64,000 nt of DNA. Origin: Populus alba. Lineage: Eukaryota; Streptophyta; Magnoliopsida; Malpighiales; Salicaceae. The notes beneath the pieces were generated by a model. It saw only the letters and a list, made by a program, of their open reading frames with translations. It was not told the origin of the DNA and did no database searches. The stretch covers positions 17,649,357 to 17,713,356 of the forward strand of contig NC_133302.1 in the NCBI RefSeq assembly GCF_005239225.2, written 5' to 3'. Positions 1-64,000 of this stretch are shown here, piece by piece. The translations under genes and the position numbers were made by a program. The number at the start of each line of letters is the position of its first letter. The stretch's first letter is position 1.

Positions 1-1778
1 ACATGAAAACAAAAAACATTTGTTTTTAAAGAATAAAAAAAACAAACCGATATTAATTAAAATGGATAGAAAAATATGCAAGAAAATCATGGATGTTTTT
101 GAAAATGTATTTTTTTTTTGTAAATTTTTGAACGGGCCAAACCCAAAATACAATTGGGCTGGGACTGACCCGAATAAAACACAAACTACCTTATATTGGG
201 TTGGACTCAGCCTAGTCGCGTGGATTGAGCTGATGATCGAACCCTGGTAGGTTATTGTGCCATGCACAATAACCAGCCAAATTTTGCCTCACATTGTAGA
301 AACATGCACAGTGCACGTTCTGTATGCAAGGGGATGAGACAGGATAACAGAGATGAAAGGACAAGAATTACCTGGAATGGAGGCGCTCTTGTAGCTGAGT
401 TGACGGTGGTTGGTAGTGACGGTGGTGTTGTTGCATTGACAGACAGTGGTTGCTACAAGAAGAGGAAGAAATGCGAAGAAATCTGCAGAGGCTGATGATG
501 GTGACAATCATAGTGGTTGATCCGCCTCTTATAAAGATCTGGGTTGGTGGTGGTAGTGGTGGTTATGGCAGGAGGCCGCGGCGGAGAGATAACAGAGAGG
601 TTCTATTGGTAGCAAAAACTGTGTTAAGGAGGCTGGTTTTTTTGGCTGTCTTTGGATCAAAATTTCTCCACCCCCTGAGCATGAAGATAAAATCTATTTA
701 TAGGCGGTGGAAAATGGACACTCTGTCTCTTCTAGTACAAACTCTCAGCCCTTGGTTCAACCCAAAAGCATCCCAACCATTGGCTCAAAGTAGGAATGAT
801 GAACTACCAGTTTTGCAGGAAAAATGGCTGGTTGGGTTGGCCATTTTGAGGTGGTGCCACCGCCTCTACAGCCTCGATCAACCCGAACAGCTTACACTAA
901 CGTGTGGTAAGATATCACATTATCATTTGCATGTACATTTCATCTAATTGGTGAAGAAACGAGGCGTCAAATGTCTTAGGAAGGTGGCCACCCAACCAGC
1001 TTTGCTGGAAAAGAAGATGAATAGTGTCTTACAATTTAGTCCTTAATTTGTGATTTATTTCTATCTACACCCATGATTGGCTTTAAACTTTTAATTTTGT
1101 TCAAGTTTACCCCTGAAGAACTTCAATTTAAACCCCAGATTTTAGCGCTTTTTTCCCTTTGGTCCTTGGTTTTGGATTTATGCAATTTGACCCTTAATTG
1201 ATTAATAAACTACCAATTTCTTCAATTTGACCCTTGATTTGGTCAATTTTAGTTCCTTTATTTACGCACCTTTTTCAATTTGGTCCTTAGTTTTGGATTT
1301 CTTCAATCAATCTCTAATTAGCCATCAAACTTCAATATCTATGCAATTAAGCCCTTGATTTGACGAAATCAACTCTCAAAAATTGTCTTTTGACCCCTGA
1401 ACTTTAATTTCTTCCAATTAAAGCCTAAATTGACTTAAAAATCAAATTTTCTTGTAATCAAACCCTATATAAATTCAATTAAACCTCCAATGAATTTTTA
1501 TTGAGTCCATAAACATATGATTTTGAACTTTTTTCCTCAAATTTAATTTTTCTTTGTCAACATGGCTCTTCATCTGTAAAATATACCGTCAAATTTTAAT
1601 CTTTGAATTTTTGAGCCTCCTCAACCAAGTTCTAGCCATTTTCTGGGCGCTCTGACATCCTCTTCTCACTATTATTATTTTTTGGATTTTTTTTTGTTTT
1701 TAGTTTGAATATTTTTATTTTTATTTTTTGGAAGAGAAAATGTGATTTTGGGGAATAACCAAAAAATGGGTTATGACA
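1..1778 (-). mobile_element. Element A 3' LTR (partial, runs off left edge)
   Basis: This is the 3' long terminal repeat of a minus-strand LTR retrotransposon. Read on the minus strand it begins TGTCATAACCC at 1778, directly after a polypurine tract. It matches the second LTR at 5482-6777 in several blocks: the terminal ~250 bp (1530-1778 versus 6525-6777) and the block at roughly 40-450 versus 6175-6490. The middle (about 480-1530) is absent from the 5' LTR, so that copy carries a deletion. A TATA-box candidate (TATAAATAG on minus, 694-702) lies in the part the 5' LTR lost. The LTR's distal end lies beyond base 1. The stretch 1020-1620 is low-complexity, AT-rich LTR sequence without genes. 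Short ORFs here are not convincing proteins. Confidence 0.85.
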
Positions 1779-1795
1779 ATTGCCCCCCCTTTTAC
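1779..1795 (-). other. Polypurine tract of element A
   Basis: On the minus strand this is a purine run (AAAAGGGGGGG) immediately before the 3' LTR start TGTCATAACC. It would prime plus-strand DNA synthesis. Confidence 0.75.
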
Positions 1796-1959
1796 AATGC
1801 TTATGATAGAAAATCTCATAAGAGATTATAGATAGTAAGCTTTGTAAAGAAGAAAAAGAAAAAGACAACAGACTCACCATATCAATAAATGATGAATTGT
1901 TTGAGGGTTGGAAAGCCCACTCAGAGTAAAAATTGAAAGATGTTTTTTTTAGAAATTTG

Positions 1960-2490
1960 AAAGATTTTGAAATGGTCAAACTGTAATGGGTAACCTGCCT
2001 AAAAAATGGATGGTCTCTTTGTAATGGGTGACCTATCCAAGAGAGAAAAAGGAATAGTGGTCTCATTGTAATGGATGATCTACTTAGAAAAATATTGGTC
2101 TCATTGTAATAGGTGACCTCCCTAAGGAAAAAGGAAACAGTGGTCTCATTGTAATGAGTGAACTACCCAGATAAAAAAACATGGAGAATTAGGCACCTTG
2201 TAATAGGTGACCTACCTAGAAAAATATTGGTCTCATTGTAATAGGTAACCTACCCAAGGAAAAAGGAAAGAGTTGTCTCATTGTAATGGGTGACCTACTC
2301 AAGTGGAAGAATGACCTCATTGTAATTGGTGACCTACCCTGATAAAAAAAAACATGGAGAATTGATCGCGTTGTAATGGGTGACCTACTCATAAAAAATG
2401 ATCTCATTGTAATAGGTGACCTGCCCAAATAAGAAAAAAGAGAAGAGTGGTCTCATTGTAATGGGTGACCTACCCATAAAAAGGATAGTG
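1960..2490 (-). repeat. Minisatellite array 1 of element A
   Basis: On the plus strand the core GGTCTCATTGTAATGGGTGA recurs about nine times, spaced roughly 40-65 bp by A-rich linkers. Individual units vary (AATGGGT/AATAGGT). The same core in reverse complement occurs in element D at 58305-58500, also just before the polypurine tract, so the array is a family character and not a local expansion. Tandem repeats between the coding region and the 3' LTR are known for Tat-lineage Ty3/gypsy elements. Confidence 0.85.
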
Positions 2491-2760
2491 AGGGCTCAAA
2501 GGTGCACTTGAAAGGAGATAGGGTTATAAAACGTACTACCCAAGAGATGGTGGCTCAAAGGCGCACTCAAAAGGAGGTAAGGTTAGAAAACGCACTACCT
2601 AAGAAGTGAGGGCTTAAAGGCGCACTCGAAAGGAGGTAGGGTTATAAAATGCACTACTTAAAAGATGTTATCTCAAAGGCACACTCGAAATGAAGTGAGG
2701 GCATAAAGGCGCACTCAAAATGAGGTAGGGTTAGAAAATACACTACCTAAGACAATATTG
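2480..2760 (-). repeat. Minisatellite array 2 of element A
   Basis: Units built on GGGCTCAAAGGCGCACTCGA plus AAGGAGGTAGGGTTA repeat about five or six times with period about 60 bp or half of that. The reverse-complement version makes up the much longer array at 57360-58280 in element D. Order relative to array 1 is the same in both elements. Confidence 0.8.
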
Positions 2761-5454
2761 AAAGCAATGCATTATGATCAATATGCATGTATACTTACCT
2801 GAGAAATGTAGGTCCCCATTTCTTCATGGCCTTTTCACTCTTGCTTACTCGAGTAATCTCTTGTGATTTGGACCTCTAGGAAGGACTTGATATCATCATG
2901 CTTCTTTGTCCTCCGCCCTTCATCTCAAAGGTTGCCAGTTTTGGCATTTTTCTTAGAAAAGGAATCATAGAGCCAGCCCTACCAGAAGTTTTTGATTGCC
3001 CCCCAGCTTGATCATGCCCCTAAGTATTCAATTCAGGTTTAGGGATGAGGCTATGTGAAGGAAGGTTAGACAATGGGTTGTCTTCATGTAGAATTTTTGG
3101 AATTTCAAAGCTATTCCAGACACATAAATCATTTTCACATAGACTCAAAGCGAACTCATTCTGAAGAAATTCAAGTGATTCATATGGAGAGGTTTTTAAA
3201 AGTGATGAAAACTTTTTGTTTTGATTTTGGTGAAAAATATGAAGTGACATTTAGTTGGTCAAAATGGTTCAAGATTTAATATAAGAGTTTCAAAGAACCA
3301 ATCGTTAAAGCATCCATTTTATTTATATGAATAATAGAGCTTGTTTCACATGAGAAAGCACTGCTTACCGATCTAGATTGCTTGCCTTTAATCAGAAAGG
3401 GCTTAATTAGGCATGTAATATAGGCTTGGGCTATTGGTTATGAAGAAAAAGGATATTTACAAGCTCAAAAGGTGTTTAAGGGATTTCAAGACTAAGGATC
3501 ACTTGTGCTTGTTTTTTGACCTTTTGTCTTTTGAATTGTCTTTCCCAAATGGTCTATCATGCCCCCTAGTGTTGGGCTTGGGCTCTTTCTCTTTGTTTTT
3601 GTTTTCTTCATTTGGTTTTGACATCATCATATTGGTTATTTTTTATGAGAAGCTCAATTTTTTTGGACCCTTTGGTTTTTTTCTTCATGCCCCCAATTTT
3701 GTTTGGACACTTTTGATGATTGAGAATTTTCTTTTATGCCCCTAATGTTGCTTGGACACTTTCAATTATTGACGTTTTTTTTTTTTTTGCTATGTCTCTT
3801 GCACTTTCCAATCAGTGTGGAGTGTGATCCTAGCCAAGGTTATTTCTAAAAAAAATATTATTAGGCTAAAAAGGGGACTACAAATGATATATTTTAGCCT
3901 CGTGAAATGATTATAAAAAATGGCCTCTTGTCATTTCAAACTCATGAATTTAGGATCGGCAAGCCTTGCTTTCATGCGAGTATGTAACGTGATTTCTCAT
4001 TATTCATTCAAATAAAACTAAGCTTTGGAGTTACCTCATGGTGTTTTGTTTGTTTTTTTTTTTTCGGGTTTTCTAGGTGTATGGTTACCTTTCTAAAGAA
4101 TCACTTGAATTTCCAGAACTCATTTGTTTTGGACAAACACCAACATAATTTCTGTTTTTGTACTAAACTTTGAATTCCAAAAAATCCTCATGAACATGTA
4201 TGATCATGTATAGCTTTAGAAGAAAAGGGAAACACACCCAAAGATTTTTGGCGCAATGATTTCATGCTTAAAGGTTATGTTCAATGTGTTATTTGCATGA
4301 AACAACAACAAAAATGAAGGCATATTATACACATATGATCTTATTAACGATAAAGGCTCATTTGATAAGGAAAGTCTTATGGAATTTTGAGCCAAATTAC
4401 CAACAAAAATTGGAACAGGTTGAAACAAAAAATCAAGAAGTTTGTAGGCATAATCGAATAGATGTAGTTATTTTTTTTGGCAGAACAAGAATAGGCTCCA
4501 TTTTGCAATGGTGGTGTAATTCCCCTTCAGTCAGCCTTCCCATAAAAGCTTTTGCAGAAATGCTGGATTGTGTTGAGACTCTTGACCATGTTTGCCCTCA
4601 ATTTCTTCGGGCTGAGTTGTAATTGGGGTTAGAAAAAAGATGATAGGTTGGTTGGAAGGAATTTCCCCAGAGTTTTTTCTAAGTATTTGCTCGAGTAAAC
4701 TAGAGGCGAGTCAAGCTTTCTTCAAAGACTCCAACTCTTCTTGAAAATGGACGTTACGACGAGCACGCTCCTCATTTTCCATGTTTTTCACTCAAAGTCA
4801 AGTGTTGTAGACTTGTAAGGGACCTATTTTTCATCCCAGTGTATGCATGACAAATGTATGAATATGTAATGTTTATGATGAACTTGCCCTTCAAGGGGTG
4901 ACATATGATCATAACTCTTGCATGATGAAACAAGAATCTTGATTCTTGCCCAAACTCTATAATGAAAATTTTCTTAGTAATGGTCATTGTGTCATCCACA
5001 AGTCTTGAGTTTAAGATGCTTCAAGAAGGGTTTGCCTTGATGTAAATAAAGATAGCACATACAACCTAAGCACATGTTCTATTCATTATGTGAACATGGG
5101 TAGGTTTTCTACTTGGTTTCAAAAGGGTCTCATATTTGCTCAGTGACGATCTTCGAAAAGACAATATAAGAGCGTTGCAACAAATGGTTAAGGCACATAT
5201 ACCCACCATTACCAAGCAAGCACTCAAATATGAGTTTGGTATTTCATGCCTTTGAACCCTGACCAATAGTCATAGGGCAGATCGCTACTTCCCCACTTAA
5301 CCTAGAAGCTTGTGTGTGCTTTCAAAAATAAAGACATGTGATGCATGAGACAATTCTACAAAATGCATTGATGAAACAAAAATAAAACAAGAAAAACATG
5401 TAAGAACTTAAACACATCAAATACACACAGCTTAGTCCAATATTGTTAGAAATA

Positions 5455-5481
5455 GTACCATCCTTAGCGGAGTCGCCATTC
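5455..5481 (-). other. Primer-binding-site candidate of element A
   Basis: Directly inside the 5' LTR, the minus strand reads ATGGCGACTCCGCTAAGGAT. The position fits the tRNA primer-binding site of an LTR retrotransposon. I have not assigned the tRNA. A degenerate equivalent sits after the 5' LTR of element D (53513 onward, ending in CTAGGGACTTCT). Confidence 0.6.
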
Positions 5482-6777
5482 TGTCGCACGTGTGCGGCGT
5501 CGTGACGATCGCCCACCACCCTCATCAAGTGTGGAGTTTTTATCTTGGAAAATATGGGAAGACAAGAAATTCTTGTCTTTTATCAGTGGAAAAAAATATA
5601 ATGGGAGTCACCACCTAGTATTTTGGTTACTAGGAACCCTAACTAGTCTTAGAGATCGGGTACGGAGACTGGTTACGTAAAGGGAAGGTATTAGCACCCC
5701 AAATACACCCTACCTATGATAAGCTGCATTGTTTTATTATCTAATAAAAACTAAGGTCTTATCGTGTTCTCTAATTTTTGATCTATCTATGGCTTAAGAA
5801 AAGTCCTCCTCGGTAAGGAGGTCCTTATCTTATCGGGTAAAAACCTAATTGTGCTAACATCAAATAAAAAACTACCTTTTTAATATCAGGAGTACGTTTT
5901 ACATATAAATTCATAATCACGGATATTCAAAGAAAACAAAATATTTTTTTGGGTGATTTTTTGAAATATTAGCCTAGTTCTCATAACTCTAATAAACTGG
6001 TTATTAAAATCAAAATGTATGCTAATACATATTTTTTGAATTTTTGTTGTATGGAAATATAATGTGATTTTTTCTTTGAGAGACTGGGCCATATGCATGA
6101 AAACAAAAAAAAAATTAAAAAAGTTTTGATGAAAACCAAGTATTTTAATACTGCAATTGTTTTTTTACGGTATATAAAAACAAACCAATATTAATTAAAT
6201 GAACCAGTATATAAGAGTGGACTAGGCTGATGATCCAACCCAGGCTGGTTACTGTGCCATGCACAGTAACAAGCCAAATGTAATTATCCGGTTATTGTGC
6301 TTATGCACAGTAACCGAATAATTATTTTGCCTTGCATTGCAGAAACATGCAAAGTGCATGTTTTGCATGCAAATGAATGAAATGGGAAAACAGAGATGAA
6401 AGGATGAGAATTACCTAGAATGGAGGCGCTCTGGTAGCTGAGCTGACGGTAGTTGGTGGTGATGGTGATGTTGTTGCTGTGGCAGATAGTGGTTGCTGTA
6501 AGAAGAGCTTTTCAAATTGAATTTGGACTTTTTTCCTCAAATTGAATTTTTCTTTATCAACAGGGCTCTTCATCTATAAAATATACTATCAAATTTTAAT
6601 CTTTGAATTTTTTAGCCTCCTTAACCAACTTCTAGCCATTTTCTAGGCAATCTGACATCCTCTTCTTACTGTTATTATTTTTTCGATTTGTTTTGTTTTT
6701 AGTTTGAATATTTTTTTTTTGATTTTTTGGAAGAGAAAACATGAATTTAAGGAATAACCAAAAAATGGGTTATGACA
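5482..6777 (-). mobile_element. Element A 5' LTR
   Basis: The minus-strand LTR begins TGTCATAACC at 6777 and ends ...CGACA at 5482, about 1296 bp. It pairs with the 3' LTR at 1-1778 but lacks about 1 kb of its middle, including the TATA region. The block at 5595-5720 (GGAGTCACCACCTAGTATTT and following) is a conserved LTR segment found five more times in this window. The flanking bases 6778-6782 (TGTGA) should be the target-site duplication; its partner is outside the window. Confidence 0.85.
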
Positions 6778-7600
6778 TGTGATGCAACAACCTAAAGCAA
6801 GAGCATGTCCAAAGCTTCCATGACTTATGTGTTAAACTTGTTTCACGTTTTAGCACTAGGATTCCCATGAAAAAAGCTTTACAGAGCTATTTGGAGTTAC
6901 CCAAGGTGAGAAGGTGTCCACCTAAGCATATCTAAGGACATTTAATGAAGAAATGCTTGAGGTGGAAGACCTATTGGGACCCATAGCATGTGAGGCTTTG
7001 ATCAAGGGGTAAAAGTGAAGAGTTATGGAAGTAGCTCAACCTGCTATAAGGCAGAACTCCTAAGGGTGAAGCAGATGATTGAGAGCCACATAAAAGTGGA
7101 GAAAACCACCCACATAGAGAGGGGTCAGAGTTGAACCCCCAACAAGAATCGTTCCCCTATTAGACGATAGGATGTTAAGAAGAAATAACCCTCTAGGGAA
7201 CATCCTAGTAGGCCCAAAAGAGTTTACACTCCTATAAACACCAGCTATACAGAGATCTACACGGCTTTGAAGGGTCAAAACCTACATCAATATCCTCCTC
7301 TTTTAAAACCTAATCCCAGCCTCAAGTTCTCCAAGAAGTATTGCCAGTTCCATAAAGAGAAGGAAAACGACACTAGGGATTGCTATGCTCTCAAGAAATA
7401 AGTGGAGAAACTTTTAACACAAGGATACCTAAAAAAATTCCTAAAAAATGATCCACCTCAAGAAGGGAAGGGATGTGAAGTGAGACAATAGAGACCAGCA
7501 CTTCTAGAGGTCCTTATCATACTGAAAGGCTTATATACTAATGTAGGCGTCACCAGTAATAAGAGAGCAAGGTTGAGAGATCAATTTCTAGTGACAATGG
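6778..7600 (+). pseudogene. Element C gag remnant (Tat lineage), 5' end cut by element A
   Basis: The internal sequence resumes here, directly after the 5' LTR of A, without any LTR of its own. Translated fragments read like the end of a plant gypsy gag: a segment on mRNA-scale helices ending in an alternating basic region near 7320-7480, followed by a linker to the protease. Many stops and frameshifts are present. The upstream part of gag and the 5' LTR of C should lie left of the window, because A inserted into this gene. Confidence 0.55.
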
Positions 7601-7900
7601 GTTAAGAAAGTTCTTGGCATGAACCCATCACTTTCACCCTTGCTGATGGACAAGGGATTAAACATCCATATGAAGATGCCTTGGTGATTTTCACGGTCAT
7701 GAAGGGTCACAAGGTCCACAGGATCTTAGTGGATGACAATAGCTTAGTGAACATCCTATCAGCAGATGTCATGACAACGATGGGCATAGACGAATCTAGA
7801 ATGACTCTAATGCCAACACCCTTAATTGGGATAAAAGGGTTAGTAGTGCCTGTGAGGGAGCAGTAAGGTTGACTGTCATAATGGGATTGCACCCTGTTGT
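7600..7900 (+). pseudogene. Element C aspartic protease remnant
   Basis: The reading frame at 7681-7866 contains a retropepsin-like stretch: HKVHRILVDDNSLVNIL at about 7705-7755, then a hydrophobic strand LIGIKGLVVPV. In retrotransposon proteases the catalytic motif is normally D-[ST]-G; here it reads DDNS, so the enzyme is dead. The frame stops at 7864. It lies between gag and RT, as expected for Ty3/gypsy. Confidence 0.6.
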
Positions 7901-8399
7901 GTAACTCTCTAACAAACCTTTATGGTCATTGACACCCATCTCCCATACAATGCCATCATTGGGAGGCCATTGCTCCACCAGATTAGTGCAGTAGCTAACA
8001 CTAAGCATGTAACCATGAAGTTCCTAACTGTTAAAGGGGTAGCTACAGTGAAAGGGAACTAGGAAGCCTTAAGAGAGTGTGCAAACACAAGTATGAAGGA
8101 CAATAAAGCCCACTAATTGATCACCCCAAAACCTACAGAGAGAAGATTGAGGTTAAAATAAAGGTAGTTAAAGTTCGTTTAGGCCCTACCAAGAAAAAAG
8201 TCATAAGAGTGGGTTGCACCCAGAACAGTAAACAGAAACATGATCTCACAGAGCTGTTGGTATCGCATAGAAGCAACTTTGCCTTCCATCTAGAGGATAT
8301 GCTAAGGATCAGCCCTGAAATAGCTTTGTACCAGCTGAATGTAGACCCTAGCTTTCCTCCAGTATGACAGAAGAAGAGAAGTATAAGGGAGGATAGGAA

Positions 8400-9000
8400 A
8401 AAGGCCATCTATAAGGAGGTAGACAAGCTTATATTAGCAGAATTTATACGAGAGGTGACATACCCTGAGTGGCTTGCCAATATTGTGATGGTAAAGAAGG
8501 CCAACAACAAATGGCGAATGTGTGTGGACTTTATAGATTTGAACAAGGCTTGCCTGAAGGATAATGACCCTTTCCACAAGATAGATAAATTGGTGGATTC
8601 AACAATGGGGTTTGAGTTCCTTAGCTCATTGGATGCATACTCTGGGTACCATTAAATCCCTATACATCTAGCTGATGAAGAGAAAATGTCTTTCACAACT
8701 AAAAGAGGGACCTATTGTTACAGGGCTATGCCTTTCGGTCTGAAGAATGTAGAGACAACATACCAAAGGATGGTGGACAAAGTGTTCAAACGTTACTTGG
8801 GCAAGATCATGAAAGGATATGTGGATGACATGCTAGTGAAAAGTATGACTTTTGAACAACATCTACAAGACCTCAGAGAAGTTTTCCAAGTACTAGAGAG
8901 CCATAATATGAAGCTGAACCCCTCCAAGTGCATGTTCGCCATCCAGAAGGGGAAGTTCTTGGGTTTTCTGGTCAGTAATAGAGGGATTAAGCCCAACTAA
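8400..9000 (+). pseudogene. Element C reverse transcriptase remnant
   Basis: Ty3/gypsy reverse transcriptase would copy element RNA into cDNA. Two open pieces, 8455-8655 and 8686-9000, are interrupted by a TAA at 8653. Visible motifs are WRMCVDFIDLNKAC (finger/palm start), LDAYSGYH, FTTKRGTYCYRAMPFGLKN, and the polymerase active site YVDDML at 8818-8835, followed by the thumb-proximal LNPSKCMFAIQKGKFLGF. The catalytic aspartates remain but the ORF is broken. A further stop at 8998 ends the piece. The motif spelling fits the Tat/Retand branch. Confidence 0.85.
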
Positions 9001-9149
9001 AAAAAAATTAAGGTATTGTTGAGCATAACCCTCCCAAGATAGTGAAAGAGGTGCAACGCCTCATAGAAATGTTAACAGCTTTGAGTAGATTCATAACTAG
9101 ATTGGGGGAACGAAGTTTACCATTTTTCAAAGTTCTGAGGAGCACCCCC

Positions 9150-9560
9150 AACTACTAGTGGACACCTGAGTGTCAAAAATATTTCGAAGAGCTAGAGGTT
9201 TACCTCTCCTCTCTCAATGTTCTGATCCTACAGAGGGAGAGACTATATTCTTGTATCTAAAGGTGGTAGACCAGGTTGTTAGTGTAGAGTTGGTCAGAGG
9301 AGAAAAAGGAGTACAACATCCGATATACTATACGGGCAAGACACTTCTAGATATAGAAACCTACTACTTGAGAGTAGATAAGATTGTCTTAGCACAATCT
9401 TATCTACTGGTGACAACTTATAAGTAGTTGATGACTTATTTCTAAGCACACCAAGTGGTAGTATTAATGGACCAACCTCTAAGACAAATCCTTTACAAAT
9501 TGGACATGTCAAGACGACCGGTGAAATGTGAAATAGTATTGGGAGAATATGGGTTACAAC
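9150..9560 (+). pseudogene. Element C RNase H remnant
   Basis: After RT the sequence continues through the connection domain (WTPEC-like at about 9160) into the canonical gypsy RNase H, as far as the LRQILYKLDM-like end near 9480-9510. The frame is broken by several stops. It is recognised mainly by position and by scattered matches to the consensus order of the polyprotein. Confidence 0.55.
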
Positions 9561-9699
9561 ACAAACTAAGACTCACAATTAAAGGGCAAGCCCTGACCAA
9601 CTCTATAATAGATTGTAGATTTGAATAGGCTGCCATAGAGGATCCTTCTCCTGATCCGAAACTGGTAAAGCCTGAGTCATTAGAATAGAACCCCTTCCA

Positions 9700-10110
9700 G
9701 TATTGGCAACTCTATATGGACGATAACTCTACACAAGAAGGAAATGGGTTAGAGACTTACTTACTAGCTTAGAGGGACAGGTTTTCTAGTATGGGCTCAG
9801 ATTTGGGTTTCTAGCTACCAACAATGTGGTCGAATATGAAGCCTTGATAGCTGGCTTGGGTTTGGCAGAAGCTTTGAAAGTGTACCCCTTATAGGTGCAC
9901 AACGATTCTAAGCTAATTGTGGGACACTGCTAGGGGATGTATGAAGCCAGGGATCCAACCATGGTCAAATATTTTGAGAAGGCTAAAGCCACGCTGACTT
10001 AGAAGGACGGGATAATCAACATCACCAGGGTGCACTAGAGGACAATGCATAAGCTGACTTCCTCTCTAAGATAGCCAGTGCTAACCCAACCGACCTTTCC
10101 ATTGATGTCT
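9700..10110 (+). pseudogene. Element C second (archaeal-like) RNase H remnant
   Basis: A second RNase H-like domain between the normal RNase H and integrase is the hallmark of the Tat lineage. Here LYMDDNSTQEGNG (about 9710-9750) corresponds to the first catalytic Asp strand. NNVVEYEALIAGLGLAEAL (about 9817-9874) matches the helix with the catalytic Glu (usual spelling NNxAEYEALIAGL). VHNDSKLIVG (about 9894-9925) carries the third acidic residue. Stops such as the TAG near 9769 interrupt it. Confidence 0.75.
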
Positions 10111-10289
10111 AGATTAAAGTCTTGGACTGACTAAGTGTGAAAGAGAGCAATGCTACAACACTCCTAATTATGAGAGCTGAGGATTAGAGAGCACCAATCA
10201 AAGAATACCTACTCACAGGTACCTTGCCTTCGGATAGAATGAAAGCCATTAAGCTGACCAAGAGAGCCTAAGGTTATTGTTTGATTAAC

Positions 10290-11110
10290 GGGGTCTTGTA
10301 TCGAAGATCTACATCATCATCGCTCCTCAAGTGCTTATCTTTAGAGGAAAACACTTATGTTTTGAGGGAGATGCATGAGGGAGTTTATGGATTGCAAACA
10401 TGATTTAGATCCTTGGATGCTCAGACCATAATAGAAGACTTTTATTGGCCTTCTATACTCCAAGAATCTAAAGACCTAGTAAAGAAGTGTGATAAGTGTC
10501 AAAGATTTGCCACAGTGTTAAGGCAGCCCTTAATTGAGGTGACAATGATCACTTCTCCTTGGCCTTTCTACCAATAGGAATGGATATTCTAAGACCCTTC
10601 CCTAAAGCAACAAGGAAAAGACAGTTTATTCTAGTGGTTGTGGACTACTTCACCAAATGGATGGAAGCTGAAGCATTAACAAACATCACAACCAACAAGG
10701 TGATCTCTCTCTTATGAAAGAGCATAATCTGCTAATTTGGTTACCTAGGATACTGATCACCGCAATGGAACCCAATTCAACAACCAGGAGATGAGGGAAT
10801 AGTGTGAAAGGTTGCACATTGGTCATAGGTTCTCTTTAGTATCACACCCTTACAAATGGGCAAGTTGAACTTTCTAACAGGGTCTTACCCAATGGTCTAA
10901 AGAAGAAGATAAAATAGGCTAAGTCAGAATAGGTTGAGCTCTTGAATGAAATCTTATGGGCATATAGGACAAAAATAAAGATCTCAATAGGGAAACCCCT
11001 TTTCTCCTCACATATGGAACTGAAGCCATGATTCCAATAGAGATTGGATGTCCTAGCATCAGAATATTGCACTTCTCTCCTCAAAATAATAAGGAATTAA
11101 AGTCAATCTA
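10290..11110 (+). pseudogene. Element C integrase remnant
   Basis: The integrase region is recognisable from the zinc-binding HHCC segment (EMHEGVYG at about 10368, CDKCQRFA at about 10489), through FILVVVDYFTKWMEAEAL (about 10625-10680) and the sequence matching PYTNGQVELSNR (about 10847-10880), to the WAYRTKIK / PLLLTYGTEAMIPIEIG end (about 10958-11050). Frames change repeatedly and stops are common, so it cannot encode a working enzyme. Confidence 0.8.
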
Positions 11111-11479
11111 GACTTACTGGAAGAGTCTAGACTCACATCTGCAATAAGGAATGAGGCTTACAGACACAACGCTACTCATTATCACTTAAAAACAGAACCT
11201 TCAAACAAGGAAGCTTGGTACTAAAAAAGCTATAAGCCATAGATAAATAGAGAAAGTAGATGAAAGCTAGCTCCAAAATGGGATGGTCATTTCAGAGTGA
11301 CACGGGTGATCAGAGCTAACACTTATCACTTGTAAAATCTACAAGGCCCTGACTTTCCTCATACGTGGCAATCAAACCATCTTAGGTTGTATCATTGTTG
11401 AATACATAAATGAAGAATGCCTATTTTTATCACTTGTGTTCTTATTTAATTTACATTCCTTTCTTAAGAATACTTTCTA

Positions 11480-12070
11480 CCTATCCAAACGGGGTTGCAC
11501 ACCCCTGTGGCATTCAGGGCCCCCTTCTCCAAGATGGTAATGAAGTTTAAAGTGAGCATCAACCTCTATTATCATCAATCAGGGTTACACACCCCTGTGA
11601 TGTCTGGGACCCACTTCTCTTGGGCAGTAATAAGAGATCAATGCTTCACTTTTCAAGACTGCTTTTAATGTCCCCTCCCTTTCTTCTGTCTAACCTTTTC
11701 AGTTGGAAGTAAGAGCACTAGAGCGACCTTATCGAGTCCATCTTGTCTGTTCAAACGGGTTACATACCCATGTGTGTGGTATGGGACCCGCATCTCTCCT
11801 GGACAGCATAAGACTAGTCTCTATTACATTTAAGAGTACTGGGGCAACCTTACTAGGCTCAACTCGTCTATCCAACTTGGCTTACACACCTTGTGTACGG
11901 TCTTGGACCCACATCTCTTCTGGATAGCACATGTACTAGCCTCTACGACATTAACAAGTGCTGGAACCAGCTTTCCTATAATAACACATCATACTGGTCC
12001 AAATGGGGTTACACACCACTGTGGTGTTTAAGACCCACTTCTCCAGGACAACAATGATTGTCTAATGCTC
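11480..12070 (+). repeat. Tandem repeat zone downstream of element C integrase
   Basis: The core GGGTTACACACCCCTGTG, followed about 15 bp later by GGACCCACTTCTC, occurs five times (about 11490, 11580, 11757, 11877, 12004). Spacing varies from about 90 to 175 bp. It lies between integrase and the polypurine tract, the same place as the arrays of elements A and D. No protein is encoded. Confidence 0.8.
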
Positions 12071-12271
12071 CTCAAAGGAAGGACTAGGAACACATCTTAA
12101 AGACTTAAACAATGAACTCTCTAAGAACACCATCTCTACTAGTAAGACCCTAATAGGGGGAGTGTAAAAGACATCCTGATCACGATTATGACTCAACTAA
12201 GGTTAGTCAAAATTTTCTTTGGTCCTAAGTCTCCAAATCTTTCCAAAAAATGAGCAGACTTGGGGGCTACT

Positions 12272-14320
12272 TGTTACAACCCAATAGATTTTTAGAAAAA
12301 TAAAAAATAGCAAAAAAACAAAGAAAAACCCAAAAAATATATTTTTGATATATTTGTATCGTTTTAGCGTTTTCAATGCCATCTCAAAAGAATTTAAATA
12401 ATTTTCAAAAGTATTTGGAACGCGTACAACTTTTAACGCGTAAATTTTATGATCACTAATTTTTCTTGTTGAGTTGACGGTGATATTGCTCGCTTTCAAA
12501 TATATAAAAAAAAAAATAAAAAAAAATCAAAATTTACAAAAAAAAAAAAGAAAGAAAAGAAAAGAAAAGGGAAAGTTGAGGGACTAATTGGGAAACCTAG
12601 CAAAACTTCTTTTATAAATACTAAGCTACAATGAAATTTAGAGGGGGGGGGAAGGGATTTTACACCGGGAGAAAAAAAAAAGAGATGGACCTGGGGGGAA
12701 AGAAAAAAACCTAAAAAATCTATCTTCTTTGCAGCCGCCCCTCCCTGACCTTGAAAACAAGCCACAAGCCGCCTAAAGTTTTCCCCTTTTCTTGGTCAAA
12801 AGGACCACGGGAGGAGAGGAGCTGCCAGCACACAAACCTCCCCCCCTCGGCCATTTTCGTTTCCCTTCTCCCCATTTCCCTATATAGACTGTCTCATTCC
12901 CCTATTTTTTTGTCAAAAACCCAACAAATGACAGCCAGTTTCGATTCTCCCTCTCACTCTCAGCCAAACAGATCGGCTCCCCTGCACACCGGCCTCCACT
13001 CCAAACCGCAGCCCACCCCCTCTCATTTTTGAAAACGCAGCTGCCATCCCCGGGGTCCTTGGTTTTGCTCTCCCATAACCAGAGAGCCAAGGACCCCCGG
13101 CCATTTCAGATCCTCCATTTCCCCCCGTTTTAGCCAACTAAAACCTCCCAGTTGGGGAATGCCATCTATTCCCTCATCAACAGATTTTCAGACCCTCTCT
13201 CGGCCAACCTCCATCAATTGGCCAACAGCAGCATCTTCCCTTCTCCAGTGTTTCATTACAGAGACAACGAGGAAATGAGCAGGGAGGCCAGAGGATAGTG
13301 AAGAAGGGGCAGAAAACCAAAGCTTGGATGGGCGCCGATCTCACAACCATGGCGGCGGTGGACAACACCACCATTGCATAAATGAAATGGAAGGAGGGAA
13401 GTTGCTGATCCAGCCATCCACACGCCTGGTTTGTTGGTTGCGCGTGCAACGCCCGGCTCCAGATTTGGCAGATCTGAAGGAAGAGAAGCCGGACTGAAAA
13501 CAAAGAAAGAAAAGCTACAACAGACTTACTTGCTGTGTTTTTGGTTGTTTTGCAGGTAACGACATTGTCGCCGCCGGTGAGGAAAGTGAGGAGGGGAGCA
13601 AGCTGTTTTGGATCTCCATTGTTGCCAGTCTTTTCACGGCGGCTTGTGGATCCGCCAGTGGCAGCAGCGCGTGGAGCAGACGCGCCGCCACCGCCCTGAC
13701 AGTTCCTGAGGCCCTCCTTCGCAGTTCCTGGACTTTTTAGGGACCTTTTTGTAATTGTTACATGTTTGAACATGTAGTTAAATTACTGTTATCTAGTTTT
13801 TTTTGTTTGTTTAAGTTGTATTATTCTGTAAATGTGGGTGTATGGAAAAAATATAATGAGAATGGACATGGGTGCGTGATTGTAATTTTTTTTTTTATGT
13901 TATTAAATTATAAAAATAAAAAAGACAAAAAAAATTAAGGGTTTAATTTAAATAAGGTTAAATATCTCAAAGGATAAATAAAATCAAGTTGTATTTTCCA
14001 TGAAAATGTAAGAACAAGTTTCTACATATATTCTGGGATTTAATAACTGATTTATCAAAGCCTTAAGAATTTGATTAATATTTTAATTTTTCAAATCACA
14101 TCAAACCGCAAAGCAGCTTATCTCAGGTAGGGTGTGCTAATACCTTCCCTAGCCACAACCAGTCCCTTACCCTTGACTCTCTGACGAGACCAGTACACTC
14201 GGGTTTCCTAGTAGCCCTCAATTAAATACTAGGTGACAACTCCCAAAGAACTAAATCAAGTAAGACAATGAAAAATTGCTAGCCGATGCCGCGTGGATTT
14301 TCTGATATACAACACTACTA
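12272..14320 (+). mobile_element. Element C 3' LTR
   Basis: The LTR starts TGTTACAACC at 12272, right after the purine tract AGACTTGGGGGCTACT (12256-12271). TATA-like candidates are TTTATAAATACTAAG near 12610 and CCTATATAGACTG near 12880. A GC-rich, gene-like stretch (12.8-13.75 kb) gives several overlapping short ORFs on both strands, which I regard as chance. The conserved LTR block lies at 14105-14255. The 3' border is uncertain (about 14313-14331); no partner LTR is in the window. Confidence 0.7.
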
Positions 14321-14419
14321 GTGGGTCATGATTTTCTAAAAACCTCCCTAATTTAAAGGCTATCACATGAAAGTCATAACCTAAAATGCAGTTATATCTT
14401 TTGGGTGTGCAACTTAACT

Positions 14420-14670
14420 TTGGGCTATGGCGTGCCCAACACCAAATTGGGTAGGGGCGTGTTCGTGCCCAACCCTAGGTTGAGCCAAGGCGCGCTTGTG
14501 CCCACATCCAACCCTAGGTTAGGCCATGGTGTGCCTGCTTCCAACTCTAAGTAGGGTAAGGGCGCATATGTGCCCCACTCTAATTTGGGTTGTGACATGT
14601 TGGCGCCCAATTGTAATTCAGGTCGTGATGCGTCCTCGCCCAAACTTTTATTCGGGTCATGATGTGTTCG
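14420..14670. repeat. GC-rich minisatellite, period about 33-39 bp
   Basis: Roughly seven degenerate units with the consensus GGCGTG..CGTGCCCAACCCTAGGTTGGG lie between the end of LTR C and the truncated Athila LTR. Because the period is mostly a multiple of 3, the minus strand reads as a repetitive 72-residue ORF (14425-14643, Leu-Gly-Leu-type repeats), which I treat as a by-product of the repeat. Confidence 0.75.
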
Positions 14671-16110
14671 TGTGATTAGTACTTAAAAGTGCATGTTTAT
14701 CAAGGTTTTATATCATCATTTTGCACTTGAAGTATCAATAACTCCTTAATTAAAGCATGTTTTATAATAACAAGTTTGATACTATAAGATACCTTAATTT
14801 ATGGTAAATGCTCATCTTAAATGTAGGCCTATCACATAAATGAAAGGATTGATTGATGAGTTTAAGTATTGAAAGTGAAAGGACAAAGAGATGGCCAAAC
14901 TTAGAAAAGAGATGCTGGTGCAGTCCAAACTAGAACATTGCTCGGTAATTGGATCATATCTGGAATTCTAGATCTTGGATTTAGGTCCATTTTATGAGGA
15001 GACAAAGGCATACAACTTTCATGAGGAGCTCAAGATTTAAAAAGTCCGTTTTGAAGTCCAAATTGAAGGAACAACGAAGAAGTCCGAAGCTGTCTTGCAG
15101 CCCAAACACTGTTTAGTGTTCAGCCCATATCTTGAGTTCTAGAAGTCCAAATGACCTCATCTTTTTTTTGTTGGAAAGCTAAGAAAAATTCCTAGAACAT
15201 TCTTGAGGATTCTGTGCAAATTATGATATTAACAATAACGTCTTGTTCAGACAAGAAGATAAAGATTGTCACCAAGTCAAGATGTGGTCACTCACTCATC
15301 AATTAGTCAACAATTCAATAGTTTTAAATTTTGGCCTATAAAAGGAGGCATTTACCATGTATTGAGGCATCTTGGTTTCCAGATCAAGATCATGCTCTTG
15401 CTTTCTCTCTTTGTGTTGCTTATGTTTTGCTTTCATTAATATCAAGTTTATGCACTTCATTTCCTTTTCTTTACTTACTTAACTTCTTTCTCATTTATGT
15501 TCTTATATTGTTCATTTATGTTTCTTTCATTCATTATGTTTAGCTAAGTTAATTATGTCAAGGTGAAAAGGGTACACTAATGGTGTAAAAATAAGTATAA
15601 TATAAACTTAACATGGACCTTAACGTTGGATACTAACATGTTTTATATTTGTTATCTTGTTCACTTTTAATACTTTGCTTGTTAAATGGTTAATCTAGAT
15701 TTTTGTTGTATAACACTTGGTACAATAAATACTTGGCACTTTCATAGTCCATACTGTATGGTATAACCGACACCTGAGCTATGAAAGGCACTTGATTTGT
15801 TGTTAACATAAGTTATAATCATGAATGCCTGGTAACATTTACAAGTATTAGCTTTATTCAAATAAGATAACTAATGTAATCATGTTAACAATTTATAATC
15901 TGATTGGAACCTCCTTTATGTGTGGTTTCCAATTGAGTAATAAGAGTTTATACTATACTTGTTTGAAGCACCATTAGTGGATCCTCTAACCTTAACATTT
16001 GTTTTTATCGTTGTTTAATCCTTACATTAATCTTCCATCTCAAACTTCTCATTAATTTCTTCCTCCTCTTCTTTTATTATTATTATTAGTATTACTACTA
16101 CTACTACTTC

Positions 16111-16145
<35 letters not shown>

Positions 16146-16150
16146 TTGTT
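14671..16150 (+). mobile_element. Truncated Athila-type LTR (copy B')
   Basis: This starts TGTGATTAGTACTTAAAAGT and is collinear with the LTR at 31445-33190 and, inverted, with 21940-23082. It includes the TATA candidate CCTATAAAAG (15335-15344) and a TTA/ATT microsatellite (about 16075-16145). The last ~300 bp of the full LTR are missing: homology stops in the microsatellite. No internal Athila sequence adjoins it, so it is a solo or truncated LTR. It lies about 400 bp beyond the FAR stop codon. Confidence 0.8.
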
Positions 16151-16567
16151 ATATTTTATGTATACTCTGTATTTGATCAAGGATCCTGACATTGTTGGTC
16201 TTGCCTTTTTCATTCGCATCAGAAATCTGTAATCAACCTACCTTGTTTACAAATGCACTAGCACGGTGATTGAGAGTTGGGTGATATATTTGTCGAATTA
16301 TATAACTATATATTGAATCATTTGACGAAAAAACATTAAGGAAAAATAGAATATATATTTCAATAACAAGAAAATAAAAAATTACAAGTCTTTAACAACA
16401 TACACTTGATATATTGAATTTCACTTTTATTGGATAATTTATTTTGTCCACTAATTTTATTTTTCATCATAATAACAAACACCAAATATTACAATCAATT
16501 ATAAAACAATTCGTAGGAACAGTATGCCCAAATTAATGTCGCCGTGCACATGCTCTCTGGCAATATA
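16150..16567. other. 3' flank of the FAR gene
   Basis: AT-rich sequence without an ORF of interest. It probably holds the FAR 3' UTR and terminator. Part of it (about 16280-16500) is conserved as the flank of the FAR pseudogene at 37385-37660, which marks how far that duplication extended. Confidence 0.55.
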
Positions 16568-19500
16568 TCATTTTAGCACATGTTTTACGAGACCAGGAAA
16601 ATGAACATCCATCATGTAAGCTTCCCAATTAACACTTGTGGGGTCAAAGTTGAAGGCATCTGCTTCTGAACAAGTCTCTCTTGCAGCAATTTGCAACTTC
16701 TCCGAGTTGGTGTCATCAAATCTGAGTAAAAAAAGATAAAATTAATTTATTATGCGCTAATCTATATATGAAATATTCATTCAAACTATAAGATATATCA
16801 ATGGAATTCAATGACTATATCCTTACATGCCCTTAAAGAACACATAAGGTTCATAGAGCTCAGCTAATCGCATTCCACGCTTCAAGTTTCTGTCAAGAGC
16901 AGTGTACTTGTCCTTATAGGGTTTCTGGAATAAACCAGTAATGATTGCTAGATATTGGAATACCTGGTAAGAGAAAAAATTACTGATTTTAGGTTAATTT
17001 ACTTTTTGATTTTAGGTTGTAATCATGCATAGTGTACCAATCTCGATCTTCCTCTACCACTTTATTAGCCATGGGTAGCATAACTAGATATTACTCTCTG
17101 CCTGATCCGTTTTTCTCTTCTAAGCCCAAAAACTATTGCACAATTAAAATACCCACATGAAGCATAGCATAGCCTGAAGTGATCGACTTCCAGCTAATAA
17201 CATTTTGTTTAGGCAGTTCATCAAATACCAAACATACTTTAACAGCCTTTCAAGCAAACATTCCTAGCTAGACGCAATATTTTCGATCCACAAGAGCACT
17301 TTTCGTGCAATTATCATGACACCGCATCCTCTTTAGTTAAAGTTTGATCAGACCTGGTCAAATTTGATCAAAACCTGTTACGTAAAAAGGTTGACTTTGT
17401 AAAACGAAATGAAATTTCTTCGAGTAGGACCTATGGTGATGCAGGTGATGTGTGAAATTTATGAACTATAGAAATAGACTAGATTTTGATGGACATAACG
17501 AAATGTGAAATTAAACTAATGCCAAAGAATTTGAAATTGAGACGCAGCTGAATTAAATTAGTTATGTTCATCAAACCTTTAATGGCAACGAATAACGAAT
17601 CGCCATGTATATACGGAAACTAGCCATGGAGCTGAAAGCTGTAACCTCGCCAACCTTTATTGGCTTTCCTTCTTTGTCAATCAACGGGTTTTGAGTGAAG
17701 TAACGAAATAATAATTCATTTAAATTTGAGAATTTGAACGGATTTCTCAATGAAGATCCTACATGATAAATGATTTCTGAAGTAGTGGATCGGTTTGCAT
17801 ATTCCAACATGGCCACGATAAGAGCATTGATTACCATGTCAGCTGGTATCTGCATCATTTCCAGGACATTTTCAGTTTCGGCATGCTTTTATTTATAAAA
17901 ACTAATTGAAGAACGAAGGGGGTATGAGCTAACCACGTCAACTATTAACTGTGGATTGAACGGAAAGTGTTTCAATTTCCCTTTAGCATAGCCAACAGCT
18001 ACACCATCAATGGTCCTGTGTTATGGGGACAAAAATTGAGATTCGAAAATTAATGAAGAACCATGCATGCTTACACCATGATGCGCATGCAGATATGCAG
18101 TAGCAGACTACCTTACACCTTCAATCCAACCGGGAAACGGCTCCTGGTAAGTACTTGTTACCATAGTAGGGCGGATAATGACTAGAGGCACTGTATCTCT
18201 ACTATAATGGACTAGGAGCATCTCTCCCATTGCCTTGGTAAATACGTAAGTGTTTGGCCATCCAAACATCCTGGCCCTATAAGTAATCACCATCAAGGGA
18301 AAAGATATCATGTCAGGCAAAGAAGTATACATGTCTTAAACGAAAATTGACACAATTTAATTAGATATCATTACCGTTCAGTGCCATAATCCTTCATGTA
18401 AGATGTGACCGCACTCTCTTCAGCATGTTCTGAGTGGAGTTTTCTCAATTTCTCGTCGACCAGTTTCTTTTCTATGTCGACGTCTATCATTTCCGTGCCT
18501 TTCTTGGCTTTACCCAAGCGAAATGGCTTCTCCTGTATCAATCCTGCATCTTCGCCGCATACGTAAGCTGACGAAAGCACAATCATTGAGAAGATGGACG
18601 TTAGTCTGCATTAAAGATTCCAAAACATTACACTTGGCGTGGACTGTGTGCATAGACGAGTACAGTGTGTCCAATTAAAGCTCAATCCAACTACATAATA
18701 AATATTCTTACCAGTTGATAAATGGACAAGCACCTTAACATTATTACATTTCTTGACAAAGTTCAAGAGGTGCAAAGGTCCCAATGTATTGATACCTAAT
18801 GCAACATCGTATCTTCAACAAACAATATAAAAAAATAAGTAAGAAGAGTGAAACGTTACTAATTTTAGTGATTAATAAATTCTTAAATACCTTTCGTTGC
18901 AAAGGAATTTGAATCTCTTATCTCTAAAAGAAATGAACTAATGAAAATCAGTTAATTTCCTTGCTGACCTTTCATCAAAGTTGGTGGTGGCAGCGCAGTT
19001 AATCACCGTATCAATTTCATTCCATAACTGATCCTTCAACAATGAGTCTCTTATTCCCAAGTCCACACAAGAGATGTCCCCAGGAACAGGAGTCACTTTT
19101 TCATAAACGAAGGAATATAAACTTGCACCATGTTGCTCTCTCAAAACATCAAACAAGGCCATCCCTATCACCTGTATAAATCAGTATATATATGCAATAT
19201 AGTATCAAGAACTATTCTATGTTTCAGTCCATGATGCTCATATAATAAATTTAAGATAAAAAAAGAAGAGAGAAAGAATTAAGGAGAAGAAGATTTTACC
19301 TCATTGTGCAGGCGTTCTTCAGCAGATTTAGTGTCCACGGCTCTTAGAAGAAGATAAAGCTTCTTCACTTTGGGTTGAACCCTCAATATCTTCTCCACAA
19401 AAACTGCCAATGTTAGAAAACAAATTTTTTAATAGATTGATTTTGTCACAGCACATCACTACAAAAATTAAAGGGACGAAATCATAAATTCGTAAGTCTT

Positions 19501-19613
19501 GAGGAAATAAATTTCTTTTGAGAGGGGACAATACTCTTTGCAAGAAATCCAGTTGCACCAATGACCAAAATGGACTTGTTGTTTAGGAACTCCATTATAC
19601 TTCCCAGCTCCAT
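16568..19613 (-). CDS. FAR: Alcohol-forming fatty acyl-CoA reductase, ten exons
   Basis: The enzyme reduces long or very-long-chain fatty acyl-CoA to primary alcohol with NADPH, for cuticular wax, suberin or pollen-wall lipids; plant FARs act at the ER or in plastids. I traced ten exons on the minus strand, all with GT-AG borders: 19535-19613, 19300-19403, 18969-19171, 18712-18812, 18375-18567, 18112-18276, 17934-18015, 17577-17849, 16827-16963, 16568-16721. They join in frame to 1491 nt, 496 residues plus TGA, the usual length for plant FARs (about 490-500). The Rossmann motif GATGFLA is at residues 19-25 and the catalytic YVFTK at 237-241. The C-terminal FAR domain is in exons 8-10 (for example FKGMRL-type [14 protein letters not shown]). 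Met1 is followed by a second Met at 7, so either could start. No frame defects seen. The paralogous fragments at 37.4-39.9 and 42.6-44.6 kb are broken. Which FAR subfamily it is cannot be decided here. Confidence 0.93.
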
Positions 19614-19677
19614 TGAAGATAATATTTTCCTACCTTTATTAAATTTTAGAATGAATTAAAAACAGCATCGCAGAGGG

Positions 19678-19686
19678 TATATATAA
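19678..19686 (-). promoter_or_regulatory. TATA box of the FAR gene
   Basis: TTATATATA on the minus strand, about 65 bp upstream of the ATG, is well placed for a short 5' UTR. The same box is preserved in front of both FAR pseudogenes (near 39890 and 44640). Confidence 0.65.
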
Positions 19687-20009
19687 CCACAAAACGATTT
19701 TCCAAGTAGCATCAGATGACAGTGGTTGTTTGCAAACTTAAGTTGACATTTACTAGTATTATAAGTACAGTTTGCAAAATCATTTAAAGCAGGGTAGTTA
19801 GCGAGGATTAGCTAGCATGGACAACGATTGTGTACTTAGACATTAGACACATGCTATTGTGAATTCAAATAGTGCCACGCAATTCTTTTCTTTCACCCTA
19901 GCCTCGGGAAAACAGCTATGGGTCTAAACACCTGCAGATCTAGAAAGTTGCTTGCAACTCCTTTCTTTTGCATACATCGTACTGGGTCCTCTCACAACAA
20001 AAAAATGCA

Positions 20010-20350
20010 TTAATTAGCAACGGACTACTCCATTGCAAATAACACTAAAATCCGTTGCTAAAATAATTTAGCAACGGAATCAGCAACAGTAAAAATCAAA
20101 TGTAGATTTATCGTTGCTGATTTTTTAGCAACGGATTTATCCATTGCTGATTTGGCAGCAACGGATTATCCATTGCTAAAATTTAGCAGCAGTTTATTCG
20201 TTGCTAAATTTTAGCAACGGATTTTCCGTTGCTAAGAGTTAGCAACGGATAAATTCGTTGCTATTTTGTGAATTAGCAACGGATTCTCCGTTGCTCAGTT
20301 TAGCAACGGATTTATCTGTTGCTAAACTGAAATGGAGAATCCGTTGGTGA
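20010..20350. repeat. CACTA subterminal repeat array
   Basis: TTAGCAACGGAT and its complement CCGTTGCTAA alternate more than fifteen times in direct and inverted orientation, with variants (ATCCATTGC, TTCGTTGC). Such arrays near the ends of CACTA elements are binding sites for the element's own DNA-binding protein. The inverted units can form short hairpins. Confidence 0.85.
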
Positions 20351-20657
20351 TTATATTATTTTTTATTAAATTAATTATTATTTATTTATTAAAATGAATT
20401 TTAATTAATTTATTTAATTATTTATGGATATTTTAAAGTTGTGGAATATAAGCAACCAACATAATTTAATATTAAAAATAATTGTGTCATTAATAAAAAA
20501 TAGAATAAAAATAATATTCATATTATAAAAATTTAGTTAAACTTGCATTAATACAAATAAGTTCAAATACAATAAAAAAAAAAAAAACAACAAAAGATAC
20601 AATCATGGTGCTGGTTGCGAAGACGAACCATGATATTGTGGATCAACAGAAGATTGA

Positions 20658-21720
20658 TCAGGATATAAAGGTCGAGGTGTAGGTCGAAAAATTTGTTGAG
20701 ATGTGGGACCCATAGGTGGCGGTATTGATGGAGTCAAAGGTGGTCATACCTTGATCAATATTTGATGTCCCACCATGGTATCCAAGATTGTTCACAAGAT
20801 ATTCTTTCATAGAATCCATATGCCGTTTCATTTCAAGAATAAAATCATCTTTTTTCTTTATCTCCTCTTCTTTATCCTTTATCTCCTTTTGCAATGCTCG
20901 ATACGATGAACTAGGATACGATAACTCCACTGAGTAGGAATGTGATGAAGAGCTTGTACTAACTATAGATTTTGGCATATGAGGTGCACCATATACCCTA
21001 CCCTTTGTAACTCCACCTGAAGCCACACACCAAGCTGCTCCATCAAATGAAGGATGATTTTCCCGATCAGTTCCATACTTTGAAATCATCTCCATTTTAT
21101 AATTTTCCTACAAATAAAATACATGCAACAATAAATTAATTTGAATGTTAAATAATACTTAAGTTATATTAAGAAATAATCAAATAAAAATACATACAAC
21201 CACTTTTTTAGACTTGTTGTCGACAAAGCTACCACACTGCTTAGTACTTTGATGCAAAGCTGAAAAGACATCATCCCATGAAGGTTTTTTTCCACTAGCT
21301 TCCTCTTGCTTTCAAGATTAATAAATATTATAAAAGATAAATATACAAATTTTAATTTATTATCTTAAGCATTAAAAAAAAAATCCTTACCATGTTAGCT
21401 CGATATGATGCGAATGACAATATTCCTCCAGAATGAGTGCTTATTTTGCCATCTATTTTGGTTAATCGATTCTTCCTAGCAGATTCAGACCTCCTTTGAA
21501 ATTCAAGGGTGGACCAATCATCTTTGATAATTTGATTTCAGTCATCATTGTTTATCCAGGCAGGACCTTTATCAAGGCAATCTATAATATTCGTAGTGTT
21601 TTCTTTTGACATGGCTTTCTTGAGAACTCGTGTCAATTGTTGATTCAAAGCTATCCTAGCCTTATCTTTCCAAATATTACGAACAATCGACTCATCTTCC
21701 TCAGGAAAGGAATATTTTTT
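20658..21720 (-). pseudogene. Plant transposase (Ptta/En/Spm, Transposase_24-like) remnant
   Basis: Three minus-strand pieces look like exons of one gene. About 21540-21720 has a basic helical segment (KYSFPEEDESIVRNIWKDKA) and then a WSTLEFQRRSESARKNR stretch near 21470-21510. About 21200-21310 contains SWDDVFSALHQSTKQCGSF. The 145-residue ORF 20658-21095 begins EMISKYGTDRENHPSFDGAAW, includes the family-typical GRVYGAPHMPKS, and continues into a coiled coil (ALQKEIKDKEEEIKKKDDF). This is the pattern of the short DNA-binding/accessory protein of plant CACTA elements. A stop (TGA at about 21538) breaks the upstream piece. Confidence 0.65.
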
Positions 21721-21939
21721 CTACCAAATAATATATATACCAAGTAAAAAGAGTGCACAAAATTTCAAATTATATAAATAATTAATCATATTGTGTTATC
21801 TTGTTCAGAATTTGCAAGATGATGTAATAACTAAAGAAATTAAATGATATTAAATAGTAAACAAGAAATAAGAACAAATTATAACACAAATCAATCATAG
21901 TTATTCAGTTGATAATTTTCATAATGCTACATTAAAGTG

Positions 21940-23082
21940 ATCAAAATTCCTTTCATAGCCCAGGTGTAGGTAATACCATACGGTTGGGCTATGAGAGTGT
22001 CAAGCATTTGTTGTACCAAGTGTTATACAACATAAATCTAGATTAACCATTTAATAAGTAAGGTATTAAGAATTAGTAAGATAAAAAGATAAGACATGTT
22101 AATATTAAACATTAAGGTCCATGTTGAGTTTACACCATACTTATTCTTACACCATTAGTGTAACATTTTCACCTTAACATAATAAACTTAGCTAAACATA
22201 ATGAAGAAGAGAAACATAAATATACAAAACAAGAACATAAAGAAAATACAAGTTAACTAAGTAAAGGAAAGCAAATGAAAAGCATAAAAAAAATATTAAT
22301 GAAAGCAAAACTTAAAAATTACAAAAAATATAAAGAGAGAAATAAAGAGCACGAACTTGGTCTAAACAACCAAGCTCCCAAATACATGGCAAATGCCTCC
22401 TTTTATAGGCCAAAATTCAGAATTATTGATTTGAATAATTGTTGAGTGGGTGGCCAACTTTTGACTTTGTGAAAATCCTTATCTTCTTGTATGAATAAAA
22501 CAAAAATGCTACCATTCGAACTGGGTCCACTAGAAAACATGAAAGTTGTAGGAAAATGACTCAGTTTTCCAGGAAAAAAAATGTAGGTCATTTGGGCTTC
22601 TAAAACTCCAGATATGGGCCAAACACTGAACAGTGTTCGGGCTGTAGGATAGATTCGGACTTCTTCGTTGTTACTATAATTTGGACTTGAAAACGGCGTT
22701 CTTAGATCTTGATGAAAACATGAAAGTTGTAGGCCTATGTCTTACTGAATCGGTGTAAAAATGTGAGATCATTTGGACATCTAGAACTCGAGATATGACC
22801 CAATTACCAAACAATGTTCCAGTTTGGACTGCACCAACATCTCTTTTCTAAGTTTCAGCCTCTCTTTATCTTCACAAATTTCAGTAGTTGAATTCATAAA
22901 TCAATCCTTTGATTTATGTGATAGGCCTGCATTTAAGATGAACATTTACCATATATTAGGGCATTTTATAGTATTAGACTTGTTATTATAAAACATGCTT
23001 TAGTTAAGGAGTTATTGATACTTTAAGTGTAAAATGATGATATAAAACCTTGATAAATATACACTTTTAAGTACTAATCACA
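21940..23082 (-). mobile_element. Element B left-arm 3' LTR, truncated
   Basis: On the minus strand this begins TGTGATTAGTAC at 23082 next to a purine tract and matches 31445 onward. TATA candidate CCTATAAAAGG at 22399-22409. The homology ends near 21940, so about 600 bp of the LTR's 3' part are missing at the junction with the CACTA remnant. Confidence 0.8.
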
Positions 23083-23540
23083 CCCCCCAACCAGCTTATT
23101 ACTAGTCCCTAGTAATCAAAGTGTTAAAATAGAAAAACAATTTGCAAGTTCCACAAAGCAAGGCATTCATCATTCAACTTACTTTAATCTATCCAGATAA
23201 ACAAACTCTTATTAAATTCATATATCTGCTCAATACCTCTTAAACAAGATATTACTAAACCTTTCTTTTGTGCTCAAAATATCAACATATAGTTATGGGG
23301 CTTTACTTGGAAGAAAAACAAATTTTTGCCCTAATGTTTAGGCTAACTTCCTTAGGTTGAGATTATTATTTTATTTATTTTTTTTATTTATATACACATA
23401 CAACTTGAAACATAATGTATCTTTAACCCATGTAACGAGTTTTAGGCTAATGAAATAACAAACACTGACAAACCTGAAACACACTTAAACAAATATAAGA
23501 AACAACAAAACATAATAATAAAACCAAAAGACACAAAGTT
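23083..23540 (-). mobile_element. Left-arm 3' untranslated region and polypurine tract
   Basis: The purine tract GGTTGGGGGG lies on the minus strand at 23083-23095. Compared with the right arm (30210-31444), about 750 bp are deleted at 23455: the segment with the ACATTGAGGACAATGT hairpin and the first of two direct repeats is gone. No gene seen. Confidence 0.65.
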
Positions 23541-23541
23541 T

Positions 23542-24195
23542 TTATAAACGAAGGCTCAAATTCAATCTAAGCTTTTTACGGCTTTCCTTAGTTGACCAAT
23601 TTATGCGACTCATGGAGGAATTAAGTACAGGGATGAAAGATTGTAATTGGTCAATTAATTGTTCAACAGTAGCAGCAGAGATTATGATTTGTCGTGCTGA
23701 AGATGTTAGAAATTCTTGTTCCACAGCATGATCAAGAAAAGACAACAACTTATCATAAAAACCATTAACATTTAACAAACCTATGGGTTTATGGTGAATA
23801 TACAGTTGGGCCCAAGAGGAAATATGAAAGATCTCTTCCAATGTGCCCAGACCACCTGGTAAGGCAATGAAGGCATCAGCATGGTTAAACATTGCATTCA
23901 GTCGATCAGACATTGTGGGGACCTGTAATTCCTCTCTAATTGTTTTTCCAATGATGTCCCCTTGTGCTAAAGCTTTGGGGACAACCCCCAAAACTTGACT
24001 ATCTCCTAAAGATGCATCTATTGACACTCCTCCCATTAACCCAAGGCTGCCTCCTCCATACACTAAATGAATCTTTCACTCAACTAGTACCTGACCAAGA
24101 TGATTTGCTAATTCTAAAAACTCCTTTTCTTTTCCAGGATTGGATCCACCGAAAACACAAATATTGTTTATGTGATTACTTGAGGAACCTGTCAT
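23542..24195 (-). pseudogene. LOG-like gene, left-arm copy with in-frame stop
   Basis: This is collinear with the intact LOG-like ORF of the right arm (29556-30209), inverted. The start codon is at 24193-24195. A TGA at about residue 40 (where the right arm has an Arg codon) ends the frame; it stays open from 24063 to the TAA at 23542. The catalytic loop PGGLGTLEE and the VYGGGSLGLMGG nucleotide-binding stretch are unchanged. Differences from the right arm cluster at residues about 58-66 and in the last 30. Like its twin it has no introns. Confidence 0.85.
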
Positions 24196-24489
24196 TTCTA
24201 CACACGTCTGTATTTGATGAATGTATGGGTTGAGTAGAAATGAAGGGAAGGAAGAGATGAATTTATAGATGAGAAATTAAAAATGCAATCATACCACCTA
24301 TATATAGGCCAGCTGTAGTCTCACTTTCTCTCTCTCTCTTTATTTATTTATTTATTTTGAAAAAGCATGTGTATGTACAGGTAGTTGTGATTGTGGCTCA
24401 CATCTTTCCTTGGTTTTACGTCCAAGAACGGCTTAAACGCCCTTTATGGGTCGGGGATAGGCTTCCCATCCAGTTTTCTTAAAAACTAG

Positions 24490-24967
24490 CAAACAGGGTC
24501 TTTTTTAGTTAGATTCCCAAGACTAATTCGAGCATGTTTTTTATGGCATTGGGGCCATAAATCATAAATTGCACGATGCACATCTCCACTAGGGTGCGTC
24601 TCAAAAGTCAATAGAAGATTATCTAAAGACCCCTTACTTAGGCCATCCTTAATGAATTGTATTTTATCTTCACGGTTTACAGATACCATTCCTAAAGAAC
24701 GACATCTCGCATTACAAGTCCATCTGGCACATCTGTGACAGACTTGCAGTCATTTTGCACGACGTTTCTTTACATGTGTGAAATGAAAGAATTAGAGGAC
24801 TCACCTGATAACCAGACCTTTGCTTTAATCAGCCAACAAATATCTTTAGGAATTCCATGGTTCATTAACAACCTCAATCTTTCACACCTAGCACGGTAAA
24901 TTTTTGTAATCGCATTTTGAGGCAGAGCGGGAAAATACTTTTTCAATTTTTCAAGAGTGGTGTCCAT
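24490..24967 (-). pseudogene. Cysteine-rich protein gene, left-arm copy, frameshifted
   Basis: Inverted counterpart of 28769-29206. The ATG is at 24967. A net deletion of about 25 bp at about 24772 removes the segment just before the basic/cysteine cluster and shifts the frame, so the protein would stop after about 65 residues. The downstream part remains recognisable as an open stretch (24486-24689). Confidence 0.8.
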
Positions 24968-25183
24968 TTTCAACTGAGAATTGGGGGGGGGGGGAGATTC
25001 AAAGAAAGGAGAAAGAGCAAAGAATTGCATAAATATATACACAGATATCAGTTATCATGGGAAACTGAAAGAACCAACTAAAGAGTCACGGAGTACCGTT
25101 ATCCGCTATTTGACCGGGGTGAGAGAAACTAGCAAAACAAAAGATACACCAAAACAAAACACAAAACAATGTGAGAAAAAGAA

Positions 25184-26200
25184 TCAATCTTTATATACAG
25201 GATCACTCAATTCAATAGAGTCATTTTCAATTGAAAAATTGTCAAAATAAACTTTCAATCGATGCCCATTTACCTTGAAAACATTGCCATTCTTTGGATT
25301 CTCGATATCACAGGCCCCATATGGATACACATGTTTCACAATAAAAGGACCGCTCCATCTTGATCTTAGTTTTCCAGGAAATAAATGGAGTCGAGAATTA
25401 TAAAGCAAGACTTTTTGACCAACATTGAATGTTTTTCTCAGTATTTTCTTGTCATGAAACTCTTTGAGTCTTGCTTTATTAATTCTTGAATTGTCATATG
25501 CATCATTTCTTATTTCCTCAAGCTCATTTATTTGCAATTTTTGCAGCTGACTAGCATCATCAATGTTTGAATTGAAAGCTTTAATAGCCCAATAAGCTTT
25601 ATGTTCAATTTCCACAGGCAAGTGACAAGGTTTTCCATATACTAGTCTATAAGGTGACATACCTAATGATGTTTTATACGCAGTTCGATAAGCCCAAAGT
25701 GCATCATTAAGCCTTAAAGACCAGTCTTTCTGATTAGGGTTCACTGTTTTCTCTAAGATCTGTTTGATCTCCCTATTAGCAAGTTCTACTTGTCCACTCG
25801 TTTGAGGGTGATAAGGGGTGGCAACTTTGTGTGTGATTCCATATTTATTCATTAAAGACTCAAATGGCTTGTTGCAAAAATGTGTTCCACCATCACTTAT
25901 CATGGCTCGAGGGATTCCAAATCAACTTAAAATATTTTCTTTCAAAAACTTTATCACTGTTTTGTGATCATTGGTTCGACTTGGAATTGCCTCTATCCAT
26001 TTTGAAACATAATCTACTGCGACCAATATGTACAAGAAACCAAATCATGGAGGAAATGGACCCATGAAATCTATACCCCAACAGTCAAAGATCTCAATAA
26101 CAAGAATAGGATTTAAAGGCATCATGTGACGTTTTGAAATAGATCCCAACTTTTGACAATTTTCACAAGTTTTGCAGAATGCATGTGAGTCTTTGAACAT
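25184..26200 (-). pseudogene. Athila-type integrase, left arm
   Basis: Ty3/gypsy integrase, Athila lineage. The longest open piece (25184-25903) starts [14 protein letters not shown] with the second catalytic Asp. It continues through [18 protein letters not shown] with the catalytic Glu, the segment [16 protein letters not shown], and the C-terminal [19 protein letters not shown] (GPY/F-type) to the stop. Upstream of 25903 a TGA (from an Arg codon in FGIPRA context) interrupts the catalytic core, and a TAG occurs in the HHCC region near 26206. Not functional as one protein. Confidence 0.88.
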
Positions 26201-26206
26201 GGTGGG

Positions 26207-26878
26207 CTAGTAAAATCCACTTTGTAAGATTTTTGTAGTTGTGTTTCTTGATGAGAAATGACCCCCATATGCCTTAGAATGACATAATTTAATGACACTA
26301 CTTACCTCATTGTCAGGAATGCATCTTCGAAATATTTGATCAGGACTATATTTGAATAAATAAGGGTCATCCCAATAAAAGTTCTTTACTTCGTTCAAGA
26401 ACTTTCTTCTGTCTTGGGTACTCCAATGAGCTGGCAATTGTCCTGAAACAAGAAAATTAATAATATTAGTAAACCAAGGCATTGTAGAGACAGAAAATAA
26501 AGATTCATCAGGAAAGTAGTCATCGATTGGTGTGATGTCAAATATCGAATCAATTGTCAATCTTGACAAATGATCTGCGACAACATTTTCGGTGCCTTTC
26601 TTGTCTTTGATTGTGATATCAAATTCTTGAAGCAACAAAATCCACCACACCAATCTAGCCTTAGAATATTTCTTAGAGAGAAGATATTTTAATGCTGCAT
26701 GATCACTAAAAACAACAACAGGTGAGCCAACATGATAAGATCTGAACTTGTCACATGCAAATACTACTGCAAGTAATTCTTTTTCAATGGTAGTGTAATT
26801 CATTTGAGCACTATTCAAAGTTTTACTTGCATAGTAAATCACATAAGGTTTCTTATCTTTTCTTTGTCCCAACACCAA
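26207..26878 (-). pseudogene. Athila-type RNase H and integrase N-terminus, left arm
   Basis: 223-residue open stretch beginning [20 protein letters not shown] (RNase H), then [31 protein letters not shown] and [11 protein letters not shown], the standard Athila RNase H end, followed by the integrase N-terminal HHCC region ([16 protein letters not shown]). There is no reverse transcriptase upstream: the sequence meets its own inverted copy at 26880. The piece therefore lacks its natural polyprotein start. Confidence 0.88.
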
Positions 26879-26880
26879 TA

Positions 26881-27415
26881 AAAAGATAAGAAACCTTATG
26901 TGATTTACTATGCAAGTAAAACTTTAAATAGTGCTTAAATGAATTACACCACCACTGAAAAAGAATTATTTGCAGTAGTATTTGCTTGTGATAAATTCAG
27001 ATCTTATCTTATTGGCTCACCTGTTGTTGTTTTTAGTGAACATGCAGCATTGAAATATCTTCTTTCTAAGAAAGATTCTAAGGCTAGATTGGTGCGGTGG
27101 ATTTTGTTACTTCAAGAATTTGATATCACAATCAAAGACAAGAAAGGCACCGAAAATGTTGTTGCAGATCATTTGTCAAGATTGACAACAGATTCAAAAT
27201 CTGACATCACACCAATCGATGACTACTTTCCCGATGAATCTTTATTTTCCGTTTCTACGATGCCTTGGTTTGCTAATATTGTTAATTTTCTTGTTTCAGG
27301 ACAATTGCTAGCTCATTGGAGTACCCAAGACAAAAGAAAGTTCTTGAACGAAGTGAAGAACTTTTATTGGGATGACCCTTATTTATTCAAATATTGTCCT
27401 GATCAAATATTTTGA
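26881..27415 (+). pseudogene. Athila-type RNase H and integrase N-terminus, right arm
   Basis: Starts within the RNase H at [18 protein letters not shown]; a TAA at 26937-26939 replaces the next codon. The frame is then open from 26939 to 27415 ([22 protein letters not shown]). It ends at a TGA where the left arm has an Arg codon (DQIF-R). About 15 of 158 residues differ from the left arm. Confidence 0.87.
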
Positions 27416-28558
27416 AGATGCATTCCTGACAATGAGGTAAGTAGTGTCATTAAATTTTGTCATTCTGAGGCATGTGGGGGTCATTTCTCATCAAGAAAGA
27501 CAACTGCAAAAAACTTACAAAGTGGATTTTATTAGCCCACCATGTTCAAAGACTCACATGCATTCTGCAAGACTTGTGAAAATTGTCAAAAGTTGGGATC
27601 TATTTCAAAACGTCACATGATGCCTTTAAATCCTATTCTTGTCATTGAGATCTTTAACTGTTGGGGTATAGATTTCATGGGTCCATTTCCTCCATCATTT
27701 GGTTTTGTGTACATATTAGTCGCAGTAGATTATGTTTCAAAATGGATAGAGGCAATTCCAAGTCGAAACAATGATCACAAAACAGTGATAAAGTTTTTGA
27801 AAGACAATATTTTGAGTCGATTTGGAATTCCTCGAGCCATAATAAGTGATGGTGGAACACATTTCTGCAACAAGCCATTTGCTTCTTTAATGAAGAAATA
27901 TGGAATCACACACAAAGTTGCCACCGCTTATCACCCTCAGACAAGTGGACAAGTAGAGCTTGCTAATAGGGAGATCAAACAGATCATGGAGAAAACGGTG
28001 AACCCTAATCGGAAAGACTGGTCTTTAAGACTTAATGATGCACTTTAGGCTTATCGAACTGCATATAAAACATCATTAGGTATGTCACCTTATAGACTAG
28101 TCTATGGAAAACCTTGTCACTTACCTGTGGAAATTGAACATAAAGCTTATTGGGCTATTAAAGCTTTCAATTCAAACATTGATGATGCTAGTCAGCTGCG
28201 AAAATTGCAAATAAATGAGCTTGAGGAAATTAGAAATGATGCATATGACAATTCAAGAATTCATAAAGCAAGAATCAAAGAGTTTCATGACAAGAAAATA
28301 CTGAGAAAAACATTCAATGTTGGTCAAAAAGTCTTGCTTTATAATTCTCGACTCCATTTATTTCCTGGAAAACTAAGATCAAGATGGAGCAGTCCTTTTA
28401 TTGTGAAACATGTGTATCCATATGGGGCCTGTGATATCGAGAATCCAAAGAATGGCAATGTTTTCAAGGTAAATGGGCATCAATTGAAAGTTTATTTTGA
28501 TAATTTTTCAGTTGAAAATGACTCTACTGAATTGAGTGATCCTGTATATAAAGATTGA
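27416..28558 (+). pseudogene. Athila-type integrase, right arm
   Basis: Continuation of the polyprotein with three in-frame stops (TGA 27413, TAG about 27533, TAG about 28046). Catalytic residues are still spelled out: [10 protein letters not shown] (first Asp, about 27670), IISDGGTHF (second Asp, about 27848) and [12 protein letters not shown] (Glu, about 27955), with DD35E spacing. The GPY/F-like C-terminus ([19 protein letters not shown]) ends at PVYKD and the TGA at 28556. Downstream come the two accessory ORFs. Confidence 0.88.
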
Positions 28559-28700
28559 TTCTTTTTCTCACATTGTTTTGTGTTTGTTTTGGTGTATCTT
28601 TTGTTTTGCTAGTTTCTCTCACCCCGGTCAAATGGCGGATAACGGTACTCTGTGACTCTTAAGTCGGTTCTTTCAGTTTCCCATGATAACTGATATCTGT

Positions 28701-28710
28701 GTATATAATT
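28701..28710 (+). promoter_or_regulatory. TATA-like box before the cysteine-rich ORF
   Basis: GTATATAATT, followed by a CT-rich stretch, lies 60-68 bp upstream of the ATG at 28769. The left arm has the equivalent GTATATATTT. Position and the pyrimidine-rich region suggest a separate transcript for this ORF. Confidence 0.45.
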
Positions 28711-28768
28711 GTGCAATTCTCTGCTCTTTCTTCTTTCTTTGAATCTCCCATTCAATTCTCATTTGAAA

Positions 28769-29206
28769 ATGGACACCACTCTTGAAAAATTGAAAAAGTA
28801 TTTTCCCGCTCTGCCTCAGAATGCGATTACAAAAATTTACCGTGCTAGGTGTGAAAGATTGAGGTTGTTAATGAACCATGGAATTCCTGAAGATATTCGT
28901 TGGCTGATTGAAGCAAAGGTCCGATTATCAGGTGAGTCCTCCAATTCTTTCATTTCACACATGCCTGGAACAGGTAAAAGCACTTTTGCAAAGAAACGTC
29001 ATGCAAAACGACTGAAAGTCTGTCACAGATGTGCTAGATGGACTTGTAATGCGACATGTCGTTCTTTAGGAATGGTATCTGTAAACCGTGAAGATAAAAT
29101 ACAATTCATTAAGGATGGCCTGAGTAAGGGGTCTTTAGATAATCTTTTGTTGACTCTTGAGACGCATCCTAGTGGAGATGTGCATCGTGTAATTCATGAT
29201 TTATGA
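28769..29206 (+). CDS. Small basic cysteine-rich protein carried by element B
   Basis: 145 residues, open from the ATG at 28769 to the TGA at 29204-29206; an upstream in-frame ATG at 28709 exists but lies at the TATA-like site. Residues 1-50 are probably helical (LEKLKKYFPALPQ, ARCERLRLLMNHGIP). Residues about 70-85 are strongly basic (STFAKKRHAKRLK). A cysteine cluster CHRCARWTCNATC (CX2CX4CX3C) follows at about 86-98, then VSVNREDKIQFIKDGL. A basic helix before a small zinc-knuckle is the layout of the cysteine-rich nucleic-acid-binding proteins of carlaviruses and relatives, which act as silencing suppressors or transcription regulators. That relationship is my inference from layout and motif spacing. 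It is neither gag nor a typical env-like protein. The left-arm twin is frameshifted. The gene sits between integrase and LOG with about 210 bp of spacer upstream. Confidence 0.6.
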   Translation: MDTTLEKLKKYFPALPQNAITKIYRARCERLRLLMNHGIPEDIRWLIEAKVRLSGESSNSFISHMPGTGKSTFAKKRHAKRLKVCHRCARWTCNATCRSLGMVSVNREDKIQFIKDGLSKGSLDNLLLTLETHPSGDVHRVIHDL

Positions 29207-29289
29207 CCACAATTCCATAAAGAACATGATCGACTTAGTCTTGGGAATCTGACTAAAAAAGACCATGTTTGCTAGTTTTTAAGAAAACT

Positions 29290-29555
29290 GGATGGGAAGC
29301 CTATCCCCGACCCATAAAGGGCGTTTAAGCCGTTCTTGGACGTAAAACCAAGGGAAGATGTGAGCCACAATCACAACTACCTGTACATACATGCTTTGTC
29401 AAAATAAATAAATAAAGAGAGAGAGTGTGAGACTACAGCTGGCCTACATATAGGTGGTATGATTGCATTTTCACTTTTTCATATATAAATTCTTCTCTTC
29501 CTTCCCTTCATTTCTACTCATCCCATATATTCATCAAATATAGAAGTGTATAGAA
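29290..29555 (+). promoter_or_regulatory. Spacer and putative promoter of the LOG-like ORF
   Basis: Strongly conserved between the arms. It contains GGCCTACATATAGG near 29442 (CTATATATAGG in the left arm), a second TATA-like TATATAAAT at 29482-29490, and a CT-rich stretch up to the ATG at 29556. This is a plausible core promoter about 70 bp upstream of the start codon. The AGAGAGAGAG run near 29416 is also shared with the left arm. Confidence 0.5.
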
Positions 29556-30209
29556 ATGGCAGGTTCCTCAAGTCATCACATAAGAAATATTTGTGTTTTC
29601 GGTGGATCCAGTCCTGGGAAAGAAAAAGAGTTTTTAGAATCAGCAAATCATCTTGGTCAGGTACTAGCTGAGAGAAAGATTCATTTAGTGTATGGGGGAG
29701 GCAGCCTTGGGTTAATGGGAGGTGTTTCAATGGCTGCATTTTTAGGAGGCAATCAAGTTTTGGGGGTTGTCCCCAAAGCTTTAGCAAATGGGGACATCAT
29801 TGGAAAAACAATTGGAGAGGAACTACAGGTCCCAACAATGTTTGACCGACTGAATACCATGTTTAACCATGCTGATGCCTTCATTGCCTTACCAGGTGGT
29901 CTGGGCACATTGGAAGAGATCTTTCATATTTCATCTTGGGCCCAACTGCACATTCACCATAAACCTATAGGTTTGTTAAATGTTAATGGTTTTTATGATA
30001 AGTTGCTATCTTTCCTTGATCAAGCTGTGGAACAGGAATTTCTAACATCTTCGGCACGACAAATCATAATCTCTGCTGCTACTGCTGAACAATTGATTGA
30101 CCAACTACAATCTTTCATCCCTGTCATTGATCCTTGCATGAGTCGCCTAGATTGGTCAGCTAAGGAAAGCCGTAAAAAGCTTAGATTAGATTTGAGCCTT
30201 CATCTGTGA
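29556..30209 (+). CDS. LOG-type cytokinin riboside 5'-monophosphate phosphoribohydrolase-like protein, intronless, in retrotransposon
   Basis: LOG enzymes release active cytokinin bases from their riboside monophosphates in the cytosol. This 217-residue ORF is full length for the family (about 210-220). It shows the Rossmann start ICVFGGSSPGKEKEF (residues 12-26), VYGGGSLGLMGG (45-56), the catalytic-site segment with Arg98 (MFDRLN), the signature loop PGGLGTLEE (113-121) with its conserved Glu, and WAQLHIHHKPIGLLNVNGFY (128-147). Deviations: the signature's usual Tyr (PGGYGT) is Leu, and the usual Lys after the Arg is Leu. It may therefore be a divergent enzyme or inactive. Plant LOG genes normally have several introns; this has none and lies between an Athila integrase and its polypurine tract, indicating capture as a retrocopy. 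Its inverted twin is broken by a stop. Confidence 0.85.
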   Translation: MAGSSSHHIRNICVFGGSSPGKEKEFLESANHLGQVLAERKIHLVYGGGSLGLMGGVSMAAFLGGNQVLGVVPKALANGDIIGKTIGEELQVPTMFDRLNTMFNHADAFIALPGGLGTLEEIFHISSWAQLHIHHKPIGLLNVNGFYDKLLSFLDQAVEQEFLTSSARQIIISAATAEQLIDQLQSFIPVIDPCMSRLDWSAKESRKKLRLDLSLHL

Positions 30210-31444
30210 AACCTTGTGTCTTTTGTGTTATTAATAGCATATTATTTTGTTTTGTTACTTCTTATATTTGTTTAAGTGTGTTTCAGGTTTGTCATTGTTC
30301 GCTGTTTCAGGTGATGTCTTCTATACTCTATCTTTCTACCTTAGGACATTGAGGACAATGTCTCGTTTTGGTTGGGGGGAGAGGGTAGTAGTTTAAAAAA
30401 AAAAAAACTAACCAACTAACTGCTTTTGTTTTTAAAAAAACCATTTGGCAAAACTGTTATTACTAGGATGGCAGAGTAAAGAGGAATTATTCTTGAGACG
30501 CATCTTAGTAAAAATTTTCTAATGGTTATTTGCAATATTCATAACAAGGCCTATTAGAATACTTCTTGAAATATTCAGGTTTACAAACTCTTGCATTGTT
30601 ATCACTTAATTCTGCTCATATACTCATTTAACAAGTATTATTAAACCTTCATTTTCACACACACACTTTAACATATGATTGTGGGTTGCACATTGGATTA
30701 TTACATTATTTTTGTTCTTTTGTTAAAGGTAACAACTAAGGGAAAGGGATAGTATATAATTTGCAAAAAAAAAAATAAATAAAAATGAAATGAATGATAA
30801 TATTGATGATAATAAAAACGTAGATAAGTTTGGTTTCGTAGCCTCCCTAACCTAAACAATTAAGCTCGAAGGGGTGTTTTAACACCTAATACCCTAAAGT
30901 CAACTGACTTGGGAGCTATTGGCCCAAAGCTTGTTACATGGGTTAAGGAGAAAAGCTTAAGGGAATCAAACATTGCACTATCTACGTATCAGTATCTACA
31001 ACTCGAGTTGTTAAGCTCGTAGGGGTGTCTCAACACCTAATGCCCTAAGACCAACTGGTCTGGGAGTCATTAGCCTAAAACTCGTTACATGGGTTAAAGA
31101 TACATTATGTTTTAAGTTGTATGTGTATATATATAAAAAAAGAAGTAATAATAATAATAATCCCAACCCAAGGAAGTTCACCTTAAACATTTGAACATAA
31201 TATTGTTTTCTTCCAACAAAAGCCCCATCATCTATGTTTTCATATATTGAGCACATAAAAAGAAGGTTTATTAATATCTTGTTTAAGAAGTATGAAGCAG
31301 TAATATAAATTTAATGAGAGTTTGTTTATCTGGATAGATTAATGGAAGTTGAATGATGAATGCCTTGCTTTGTGAAACTTGCAAATTGTTTCTCTATTTT
31401 AACGCTTTAGATTACTAGGGACTAGTAATAAGCTGGTTGGGGGG
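30210..31444 (+). mobile_element. Right-arm 3' untranslated region of element B
   Basis: About 1.2 kb without genes. It holds a perfect short hairpin ACATTGAGGACAATGT (30346-30361) followed by a purine run GGTTGGGGGGAGAGGG (30371-30386), a motif pair I recognise from Athila elements. There are two direct repeats of about 85 bp (30864-30950 and 31015-31100; core GGGGTGT..CAACACCTAAT and CGTTACATGGGTTAA). The true polypurine tract GCTGGTTGGGGGG ends at 31444, next to the LTR. Confidence 0.7.
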
Positions 31445-33190
31445 TGTGATTAGTACTTAAAAGTGCATGTTTATCAAGGTTTTATATCATCATTTTGCAC
31501 TTGAAGTATCAATAACTTCTTAACTAAAACATGTTTTATAATAACAAGTTTGATACTATAAGATACCTTAATTTATGGTAAATGCTCATCTTAAATGCAG
31601 GCCTATCACATAAATAAAAGGATTGATTGATGAGTTTAAGTATTGAAAGTGAAAGGACAAAGAGATGGCCAAACTTAGAAAAGAGATGCCGGTGCTGTCC
31701 AAACCGGAACATTGCTCGGTAATTGGATCATATCTGGAGCTCTAGATCTCGGATTTAGGTCCATTTTATATGGATGGAAAGGTAAGACAAAGGCCTACAA
31801 CTTTCATGGGAGCCCAAGATTTAAAAAGGCCGTTTTGAAGTCCAAACTGAAGGAACAACGAAGAAGTCTGAAGCTGTCCTGCAGCCCAGACACTATTTAG
31901 TGTTCAACCCATATCTTGAGTTCTAGAAGTCCAAATGACCTCATCTTTTTTTTTTTGTTGGAAAGCTGAGACAATTTCCTAGAACATTCTTGAGGATTCT
32001 GGGCAAATTATGATGTTAGCAATGACATCTTGTTCAGACAAGAAGATAAGGATTGTCGCCAAGTCAAGATGTGGCCACCCACTCATCAATTAATTAACAA
32101 ATCAATAGTTCCAAAATTTGGCCTATAAAAGGAGGCACTTATCATGTATTGAGGCATCTTGGTTTCCATATCAAGATCATGCTCTTGCTTTCTCTCTTTG
32201 TATTGCTTATGTTTTGCTTTCATTAATATCAAGTTTATGCACTTCATTTCCTTTCCTTTACTTAGTTAACTTCTTTCTCATTTATGTTCTTATCTTGTTC
32301 ATCTATGTTTCTTTCTTTCATTATGTTTAGCTAAGTTAATTATGTCAAGGTGAAAAGGGTACACTAATGGTGTAAGAATAAGTATAATATAAACTTAACA
32401 TGGACCTTAACGTTGGATATTAACATGTTTTATATTTGTTATCTTGTTCACTTTTAATACTTTGCTTGTTAAATGGTTAATCTAGATTTATGTTGTATAA
32501 CACTTGGTACAACAAATACTTGGTACTTTCATAGCCCATACTGTATGGTATAACCAACACCTGAGCTATGAAAGGAACTTGATTTGTTGTTAACATAAGT
32601 TATAATCATGAATGCTTGCCAACATTTACAAGTATTAGCTTTATTCGAATAAGATAACTAATGTAATCATGTTAACAATTTATAATCTGATTGGAACCTC
32701 TTTTATGTGTGGTTTCCAATTGAGTAATAAGAGTTTATATTATACTTGTTTGAAGTACCATTAGTGGATCCTCTAACCTTGACATTTGTTTTTATCGTTG
32801 TTTAATCCTTACATTAATCTTTCATCTCAAAGTTCTCATTAATTTCTTCATCTTCTTCTTCTTCTTTTATTATTATTATTATTATTATTTGCATTCTGTT
32901 TATATTATATAATATATCTCTTTGATCTTTTCATAAACTCAGTATATAGGCTGGAAACCTGTGACCCGATCTTTTAGATCATTCTCAGGTATAACAACGC
33001 CACGTACTGAGTATTATTATTATTATTACTAGTACTAGTACTACTATTGTTGTTATTATCGTTATTATTGTTATTGTTGCGTTGTTATTTATAATTTATA
33101 CAATTAACCTCTCTGTGATTTGACCCCGGTCTTGCCGGGTTATTTATTACTTTGACACTCCTGCACTTGGGAGAAGACATCAATCATGTC
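31445..33190 (+). mobile_element. Element B right-arm 3' LTR
   Basis: Starts TGTGATTAGTAC at 31445; about 1.74 kb long. TATA candidate CCTATAAAAG at 32122-32131. It contains TTA/ATT microsatellites (about 32864-32890 and 33013-33030) and the short inverted repeat GACCCCGGTCTTGCCGGG near 33121. The end is set by the start of copia coding sequence near 33190; the exact CA terminus is uncertain. Confidence 0.8.
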
Positions 33191-34755
33191 ACCTATCTCT
33201 CAGGTGCTATCTCTTCTTGCCTATGAACCGATTATATTTTTTGATATTGATAGGTATGCAGCTTGGCATGATGTTATGAAAGAAGAGATTTAGGCGTTGC
33301 GTTCTAATAACATTTGGTCTTTGGTTCCTTTTCATCCTTTGATGAATTTTATTGGTAATCATTGGGTGTACAATATCAAGCATTATACATATGGTAGCAT
33401 TGAGCACTATAAGGCTCAATTGGTTTCTAGAGGCTTTACATAGGAAAAAAGTATTGATTATTCTAAGACTTTTAGTCCTATTATTAAGCAAGCCATAATT
33501 TGATTGGTTTTTTCCATTGTGGTTTCTCATGGTTGGAAAATTAATCAACTAGATATCTATAATGCCTTACTTAACGGGACCCTTAACAAAGAGGTATACA
33601 TGTAGCAACATTTAGGTTTTGTTGATTCTACTCTTTCCTCTTATGTATGTTGGTTGTATAAGTCTTTATATAGCTTGAAACAAGCTCCTTGGGCATGGTA
33701 CACTCACTTGAATGATTATCTTTTCTCTATTGGATTTCAAGCTTCTAAGGTTGACACTTCATTATTCATTTAGTCTATTGGTGCTGATATTTTTTCTACT
33801 GGTTTACATTGATGATATTTTGCTTACTGGAAGCAATTTAGCCTTGCTTCACTAATTAATATAGTTGCTAAACTCCGAGTTTAAGCTTCAAGATTTATGC
33901 ATTGTTCTTTATGTTTTGGGGATTGAGGTTCATCCTACTATTATAGGACTTATGTTACAACAAGATAAGTATATACTTGGCATCCTCCATCAAGCAAGTA
34001 TGTCTTCTTGTAAACTTGTTGATAGTCCTACTTCTACCTAAAAGGTTACAGTGGTGCCCGATTGCTTGTTTTCTGATCCTACTTGGTTTCGTCAAATTAT
34101 TAGTGCTCTTTAACATCTCACTTTTACAAGACCAGATATTTGTTTTGCTATTAACAAGGTCTGTTAGTTTATGCATGCTCATGCCGATACACATTGGGTT
34201 GCCGTTAAACACATTCTACATTATCTTAAGAGTATAGTTTTGTTTGGCTTACATGTCACTCTTAGCTACTCATTTGCTTTACATGGTTTTATAGATTTTG
34301 ATTAAGCTAGTAGTGTTGATGATCGTAAGTCTACAGGTTGTTATCTTATTTTCTTTGGTAATACCTGATTTATTGGAAATTAAGCAAACAACATACGATT
34401 GCTCGTTCTTCTATAGAAGCAGAGTATAAAACCTTAGCTGACGACACTATTAAGGTTCTCTGGATTTAGTATTTATTGTCTGATCTGCAAATCACACCTA
34501 CTTTTGTGCCTATGATTTGATGTGATAATTTGAGTGCTCCTTATTTGTCTTCGTATCCTGTCTTACATGCTCCTACTAAACGTGTTGAGGTTGATTATCA
34601 TTTTGTACGTGACAAGGTTGCCAAGAAGAACATTCATATTCATTTTTTTTCAAGGATTAGCTTGCTGATGTTCTTACTAAGCCACTTCTTACTGTTTCTT
34701 TTACTACTCTTCAGTTCAAGCTTTAGGTTAACCCTCCACCTTCAGCTTAAGGGGG
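33190..34755 (+). pseudogene. Copia reverse transcriptase and RNase H remnant (C1)
   Basis: Ty1/copia pol 3' part, starting abruptly at the LTR of element B. Recognisable in order: the RT N-terminal AAWHDVMKEEI, NNIWSLVP, WVYNIKHY, YKAQLVSRGFT, FSPIIK, INQLDIYNALLNG, LYKSLYSLKQAPWAWY. The YxDD-equivalent is frameshifted (about 33805). RNase H follows with KQHTIARSSIEAEYKTLAD (about 34381-34440) and the HxVRDKV segment (about 34590-34620). It carries at least ten stops or shifts. A polypurine tract (GCTTAAGGGGG) precedes its LTR. Confidence 0.85.
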
Positions 34756-34905
34756 TGTATTTTAGAGAATTGCACAATATAGGTTATATATAATTAGAGA
34801 ATGATAGGCTTACTCTTGTGTTTAGATCTCTACAATAACTATTGTACACCATCACCTTATTCTCAATTATTTCTCCTTCTTTCATTCGAAGATTTTAAAA
34901 AAAAT
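34756..34905 (+). mobile_element. Copia C1 3' LTR
   Basis: A short LTR beginning TGTATTTTAGAG directly after the purine tract. It holds a TATA-like ATTATATATAACC-type segment (about 34785) and ends near 34900. The partner LTR is not in the window. Confidence 0.55.
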
Positions 34906-34924
34906 TTAGTGTCCCTATGTGTAG

Positions 34925-35556
34925 TGTCGCAGTGATGCATCCACTCTTAGATTGTATTTGGAAAATGGGTGAGACAAGGGTTTCTTGTTTTTTATCAGTG
35001 AAAAGAGGGAATGAGAGTTGCCACCTAATATTTTTGTCACTAGGAACCTTAACTGGCCTCAGAGATCTGGTATGGGGACTAGTTGCATAAAGGAAAGGTA
35101 TTAGGACCCCAAATACACCTTACTTAAGGTAAGCTGCATTATTTAATTGTTTAATAAATACTAAGGTATTGTCGTGTTTCCTAATCGTTGGGTTTGTTTA
35201 AGGTTTAAGATAAGTCCTCTTTGGTAAGGAGATCCTTATCTTATCGAGTAAAACCTAATGTTCTAATCTCAATAAAAAAAGAACTACCTTTTTAATATCC
35301 GGAATACATCTTATGTATAACTTCGTAATCCTAGATATTAAAAGAAGGAAAAATAATTTTGTTTGAATCTTTGAAATATTGGCCTAGTTCTCATAACTTA
35401 AATAAACTTATTGTTAAAGCAAAAAATGCATGCTAATACATATTTTTTTTAATTTTGTTTTTGTTATATGAAAATATAATATGAAAATTTCTTTTAAGCT
35501 TTGAGAGACTTGGTTGTATGCATGAAAACAATTTTTTTTTTTTGTTTTAAATTATA

Positions 35557-35603
<47 letters not shown>

Positions 35604-37170
35604 GGGTTGGGCTGGTGTCGGCCCAAAATGGTTAGGCCAATCTTGGCCCAACATTTCTTTTTTAGTCGGACCTGACCCGGACATTTGGGTTGGTTGGGTG
35701 CAAAGTTAATTGTATGAATAGTAAGGCATGAATTATAATTCATGCCTATTGTTCATGTAATGAACAATGAGGGGGAAAGAAAAGAAATATATAAAGAAGA
35801 AGGCGAAAGGGAGCTCACCTGGATAAGGGGTTGCGACTGCCGTCACTGGTCTGGCCGAGGATGGTGGCTTCACTAACGGTGCTAGCTGCCATTGGCAATG
35901 GGAAAAAGAAGAAGAAATAGCTATGTAGGTGAGAGAGAGAGGGAGTTTATAGCGGCTGTTTTGTCACTAGCAAGGAGCTAAGTTGGTGGAGATGGTTGTG
36001 GTTAAGATGGTGGTGAGAGTGGTGGCAGCTGAAGGCCTTGATGGAGAAAGAAAGAAAGAAGAAAAGGTGGAAGAGAAGAAAAAGCTAAGGGGGCAGATAG
36101 TTTTTTGTCCACTTTGGACCCAATCTCTCCTTCTCTCTGGCCATGAAAATCAAATCTATTTATAAAAGGTGGAAAAGGGAAACTTTGTCTCTTGTGGTGC
36201 CAAATCTCAGCCCTTGGTTTGACCTAAAAGCATCCCAATCATTGGTTCAAAATAGAAATGATGAATTGTTAGTTTTGTGCAGGAAAATGTTTGTTTGGAT
36301 TGGTCATTTTGGGGCGATGCCCTCACCTCTGAAGCCTCGAGCAACCCAAATAGTTCATATTGGCATATAGTAAGGTGTGAGGTGATCATGTTGGTAAATA
36401 TTTTGTCTAATTTGAGGGAGAAATGGGGTGTCAAATGCTTTGGGAAGGAGACCACTCGAGTAGCCTCTTTGAAAAAGAAGATGAATAGTCATCTTCAAAA
36501 CAACGTTGTTTTAGCCAATTGCATTTTGGTCCTTAGATATGTGATTTATTCCTAAGTACACCCCTGATTGGTTCCAAACTTTAAATTTTGTCCAATTTTA
36601 CCCCTAAAAAACTTCAATTCAAGCCCCAGATTTCAGTGTTCTTTTTTCCTTCGGTTTTTGGTTTCAAATTTATACAATTTGACCCTCAATTGATTAATAA
36701 ACTTCTAATTTCTTCAATTTGGCCCATGATTTAGTCAATTTTAATTCCTCTATTTACACGCCTTTTTTAATTTGGTCTTTGGTTTTGGATTTCTTCAATC
36801 AAGTTCCTAATTAGCCATCAAACTTTAATATTTATGCAATTAAACCCCTGATTTTACTAAATCAACTCTTAAAAATTTATAATTTAACCCTTAAACTTTA
36901 ACTTCTTCCAATTAAAGGCCAAATTGACATAAAAATCAATTTTTCTTGCAATTAAACCCTCTATAAAAATCAATTAAACCTTCAATAAAATTTAATCAAG
37001 TCTATAAACATTTGATTTTGGATTTTTCTTCCTCAAATTAAATTTTCTTTGTCAATAGGGCCTTCATTAGTAAAACATATACCGTCAAATTTTAATTTTT
37101 GTATTTTTGAACTTTCTTAACTAATTTTCTGGGCGCGTTAACATCTTCTCACTGCTATTATTATTTTTTT
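34925..37170 (-). mobile_element. A-type LTR, truncated (G)
   Basis: Lower end TGTCGCAGTG at 34925, same terminus as element A's 5' LTR. It contains the conserved LTR block (34995-35140), an (AT)n microsatellite (35552-35600), the TATA candidate TTTATAAATAGATTT on minus (36155-36167), and a long block matching 600-1640 in LTR A. The last ~80 bp, including the TGTCATAACC start, are missing. No internal sequence follows, so it is a truncated solo LTR. ORFs within it are short and not protein-like. Confidence 0.8.
35552..35600. repeat. (AT)n microsatellite
   Basis: About 48 bp of nearly pure AT dinucleotide inside LTR G. Confidence 0.95.
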
Positions 37171-37384
37171 TTCTGAATATATGTCCTTCTTTTTTTTATG
37201 TGGGGAGTACTAAAAAATAAGTAACAACACTTAGAGTTTGAAGCTTTATGGCTCAATTTTTTACGGTGCTTTGAAATTCATCTTGCAATGTGTCCTAATC
37301 ACACTAAAACATAGTTTTGTAATTAAAATTATAATTAACTGAAATTGGATGAAAATATTGAGAAAAAAATGGATATTATATATA

Positions 37385-39990
37385 CGAGTGATATATTTTT
37401 CAAATTATATAACCATATATTCAGTCATTTAACAAAAAAAAAAAACATTAATGAAAAATATCATATTTCAATAACAAAAAAATCAAAATTACAAGTCTTT
37501 AACAACATAAACTTGATATATTAGATTTCACTTTTATTGGATAATTTATTTTCTCCACTAATTTTATTTTTCATCCTAATAAAAAACACCATTACATTCA
37601 ATTATAAGACAGTTCGTAGGAACAGTATGCCCAAATGTCGCCGTGCAAATGCTATCTGGCAATATATCATTTTAGCACATATTTTACGAGACCAGGAAAT
37701 GAACATCCATCATGTAAGCTTCCCAATTAACACTTGTGGGGTCAAAGTTGAAGGCATCTGCTTCTGAACAAGTCTCTCTTGCAGCAATTTGCAACTTTTC
37801 CGAGTTGGTGTCATCAAACTATGTAATATTCATTCAAACTATAAGATATATCAATGGAATTCAATGACTATATCCTTACATGCCCTTAAAGAACACATAA
37901 GGTTCGTAGAGCTTAGCTAATCGCATTCCACGCTTCAAGTTTCTGTCAAGAGCATGCAGTGTACTTGTCCTTGTAGGGTTTCTGGAATAAAACAGTATTT
38001 ATTGCTAGATGGAATACCTGGTAAGAGAAAAAATTACTTGTTAGTTTGAGATTAATGAGAAAACAATCACAGAAGTAGGAAGTTTATGTTTGATTATATG
38101 TAACAAAGGAAAAGCAATTCTGGAATAAGACATACGTTAATTTACTTATTGCTTTTAGGTTGTAATAATGCATGAGACATGCATAACTAGAAATTACTCT
38201 CTGCCTCCGTTTTTATCTTCTAAGCCCAAAAACTATCGAAATCACCATCTCCGACAGCAAACTCGTTGCACAATTAAAATACCCACATGAAGCAGTTCAT
38301 CAAATACTAAACATACCAAACCCATAAGCCCTTCAAGCAAACATTCCTAGATGCAATATTCTGACTGCTTATATCATCAAACACTTTCAAAGCATTATTG
38401 AAATTGTCAAACTTAGAGTATAAATCAAGGCATCAATTACCCAGAAAAGCATGTCTTTATCTGTCCAAGAACCAATTCAACTTAATAGTTTAAGCTATTA
38501 GTTGATGTCTTTATATTATTCTTTAACACATCCCTTAAATGAAAGCCTTTTGAACTTGAAATTTACACAGACTCACATTACTTTATGCTTAATTTTTATC
38601 ATATAAACGAGGATGATTAGATTCAAACTCGTAACCACATTATCATCAAGGCATAAAAGATTTTGAAATTGATTCTACATGTAATCCAATGTACAACATT
38701 GTTATCAAATCGGGCTGAACCTGATAAGTTATCAAAAAATTCACTGATGTAGAATTTAATTGGGTTGGGTTTAAAGTTAGACCTGCTAGAGTATTAATAA
38801 TAATAAAAGGTTAATTTAGTCAAAATTTCATTGAATTAGTCAAATTTGATCAAAACCTGCTACGTCAAAAGGTTGACTTTGCAAAAAACAAAGTATATAT
38901 GTCTTAAACGAAAATTGTCACAATTCAATTAGATATTACAACCATTGAGAAGAATGTTAGTGTGCATTAAATATTCCAAAACATTATACTAAATTCTACC
39001 CATGAGCTTTCAGTTTGAGTTCATAATCCAATGCTCAATCCAACTACCTGATAAATACCTTTTAAAAACACTAATGCTCAATCCAACAACCTGATAAATA
39101 CTCACTTGGCGTGGATTGTGCCATGCATAGACGAGTACAGTGTGTCCCATTAAAGCTCAATCCAACTACATAATAAATATTCTTACCAGTTGATAAATGG
39201 ACAAGCACCTTAACATTATTACATTTCTTGACAAAGTTCAAGAGGAGCAAAGGTCCCAGTGTATTGATACCTAATGCAACATCGTATCTTCAACAAACAA
39301 TATAAAAAAGTAAGTCAAAAGAGTGAAACGTTTCTAATTTTAGTGATTAATAAATTCTTAAATATCTTTCGTTGCAAAGGAATTTGAATCTCTTATCTCT
39401 AAAAGAAATGAACTAATGAAAATCAGTTAATTTCCTTGCTGACCTTTCATCAAAGTTGGTGGTGGCAGCGCAGTTAATCACCGTATCAATTTCATCTATG
39501 TAGATTTTACCTAATTATGCAGGCGTTCTTCAGCAGATTTAGTGTCCACGGCTCTTAGAAGAAGATAAAGCTTCTTCACTTTGGGTTGAACCCTCAATAT
39601 CTTCTCCACAAAAACTGCCAATGTTAGAAAACAACATTGTTAATAGATTGATTATGTCACAGCACATCACTACAAAAATTAAAGGGACGAAATCATAAAT
39701 TCGTAAGTCTTGAGGAAATAAATTTCTTTTGAGAGGGGACAATACTCTTTGCAAGAAATCCAGTTGCACCAATGACCAAAATGGATTGTTGTTTAGGAAC
39801 TCCATTATACTTCCCAGCTCCATTGAAGATAATATTTTCCTACCTTTATTAAATATTTGGATGAATTAAAAACAGCATCTCAGAGGGTATATATAACCAC
39901 AAAACGATTTTCCAAAGTAGCATCAGATGACAGTGGCTGTTTGCAAACTTAAATTGACATTTACTAGTCTTATAGGTACAGTTTGCAAAT
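37385..39990 (-). pseudogene. FAR pseudogene 1
   Basis: A partial copy of the FAR gene at 16568-19613 with its 3' flank and promoter. Remaining pieces: exon 10 (about 37667-37820; one base lost in a run of A), exon 9 (about 37882-38021; a 4-bp insertion and a short deletion), introns 8 and 6 in part, exon 4 (about 39197-39296), the 3' quarter of exon 3 (about 39443-39496), exon 2 (about 39515-39622) and exon 1 (about 39752-39828; one C deleted after the Asn-Asn codons). Exons 5-8 and most of exon 3 are deleted. The TATA box is retained near 39890. It cannot make an enzyme. Confidence 0.9.
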
Positions 39991-40640
39991 CCTTTCTTTT
40001 GCATTCATCGTGTTGGGTCCTCTGCTCGCATTTAATCATTCAAGGATGTCCTCTCAAGCTTTGTGGACAGGTATTAATTTATTGTTAGTTGGAGACACAT
40101 CAAAACTCTGAAAATGACATAACTTATACCATCTGAAAAATTTGGACAACATAAATTCAACAACATTAAGAAAGATCACTAATGGTGAATGTAGTGGGCC
40201 ACATGAGCCTCTCAAAGACAAGGGAGCCCCACCATCTTTGAATGATTCATATAGCCTACTTCATTCAATGTTGGTTACATTTTCTTAGTGTTATTGGAAT
40301 TATCTTATTGAGATCGTACCAATTGTATTAATGGCGTCATCATCGAAGATTCGTTATGCCTCTAAGAGTGTCATTATCGAAGCTTCAAAGCCTTTAAGAC
40401 CTCTTTCCTTTTTTTTTTTTAATTTTTTTTCTTTATCCTTTATCTTTACAAGCTACAAGGAGGAAAGAAGAGAGAGAAACAAAGAATGAAAAAAAGCCTC
40501 TAAATCACACCGAAGTTTCGATGACAACACTACCAGTACGATAAAAAAGATCTTAAAGAGATGATTCTAACAATACTAAGAAAATTCAATGGTGATTTAT
40601 GTGGGCTACTCTAGTTATTGATATAGGAACGTTTTATGTC
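39991..40640. other. Upstream DNA between FAR pseudogene 1 and copia copy 1
   Basis: No gene seen. The first ~40 bp still match the FAR promoter; the remainder is shared only with 44930-45640 in the second duplication copy. TC/GA-rich patches near 40400-40470. Confidence 0.6.
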
Positions 40641-40699
40641 CTAACCACTTCATTATTAGCATATATATATGTCGATCTAAATATTGAAGCAAGTTGATA

Positions 40700-40970
40700 T
40701 AGGAATATTTTGTCATGACACCATGATTGAAAAATTATTTGTTCTCATATGTTATCAAAGTTCCAAACCACCTTCTTCTATAGAGAAAAACAAAGACTTC
40801 CCAACAACTCATTAAGCTTATTATAAAATGTATATATATAGGAAATATTATAGGCACTACTCTAGTGTTGTAATATCTACTCTTACTATTGTATATTGCT
40901 CTGCACATATAAATAGAAAAGGGTTGACTAACTAATAGGTTAAGCCTCCTACTTGTTCTCAATTTAGTAT
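40700..40970 (+). mobile_element. Copia LTR and primer-binding site, copy 1
   Basis: The 3' part of a copia LTR ending ...CTTGTTCTCAA near 40967, followed by TTTAGTATCAAAGCC, a slightly mutated initiator-Met tRNA primer-binding site (TGGTATCAGAGC). The second duplication copy has TTGGTATCAAAGCC at about 45893. The LTR 5' end is not clear. Confidence 0.7.
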
Positions 40971-40984
40971 CAAAGCCCTCTACC

Positions 40985-42001
40985 ATCAGAAATCCTCTCT
41001 CCTTATCCCAAACAGACTCTACTGCTGTTGTTGACTTTTCCCTCCACCAAACTAGTGTTGCAGCCTAGCCGATCTACCACTCATAGGCTGCTGTCGGTGG
41101 TGCTTTCTCATAGCAGCAACCTCCTTCACTTCCAGAGCATAAGAATGATTCTCCCTTTCATGTTTTTGTTATTCCTTTTTATATTATGGGGACATCAACT
41201 CCAGCTATAATTGCTTTGTCCAACACTTAGCAAGTTGTTTTGTTGAAACTTACAAACACAAATGATCACTATTAGCGAATGTAGATGAAGTCATATCTTC
41301 TTGGTCAGAGTGTCTTCCACTTTATTGATGGCTCAATGTCATGTCCTCCCTCTCATGTTTCTGGCAGTTCTATTGGTTCTTCTTCGACAATCAACCCCTC
41401 TTTTCTTTGTTGGAAGCAATATGATCAACTTATTTTGAGTGCGTCACTCTCCTCTCTTTTTATAGATGTATTACACCTTGTGGTAGATTGTCATACCTCA
41501 CATTGTGTTAGGCGCACTCTTGAGAAAGCTCTCACGTCTCCGCTTAATTCTTGCATTGTGCAACTTTACAGGTCCTTTCAAGATCTTCGGCAAAGTGATG
41601 CTTCGGTTGTTATTACATGCAACAAGCAAAATTGAGATTTAATGAATTGGTTGTTGTTGACCGTCTTATCTCCCTTGAAGACTTTAACCTCTATGTGTTT
41701 CATGGCCTTCGTGATGTGTTAAAAAACTTGGTAATCAGCCTCGTGACCAAGGCAAAACTATTGTCATATGCCGACCTTCACAGCCATCTCCTTACATGAG
41801 TTTCTACACAAGACCTTCCTTCAATCCATGGATGCAAACTCACCTCTATTGCCTCAACCACCTTCGCTACCCATGCAATCTGCTTATCTTACCATATCTT
41901 AGCACAACTCTAATTTCAGCCGTAATAGGGGTCGTTCTAGTAGCAACTAGTGTCCTAACAACAATCATCACAACCACCAAAATAGGTCAAACTTTCATTT
42001 A
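40985..42001 (+). pseudogene. Copia gag remnant, copy 1
   Basis: Starts after the primer-binding site. A frame from about 41285 reads KSYLLGQSVFHFIDGSMSCP, then WKQYDQLILSASLSSLFIDVL and LYRSFQDLRQSD, the pattern of copia gag (retrotran_gag / UBN2). A second frame follows from 41617 (RLISLEDFNLYVFHGL). The end of the duplication unit cuts it at about 42001. Confidence 0.75.
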
Positions 42002-42624
42002 GTACCCCAAATACACTCTACCTAATGTAATATGCATTGTTTAATTGTCTGATATGTTTCTTCTTCGATCTCTAATGATGGTGGAGCTACTATTAAAGGC
42101 GCTACTACTGGTGCTAGACGTGGCCGACTGGGGAGCTGAGGGTGGTTGGTGGTTCTTTTTTCTGTGTTTTCCTTACCCTTTGTTTCTCCCCTCCCTCCTG
42201 TTCTTTCTCCTTTTCTCTGTTTTGTTTTGGTTTCTCCTCTATTTTTGCTAGTGGTGGAGTTGCTGTCGACAGTGCTCAAGGCGATTCTTGTGGCGGCGAT
42301 GTGGAAGGCACACGGTGGTAATTCTTCTCCCTTCTACTCTGTTTTCTCGTCTTTGTATCTCAAAAAAATTCCTATCTTCTTTTCTCTCTTTTTCTTCTCA
42401 AAACTATTTTCAAATGTTCCTCTATATTCCCCTCCCCCCCACTTGTTGATATCTTTGTCTGTTTTTTATAAGTAGGAAAAGGGGGAGAGAGGGCTACTAC
42501 CTCTGTCAAGTCATGACATAGGGATAGGGTAGCCGTCTCAGGGTTGCCCACAAGGCTTGTCCCCTCTGGATTTTCGTCTTATGTTAGGTCATTAAAGAAC
42601 ACATAAGGTTCGTAGAGCTTAGCT
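42002..42624. mobile_element. Junction filler with LTR-derived sequence
   Basis: This lies between the two copies of the segmental duplication. 42002-42050 resembles the AGTACCCCAAATACAC part of the A-type conserved LTR block. 42060-42470 is LTR-like, T-rich sequence. 42475-42585 is unassigned. 42589-42624 repeats a piece of FAR exon 9 (AAGAACACATAAGGTTCGTA) that occurs again at 42702, so the breakpoint is not simple. Confidence 0.55.
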
Positions 42625-44930
42625 AATCAAACTATGTAATATTCATTCAAACTATAAGATATATCAATGGAATTCAATGACTATATCCTTACATGCCCTT
42701 AAAGAACACATAAGGTTCGTAGAGCTTAGCTAATCGCATTCCACGCTTCAAGTTTCTGTCAAGAGCATGCAGTGTACTTGTCCTTGTAGGGTTTCTGGAA
42801 TAAAACAGTATTTATTGCTAGATGGAATACCTGGTAAGAGAAAAAATTACTTTTTAGTTTGAGATTAATGAGAAAACAATCACATACGTAGGAAGTTTAT
42901 GTTTGATTATATGTAACAAAGGAAAAGCAATTCTGGAATAGGACATACGTTAATTTACTTATTGCTTTTAGGTTGTAATAATGCATGATATGCATAACTA
43001 GAAATTACTATCTGCCTCCGTTTTCATCTTCTAGCTAAGCCCAAAAACAATCGAAATCACCATCTCCGACGGCAAACTCGTTGCACAATTAAAATACCCA
43101 CATGAAGCAGTTCATCAAATACTAAACATACCAAACCGTAATCCCTTCAAGCAAACATTCCTAGATGCAATATTCTGACTGCTTATATCATCAAACACTT
43201 TCAAAGCATTATTAAAATTGTCAAACTTAGAGTATAAATCAAGGCATCAATTACCTAGAAAAGCATGTCTTCATCTGTCCAAGAACCAATTCAATTTAAT
43301 AGCTTAAGCTGTTAGTTGATATCTTTATATTATTTTTTAACACATCCCTCCAATGAAAGTCTTTTAAATTTGAAATTTGTACAAACTCATACTATCTTGT
43401 GCTTAATTTTTATCACATAAATGACGATAATGAGATTCAAACTCGTAACCACATTGTCATCAAGACATAAAAGTTTTTGAAATTGATTCTACATGTAGTC
43501 CAATCTACAACATTGTTATCAAATCGTGCTGAACCTGATATGTTATCAAAAAATTCACTGATGTAGAATCTAATCAGGTTGGGTTTAATTAAAAAAAATA
43601 GTTAGTTTAATCAAAATTTCATTGAATTAGTCAAATTTGATCAAAACCTGTTACGTCAAAAGGTTGACTTTGCAAAAAAAAAAAAGTATATATGTCTTAA
43701 ACGAAAATTGTCACAATTTAATTAGATATTACAACCATTGAGAAGAATGTTAGTGTGCATTAAATATTCCAAAACATTATACTAAATTCTACCCATGAGC
43801 TTTCAGTTTGAGTTCATAATCCAATGCTCAATCCAACTACCTGATAAATACTCACTTGGCGTGGATTTTGCCATGCATAGACGAGTACAGTGTGTCCCAT
43901 TAAAGCTCAATCCAACTACATAATAAATATTCTTACCAGTTGATAAATGGACAAGCACCTTAACATTATTACATTTCTTGACAAAGTTCAAGAGGAGCAA
44001 AGGTCCCAGTGTATTGATACCTAATGCAACATCGTATCTTCAACAAACAATATAAAAAAGTAAGTCAAAAGAGTGAAACGTTTCTAATTTTAGTGATTAA
44101 TAAATTCTTAAATATCTTTCGTTGCAAAGGAATTTGAATCTCTTATCTCTAAAAGAAATGAACTAATGAAAATCAGTTAATTTCCTTGCTGACCTTTCAT
44201 CAAAGTTGGTGGTGGCAGCGCAGTTAATCACCGTATCAATTTCATCCACGTAGATTTTACCTAATTATGCAGGCGTTCTTCAGCAGATTTAGTGTCCACG
44301 GCTCTTAGAAGAAGATAAAGCTTCTTCACTTTGGGTTGAACCCTCAATATCTTCTCCACAAAAACTGCCAATGTTAGAAAACAACATTGTTAATAGATTG
44401 GTTATGTCACAGCACATCACTACACAAATTGAACGGACGAAATCATAAATTCGTAAGTCTTGAGGAAATAAATTTCTTTTGAGAGGGGACAATACTCTTT
44501 GCAAGAAATCCAGTTGCACCAATGACCAAAATGGATTGTTGTTTAGGAACTCCATTATACTTCCCAGATCCATTGAAGATAATATTTTCCTAACTTTATT
44601 AAATTTTTGGATGAATTAAAAACAGCATCTCGGAGGGTATATATAACCACAAAACGATTTTTCCAAGTAGCATCGGATGACAGTTGTTGTTTCCAAACTT
44701 AAATTGACATTTACTAGTCTTATAGGTACAGTTTGCCAAATCATTTAAAGTGCTTAAAGCAGGTTAGTTAGCAAGTGATTATAATTTACGCGTGCTATTG
44801 TGAATTCAAATAGTGCCACGCAATTCTTTTCTTTCACCCTAGCCTCGGGAAAACAGCTGTGGGTCTAAACACTAGCGACTGTAGAAAGTGGCTTGCAACT
44901 CCTTTCTTTTGCATTCATCGTGTTGGGTCC
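42589..44930 (-). pseudogene. FAR pseudogene 2
   Basis: Second decayed FAR copy, sharing with pseudogene 1 the loss of exons 5-8 and most of exon 3, the 4-bp insertion in exon 9 and the single-base loss in exon 1. It lacks exon 10. Visible parts: exon 9 (about 42690-42835), exon 4 (about 43937-44036), part of exon 3, exon 2 (about 44257-44360) and exon 1 (about 44490-44573; initiator context changed, MDLGS instead of MELGS). TATA box retained near 44640. Confidence 0.88.
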
Positions 44931-46899
44931 TCTGGTCGCATGTAATCATTCAAGGCTGTCCTGTCGAGCTTCATGGACAGGTATTTGTCGATGGCGGGAG
45001 ACACATCAACACTTTAAAAATAACATAACTTGTAACTTCAGAAAAATCTTGACAACATAAATACAACAATATTTTAAAAAATCATTAATAATGAACATAG
45101 TGGATCATATTTTAAAAAATCATTAATAATGAACATAGTGGATCATATGAGCCACTCTAAGACAATTGAGCCCCGCTATCTTTGGACGATTTATATAGCT
45201 TACTTCATTCACTGTTGGTTACCTTTTTTTAATGTTGTTGGATTCATCTTGTTAAGATCCTGCAAATGGTATTAACGGCGCTATCATCGAAGCTTCGGTA
45301 TGCCTCCAAAAGTGTCATTAACAAAACTTTGATGCCTTTAAGATCTCTTTCTTTTTTTTTAATTTTCTTTCTCTCTCCTTTATCTTTACAAATTACAAGG
45401 AAAGAAGAGAGAGAGAAAAACAAAGAATGAAAAAAAGGCCTCTAAGGCACACCGAAGTTTCAATGACAACACTACCAATACGACAAAAAAAAGATCTCAA
45501 TGAAATGATTCTAACAACACTAAAAAAAATCAATGGTGATTTATATGGGCCAATCTAGTTACTAACATAGGAACATTTTATGTCCCAACCACTTCATTAT
45601 CAGCACATATATATGTCGATCTAAATATTGAAGCAAGTTGATATAGGAACATTTTGTCACGACACCATAATCAAAAAATTATTTGTTCTCGTGTGTTTAT
45701 CAAAGTTCCAAACAACCTTCTAACTTCCCAACAACTCATTAAGCTTATTATAATATGTGTGTGTGTGTGTAGGAAATATTATAGGCACTATTCTAGTGTT
45801 GTAATCTCTACTTTTACTATTGTATATTGCCCTACACATATAAATAGAAAAGGGTTCGCTAACTAATAAGTTAAGCCTCCTACTTCTTCTCAACTTGGTA
45901 TCAAAGCCTTCTACCATTAGAAATCCTCTCTCCCTCTCCCAAACAAACTTTGTTGCTACTGCTGCTGCCAACTTCTCCCTCCACCTAACCAGTGTTGCAA
46001 CCTAGCCAACTGGCCACTGTTGCTGGCAATGTGTTCTCATAACATCAACCTCCTTCATTTCCAGAGCATAACAATGATTCTTCCTCTCATGTTTTTGTTA
46101 TTCCTCTTTATATTATGGGGACATCAACTCCATCTATAGTTGTTTTTTCCAACATTTAGTAAGTTGTTTTGTTGAAACTTACAAGCACAAATTATCTCTA
46201 TTAGCGAATGCAAATGAAGCCATATCTTCTTGGTCAGAGCATCTTCTACTTTGTTGATGGCTCAATATCATGTCCTCTCTCTCATGTTTCTAACAGTTTT
46301 ACTGATTCTTCTTTGACAATCAACCCCTCTTTTCTTTATTGGAAGCAATATGATCAACTTCACGGGTCCTTTCAAGATCTTTGACAATCAACCTCGCATT
46401 GTGTTTGGCGCACTTTAAGAAAGCCCTCGCATCTCCATCTAATTCTTGCTTTATGCAGCTTCATGGGTCCTTTCAAGATCTTTGGCAAGGTGATGCTTTG
46501 ATTTCTATATACATGTAGCAAGCAAAATTACTATTTAATGAATTGGCTGCTGATGGTCGGCCTATCTCCCTTGAAGAATTCAACCTCTATGTGTTTCATG
46601 GCATTTGTGGTAAGTTCAAAGACTTGGTAACCAACTTCGTTGCCAAGGTAGAACTGCTATCATATGCCGACCTTCACAGCCATCTCCTTACCCATGAGTT
46701 TCTGCACAAGACCTCCCTTCAATCCATGGATACAAACCTACCTTTGCTACCTCATCCATCTTCGATACCCACACAATCTACTTATCTTGATATATCTCAG
46801 CATAACCCTAATTTCAGCCATCATAAGAGTCGTTCTCGTGGCAACTTGCATCCCAACAACAATCATCATAGCCACCAAAATAGATCTTACTTTCATGGC
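42625..46899. repeat. Segmental duplication, copy 2
   Basis: Partner of 37817-42001. It carries a small local duplication of about 55 bp at 45062-45145 (AACATAGTGGATCATAT twice) that copy 1 lacks. Its copia part continues beyond the end of copy 1. Confidence 0.85.
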
Positions 46900-46950
46900 T
46901 CCCATTCCTCTACTCTTGCAAACTAGAGGAAGAGTATCTTGTAGTAGAAT
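45893..46950 (+). pseudogene. Copia gag remnant, copy 2
   Basis: Same as 40985-42001, with the primer-binding site TTGGTATCAAAGCC at 45893. The piece 46543-46926 reads RPISLEEFNLYVFHGICGKF and ends in a His/Asn-rich stretch (NNNHHSHQNRSY), as in copia gag before the zinc knuckle. Several stops. Continues into the protease region. Confidence 0.75.
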
Positions 46951-47059
46951 AGGCGCCCTTATGGGTCTGGATAGTTGTCCTTTTACCGGTCCTTTAAGTA
47001 GAATACTAAGTGTTAGTTGTGCTTTTCCTTCAGCCACACAACTCCTTAATGTGTAAATT

Positions 47060-48400
47060 TTCACAATAGTGGCCAAAAACCCTCTTCCCACCTTGTTGTT
47101 GGTAACGTTTCTGCCTCTACTTGGTTCCAAGACAATAGTGTGAACCAACATGTTATGCCTTATCTTGTAACTCTAATTGATTTTACATCCTTTCTTAGTA
47201 ATGATCATTTGCATGTTGGTGATGATAAGGGCCTTGTCATATCTCACATTAGACATACCATATTATGTTTCCTAAAACACACTTTAAAATTATCTAACAT
47301 TCTTCATGTGCCTCATATTACCAAACCACTGCTTTTTTGTTTAGAAATTTTATCATGATAATAATGTTTATTTTGAATTTCACGCATCTGTGTTTTATAT
47401 AAAGGATCTCATTGCCAAGGGAGTGCTCTTTTTTGGTTAGAGTAATGATGGTCTTTATGTTATATTTAAGTCTTCTACCTCGGTCATCCCTTAAGCTTAC
47501 TAGTCTCCTTGTATATCATACGACTAACGATCTGTAGCATCATTGATTAGGTCATCCTATTTCTCACATTTTAAATTTGTTAGTTTCTGAAAATAAAATA
47601 TTTTTTACTTCTAGACGCTTTCTTACTCAATGTTAAGCTTGTCCGCTAGGCAAGTCGTCGCATCTATTGTTGAGACCAATGAGTCACAAAACTACTACCC
47701 CACTTGATTTAATATTTACTGATGTATAAGCCTGACTTCTATGTTTTCTTCTAATGGTTTTCGTTACCCATATGGTATTCTTTTTGTAGCAAAATTCGAT
47801 GTGTTTTCTACATTTCATTGCTCTCAAATACTTAGTGAGCGTCAATTTTCATGTAAAATTAAATATGTTCAAACTAGTTAAGGTAGTGAATATCATAAGT
47901 TAAATAGGTTCTTTCGAACTATTGGTATTCATCATAGGTTAATTTGTCCTTATACGCAAAATGGCACCATTGACCGTCGCCATCAATATATTGTCTGAAC
48001 TAGACTTACCCTCATAAGATAATGTAGTGCTCTATTATGATTTTGGAACTACAAGTTTGAATCATCGGTATATCTTATTAATCGCATGCCTACTCTTGTC
48101 CTCCAAAATAAATCTTTTTTGAGTGTATGTTTCATCGTACTCCTGATTATGATTTTCTGTGTACTTTTAGGTGTCTTTATCTCCCCTTTTTGTGTCCATA
48201 TCATGCTCATAAGTTGGATTTTTGTTCATCTCCATATGTGTTTCTCTCACCTTGGTTATCGTTGTTTTGATTTAGTGTATCAACATATTTATGTCTCTTG
48301 TCATGTTTGTTTTGATAAAAATGTGTTTCCTTTTGAAAGTTTTGAACGGATACCACAACAACTAGTCACCTCCTCATAACCTACACACATACCAACCTTG
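47060..48400 (+). pseudogene. Copia protease and integrase remnant
   Basis: After gag, STWFQDNSVNQHVMP (about 47123-47165; the protease motif D-S-G-A reads D-N-S-V) and LKLSNILHVPHITKPLLF follow. Next is the gag-pre-integrase piece (FEFHASVFYIKDLIAKG near 47370-47420) and a CxxC-PLGKSS-like integrase start near 47635-47670. LDLIFTDV (about 47702) corresponds to the first catalytic Asp strand. Near 48090-48360 the hinge appears (MPTLVLQNKS, FGC-like LYLPFL, FDKNVFPFE). It ends before RT. Multiple stops; non-functional. Confidence 0.8.
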
Positions 48401-49130
48401 AGTCCTCCCCCAAATTTTCACCCTATTTCCCTTTTAATCCAATAAACCAATAGCTTTGTCTCGCCACCTGTTGAACCCTTTTAAACCCACCACTCGCCCA
48501 CCATGTCTGCTAACATCCCACACCACACAAATTTACCACTATATCACTATCTACTTTTCACATCGTTCTGACTTTAGAATGAAAGGCCCAGATGGTTTTG
48601 AGGGAAAAAAAATTAGAACACAGCTCACAAAATGTGCAATTGTTTCTTTTTGTGTTAGTAACCTGTTTTTCATTCTATACCATTAAATTAATATTTTCCA
48701 TGTGGTTTTTTTTTATGATTTTAATGTGTGATATAAAAAATTTATTTGGTATATTTTTAATTAAAAAGCTTTTTTAAAAAACACACTACACCAAAAAATA
48801 TCAAACATGTTTTGATATTGTGGTTGTTTTTGCGGTTACAGTTTAAAAATAACTATTATTAGTTGTAGTTTTAAAATAGTAGGTTTGAAAAAATATGTGT
48901 TTTATTAAAACTATTTTGATGTAAATTTTTGTATGCAAAATAAATGAAAAGTAGATCTCCACAAATATAAACCAAGTTATTTTAACTTTTATAAAACCAA
49001 TGTTTGAAACCTAATTATATATGAGACCTAATGTAAAAGGCATAAGTTAATTATTTGACTAAATAAAAAAATTATTTTTTGTATTCTCTCTCTCTCTCTC
49101 TCTCTCTCTTGTTTTGTGGGGACCTAAAAA
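48400..49130. other. AT-rich interval without recognised genes
   Basis: It contains CACTACACCAAAAAA (48783-48797), which looks like a CACTA-type terminus but has no partner found, a near-palindrome TATCAAACATGTTTTGATA right after it, and a (CT)n microsatellite at 49085-49109. Confidence 0.5.
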
Positions 49131-49340
49131 ATGGATAACAACAATATTTTTGAAACTTTTGTGTGCCTCATGAATAAATCTCGTTTTGAATATTTGTTTC
49201 ATCAACTACCTGATTATACCATTTTGTGTACTTTAAGGTATCTCTATTTTCCTTTCCTTTATTCTTATAATGTGTATAAGTTAGACTATCGTTCGACCTT
49301 ATGTGTTTTTTTCTTCTACTTATTATGTTCCTGATACTCT
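49131..49340 (+). pseudogene. Copia integrase-hinge fragment
   Basis: LMNKSRFEYLFHQLPDYTIL and YNVYKLDYRSTLCVFF repeat the copia segment seen at about 48080-48360 (spacing to FLGYS). A second, shorter piece of the same gene type, truncated on both sides. Confidence 0.65.
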
Positions 49341-49459
49341 AGTATTAATGAATAGTACCTATAAATACTTTTAACTCTAGGGTAAGTAAATATAACACAA
49401 AAAAAAAATGTGATATTCCTAATTACAGTGTCATTGAATAAGTTCGCAAACTTTTGAAT

Positions 49460-51208
49460 TTTTAATAATGAAGAAAAAAATTTTCTATGCATTTTTCTTC
49501 TTGTTTACCCCTTTTTTTATTACTTGCTCTTTTTAGACAAGAATAAATAAAAAAAAGGTATTGCAACATATTTGCATTTAACAATAATGGTACACAGATT
49601 AAGCACATGGCAGAAAAAAATAATACACAAAAGAAAAAAAAAAGTGCGAGGAGGGCCCCAAATAAATCAACGAAGATCCCCAAATATTTCTAGAATTTTC
49701 TAATATAAAAAGAAGGCTCATTTGGCCAAATATTAAAACAAAAGATGATAAAAATTCACAACAAAAATATAAGGGTGTGTTTTGTCAAACACATCCTTAA
49801 CAAACACAAATTAGGCTGGTTGGGCCTAAGGCCCAGACCCGGCCCACTCTTTTTTTTTTTTTTTTATTGAGCTAGATCTAACCCAACCATACGGGCTGGA
49901 TTCAACCAACCTGGTCCGGCCCGGACCGATTACTAGTTCAGATTAGTAACCCAGCCGATCTTCTTCTCTCTGCAAGCGTGTGTGGACTGTCGCTTGCTAC
50001 AGTAAAGGATGAATTAAAATTTAAAGCGAGGGAAGAACGGGAAACTTAACTCGGCAGATGAAGGCCGAATGTTTGAAGATGATGGTGCAGTTCTGGAAAG
50101 CACTCTTGCTCTTCCTTTCGTTCTTCTTGTCTGTTACCTTCTCTTCCTTTTCTGTCCCTTTTTCTTGTTTCAGTGTTTTTTTACTCCCCCCCCCCCCCCG
50201 CTATTTTCTCTGGTTTTATCTCCTTTTTTTTTTTTTTTTGCTCTCCTCTCTGTTTTCTGTCCCCTGTTCTCTCCTCCTCTACTGCGTTCTCTCCTCTCTT
50301 TTTTTTTGCTCTCCTCACTGTTTTCTTTTCTTTGTTTTCTGTTCCCTGTTCTCCTCCTCTTCTGCGTTTTCTCCTCCCTTTTATGGCTGTTCTTTTGAGT
50401 ATTTATAGGGGATTCTCTGTTACCTCCGTCCACGTCTCCTTTCCTGATAAGCACGGCGTGGGAGGAGTTGGTTTCCTGTAAGGACTCAGGCGCCAACAGT
50501 CCTGTCACGGCCGGACTGTTGGTGGCAGACTTCGACTTGGACTCCAGAGGCGTGTCCGCAGGGGGAGCCTGATTGGATTGGGAACCTTAGCAAACCAAAA
50601 TCAATCTGCACTTGCTTGTGTTGAGCTGCCTATCTGGGCAGCATTTCAAGTTTTTTTTTTCTACGTAGGGAGCTCCCTCTGTTTCCAAAGGAAGAAAGAC
50701 GATGAATGGAAATTAAACGACGCGGTTTCTGGACTGGAGCGGCTTTTTTTCAATTTGATCCTTGAAGTTTTGACATTTTTTAATCAAGCTCCTGGTTAAA
50801 ATTGTAATTAGACCACTGGATTTCAACACCTTTTAAAAAACAGTCCTTGGCTTCCAAATTAATCATTTTAGTCCTTAATTGACCCTTTTAACTTTTAATT
50901 CTTTCAAAATTACCCCTGAACTTTAATATTTCTTCAATTAAGCTCCTACTTTTATTAATTGAACTAATTCAAAGTTTAATTAAGTCCCTAAACTTATCAA
51001 TTCTCTTGTTTGTTATCAAAAATTGTCTCCCAAATTTATAATTCCAACCCGATTAATCCTTAAAACTTTCAATTTGTGTTGTCCTGATCCAATTTTTAAA
51101 TTTTCTTCATTCATTCCATTTTTTTTCATTTCATTCATCATTTCATTTTATTTTTATTTATATAAAAATCAAAATCAAAATAAAAAAATAAAAAATTCGG
51201 TTATGACA
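49460..51208 (-). mobile_element. Truncated minus-strand LTR of the A/D family (H)
   Basis: Starts TGTCATAACC at 51208 on minus. 49560-49740 is the reverse complement of D's LTR segment 52800-53000. 49830-49960 is rich in GGCCC-type motifs seen in the other LTRs. The 3' end with the conserved block is absent. T-rich ORFs at 50058-50508 are low-complexity by-products. Inserted in the copia RT at 51209. Confidence 0.75.
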
Positions 51209-51660
51209 TCTGTTATCTTCTTGTCTATATCGATGACATTTTTATTCACCGGTAATAACTCTACTTTTGTTCAACATCTCATTACTTTGCTGAACTTAGA
51301 GTTTAAATTTCATAATTTAGGTAATGCTCTATTTTTTGGGAATTGAAGTTACCCCTACTAGCATGGATCTCATGCTTAGTCAACACAAATATGATTTTGA
51401 TATCTTTTGTCATGTTGGTATATCATTGTGCAAACCTATTGATACTCTAATCTCTACTTTTAAGATTGGATTGTAGTCTGGTGAGTTATTTTCAAACTCC
51501 ACTTGTTTCTGATAAATTATTGGTGCTCTTCAGTATCTCAACTTTATTAGATCGAATGTTACGTTGTAAACAAGGTCTGTCAATTTATGCATACTCTTAT
51601 TGAGAGTCATTGGCCTGTTGTTAAAATGATCTACTATAACAAAAACAAAGAGACTACCTA
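51209..51660 (+). pseudogene. Copia reverse transcriptase C-terminal fragment
   Basis: Starts at the YLLVYIDDI-equivalent (SVIFLSISMTFLFTGNN, active site lost by frameshift). Then LEFKFHNLGNALFFGN, the LSQHKYDFDI-like stretch and RSNVTLxVNKVCQFMHT (about 51545-51595). It follows H directly and is separated from the copia integrase piece (to 48400) by H and the AT-rich interval. It could be part of the same original element. Confidence 0.7.
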
Positions 51661-51988
51661 AGATTTTTTATTACACCACAATTCGATGCCATCAAAAGTT
51701 CTTAAGAGGCCATTTCCTGTATAAGTGAAGTTTGAATCTAGAGTATGTAAGCAAATACCAACTCAATAAAGGATGGTGGAGAAACAATTAAACAAGCTTA
51801 TAGTTCCCTCCTCAAAAACAATTTTGTTCCTCAAAACCAAATACCCCAAGTAGTACTAGTAGAGATTAGTCTCTAAGCTAACCTTTGGAATTTTCCTTAC
51901 ACCTATCCATGCCACTGCAAAAGCAACGAATCTAGTGTGCTCGATAAACAACATTGGATACCCCACCAATCTAAAACTTTCATCCAAA
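51661..51988. other. Left flank of element D
   Basis: No confident gene. 51715-51890 resembles decayed gypsy sequence (for example a PIPDRYR-like IQxRMVEKQLNKL stretch), not assigned. Confidence 0.35.
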
Positions 51989-51993
51989 CACTC
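51989..51993. other. Target-site duplication of element D, left
   Basis: CACTC, identical to 60066-60070. Confidence 0.9.
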
Positions 51994-53512
51994 TGTTGTA
52001 ACCCGATTTTGTCCTATTGGCTTTTTTAATTTATTTTTACGGGGTTTAAAATGTAAAATTAAAATATCAGAGATTTATTTCCATGAAAAGTATGATTTGT
52101 CAACTTCCATGAAAACTAGGGACTACAATGTGCAAGATAATCATATCTTCAAAGATAATCCTTGTTTTCAAGATAATGATAGTTATCTGCTTTCAAATTT
52201 GATTCTTAATCAAATTCAAACTTCAAAGAAGAAAATGAGTTTGATTGAAACTTTGTTTCTCACATACGAAGGGACTCTGGCACTCTAAATACAGATCTTA
52301 GTGTATGCACAAAAGAAGGGAGACGATATAGAGAAAAAAATGAGAAAAAAAACAATGGAGAAAAATAGAGAAAAAAAACAAAGAAGAAAAACAGGGTAGA
52401 CGACAAAAGTGAGAAAACAAAGGAGAGAACCAAAAAAAAAACAAGAACAGAGGGAGAAAAGACTGAAAAGAGGAGGAGAATTAGAGCATTCTCCAGCCGG
52501 TGCCTGCATTGTTACCTTCACCTTCGCATTTGGCTTCACCAGGTAAAGTCTTCTTCTTCTCTTTGTTTATGTGTAATTGTTGCAAGAAAACAGTGTAAAG
52601 GTAATTTAATTACCTTCGCACTATGCAATGCACAGGTGGGTTAAGCCACACATGCCTGTTGCGCACAAGCAAGTGACCAAGCTGGGCTAGCTAGGTCCAG
52701 CTCATCCCATATTGGTTTGGCTTAACCCAACCCCCAAAAAAAAAAAGTGTGGGTCAGATCTGGCTTTAGGCCCAGCAGGCCCAAATTATGTTTTATGCCC
52801 CTTTTAGTTTGATATTTGGCCAAAAGAGCCTCTTTTCGATGTCAAAAAATTCCAAAACTGTTTGGAGATCTTTGTTGATTTATTTGTGGGCCCCTCACAC
52901 TTTGATTTATTTTTTTTCTTTGTGTTTTGTATTTTTTTAAGTTATGTGCTCAATCTATGGCCTAGTATTGTTAAATGCAAATATGCGTGCAATGTTATTT
53001 TATTTCCATCTAAAAAGGGAAAATAATAATAATAAAGGATAAAAAAGAAAAATATGACATATAAAATTTCTTCTTCAAATTAATTTTTTTGCGAAAATAT
53101 TCCCTAATGTCAGAGTGAGGAGTATCATATTTTTTGGATTTGTGTGATATTTACCAATGCCAAAGTTGGAAATATTCGTAGGAATTGTTCACTAAAGCCA
53201 AAGTCAGGAACATGAAAGGAGGAATAGAAAAATGGAAAAAGAAGAACAAATTCTTAGCAATTTTAGACAAAACCAACATTGTAGCCTGCCTCAGGTAGGC
53301 CGCTTAGGGGGGATAACATCTTTCCTTTTACATAACCAGTCCTGTACCATAGAATCTCTGTTGACCAGTTAGGGTTCCTAGTGACCATAATACTAGGTGG
53401 TGACCTCCTTGAAAAAGATATTTTCCTCTAAAAGAACAAGATGCCAGGAATCTGTTCATGTTTCCAATCAAATGATTTTTTTAATCGATCACCATAATGT
53501 CCGGGTGTGATA
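51994..53512 (+). mobile_element. Element D 5' LTR
   Basis: Starts TGTTGTAACCCG and ends ...GGGTGTGATA (the 3' copy ends TGACA), 1519 bp. The TATA position reads CTCTAAATAC (52284-52293), mutated relative to CTATAAATAC in the 3' LTR. The conserved block is at 53280-53415. Confidence 0.92.
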
Positions 53513-54779
53513 GAATGACTACTCTACTAGGGACTTCTTAGGACTAAGCTTTGCTTTTTGTCTTTTTTTATTGCTAAAAAAATGTTTGTTGTTGTGTTTA
53601 TCAAGTTTTATTTACTGCTCTTTTTACTATTTTAGCATGCATAGTTATTCATGTTTATCATGCATATATATTGGATATGGATCTAAGGCCTTTACACATC
53701 ACTTATCTCTTTTTTAATACATGTGGTATCAACTTTAAGATAAGTGGAGGAGTAACGACACCTTAATGGCTTTAGCCTGGGTAAGGCTCACGAAACTATT
53801 CAACTCTCATATGATTGTTTGCTCAATAGTGGTCAATATGCCGAACTGATATTACCTAGAGCCTCTATCTTCACACTGCTTATAAACCTCATATCAACCT
53901 TTCGAGGATGATCACTGAGCATGTGAAAGACCTTTGAGACTAAATAGCAAAATTATCATCATGCATTTAATGACTAGATCATATCCTTTAGGTTAATCCC
54001 TGTGTAATTTCACTAAGATAAGCTTAAACGTGTAAGCATCATCATTATAAAGCTTTCGGGTGACATAATGGCTGTTATTCCTAAGATAACAATTGTTGAG
54101 TATGGACTCAAGTCTAAAACCATGCAAATGACCAAGGAAGATTGTCCTAGACTGGATGTTAGTGAGATACCGCTACTTAAAGACATTAGATGCATAATAA
54201 AAGACACCAAGAATGTGGCTAAAAGCTCATATGACAAAAGGCTAAACAAATCTCCTCTCGGCATTGCAGTGAGTATCAAATTCTGATCTAACCACACATC
54301 AATAGAATAATGATCGATTGTGTCACCCTCTAAAGGGCGAATCCATACCCAATATGTTGCATTCATCTTCAAGCATGTTTGAACATACACTTATGAACTG
54401 TCATAATACCGCACTTCAGGTGAAATATAGGTCCCCTATTAAAACACACCTATAACACTTAGCTGTGAAAAAGACAAATGGAAAACAAAGAAAAAACTAG
54501 TTGGAAGCCCAACACCAAAAAGAGATAGAAAGTCTTAGAGAAGAAGTCGCAAGGCTTACTAGCCTACTCGAACAAGCCTTGAGATCTAAACCTGAAGAAG
54601 CAAAATTTGTAGCTTAGCCTGAACCTATGCTCGTAAATGCATAGAATCTGGGGGTAAATAAGGTGTCTCAATAGGCAATGTACTCCCAATTTGCTCAACC
54701 AGCATATCCTATGACAATGCCATCTTCCATTGAATTTATAATAAAGGAATCTCAAAAGAACAAGATGGTAAAAGAAAAT

Positions 54780-55560
54780 GGCCTGGACAAATAGGCTGCC
54801 CTAGAACAAAGACTAAGGGCAATCAAGGGAACTAGCCTACATGACCATATAAAAGCTGTCGAGATGTGTTTGGTACCTGACGTAGTCATTCATAAGAAGT
54901 TTAGGTTGCTCGAATTTGTCAAATATACAGGAACTCAATTCCATGTAACTCATCTCAAGGCCTACTACAACAAAATGGCTGAGGTGGTCTATTATGAGAA
55001 ACGATTGATTCACTTATTTCAAGATAATTTGAGTGACATTGCTTATACTTGGTATATGTGGTTGAACAATACCAAGATAAAAACTAAAAGGACTTAGTTG
55101 ATGCCTTTATTAGGCAATATAAGTTCAATATGGATGTGGGCCCTGATAGGTCAAGCTTGTAAGCTATGGAAAAGGACAACAAGGAGTCCATAAGAGAATA
55201 CACTTATAGGTGGTGTGAGACAGCCGCACAAGCTAATCCTTCTTTATCTAGAGAAGGAGATGATCAATTTGTTTGTCAACACTTTCAAGGCCCCATACTT
55301 TGAATACCTGGTTGGAAGCTCTACATAATATTTTCCTGACCTGGTTACTATAGCTGAGAGGATTGAACAAACTATCCATTTAGAAAGGATTGCTGACTTA
55401 ATTGAGAAAAAAAATTTCACTAGAGAAAAGAAAGAAACCAATGTTCGCAATCTCAAAGGTCATTACAAAAACGATAAAAAAAGCTACCAAAACAACGACA
55501 TCTAGAGATCACTTGTCCTGAAGACAAGTTGTAGTGTCATTAGGCCAAGACTAGTCTATG
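54780..55560 (+). pseudogene. Element D gag-like gene, broken
   Basis: The frame 54864-55097 has KFRLLEFVKYTGTQFHVTHL, AYYNKMAEV and HLFQDNLSDIAYTWYMWLNN, matching the plant Ty3/gypsy gag consensus (KYxGTxxPxxHLxxY, LFxDSLxGxAxxWY). It continues after a TAG at 55095 in shifted frames through INLFVNTFKAPYFEYLVGSS and VTIAERIEQTIHLERI (about 55260-55400), the end of the retrotran_gag domain. No zinc knuckle is evident. Type Tat/Ogre-like. Not functional as it stands. Confidence 0.75.
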
Positions 55561-57359
55561 TATGACCTTAATTGACAATTAGAAAGGTGCTCTTGTCAAG
55601 GAATTCATAGGAGAGAGATGGTTGCATAATGGTATGTAGTGGACTTGTTGTTCATAGACTCATAAAAAGCATTTCTTTGTGAAATTCCAAATCATCACAT
55701 TGGATGAGGTCAAAGTTTATTGATCTTAAATGCTTGCGCTTAAAATGAGGAAAGGCCATCTTTTTTATTCCTTTCACATTCTAAAAGAGTATATCCCTTG
55801 CGGTTCTATTTCGAGCCTAAATAATGTTTCTTTCATGAAAAATCCTGACTATGATCACACCCTACACTAGGGGCAAGTGAAAATTTCAATGAGAAAAGAT
55901 GAAAAAACCGTAAGAAAGCCGAAAAGGCAAAAGAGCCAAGAAACTCAATGACTAGGGGGGCATGCCCAAATCACAAGAAAGAGTGATAACCAAGATAAAG
56001 TGAGTATGCCCTAAAAAAGAAATGAAAAAAGAAAAAGGGCGAATCAAAGAAAAATGATAAAAAAAAGGGGGAATGACATAAAGAGTGGAACTACTGATAG
56101 TGACCTTTAGTCTTTGAAACCCTGCAACACTCTTTGAGCCTTATGAATCCTTTTCTTTCATAGCCAAAAACCACAGCCTACATTACGTGCATGTAAAAGT
56201 CTTTTCTAATCAAGAAAGCAAGCAACCTAGAACAATAAACAATGCTCTCAAAATGCAAAGAGTATTTTTTTATAGGAGTCATGACATCGAGAACAAACTA
56301 CTCATTATTATTCATGCTGATAAAATAAGTGTTCAAAAATAGATAAGTTTTTCTCAAACAAAACCTTGAGCTTTTTCTCGAGCCCTTCTCTTTGGAAACC
56401 CATAAGAAACAAAAGGTCACCTCATGACGTACTTTCACCAAAGATAATATCACCAAACACAAAGAGAAACAAAATCTCTTTTCCAAGAAAAAAACCAAGG
56501 GGTTGCAAGATTTCAAAAGCAAATGCTTTTAAACTTACATCAAAACAATTTTTGTTTTCAAAATGCAAGATCAAGATTTCAAGATTCATTTTGGATAAAT
56601 ATTCCTTCACCAAACTGAATGAGAGAGATGAGAGAATGGTCGCTTAAAAACCATTATTTGGTAGAGATGCTAACAAAGCACACCTAGAGGCAATGACCAG
56701 TACAAGGGGGCAACATTAAGTTTAGAAGGAAAATTGATCCCTTCTAGAAAAAGAGATGACCATTTCATACAACAAGACAAGGGGGCATTTTAGTTTATAA
56801 AAGGCAGCTTGATCCTTTCAGAAAGTGACAACAAATGTTTTTAAAAGTGAGACGAGGATTAATGAATGATCCTCACAAATTATTTGACGAGACAAAAAAT
56901 CTCTAGCAAGCAAGTGAGTCACGATGGGCACCATGAAGGCTGAGCTGTGTAAATGATCTGAGAAGAGACTTACATGGGCCATTCGAGTAGGCTAGAAGCT
57001 AAACAACGAAGATGACCTAAATCAGAGATAACAAGTCCTCATCCATCAAGCAACAAAAAGATTAAGAAGAAACAGGGGTCTATATTTCAAATCAGGTAAA
57101 TATGCATGCATATCATCTAAACGTTGAGATGTTGGACAATAAGCTTTGCAAAATTCACAAAAAAAAATTCTCTAACGGGATCCATCAAATGGAAGGCCAC
57201 CTTTAAATGGCCAAGATTGAAATTTATTTTGAAATTTTTTTCACTTTTGAGAAATTTTCAACCTTGCAGGCTTCCCATGAGAATTAGGCCACCTAAAAAA
57301 AGAATATCTTCGTATTTGTCACCAGCTTTTATTTCCCATCCTAAAGTAGTGTGTTTCCT

Positions 57360-58280
57360 TTTGAGTGCGTCTTCGAGTGCACCTCCGAGCTTTCGATCAT
57401 CCTTTTAAGTGCACCTCTGAGCCCTCACCTCTTTTTTTAGTGCGCCTTCAAGCCCTCACCTTCTTTGGAGTGTGCCTTCAAGCTCTCACCTCCTTCGAGC
57501 GCACCTTCGAGCCCTCAGCTCTTTTTTAATTGTGTATTTGAGCCCTCACCTCCTTTTGAGTGTGCCTTCAAGCCCTCACCTCCTTCGAGTGCACCTTTGA
57601 GCCCTCGACCATCCTTTTGAGTGCACCTTCGAGCTCTCATTTTCTTTCAAGTGTGCCTTCGAGCCCTCACCATCCTTTGAATGTGCCTTCGAGCCCTTGA
57701 CTATCCTTTTAAGTGTCCCTCACAATTTTTTTAGTGTGCCTTCGAGTCGTCACCTATTTTGAGTGCACCTTCGAGCCCTCTACCATCCTTTTGAGTGCGC
57801 CTTCAAGCCCTCACCTTGTTTTTTAGTTTACATTAGAGCCCTCACCTCCTTTTAAGTGTGCCTTTGAGCCCTCACCTCTTTCGAGTGCACCTTCGAGCCT
57901 TCGACCATCCTTTGAGAGCGACTTTGAGCTCTCACCTCCTTCAAATGTGCCTTCGAGCGCTCGACCATCCTTTTGAGTGCGTGTTCGAGCCTTCATTTTC
58001 TTTTGAGTGCGCTTGCGAGCCCTCACCTCTTTTTTTTTTTTGTGCATCTTCGAGCCCTCACCTTTTTAAAATGCGTCTTCGAGCCCTCAACCATTTTTTT
58101 GAGTGCACATTTAAGCCCTCGCCTCTTTTTTAGTGTGCCTTCAAGCCTTTAATTCCTTTTCAACTATATATTCGAGCCCTCACCTCTTTTCGAGTTCACC
58201 TTCGAGCCCTCATCTTCTGTTTGAGTGATCATTTGAGCCCCCATCTTAGAGATAGTGCATCTTTAAGCCCTGTCATGTCA
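57360..58280 (+). repeat. Minisatellite array 2 of element D
   Basis: About 28 units with consensus GAGTGCACCTTCGAGCCCTC plus ACC and a T-rich linker, period about 30 bp, variable. Reverse complement of the array at 2480-2760. It gives several short ORFs on both strands (for example 57823-58047), which are not genes. Confidence 0.9.
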
Positions 58281-58304
58281 TCCCTGTAAGACTTTTTTTT
58301 TCAC

Positions 58305-58500
58305 TTGGGTAGGTCACCCATTACAGTGAGACCCTTTCTTGGGTAAGTCACCCATTACAATAAGACCACTTTTTTTTATTGGGTAGGTCACCGATTACAA
58401 TGAGATCTTTTTTTTTTTCTTGGGTAGGCCATCTATTACAACGAGACCTTTTTTTTGTATATTTTTTTCACCGGGTAGGTCACTCATTACAATGAGACCA
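58305..58500 (+). repeat. Minisatellite array 1 of element D
   Basis: Five units of GGGTAGGTCACCCATTACAA plus TGAGACC with T-rich linkers. Reverse complement of the array at 1960-2490. Confidence 0.9.
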
Positions 58501-58625
58501 TTATAAAAAAAAAACTCAATAAAAAAAAAAGAGGAAGGATTTTCACAATTATTCTTCTTTACAAAACTTACTATACAAAGTCAAAAGAAAAAAAATTTCT
58601 AATGCCTTTGCACTGTAAGCATTGT

Positions 58626-58639
58626 AAAGAGGGGGAAAC
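58626..58639 (+). other. Polypurine tract of element D
   Basis: AAAGAGGGGGAAAC immediately before TGTTGTGACC. Confidence 0.85.
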
Positions 58640-60065
58640 TGTTGTGACCTAATTTTGGCCCATTGGCTTTTTTTAATTTAATTTTATAGGATTTAAAATG
58701 TAAAATTAAAATATTAGAGATTTATTTCGATGAAAAGTGTGATATGTCAACTTGTATGAAAACTAGGGACTAGAATGTGCTTTTGTCATTCTATCCTTAT
58801 CTTTAAGATAATTCCTATCTTCAAAATAATCCTTGTCTTAAATATAATGATAGTTATCCGCTTTCAAATTTGATTCTTAATCAAATTCAAACTTCAAATA
58901 AGGGAATGAGTTTTAATGAAACTTTGTTTCTCACACACGAAGGGACTCTAGCACTATAAATACAAATCTCAGTGTATGCACAAAAAGGGGGAGACGATAT
59001 AGACAAAAAAACAAATGAGAAAAACATAGAAAAAAACAAGGGAGAAACACAAGGGAGACTATAGAAGTGAGAAAACAAAGGAGAGAACAAAAAAAAAACA
59101 AGAACAAAGGGAGGAGAGACTAAAAAGAGGAGGAAAAGGAGAGCATTCTCCAGCTAGTGCCTGCATTGTTGCCTTCACCTTCGCCTTCGGCTTCACTAGG
59201 TAAAGTCTTCTTCTTCTCTCTGTTTCTATGTCATTGTTGCAGGAAAACAGTGCAAAGGTAATTTAATTAACTTCACACTATACAGTGCACGTGTAGGTTG
59301 AGCCACGCATGCTTGCTACCCAACCAGGTCCAACCCAGCCCATGTTTGTTGGACTCATCCCAACACAAAAACAAAGAAGAAAAGAGCGTGGGACGAATCT
59401 GGGCTTTGGGCCAAGCTGACCCAAATTATGTTTATTAAGGGTATGTTTGGCGAAACACACCCTTATGCCTTGGCCATAAATTTTATGCCCATTTTAGTTT
59501 GATATTTAGCCAAACGAGCCCCTTTTTGACATAAAAAAATTCCAAAAAATATTTAGAGATCTTTGTTGATTTATTTGTGGGCCCCTCGCACTTTGATTTA
59601 TTTTTTTTCTTTGCATTTTGTATTTTTTTTAAGTTATGTGCTCAATCTGTGGACTATGATTGTTAAATGCAAATATGTCATGCAATGTTTTTTCATTTCC
59701 ATATGAAAAGGGCAACTAATAATAAAGGATAAATTAGAAAAAAATGACATTGAAAATTTCTTCTTCAAATTCATTTTTTGCGAAAATATTCACTGAAATG
59801 GGCATATTCACCATTATGCCTTGGGAAAAGGGAGAACAAATTCTTAGCAATTTTAAACAAAACCAACAATGCAGACTGCCTCAAGTAACCAGTCACATAC
59901 CATAGAATCTCGGTTGACCAGTTAAGGTTCCTAGTGACCATAATACTAGGTGGCGATTCCTTCGACAAGATATTTTTCCCTAAAAGAACAGTATTCCATA
60001 TATTTGTTCTTGTTTCCAATCGAGTGATAATTTTTAATTGGTCACCGTGATGTTCGGGTGTGACA
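58640..60065 (+). mobile_element. Element D 3' LTR
   Basis: Starts TGTTGTGACC and ends GGGTGTGACA, 1426 bp. Clear TATA box CTATAAATAC at 58954-58963. The conserved block (59870-59965) is shorter than in the 5' LTR. Collinear with 51994-53512 with scattered differences and small indels. Confidence 0.92.
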
Positions 60066-60070
60066 CACTC
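60066..60070. other. Target-site duplication of element D, right
   Basis: CACTC, identical to 51989-51993. Confidence 0.9.
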
Positions 60071-60830
60071 TTATACACACATTGTATAATAAGATTCTCT
60101 GAAGTTTCCAAATTTGAGCTGCAAAAGACATATGAAGCTTAAGTGGCAAGCAAAACATTATGGTGATGGAGAAAAGCTCTTATACTAACTTTGTCCTGAA
60201 CAGCCAACCAAAGGAACACCTGAACTTTCGGAGGGGCCCCTTTAATCCAGACGTTGGCTTTAAAAACTCTATCATTAGCAAAAGAGGTACTATCAATTAG
60301 GGTGCAACAAGACTTAACTTGGAAGCTTCCTTTAAAATTACACGGACATATGATTTTTTCATCTTTTCCATGCCGAATTATCATTGGCTCTACCATTGAG
60401 AGCAATTAATGATATTGTTGCTCTTCATGAGATAAGAGGTTCCTACACCAAACCAAATTCCATCGCCAATGATCGTTCACCCATTGACCCATCTCATGAA
60501 CCAAACCATTATGAATAATAAAACTTCGTAAAGCCTGGAGAAAATGCTACACAGAGCATTTGATCCTATCCACACATCAAATGAAAAAAGGATGGAGGAC
60601 CCATCACCAATCATGAATTTAATGTTTTAACGTAATATTGAGCCAATAACACTATTTGGATCCAAGATTGACAAAATGTCTTTCCAAAATGGGGAAATAT
60701 GACCATGCAATTTTGGGATCCATTCTCGAAAGTTTGGGAGTAAAAATGGGATGTTACCTATTTCCATATCCATTTGAAAAGCATGGATATATTTTTAGAC
60801 ATTAAAGAAACCATCCCAAGTGTCGCACGT
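60071..60830 (-). pseudogene. LINE-type zf-RVT fragment
   Basis: The minus-strand frame 60139-60405 reads FKANVWIKGAPPKVQVFLWL and then VSIRAFLHHHN, the zf-RVT domain found at the C-terminus of plant non-LTR retrotransposon proteins. Further upstream on minus (about 60400-60490) is WVNDHWRWNLVWCRNLLSHE, the preceding segment. It is interrupted by stops. Confidence 0.7.
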
Positions 60831-63800
60831 CAAAATTTGCGCGGCGTCTGATGGCGATTTTTCGTTTGTTTTGCTGATTTGGTTCTTTGGAGTCGCCACC
60901 TAGTATTTTGGTCACTAGGAACCCTAACTGGTCTTTCAGAGATTCTAAGGCAAGGGACTGGTTGCGTAAAGGGAAGGTATTAGCACCCCTAGTATGCCCT
61001 ACCTAAGGTAAGCTGCTTGGTGTTTCGTTTGCTCTATAATTACTATGGTGTTGGTGTTTTCTAATCCCATCGATTTTCCTAGGTTTGATTCAAATAAAAT
61101 TTATTTGGATAGAAATCCAAGGAGATTCCATGTGCTTTGAAAGCTCATTTTTCCCTTAGTATTTCAAGAGTTTGCGACTCGTAAATCGCAAGGAGGGACA
61201 AAAAATTTAGAAATCTAGGGTGCTAAAAAACCTCTGTTTTTTTAGTATTTTATACTCTCACGGCTCGTAAACCGTGGAGTAAATTTATTTATTTTTTTGA
61301 AATGTCCTCGATTATAATCAAGGCTTCTTTCAAGGATGTGTGCGGATTTATTACTCCCAATAATATTTTGGATATTCATCCTTTAAGGATTTCTTTATCC
61401 AAACATTAGCGGTGAATAATAGATGACTACCCGCAAAAATAAGATTTTTATATTTTTTTGGAATATTGGCCAATACCCTTTGGAGTTTTACAAACATGTT
61501 GTAAAATCCAGAAATGCAAGAAAATGATTTTTTGTTGTGTTTACGAAATCCATGCGAAAACACATTTTTAAAACTTCCAATATTTTTTGTATAAAAAAAA
61601 ACGTTCAAAACATGTTAGGGTATTGGCCGTATGCAACACATAAGAAAACAAATTTGATATATATATGTATATTTACCACATTGCGTAAAAAAAACAAAAA
61701 AAAAACGGCTATTCTAAACACAAGACTAATATTTTTATAATAAAAAGAATTCAGACCTTAAAATAAACATACCAAAAAAAATCATAAATCACTTTCTCTT
61801 TATTTATTTAAAAAAAAAAAAGTAAGTCCGGCTGGGTCACTTGCCCAAACAAGTGACCCGGTTGGACAAAAAAAAAAGAAAAAAAGAAAAGGGGTGCAAT
61901 TTATAAAATACTGTTCAAGTGAATTAATTCACTTGAACAGTGCAAACTTAAAACAGAAAAATGCATGTTGCGGGGTGAAGAGAAAAAACAGACCTGGGAA
62001 CGGAAGCGAAGAAGCTGCAGCGACGTTGAAGGCGTGATGGTTGATCTGTGTTCGTCCGTTTCAAATCTTTTCCTCCTGCTCTGTATTTGCGCCTGTTTTT
62101 TCTGGTTTTTCCTCTCCTCTGCGTCTTCATCAGTCCCTCTACAACGGGTTCCTGCACTTCCTTCGTCCCTGCTGCGGATCCTGGCGACGAAGAAACTGCA
62201 GTGGCGTTGGAAGAGTGATGGTTGCTCGGTCTGCGTCTGTCCTTCTTCTTATGTTTCTGTGTTTGGGTCTGCTTATTGCCTCCTTCTTTACTATGCGCCT
62301 CCATCACTTTCTCTACTGATTCCTAATTTTCTTTTCCCGTTTCTGCAGTTTTTATTTGCAGAAAACAAGTGGAGCAAAGGCTTCTTTCTTGTTTTCTTTT
62401 GCTGTCTCTCTCCCGTTCTCTATTCTCTCCTCTCTTTTCTTATTTTTCTGCTCCCCTTTTTTGCTCTCTTTTTTGGCTGCCTCTCTGTGGAGATGATGAG
62501 GGAGATGGCGATGAAGCGTGTTATGCTGGTTGAGTTCACGCCCCTGCCTCTGTATTTTTTTTTTTTTGCTTTCGACAGTGTAGTTCTGCTCTCTTTTTTT
62601 CTTTCGTTCCTCTCCTTTCTGTCCTCTCTCCTCTTCTCCCTCCTTAGGTCAGCAGCCGAGGCTTCTATATAGCTTATACATGGCTTTATTTAGGAAACAA
62701 ATATTACATTAACTCTATGGTGTAATATCGGGTGAGCAGAAATAGGAAACCAGAATATTTGATTCTGGTTCTGTGATCAGCAGTGATTTCTTTCCTAGTT
62801 AGAGGATGGTGCGACTCTTTTCTTTCCTTCCATAGAGTCAGCTGCTCCCTTTAAAATGAAGCAATAAAAACGTGATTTGCAGATAAAAGGAAAGAAGATA
62901 ACCGGGGTAGATCTGTAGAGAAAAAGGAAAGAAAGAATTGCGGACGGGGAGGCATTGTTTTCCTTTTCTGATCTAATTCTTGTTCTTCAATTTCGTCACC
63001 CGGTAAAATTTCTTCTAATTTTATCTTCAATCAACTCCCTTATTTTAACACCTTTTCCATTTGATCCTTGGTCCATAATAGGGCTTCAAATTGGCCTGCA
63101 AATGGTCTTCAATCTTTAAGCATCTTGCAATTGTGTCCCTGCAAACTTGGAAAAAAAAAATCCTTCTCGCAGCAGAATTTTTTTTTTTTTGCCTTCACAT
63201 TAGATATTCAAATGGAAACATCTGGAGCCTCTGATATCGAAATCAAGTGAATCAAAAGCTCAAATTCATCTAGGCATCTAGGACTACAACTTTAATGAAG
63301 GCGTCGAAGTGAGATAAAATCTTTTTTACAGAACAGGAACTGGCAGTAATCTAGTGGGTCAAAAGGGATCTCCAGGTCTAACTCAAAAACTGACGAATGC
63401 CGAGAATCCTGATACGACTGAGAGTATGAAATAAGAACAAAAATCACAAAAACTAGGCCAAAGATAGAGTTTTTTTAGTGCAGACTCGAGTCAATATCCT
63501 TCTCGCGGCAGAATTCTCTGCCTTCACGTTAGATATTCAAACAGGAATATTTTGAGCTTCTGATATTCAAATCAAGCGATTCAAAAGTCCAAATTTATCT
63601 ACGCGTCCAGGACTACATCTTTGATGAAGGAGTCGAATTGAGATAAAATCGTTTTAGAGAACAGAATCTGGTTGTAAATCTAGTTGGTCAACCTAGGAAA
63701 ACCTAACGATTTTGGTAGCAAAAGGGAAGGATTAAAAAAGACCAGAAAACAGCTCAAATAAGGTTTCGAAAAAAAAAATATATATTTCTTTATGTGCTTT

Positions 63801-63898
63801 TGTCAATCTTCTAGCAAACATGAGCTAAACTCCTAAACTCAGTTCAAAATAGGTATACACCGTCTACAGCACGTGGGGTCCAAAATTAAGTAACAACA
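60831..63898 (-). mobile_element. 3' LTR of a minus-strand element running off the right edge (F)
   Basis: On minus it starts TGTTGTTACTTAATTTTGG at 63898, following a purine tract, and ends ...CGTGCGACA at 60831, about 3.07 kb. The conserved block is at 60890-61010. It includes T-rich and GA-rich stretches; the long ORFs 61948-62672 on either strand are composition artefacts, not supported genes. Two related ~200-bp segments (63150-63440 and 63500-63690; TCCTTCTCGC(A/G)GCAGAATT) form a direct duplication inside the LTR. Confidence 0.75.
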
Positions 63899-64000
63899 TA
63901 TGCCCCCTCTTTACAATGCTTACGAAGCAAAACTTGCCAAGCGATTCGCGTAGTAAGTGTTGTAAAGATAAATTGTATGATCATGTTAAATCTCACTGTT
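63899..64000 (-). mobile_element. Start of element F internal region with polypurine tract
   Basis: The minus-strand purine tract AAAGAGGGGGCATA (63899-63912) is followed inward by sequence similar to the corresponding end of element D (GCATTGTAAAGA). The element continues beyond the window. Confidence 0.7.

Follow-up and report, generated by a model that had tools for sequence, protein, structure and literature searches.

A LOG-like gene carried by a high-copy Athila-type retrotransposon family of Populus alba

According to the sections of Alvarado-Marchena et al. 2022 (PMC9289625) on this matter, plant LTR retrotransposons are considered to have rarely fixed additional domains. The same sections name Citrus sinensis, C. 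clementina and Populus trichocarpa as plants whose Ty3/gypsy elements contain a YgdH (LOG-type) domain, cite Steinbauerova et al. 2011 for LOG-type domains in gypsy elements and record that the activity of an orchid AlkB ORF was demonstrated in vitro. Among the matches listed in open-licence PMC, this is the only paper that links LONELY GUY with gypsy elements. Citrus and poplar gypsy elements with LOG-type domains have been published before, and the Populus alba family described here is a variant of these.

The window, by which we mean the whole 64,000-nucleotide stretch of P. alba DNA analysed, holds a 5′-truncated member of an Athila-type Ty3/gypsy family that has many copies in the genome. 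On the + strand, the right arm begins with an RNase H–integrase remnant whose frame is split into three ORFs (26876..28558; 98.3% identical to another copy, L083, over 26881–28802), followed by a 145-codon ORF resembling carlavirus nucleic-acid-binding proteins (NABP; 28769..29206). Behind it lies an inserted segment (29390..30300, right border uncertain between 30210 and 30330) consisting of a leader of ~165 nt, an intronless LOG ORF of 217 codons (29556..30209) and a short trailer. The 3′ untranslated part (30210..31446), with an inner G-run at 30371–30380 and a polypurine tract at ~31435–31444, leads into a 3′ LTR of ~1.74 kb (31447..33183; 93.4% identical to the 5′ LTR of L083), the start of which was taken from 5′/3′ LTR comparison in other copies. 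A related, 3′-truncated LTR at 14673..16154 (+) may represent the former 5′ LTR of this insertion. The preliminary description, made from the sequence alone, had placed a 217-codon LOG frame between an Athila integrase and the polypurine tract and 3′ LTR, and this is borne out, the integrase C-terminal frame ending at 28558. LOG does lie behind the integrase, but the slot adjoining the integrase is held by the carlavirus-CRP-like ORF, and LOG comes after it. Likewise, the word 'intact' fits the right-arm LOG frame, which is open, but not the element, which is 5′-truncated and has its integrase frame in pieces.

The inverted left arm (− strand) has its parts in the same order: an RNase H–integrase remnant whose match extends into the NABP (24934..26875), a NABP copy broken by a stop at codon 81 and gaps (24555..24967), a LOG copy broken by a stop at codon 40 (23542..24195; both copies placed by inverted-repeat arithmetic) and an LTR 81–83% identical to the two + strand LTRs (21949..23080). 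The gene thus occupies the same place in both arms, as first described. Arm-to-arm identity was 95.2% for RNase H–integrase, 94.9% for NABP, 91.4% for LOG, 87–88% for the 3′ UTR, 750 nt of which are missing from the left arm, and 80.0% for the LTR; the earlier remark that the core is better conserved than the 3′ UTR is therefore right.

Assignment to the Athila type is supported by domain content. Read in four pieces, L083 gave Pfam matches to Retrotrans_gag, Asp_protease_2, RVT_1, RT_RNaseH, Integrase_H2C2 and rve in that order, which is the gag–PR–RT–RH–IN order expected of Athila; against the window, the upstream half of L083 matched only in its RNase H–integrase part and LTR. Behind the 5′ LTR of L083, in the primer-binding-site position, stands TGGCGCCGTTGTCGGGGA, which may resemble tRNA-Asp rather than tRNA-Met. 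By Pfam, no additional RNase H was found in the 567-aa RH–IN piece of L083. The relevant sections of PMC6317226 give an additional RNase H as a mark of Tat and binding sites other than tRNA-Met for non-chromoviruses. The Athila ORF-1 domain PF03078 had no match in the window and L083 pieces scanned; it is not a requirement for membership, and the same sections report it from 16% of Athila elements (PMC6317226).

In the window, NABP matched PF05515 (E 1e-6, 29.3 bits) and PF01623 (E 3.1e-5, 24.3 bits) above the curated cut-offs, with a query that began 12 codons upstream of the 145-codon ORF. It is 182 codons long in 43 of the 50 genome copies ranked best by the 182-aa protein P0001, and 145-aa forms were likewise common in the protein list. 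Across a set of 28 members including the window (A1), PF05515 was found in 22 and PF01623 in 21, at E values up to 0.001. The AF2 model of P0001 (pLDDT 48.7) was too poor for a fold search. This ORF does not appear in the preliminary description.

LOG enzymes as a family turn the hormone cytokinin into its active form. The identity of the LOG ORF is supported by Pfam (PF03641, E 7.7e-39), the NCBIfam model TIGR00730, on which it scores over the cut-off, and structure. Its closest solved relative by sequence is Arabidopsis At2g37210 (AtLOG3; E 9.7e-61), and the predicted structure (pLDDT 84.4) has the same protein as its top PDB match (TM 0.93 by target, rmsd 1.5). The element LOG is 50% identical to AtLOG3 and 45% to AtLOG8, and both the PGGxGTxxE motif and the LOG fold are present, as are R98 and E121.

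We read these and further sites in 121 proteins, the window ORF and its 120 best hits. The catalytic pair is retained (R98 in 114, E121 in 117), as are Met95 (120) and Trp128 (112) of the prenyl/base site. Within the Met-His-Lys-Glu-Trp pattern of that site, for whose roles the sections of PMC4979012 on CgLOG are our source, the three central residues are replaced: His at position 96 by Ser, Phe or Tyr in 121/121, Lys at 99 by Leu, Met or Ile in 120 and by His in one, and Glu at 124 by His in 119. All 34 full-length NABP-ranked copies have L99, H124 and R98, and 33 have E121. Where the same sites were read in AtLOG3, six host proteins and three LOGs of Xanthoceras, His, Lys and Glu are present. 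Like the NABP ORF, this pocket change is absent from the preliminary description. The 'cytokinin-activation' function first proposed is not supported as stated; it is unproven because base/prenyl residues are consistently replaced, though the catalytic ones are kept. The score on the NCBIfam bacterial cytokinin-LOG model (116.8, versus 132.4, 116.2 and 132.6 for three plant LOGs) does not count as an argument against cytokinin activity, because plant LOGs fall equally far under the model cut-off. PADLOC gave no match.

A search of the same genome yielded 1,785 first-look candidates, and all 150 scored LOG matches were at least 95% identical. In all 30 LOG-ranked loci read, leader and UTR surround LOG and an LTR start follows downstream; NABP covers at least 350 nt in 26 loci, is represented by a short piece in 3 and is missing from 1, and the integrase end is almost complete in 15, partial in 9 and absent in 6. 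LOG thus travels with the element as had been proposed, and instead of a single accidental insertion there are many LOG-bearing copies. As a candidate promoter within the captured leader, TATATAAA, which precedes the ATG in the window, was rejected: of the 64 copies compared (30 from the LOG ranking and 34 from the NABP ranking, with some overlap), one has it.

A second sample was ranked by P0001 and not by LOG, and the top 50 of its 150 places were read; copies ranked in this way are probably the family's younger members. LOG was full in 34 (24 open, 10 broken), partial in 4 and absent in 1, while 11 had the same one deletion, leaving a 38-nt scar. The family includes pol-bearing copies as well as copies without RT and the integrase core yet with NABP and LOG. 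LTR pairs differed by 0, 2, 6, 7 and 15 substitutions over ~1.4–1.6 kb (gaps uncounted); the pair of copy C9 was left out of dating because a second copy lies in tandem with it at a distance of 7,861 bp. The family has been recently active and several insertions are young. LOG is not required in cis, because scar copies also multiplied: their NABP-region diversity is like that of LOG copies (0.0164 versus 0.0168), and one has LTRs with 0 substitutions over 1,413 columns (4 gaps).

Codon substitutions indicate that the element LOG was under purifying selection, in line with the constraint in the element's past suggested earlier. Pooled dN/dS over 34 copies was 0.278 (codon-bootstrap interval, 0.163–0.469). 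Shared variants comprised 19 synonymous, 16 nonsynonymous and 0 stops, a nonsynonymous fraction under the neutral expectation (p 0.0024), and singletons 30, 47 and 5, with no clear departure from neutrality (p 0.06). Comparison of the two window arms gave dN/dS 0.31 (Fisher p 6e-5).

We infer that LOG was captured as a retrocopy. An exact DNA pattern for GG[Y/F]GTxEE located 20 sites in the host genome (backward control, 1), of which 18, when read, were host LOG exons and one more proved to be an element copy with mutations (L082). All 18 exons are flanked by introns, consistent with the earlier contrast between intron-bearing plant LOG genes and the intronless element LOG. These exons share only 13–16 of 25 residues with the element; mRNA capture is not proven, because no donor gene was found among the 18 exons read from the 20 pattern sites, and no poly(A) scar was noticed. 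In a LOG-less relative from another plant (L001), NABP is followed directly by the UTR; it aligns to the window up to 29389 and weakly again from 30329–30379 (76%, E 0.004), and is LOG-less either by original absence or by loss. A tree sets the Populus element and Xanthoceras LOGs apart from 24 host LOGs but cannot name a donor, because long branches meet, as the program warns, and the host LOGs had been collected with a profile that favours LOG3/LOG8. IMG/VR scans for relatives confirmed none.

Our preferred reading, to which we give a probability of roughly 0.55 as a whole, is that an ancestral element acquired LOG behind its NABP from a spliced transcript, presumably by template switching, and that LOG would be translated in cells with an active element, splitting the base from a nucleoside 5′-monophosphate as a phosphoribohydrolase. 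It may act on another or broader nucleotide substrate, the likeliest reading because the catalytic residues persist in a protein whose prenyl/base pocket has been remodelled, and may bring a modest benefit through the cell's nucleotide or hormone state, one not strictly required in cis because LOG-deleted copies moved too. Counted against this, besides the multiplied scar copies and the probable youth of the NABP-ranked sample, are the shared-versus-singleton contrast, not significant on its own (p 0.15), and form A, where an open full LOG occurs in only 3 of 8 copies read. A canonical LOG, converting cytokinin riboside monophosphates to active cytokinin and favouring the dividing cells where the element multiplies, is possible but rather unlikely: the PGGxGTxxE motif, the catalytic Arg and Glu, AtLOG3 as 50% identical top fold match, the TIGR00730 score and a bacterial cytokinin-LOG score about like those of plant LOGs argue for it, whereas replacement of His, Lys and Glu in nearly all 121 proteins, set against their retention in AtLOG3, host and Xanthoceras LOGs, argues against it. 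So does CgLOG, in which changing AMP-site residues other than Ser19 to Ala almost wholly abolished activity (sections of PMC4979012 on these changes).

Alternatively, LOG might ride along, useless to the element, with open frames reflecting the mere youth of copies. Multiplication of 11 of 50 copies after LOG loss, the 10 broken among 34 full copies and near-neutral singletons, as expected after insertion, fit this, but the dN/dS of 0.28 with its interval well under 1, the lack of stops in shared variants, the conservation of the catalytic residues beside a pocket changed in a consistent way, and, in the form without RT and integrase core, the 11 open LOG frames among 13 full copies make it unlikely. 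It is doubtful, though conceivable, that NABP and LOG form a counter-defence cassette kept even by pol-less parasites, NABP acting as a virus-type RNA-binding protein against RNA silencing and the rebuilt LOG destroying or binding a signalling or damaged nucleotide. Examples of such a nucleotide are N6-modified AMP or an immune nucleotide. An ordinary intronless host LOG locus amid retroelement debris was not found and is extremely improbable: the only point in its favour is that related 217-aa proteins are annotated as LOGL10 genes in P. trichocarpa and P. nigra, but the order around LOG is the same in 30/30 LOG-ranked loci, LOG follows NABP in 34/50 NABP-ranked copies and introns adjoin all 18 host exons read.

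One genome contains members of a single young family with LOG present or deleted and with or without pol, and a LOG-less relative exists in another plant, so that the effect of LOG on the element is measurable and the family is well suited to experiment. The rebuilt pocket poses a concrete biochemical question, and poplar LOG gene counts may take in transposon copies named LOGL10.

Like the YgdH elements of PMC9289625, the P. alba family has a LOG-type extra domain in a plant gypsy element, poplar included. The sections on YgdH in that paper present detection only, without element position, copy number, selection or pocket, and without the LOG-deleted forms, non-autonomous forms and NABP that the P. 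alba family has. In orchids, elements related to Ogre likewise carry a host-type enzyme as an extra gypsy ORF, but the enzyme is another one, AlkB (m6A demethylase), and the elements belong to the Tat family near Ogre (PMC9289625, same sections). With plant type-I LOGs (AtLOG3, AtLOG8), the element LOG has in common the fold, PGGxGTxxE and the catalytic Arg and Glu, whereas its base/prenyl pocket residues are replaced and introns are absent. Element NABP is small and Cys-rich like the carlavirus CRP of Potato virus H and matches PF05515 and PF01623, but the C-X2-C-X9-C-X4-C finger given in the CRP sections of PMC3689765 was not found in it, its own spacing being C-X2-C-X4-C-X3-C (90 of 120 listed proteins). 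Athila elements with an env-like ORF, as described in the relevant part of PMC7264820, also have sense ORFs between pol and the 3′ LTR; in the P. alba pieces scanned we found no env-like or ATHILA (PF03078) domain, and that place is taken by NABP and LOG instead.

The right arm of the window carries a 217-codon LOG open reading frame (29556-30209, + strand) that matches PF03641 (E = 7.7e-39). The closest solved protein is At2g37210/LOG3, which is also the top PDB match to the predicted fold (pLDDT 84.4). An integrase remnant lies upstream and a polypurine tract followed by a 1.74-kb LTR downstream, confirming the position between integrase and polypurine tract/3' LTR that was assigned in the preliminary description. 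The gene was also described there as intact, which holds for the right-arm LOG, the sole element gene in the window with a complete frame, but not for the surrounding element, which is degraded, with the two arms being 5'-truncated element pieces placed head to head. The arms occupy 21949-33183 and are separated by 9 nt. A second repeat family (37813-46896 and 18631-19992) consists of two direct repeats ~4.8 kb apart, with parts at 93% and 81%, plus a third partial copy.

We searched the P. alba genome with LOG, revealing 1,785 first-look candidates, and all 150 that were scored were at least 95% identical; no stop was listed in 134 of these rows, by a hand count under a ranking that favours intact frames. 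Each of the 30 LOG-ranked loci read contained the leader and 3' UTR and had an LTR start downstream of LOG, with an extra LTR match upstream in two, in line with the earlier proposal that the gene travels with the element. To escape the LOG-ranking bias, we ranked copies by their NABP, a carlavirus-like nucleic-acid-binding-protein ORF between integrase and LOG (1,721 first-look candidates; 150 of 150 scored copies matched), and used the first 50. LOG was full in 34 copies (24 open), partial in four and absent in one, while the same last 38 nt were all that remained in 11 (L032, L034, L043-L047, L050, L052, L072 and L078), representing one shared deletion, or scar. Two LOG copies 7,861 bp apart (C9:2325309 and C9:2333170) are apparently a tandem with a common LTR. 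Annotations of P. trichocarpa and P. nigra name two 217-aa proteins (P0227 and P0261) as LOGL10; both cluster with element LOGs in our tree and are probably transposon copies labelled as genes.

In the stretch read upstream of LOG in copy L083, a 5' LTR, primer-binding site and long open frame (gag, protease and RT) are followed by RNase H-integrase; by arithmetic this copy would be ~11.9 kb long, provided that the 3' LTR equals the 5' LTR. Among 30 NABP-ranked copies with upstream sequence, the integrase core was present in eight (form A) and absent from 22 (form B). Two deletions mark form B (for example, L055, L034 and L040, positions 1-1100 in element orientation): one of ~1.56 kb removes RT and RNase H and leaves the protease region abutting the RNase H end/integrase zinc region, which a second, ~0.73-kb deletion of the integrase core joins to the integrase end. 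Ten of the 22 copies have the fused frame open. Form B is non-autonomous and would have to rely on proteins made elsewhere. It has kept NABP, together with a full LOG in 13 copies (11 open) and the 38-nt scar in the other nine; form A contains a full LOG in six of eight copies (three open), a partial one in one and none in one.

LTR pairs were considered in six copies, of which the tandem copy on C9 was left out. Over ~1.4-1.6 kb, and not counting 3-21 further gap positions, LTR pairs differed by 0 and 7 substitutions in scar copies (contigs C10 and C19), 2 in a form B copy (C6) and 6 and 15 in form A copies (C7 and C17). The family has moved recently, LOG-bearing and LOG-less copies alike. 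Scar copies are scattered rather than forming a single group in a weakly supported NABP and UTR tree, and the 3' part is near-identical between forms A and B; both patterns are as expected if packaged RNAs exchange sequence by template switching.

A LOG-less relative (L001, DAIEQH010000041.1) has an open RNase H-integrase frame of 466 aa followed by a 186-aa NABP, as in the window and at 74% identity, with no LOG in the remaining 983 nt behind NABP. Its alignment to the window ends at 29389, with a weak resumption at 30329-30379. Since L001 has NABP and no LOG, either LOG and its ~165-nt leader were gained behind NABP or they were lost from L001. This plant retrotransposon contig sits in a MAG labelled Candidatus Nomurabacteria, which points to contamination.

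Host LOG exons were located with a DNA pattern for GG[Y/F]GTxEE in P. alba, giving 20 sites, of which 18 were read and their flanks counted by eye. All 18 are 25-residue exons with GT following and an A preceding the first G of GG; because the conserved FIALP residues directly precede the exon at none of them, this A marks an AG acceptor. The element LOG runs uninterrupted across both junctions, from which we infer, as the natural reading of these sequences, that a spliced transcript was its probable source. Retrocopy capture, as initially proposed, is thus favoured by an intronless LOG versus 18 of 18 intron-flanked host exons, but no donor gene was found among the 18 of 20 sites read. The closest non-Populus LOGs among the matches listed are three Xanthoceras proteins (60-63% identity), one of which (P0241, Xanthoceras sorbifolium) is fused to a stretch that resembles gypsy gag-protease sequence, which suggests LOG-bearing elements in Sapindales. 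These three and the element LOGs split from 24 host LOGs in a tree that carries a long-branch warning, a split that fits a single capture predating Populus, or several captures of the same type of LOG.

Constraint in the element's past, suggested previously, was borne out among the 34 full NABP-ranked LOG copies, with dN/dS of 0.278 (codon bootstrap, 0.163-0.469; related pairs are not independent). Variants in at least two copies (19 synonymous, 16 nonsynonymous and 0 stops) deviated from neutral expectation (p = 0.0024), singletons (30 synonymous, 47 nonsynonymous and 5 stops) showed no clear departure (p = 0.06) and the contrast between these classes fell short of significance (p = 0.15). 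Diversity rose from LOG (0.024) to UTR (0.042) and leader (0.068).

In CgLOG, Arg99 and Glu122 are described as catalytic and Met96, His97, Lys100, Glu125 and Trp129 as the prenyl site (PMC4979012). The element LOG retains the catalytic Arg and Glu and the Met and Trp of the prenyl site. Across the window ORF and its best 120 matches, a set selected for likeness to the window, the pocket His is replaced by Ser, Phe or Tyr in 121 of 121 proteins, Lys by Leu, Met or Ile in 120 and the Glu125 counterpart by His in 119. The 34 genome copies, which were not ranked on LOG, likewise carry these replacements, and all three residues are retained in LOG3, six host LOGs and the three Xanthoceras LOGs. 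Decay is unlikely, since it would hardly keep the catalytic pair while fixing three changes in one pocket, and we therefore prefer the reading that the enzyme may have been repurposed. Cytokinin activation is also possible, and the NCBIfam cytokinin-LOG model is unable to separate it from the preferred repurposing.

Gypsy elements of Citrus and P. trichocarpa have already been reported to carry LOG-type domains (PMC9289625); in our searches of open-licence papers we did not meet the anatomy, NABP neighbour, LOG-deleted and pol-less forms, selection or pocket. The window's NABP (28769-29206, + strand; 145 codons here) passes the Pfam cut-offs of both Viral_NABP and Carla_C4, which are matched by 22 and 21 members, respectively, of a 28-member alignment that includes it. 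Among the 120 relatives listed of 733, all species-named rows are Populus. In carlaviruses, proteins of this type bind nucleic acid, and some of them act as suppressors of RNA silencing (PMC3689765). The element NABP and the carlaviral proteins likely share descent, in either direction; the element protein differs from the carlavirus protein described there in the spacing of its fingers (PMC3689765).
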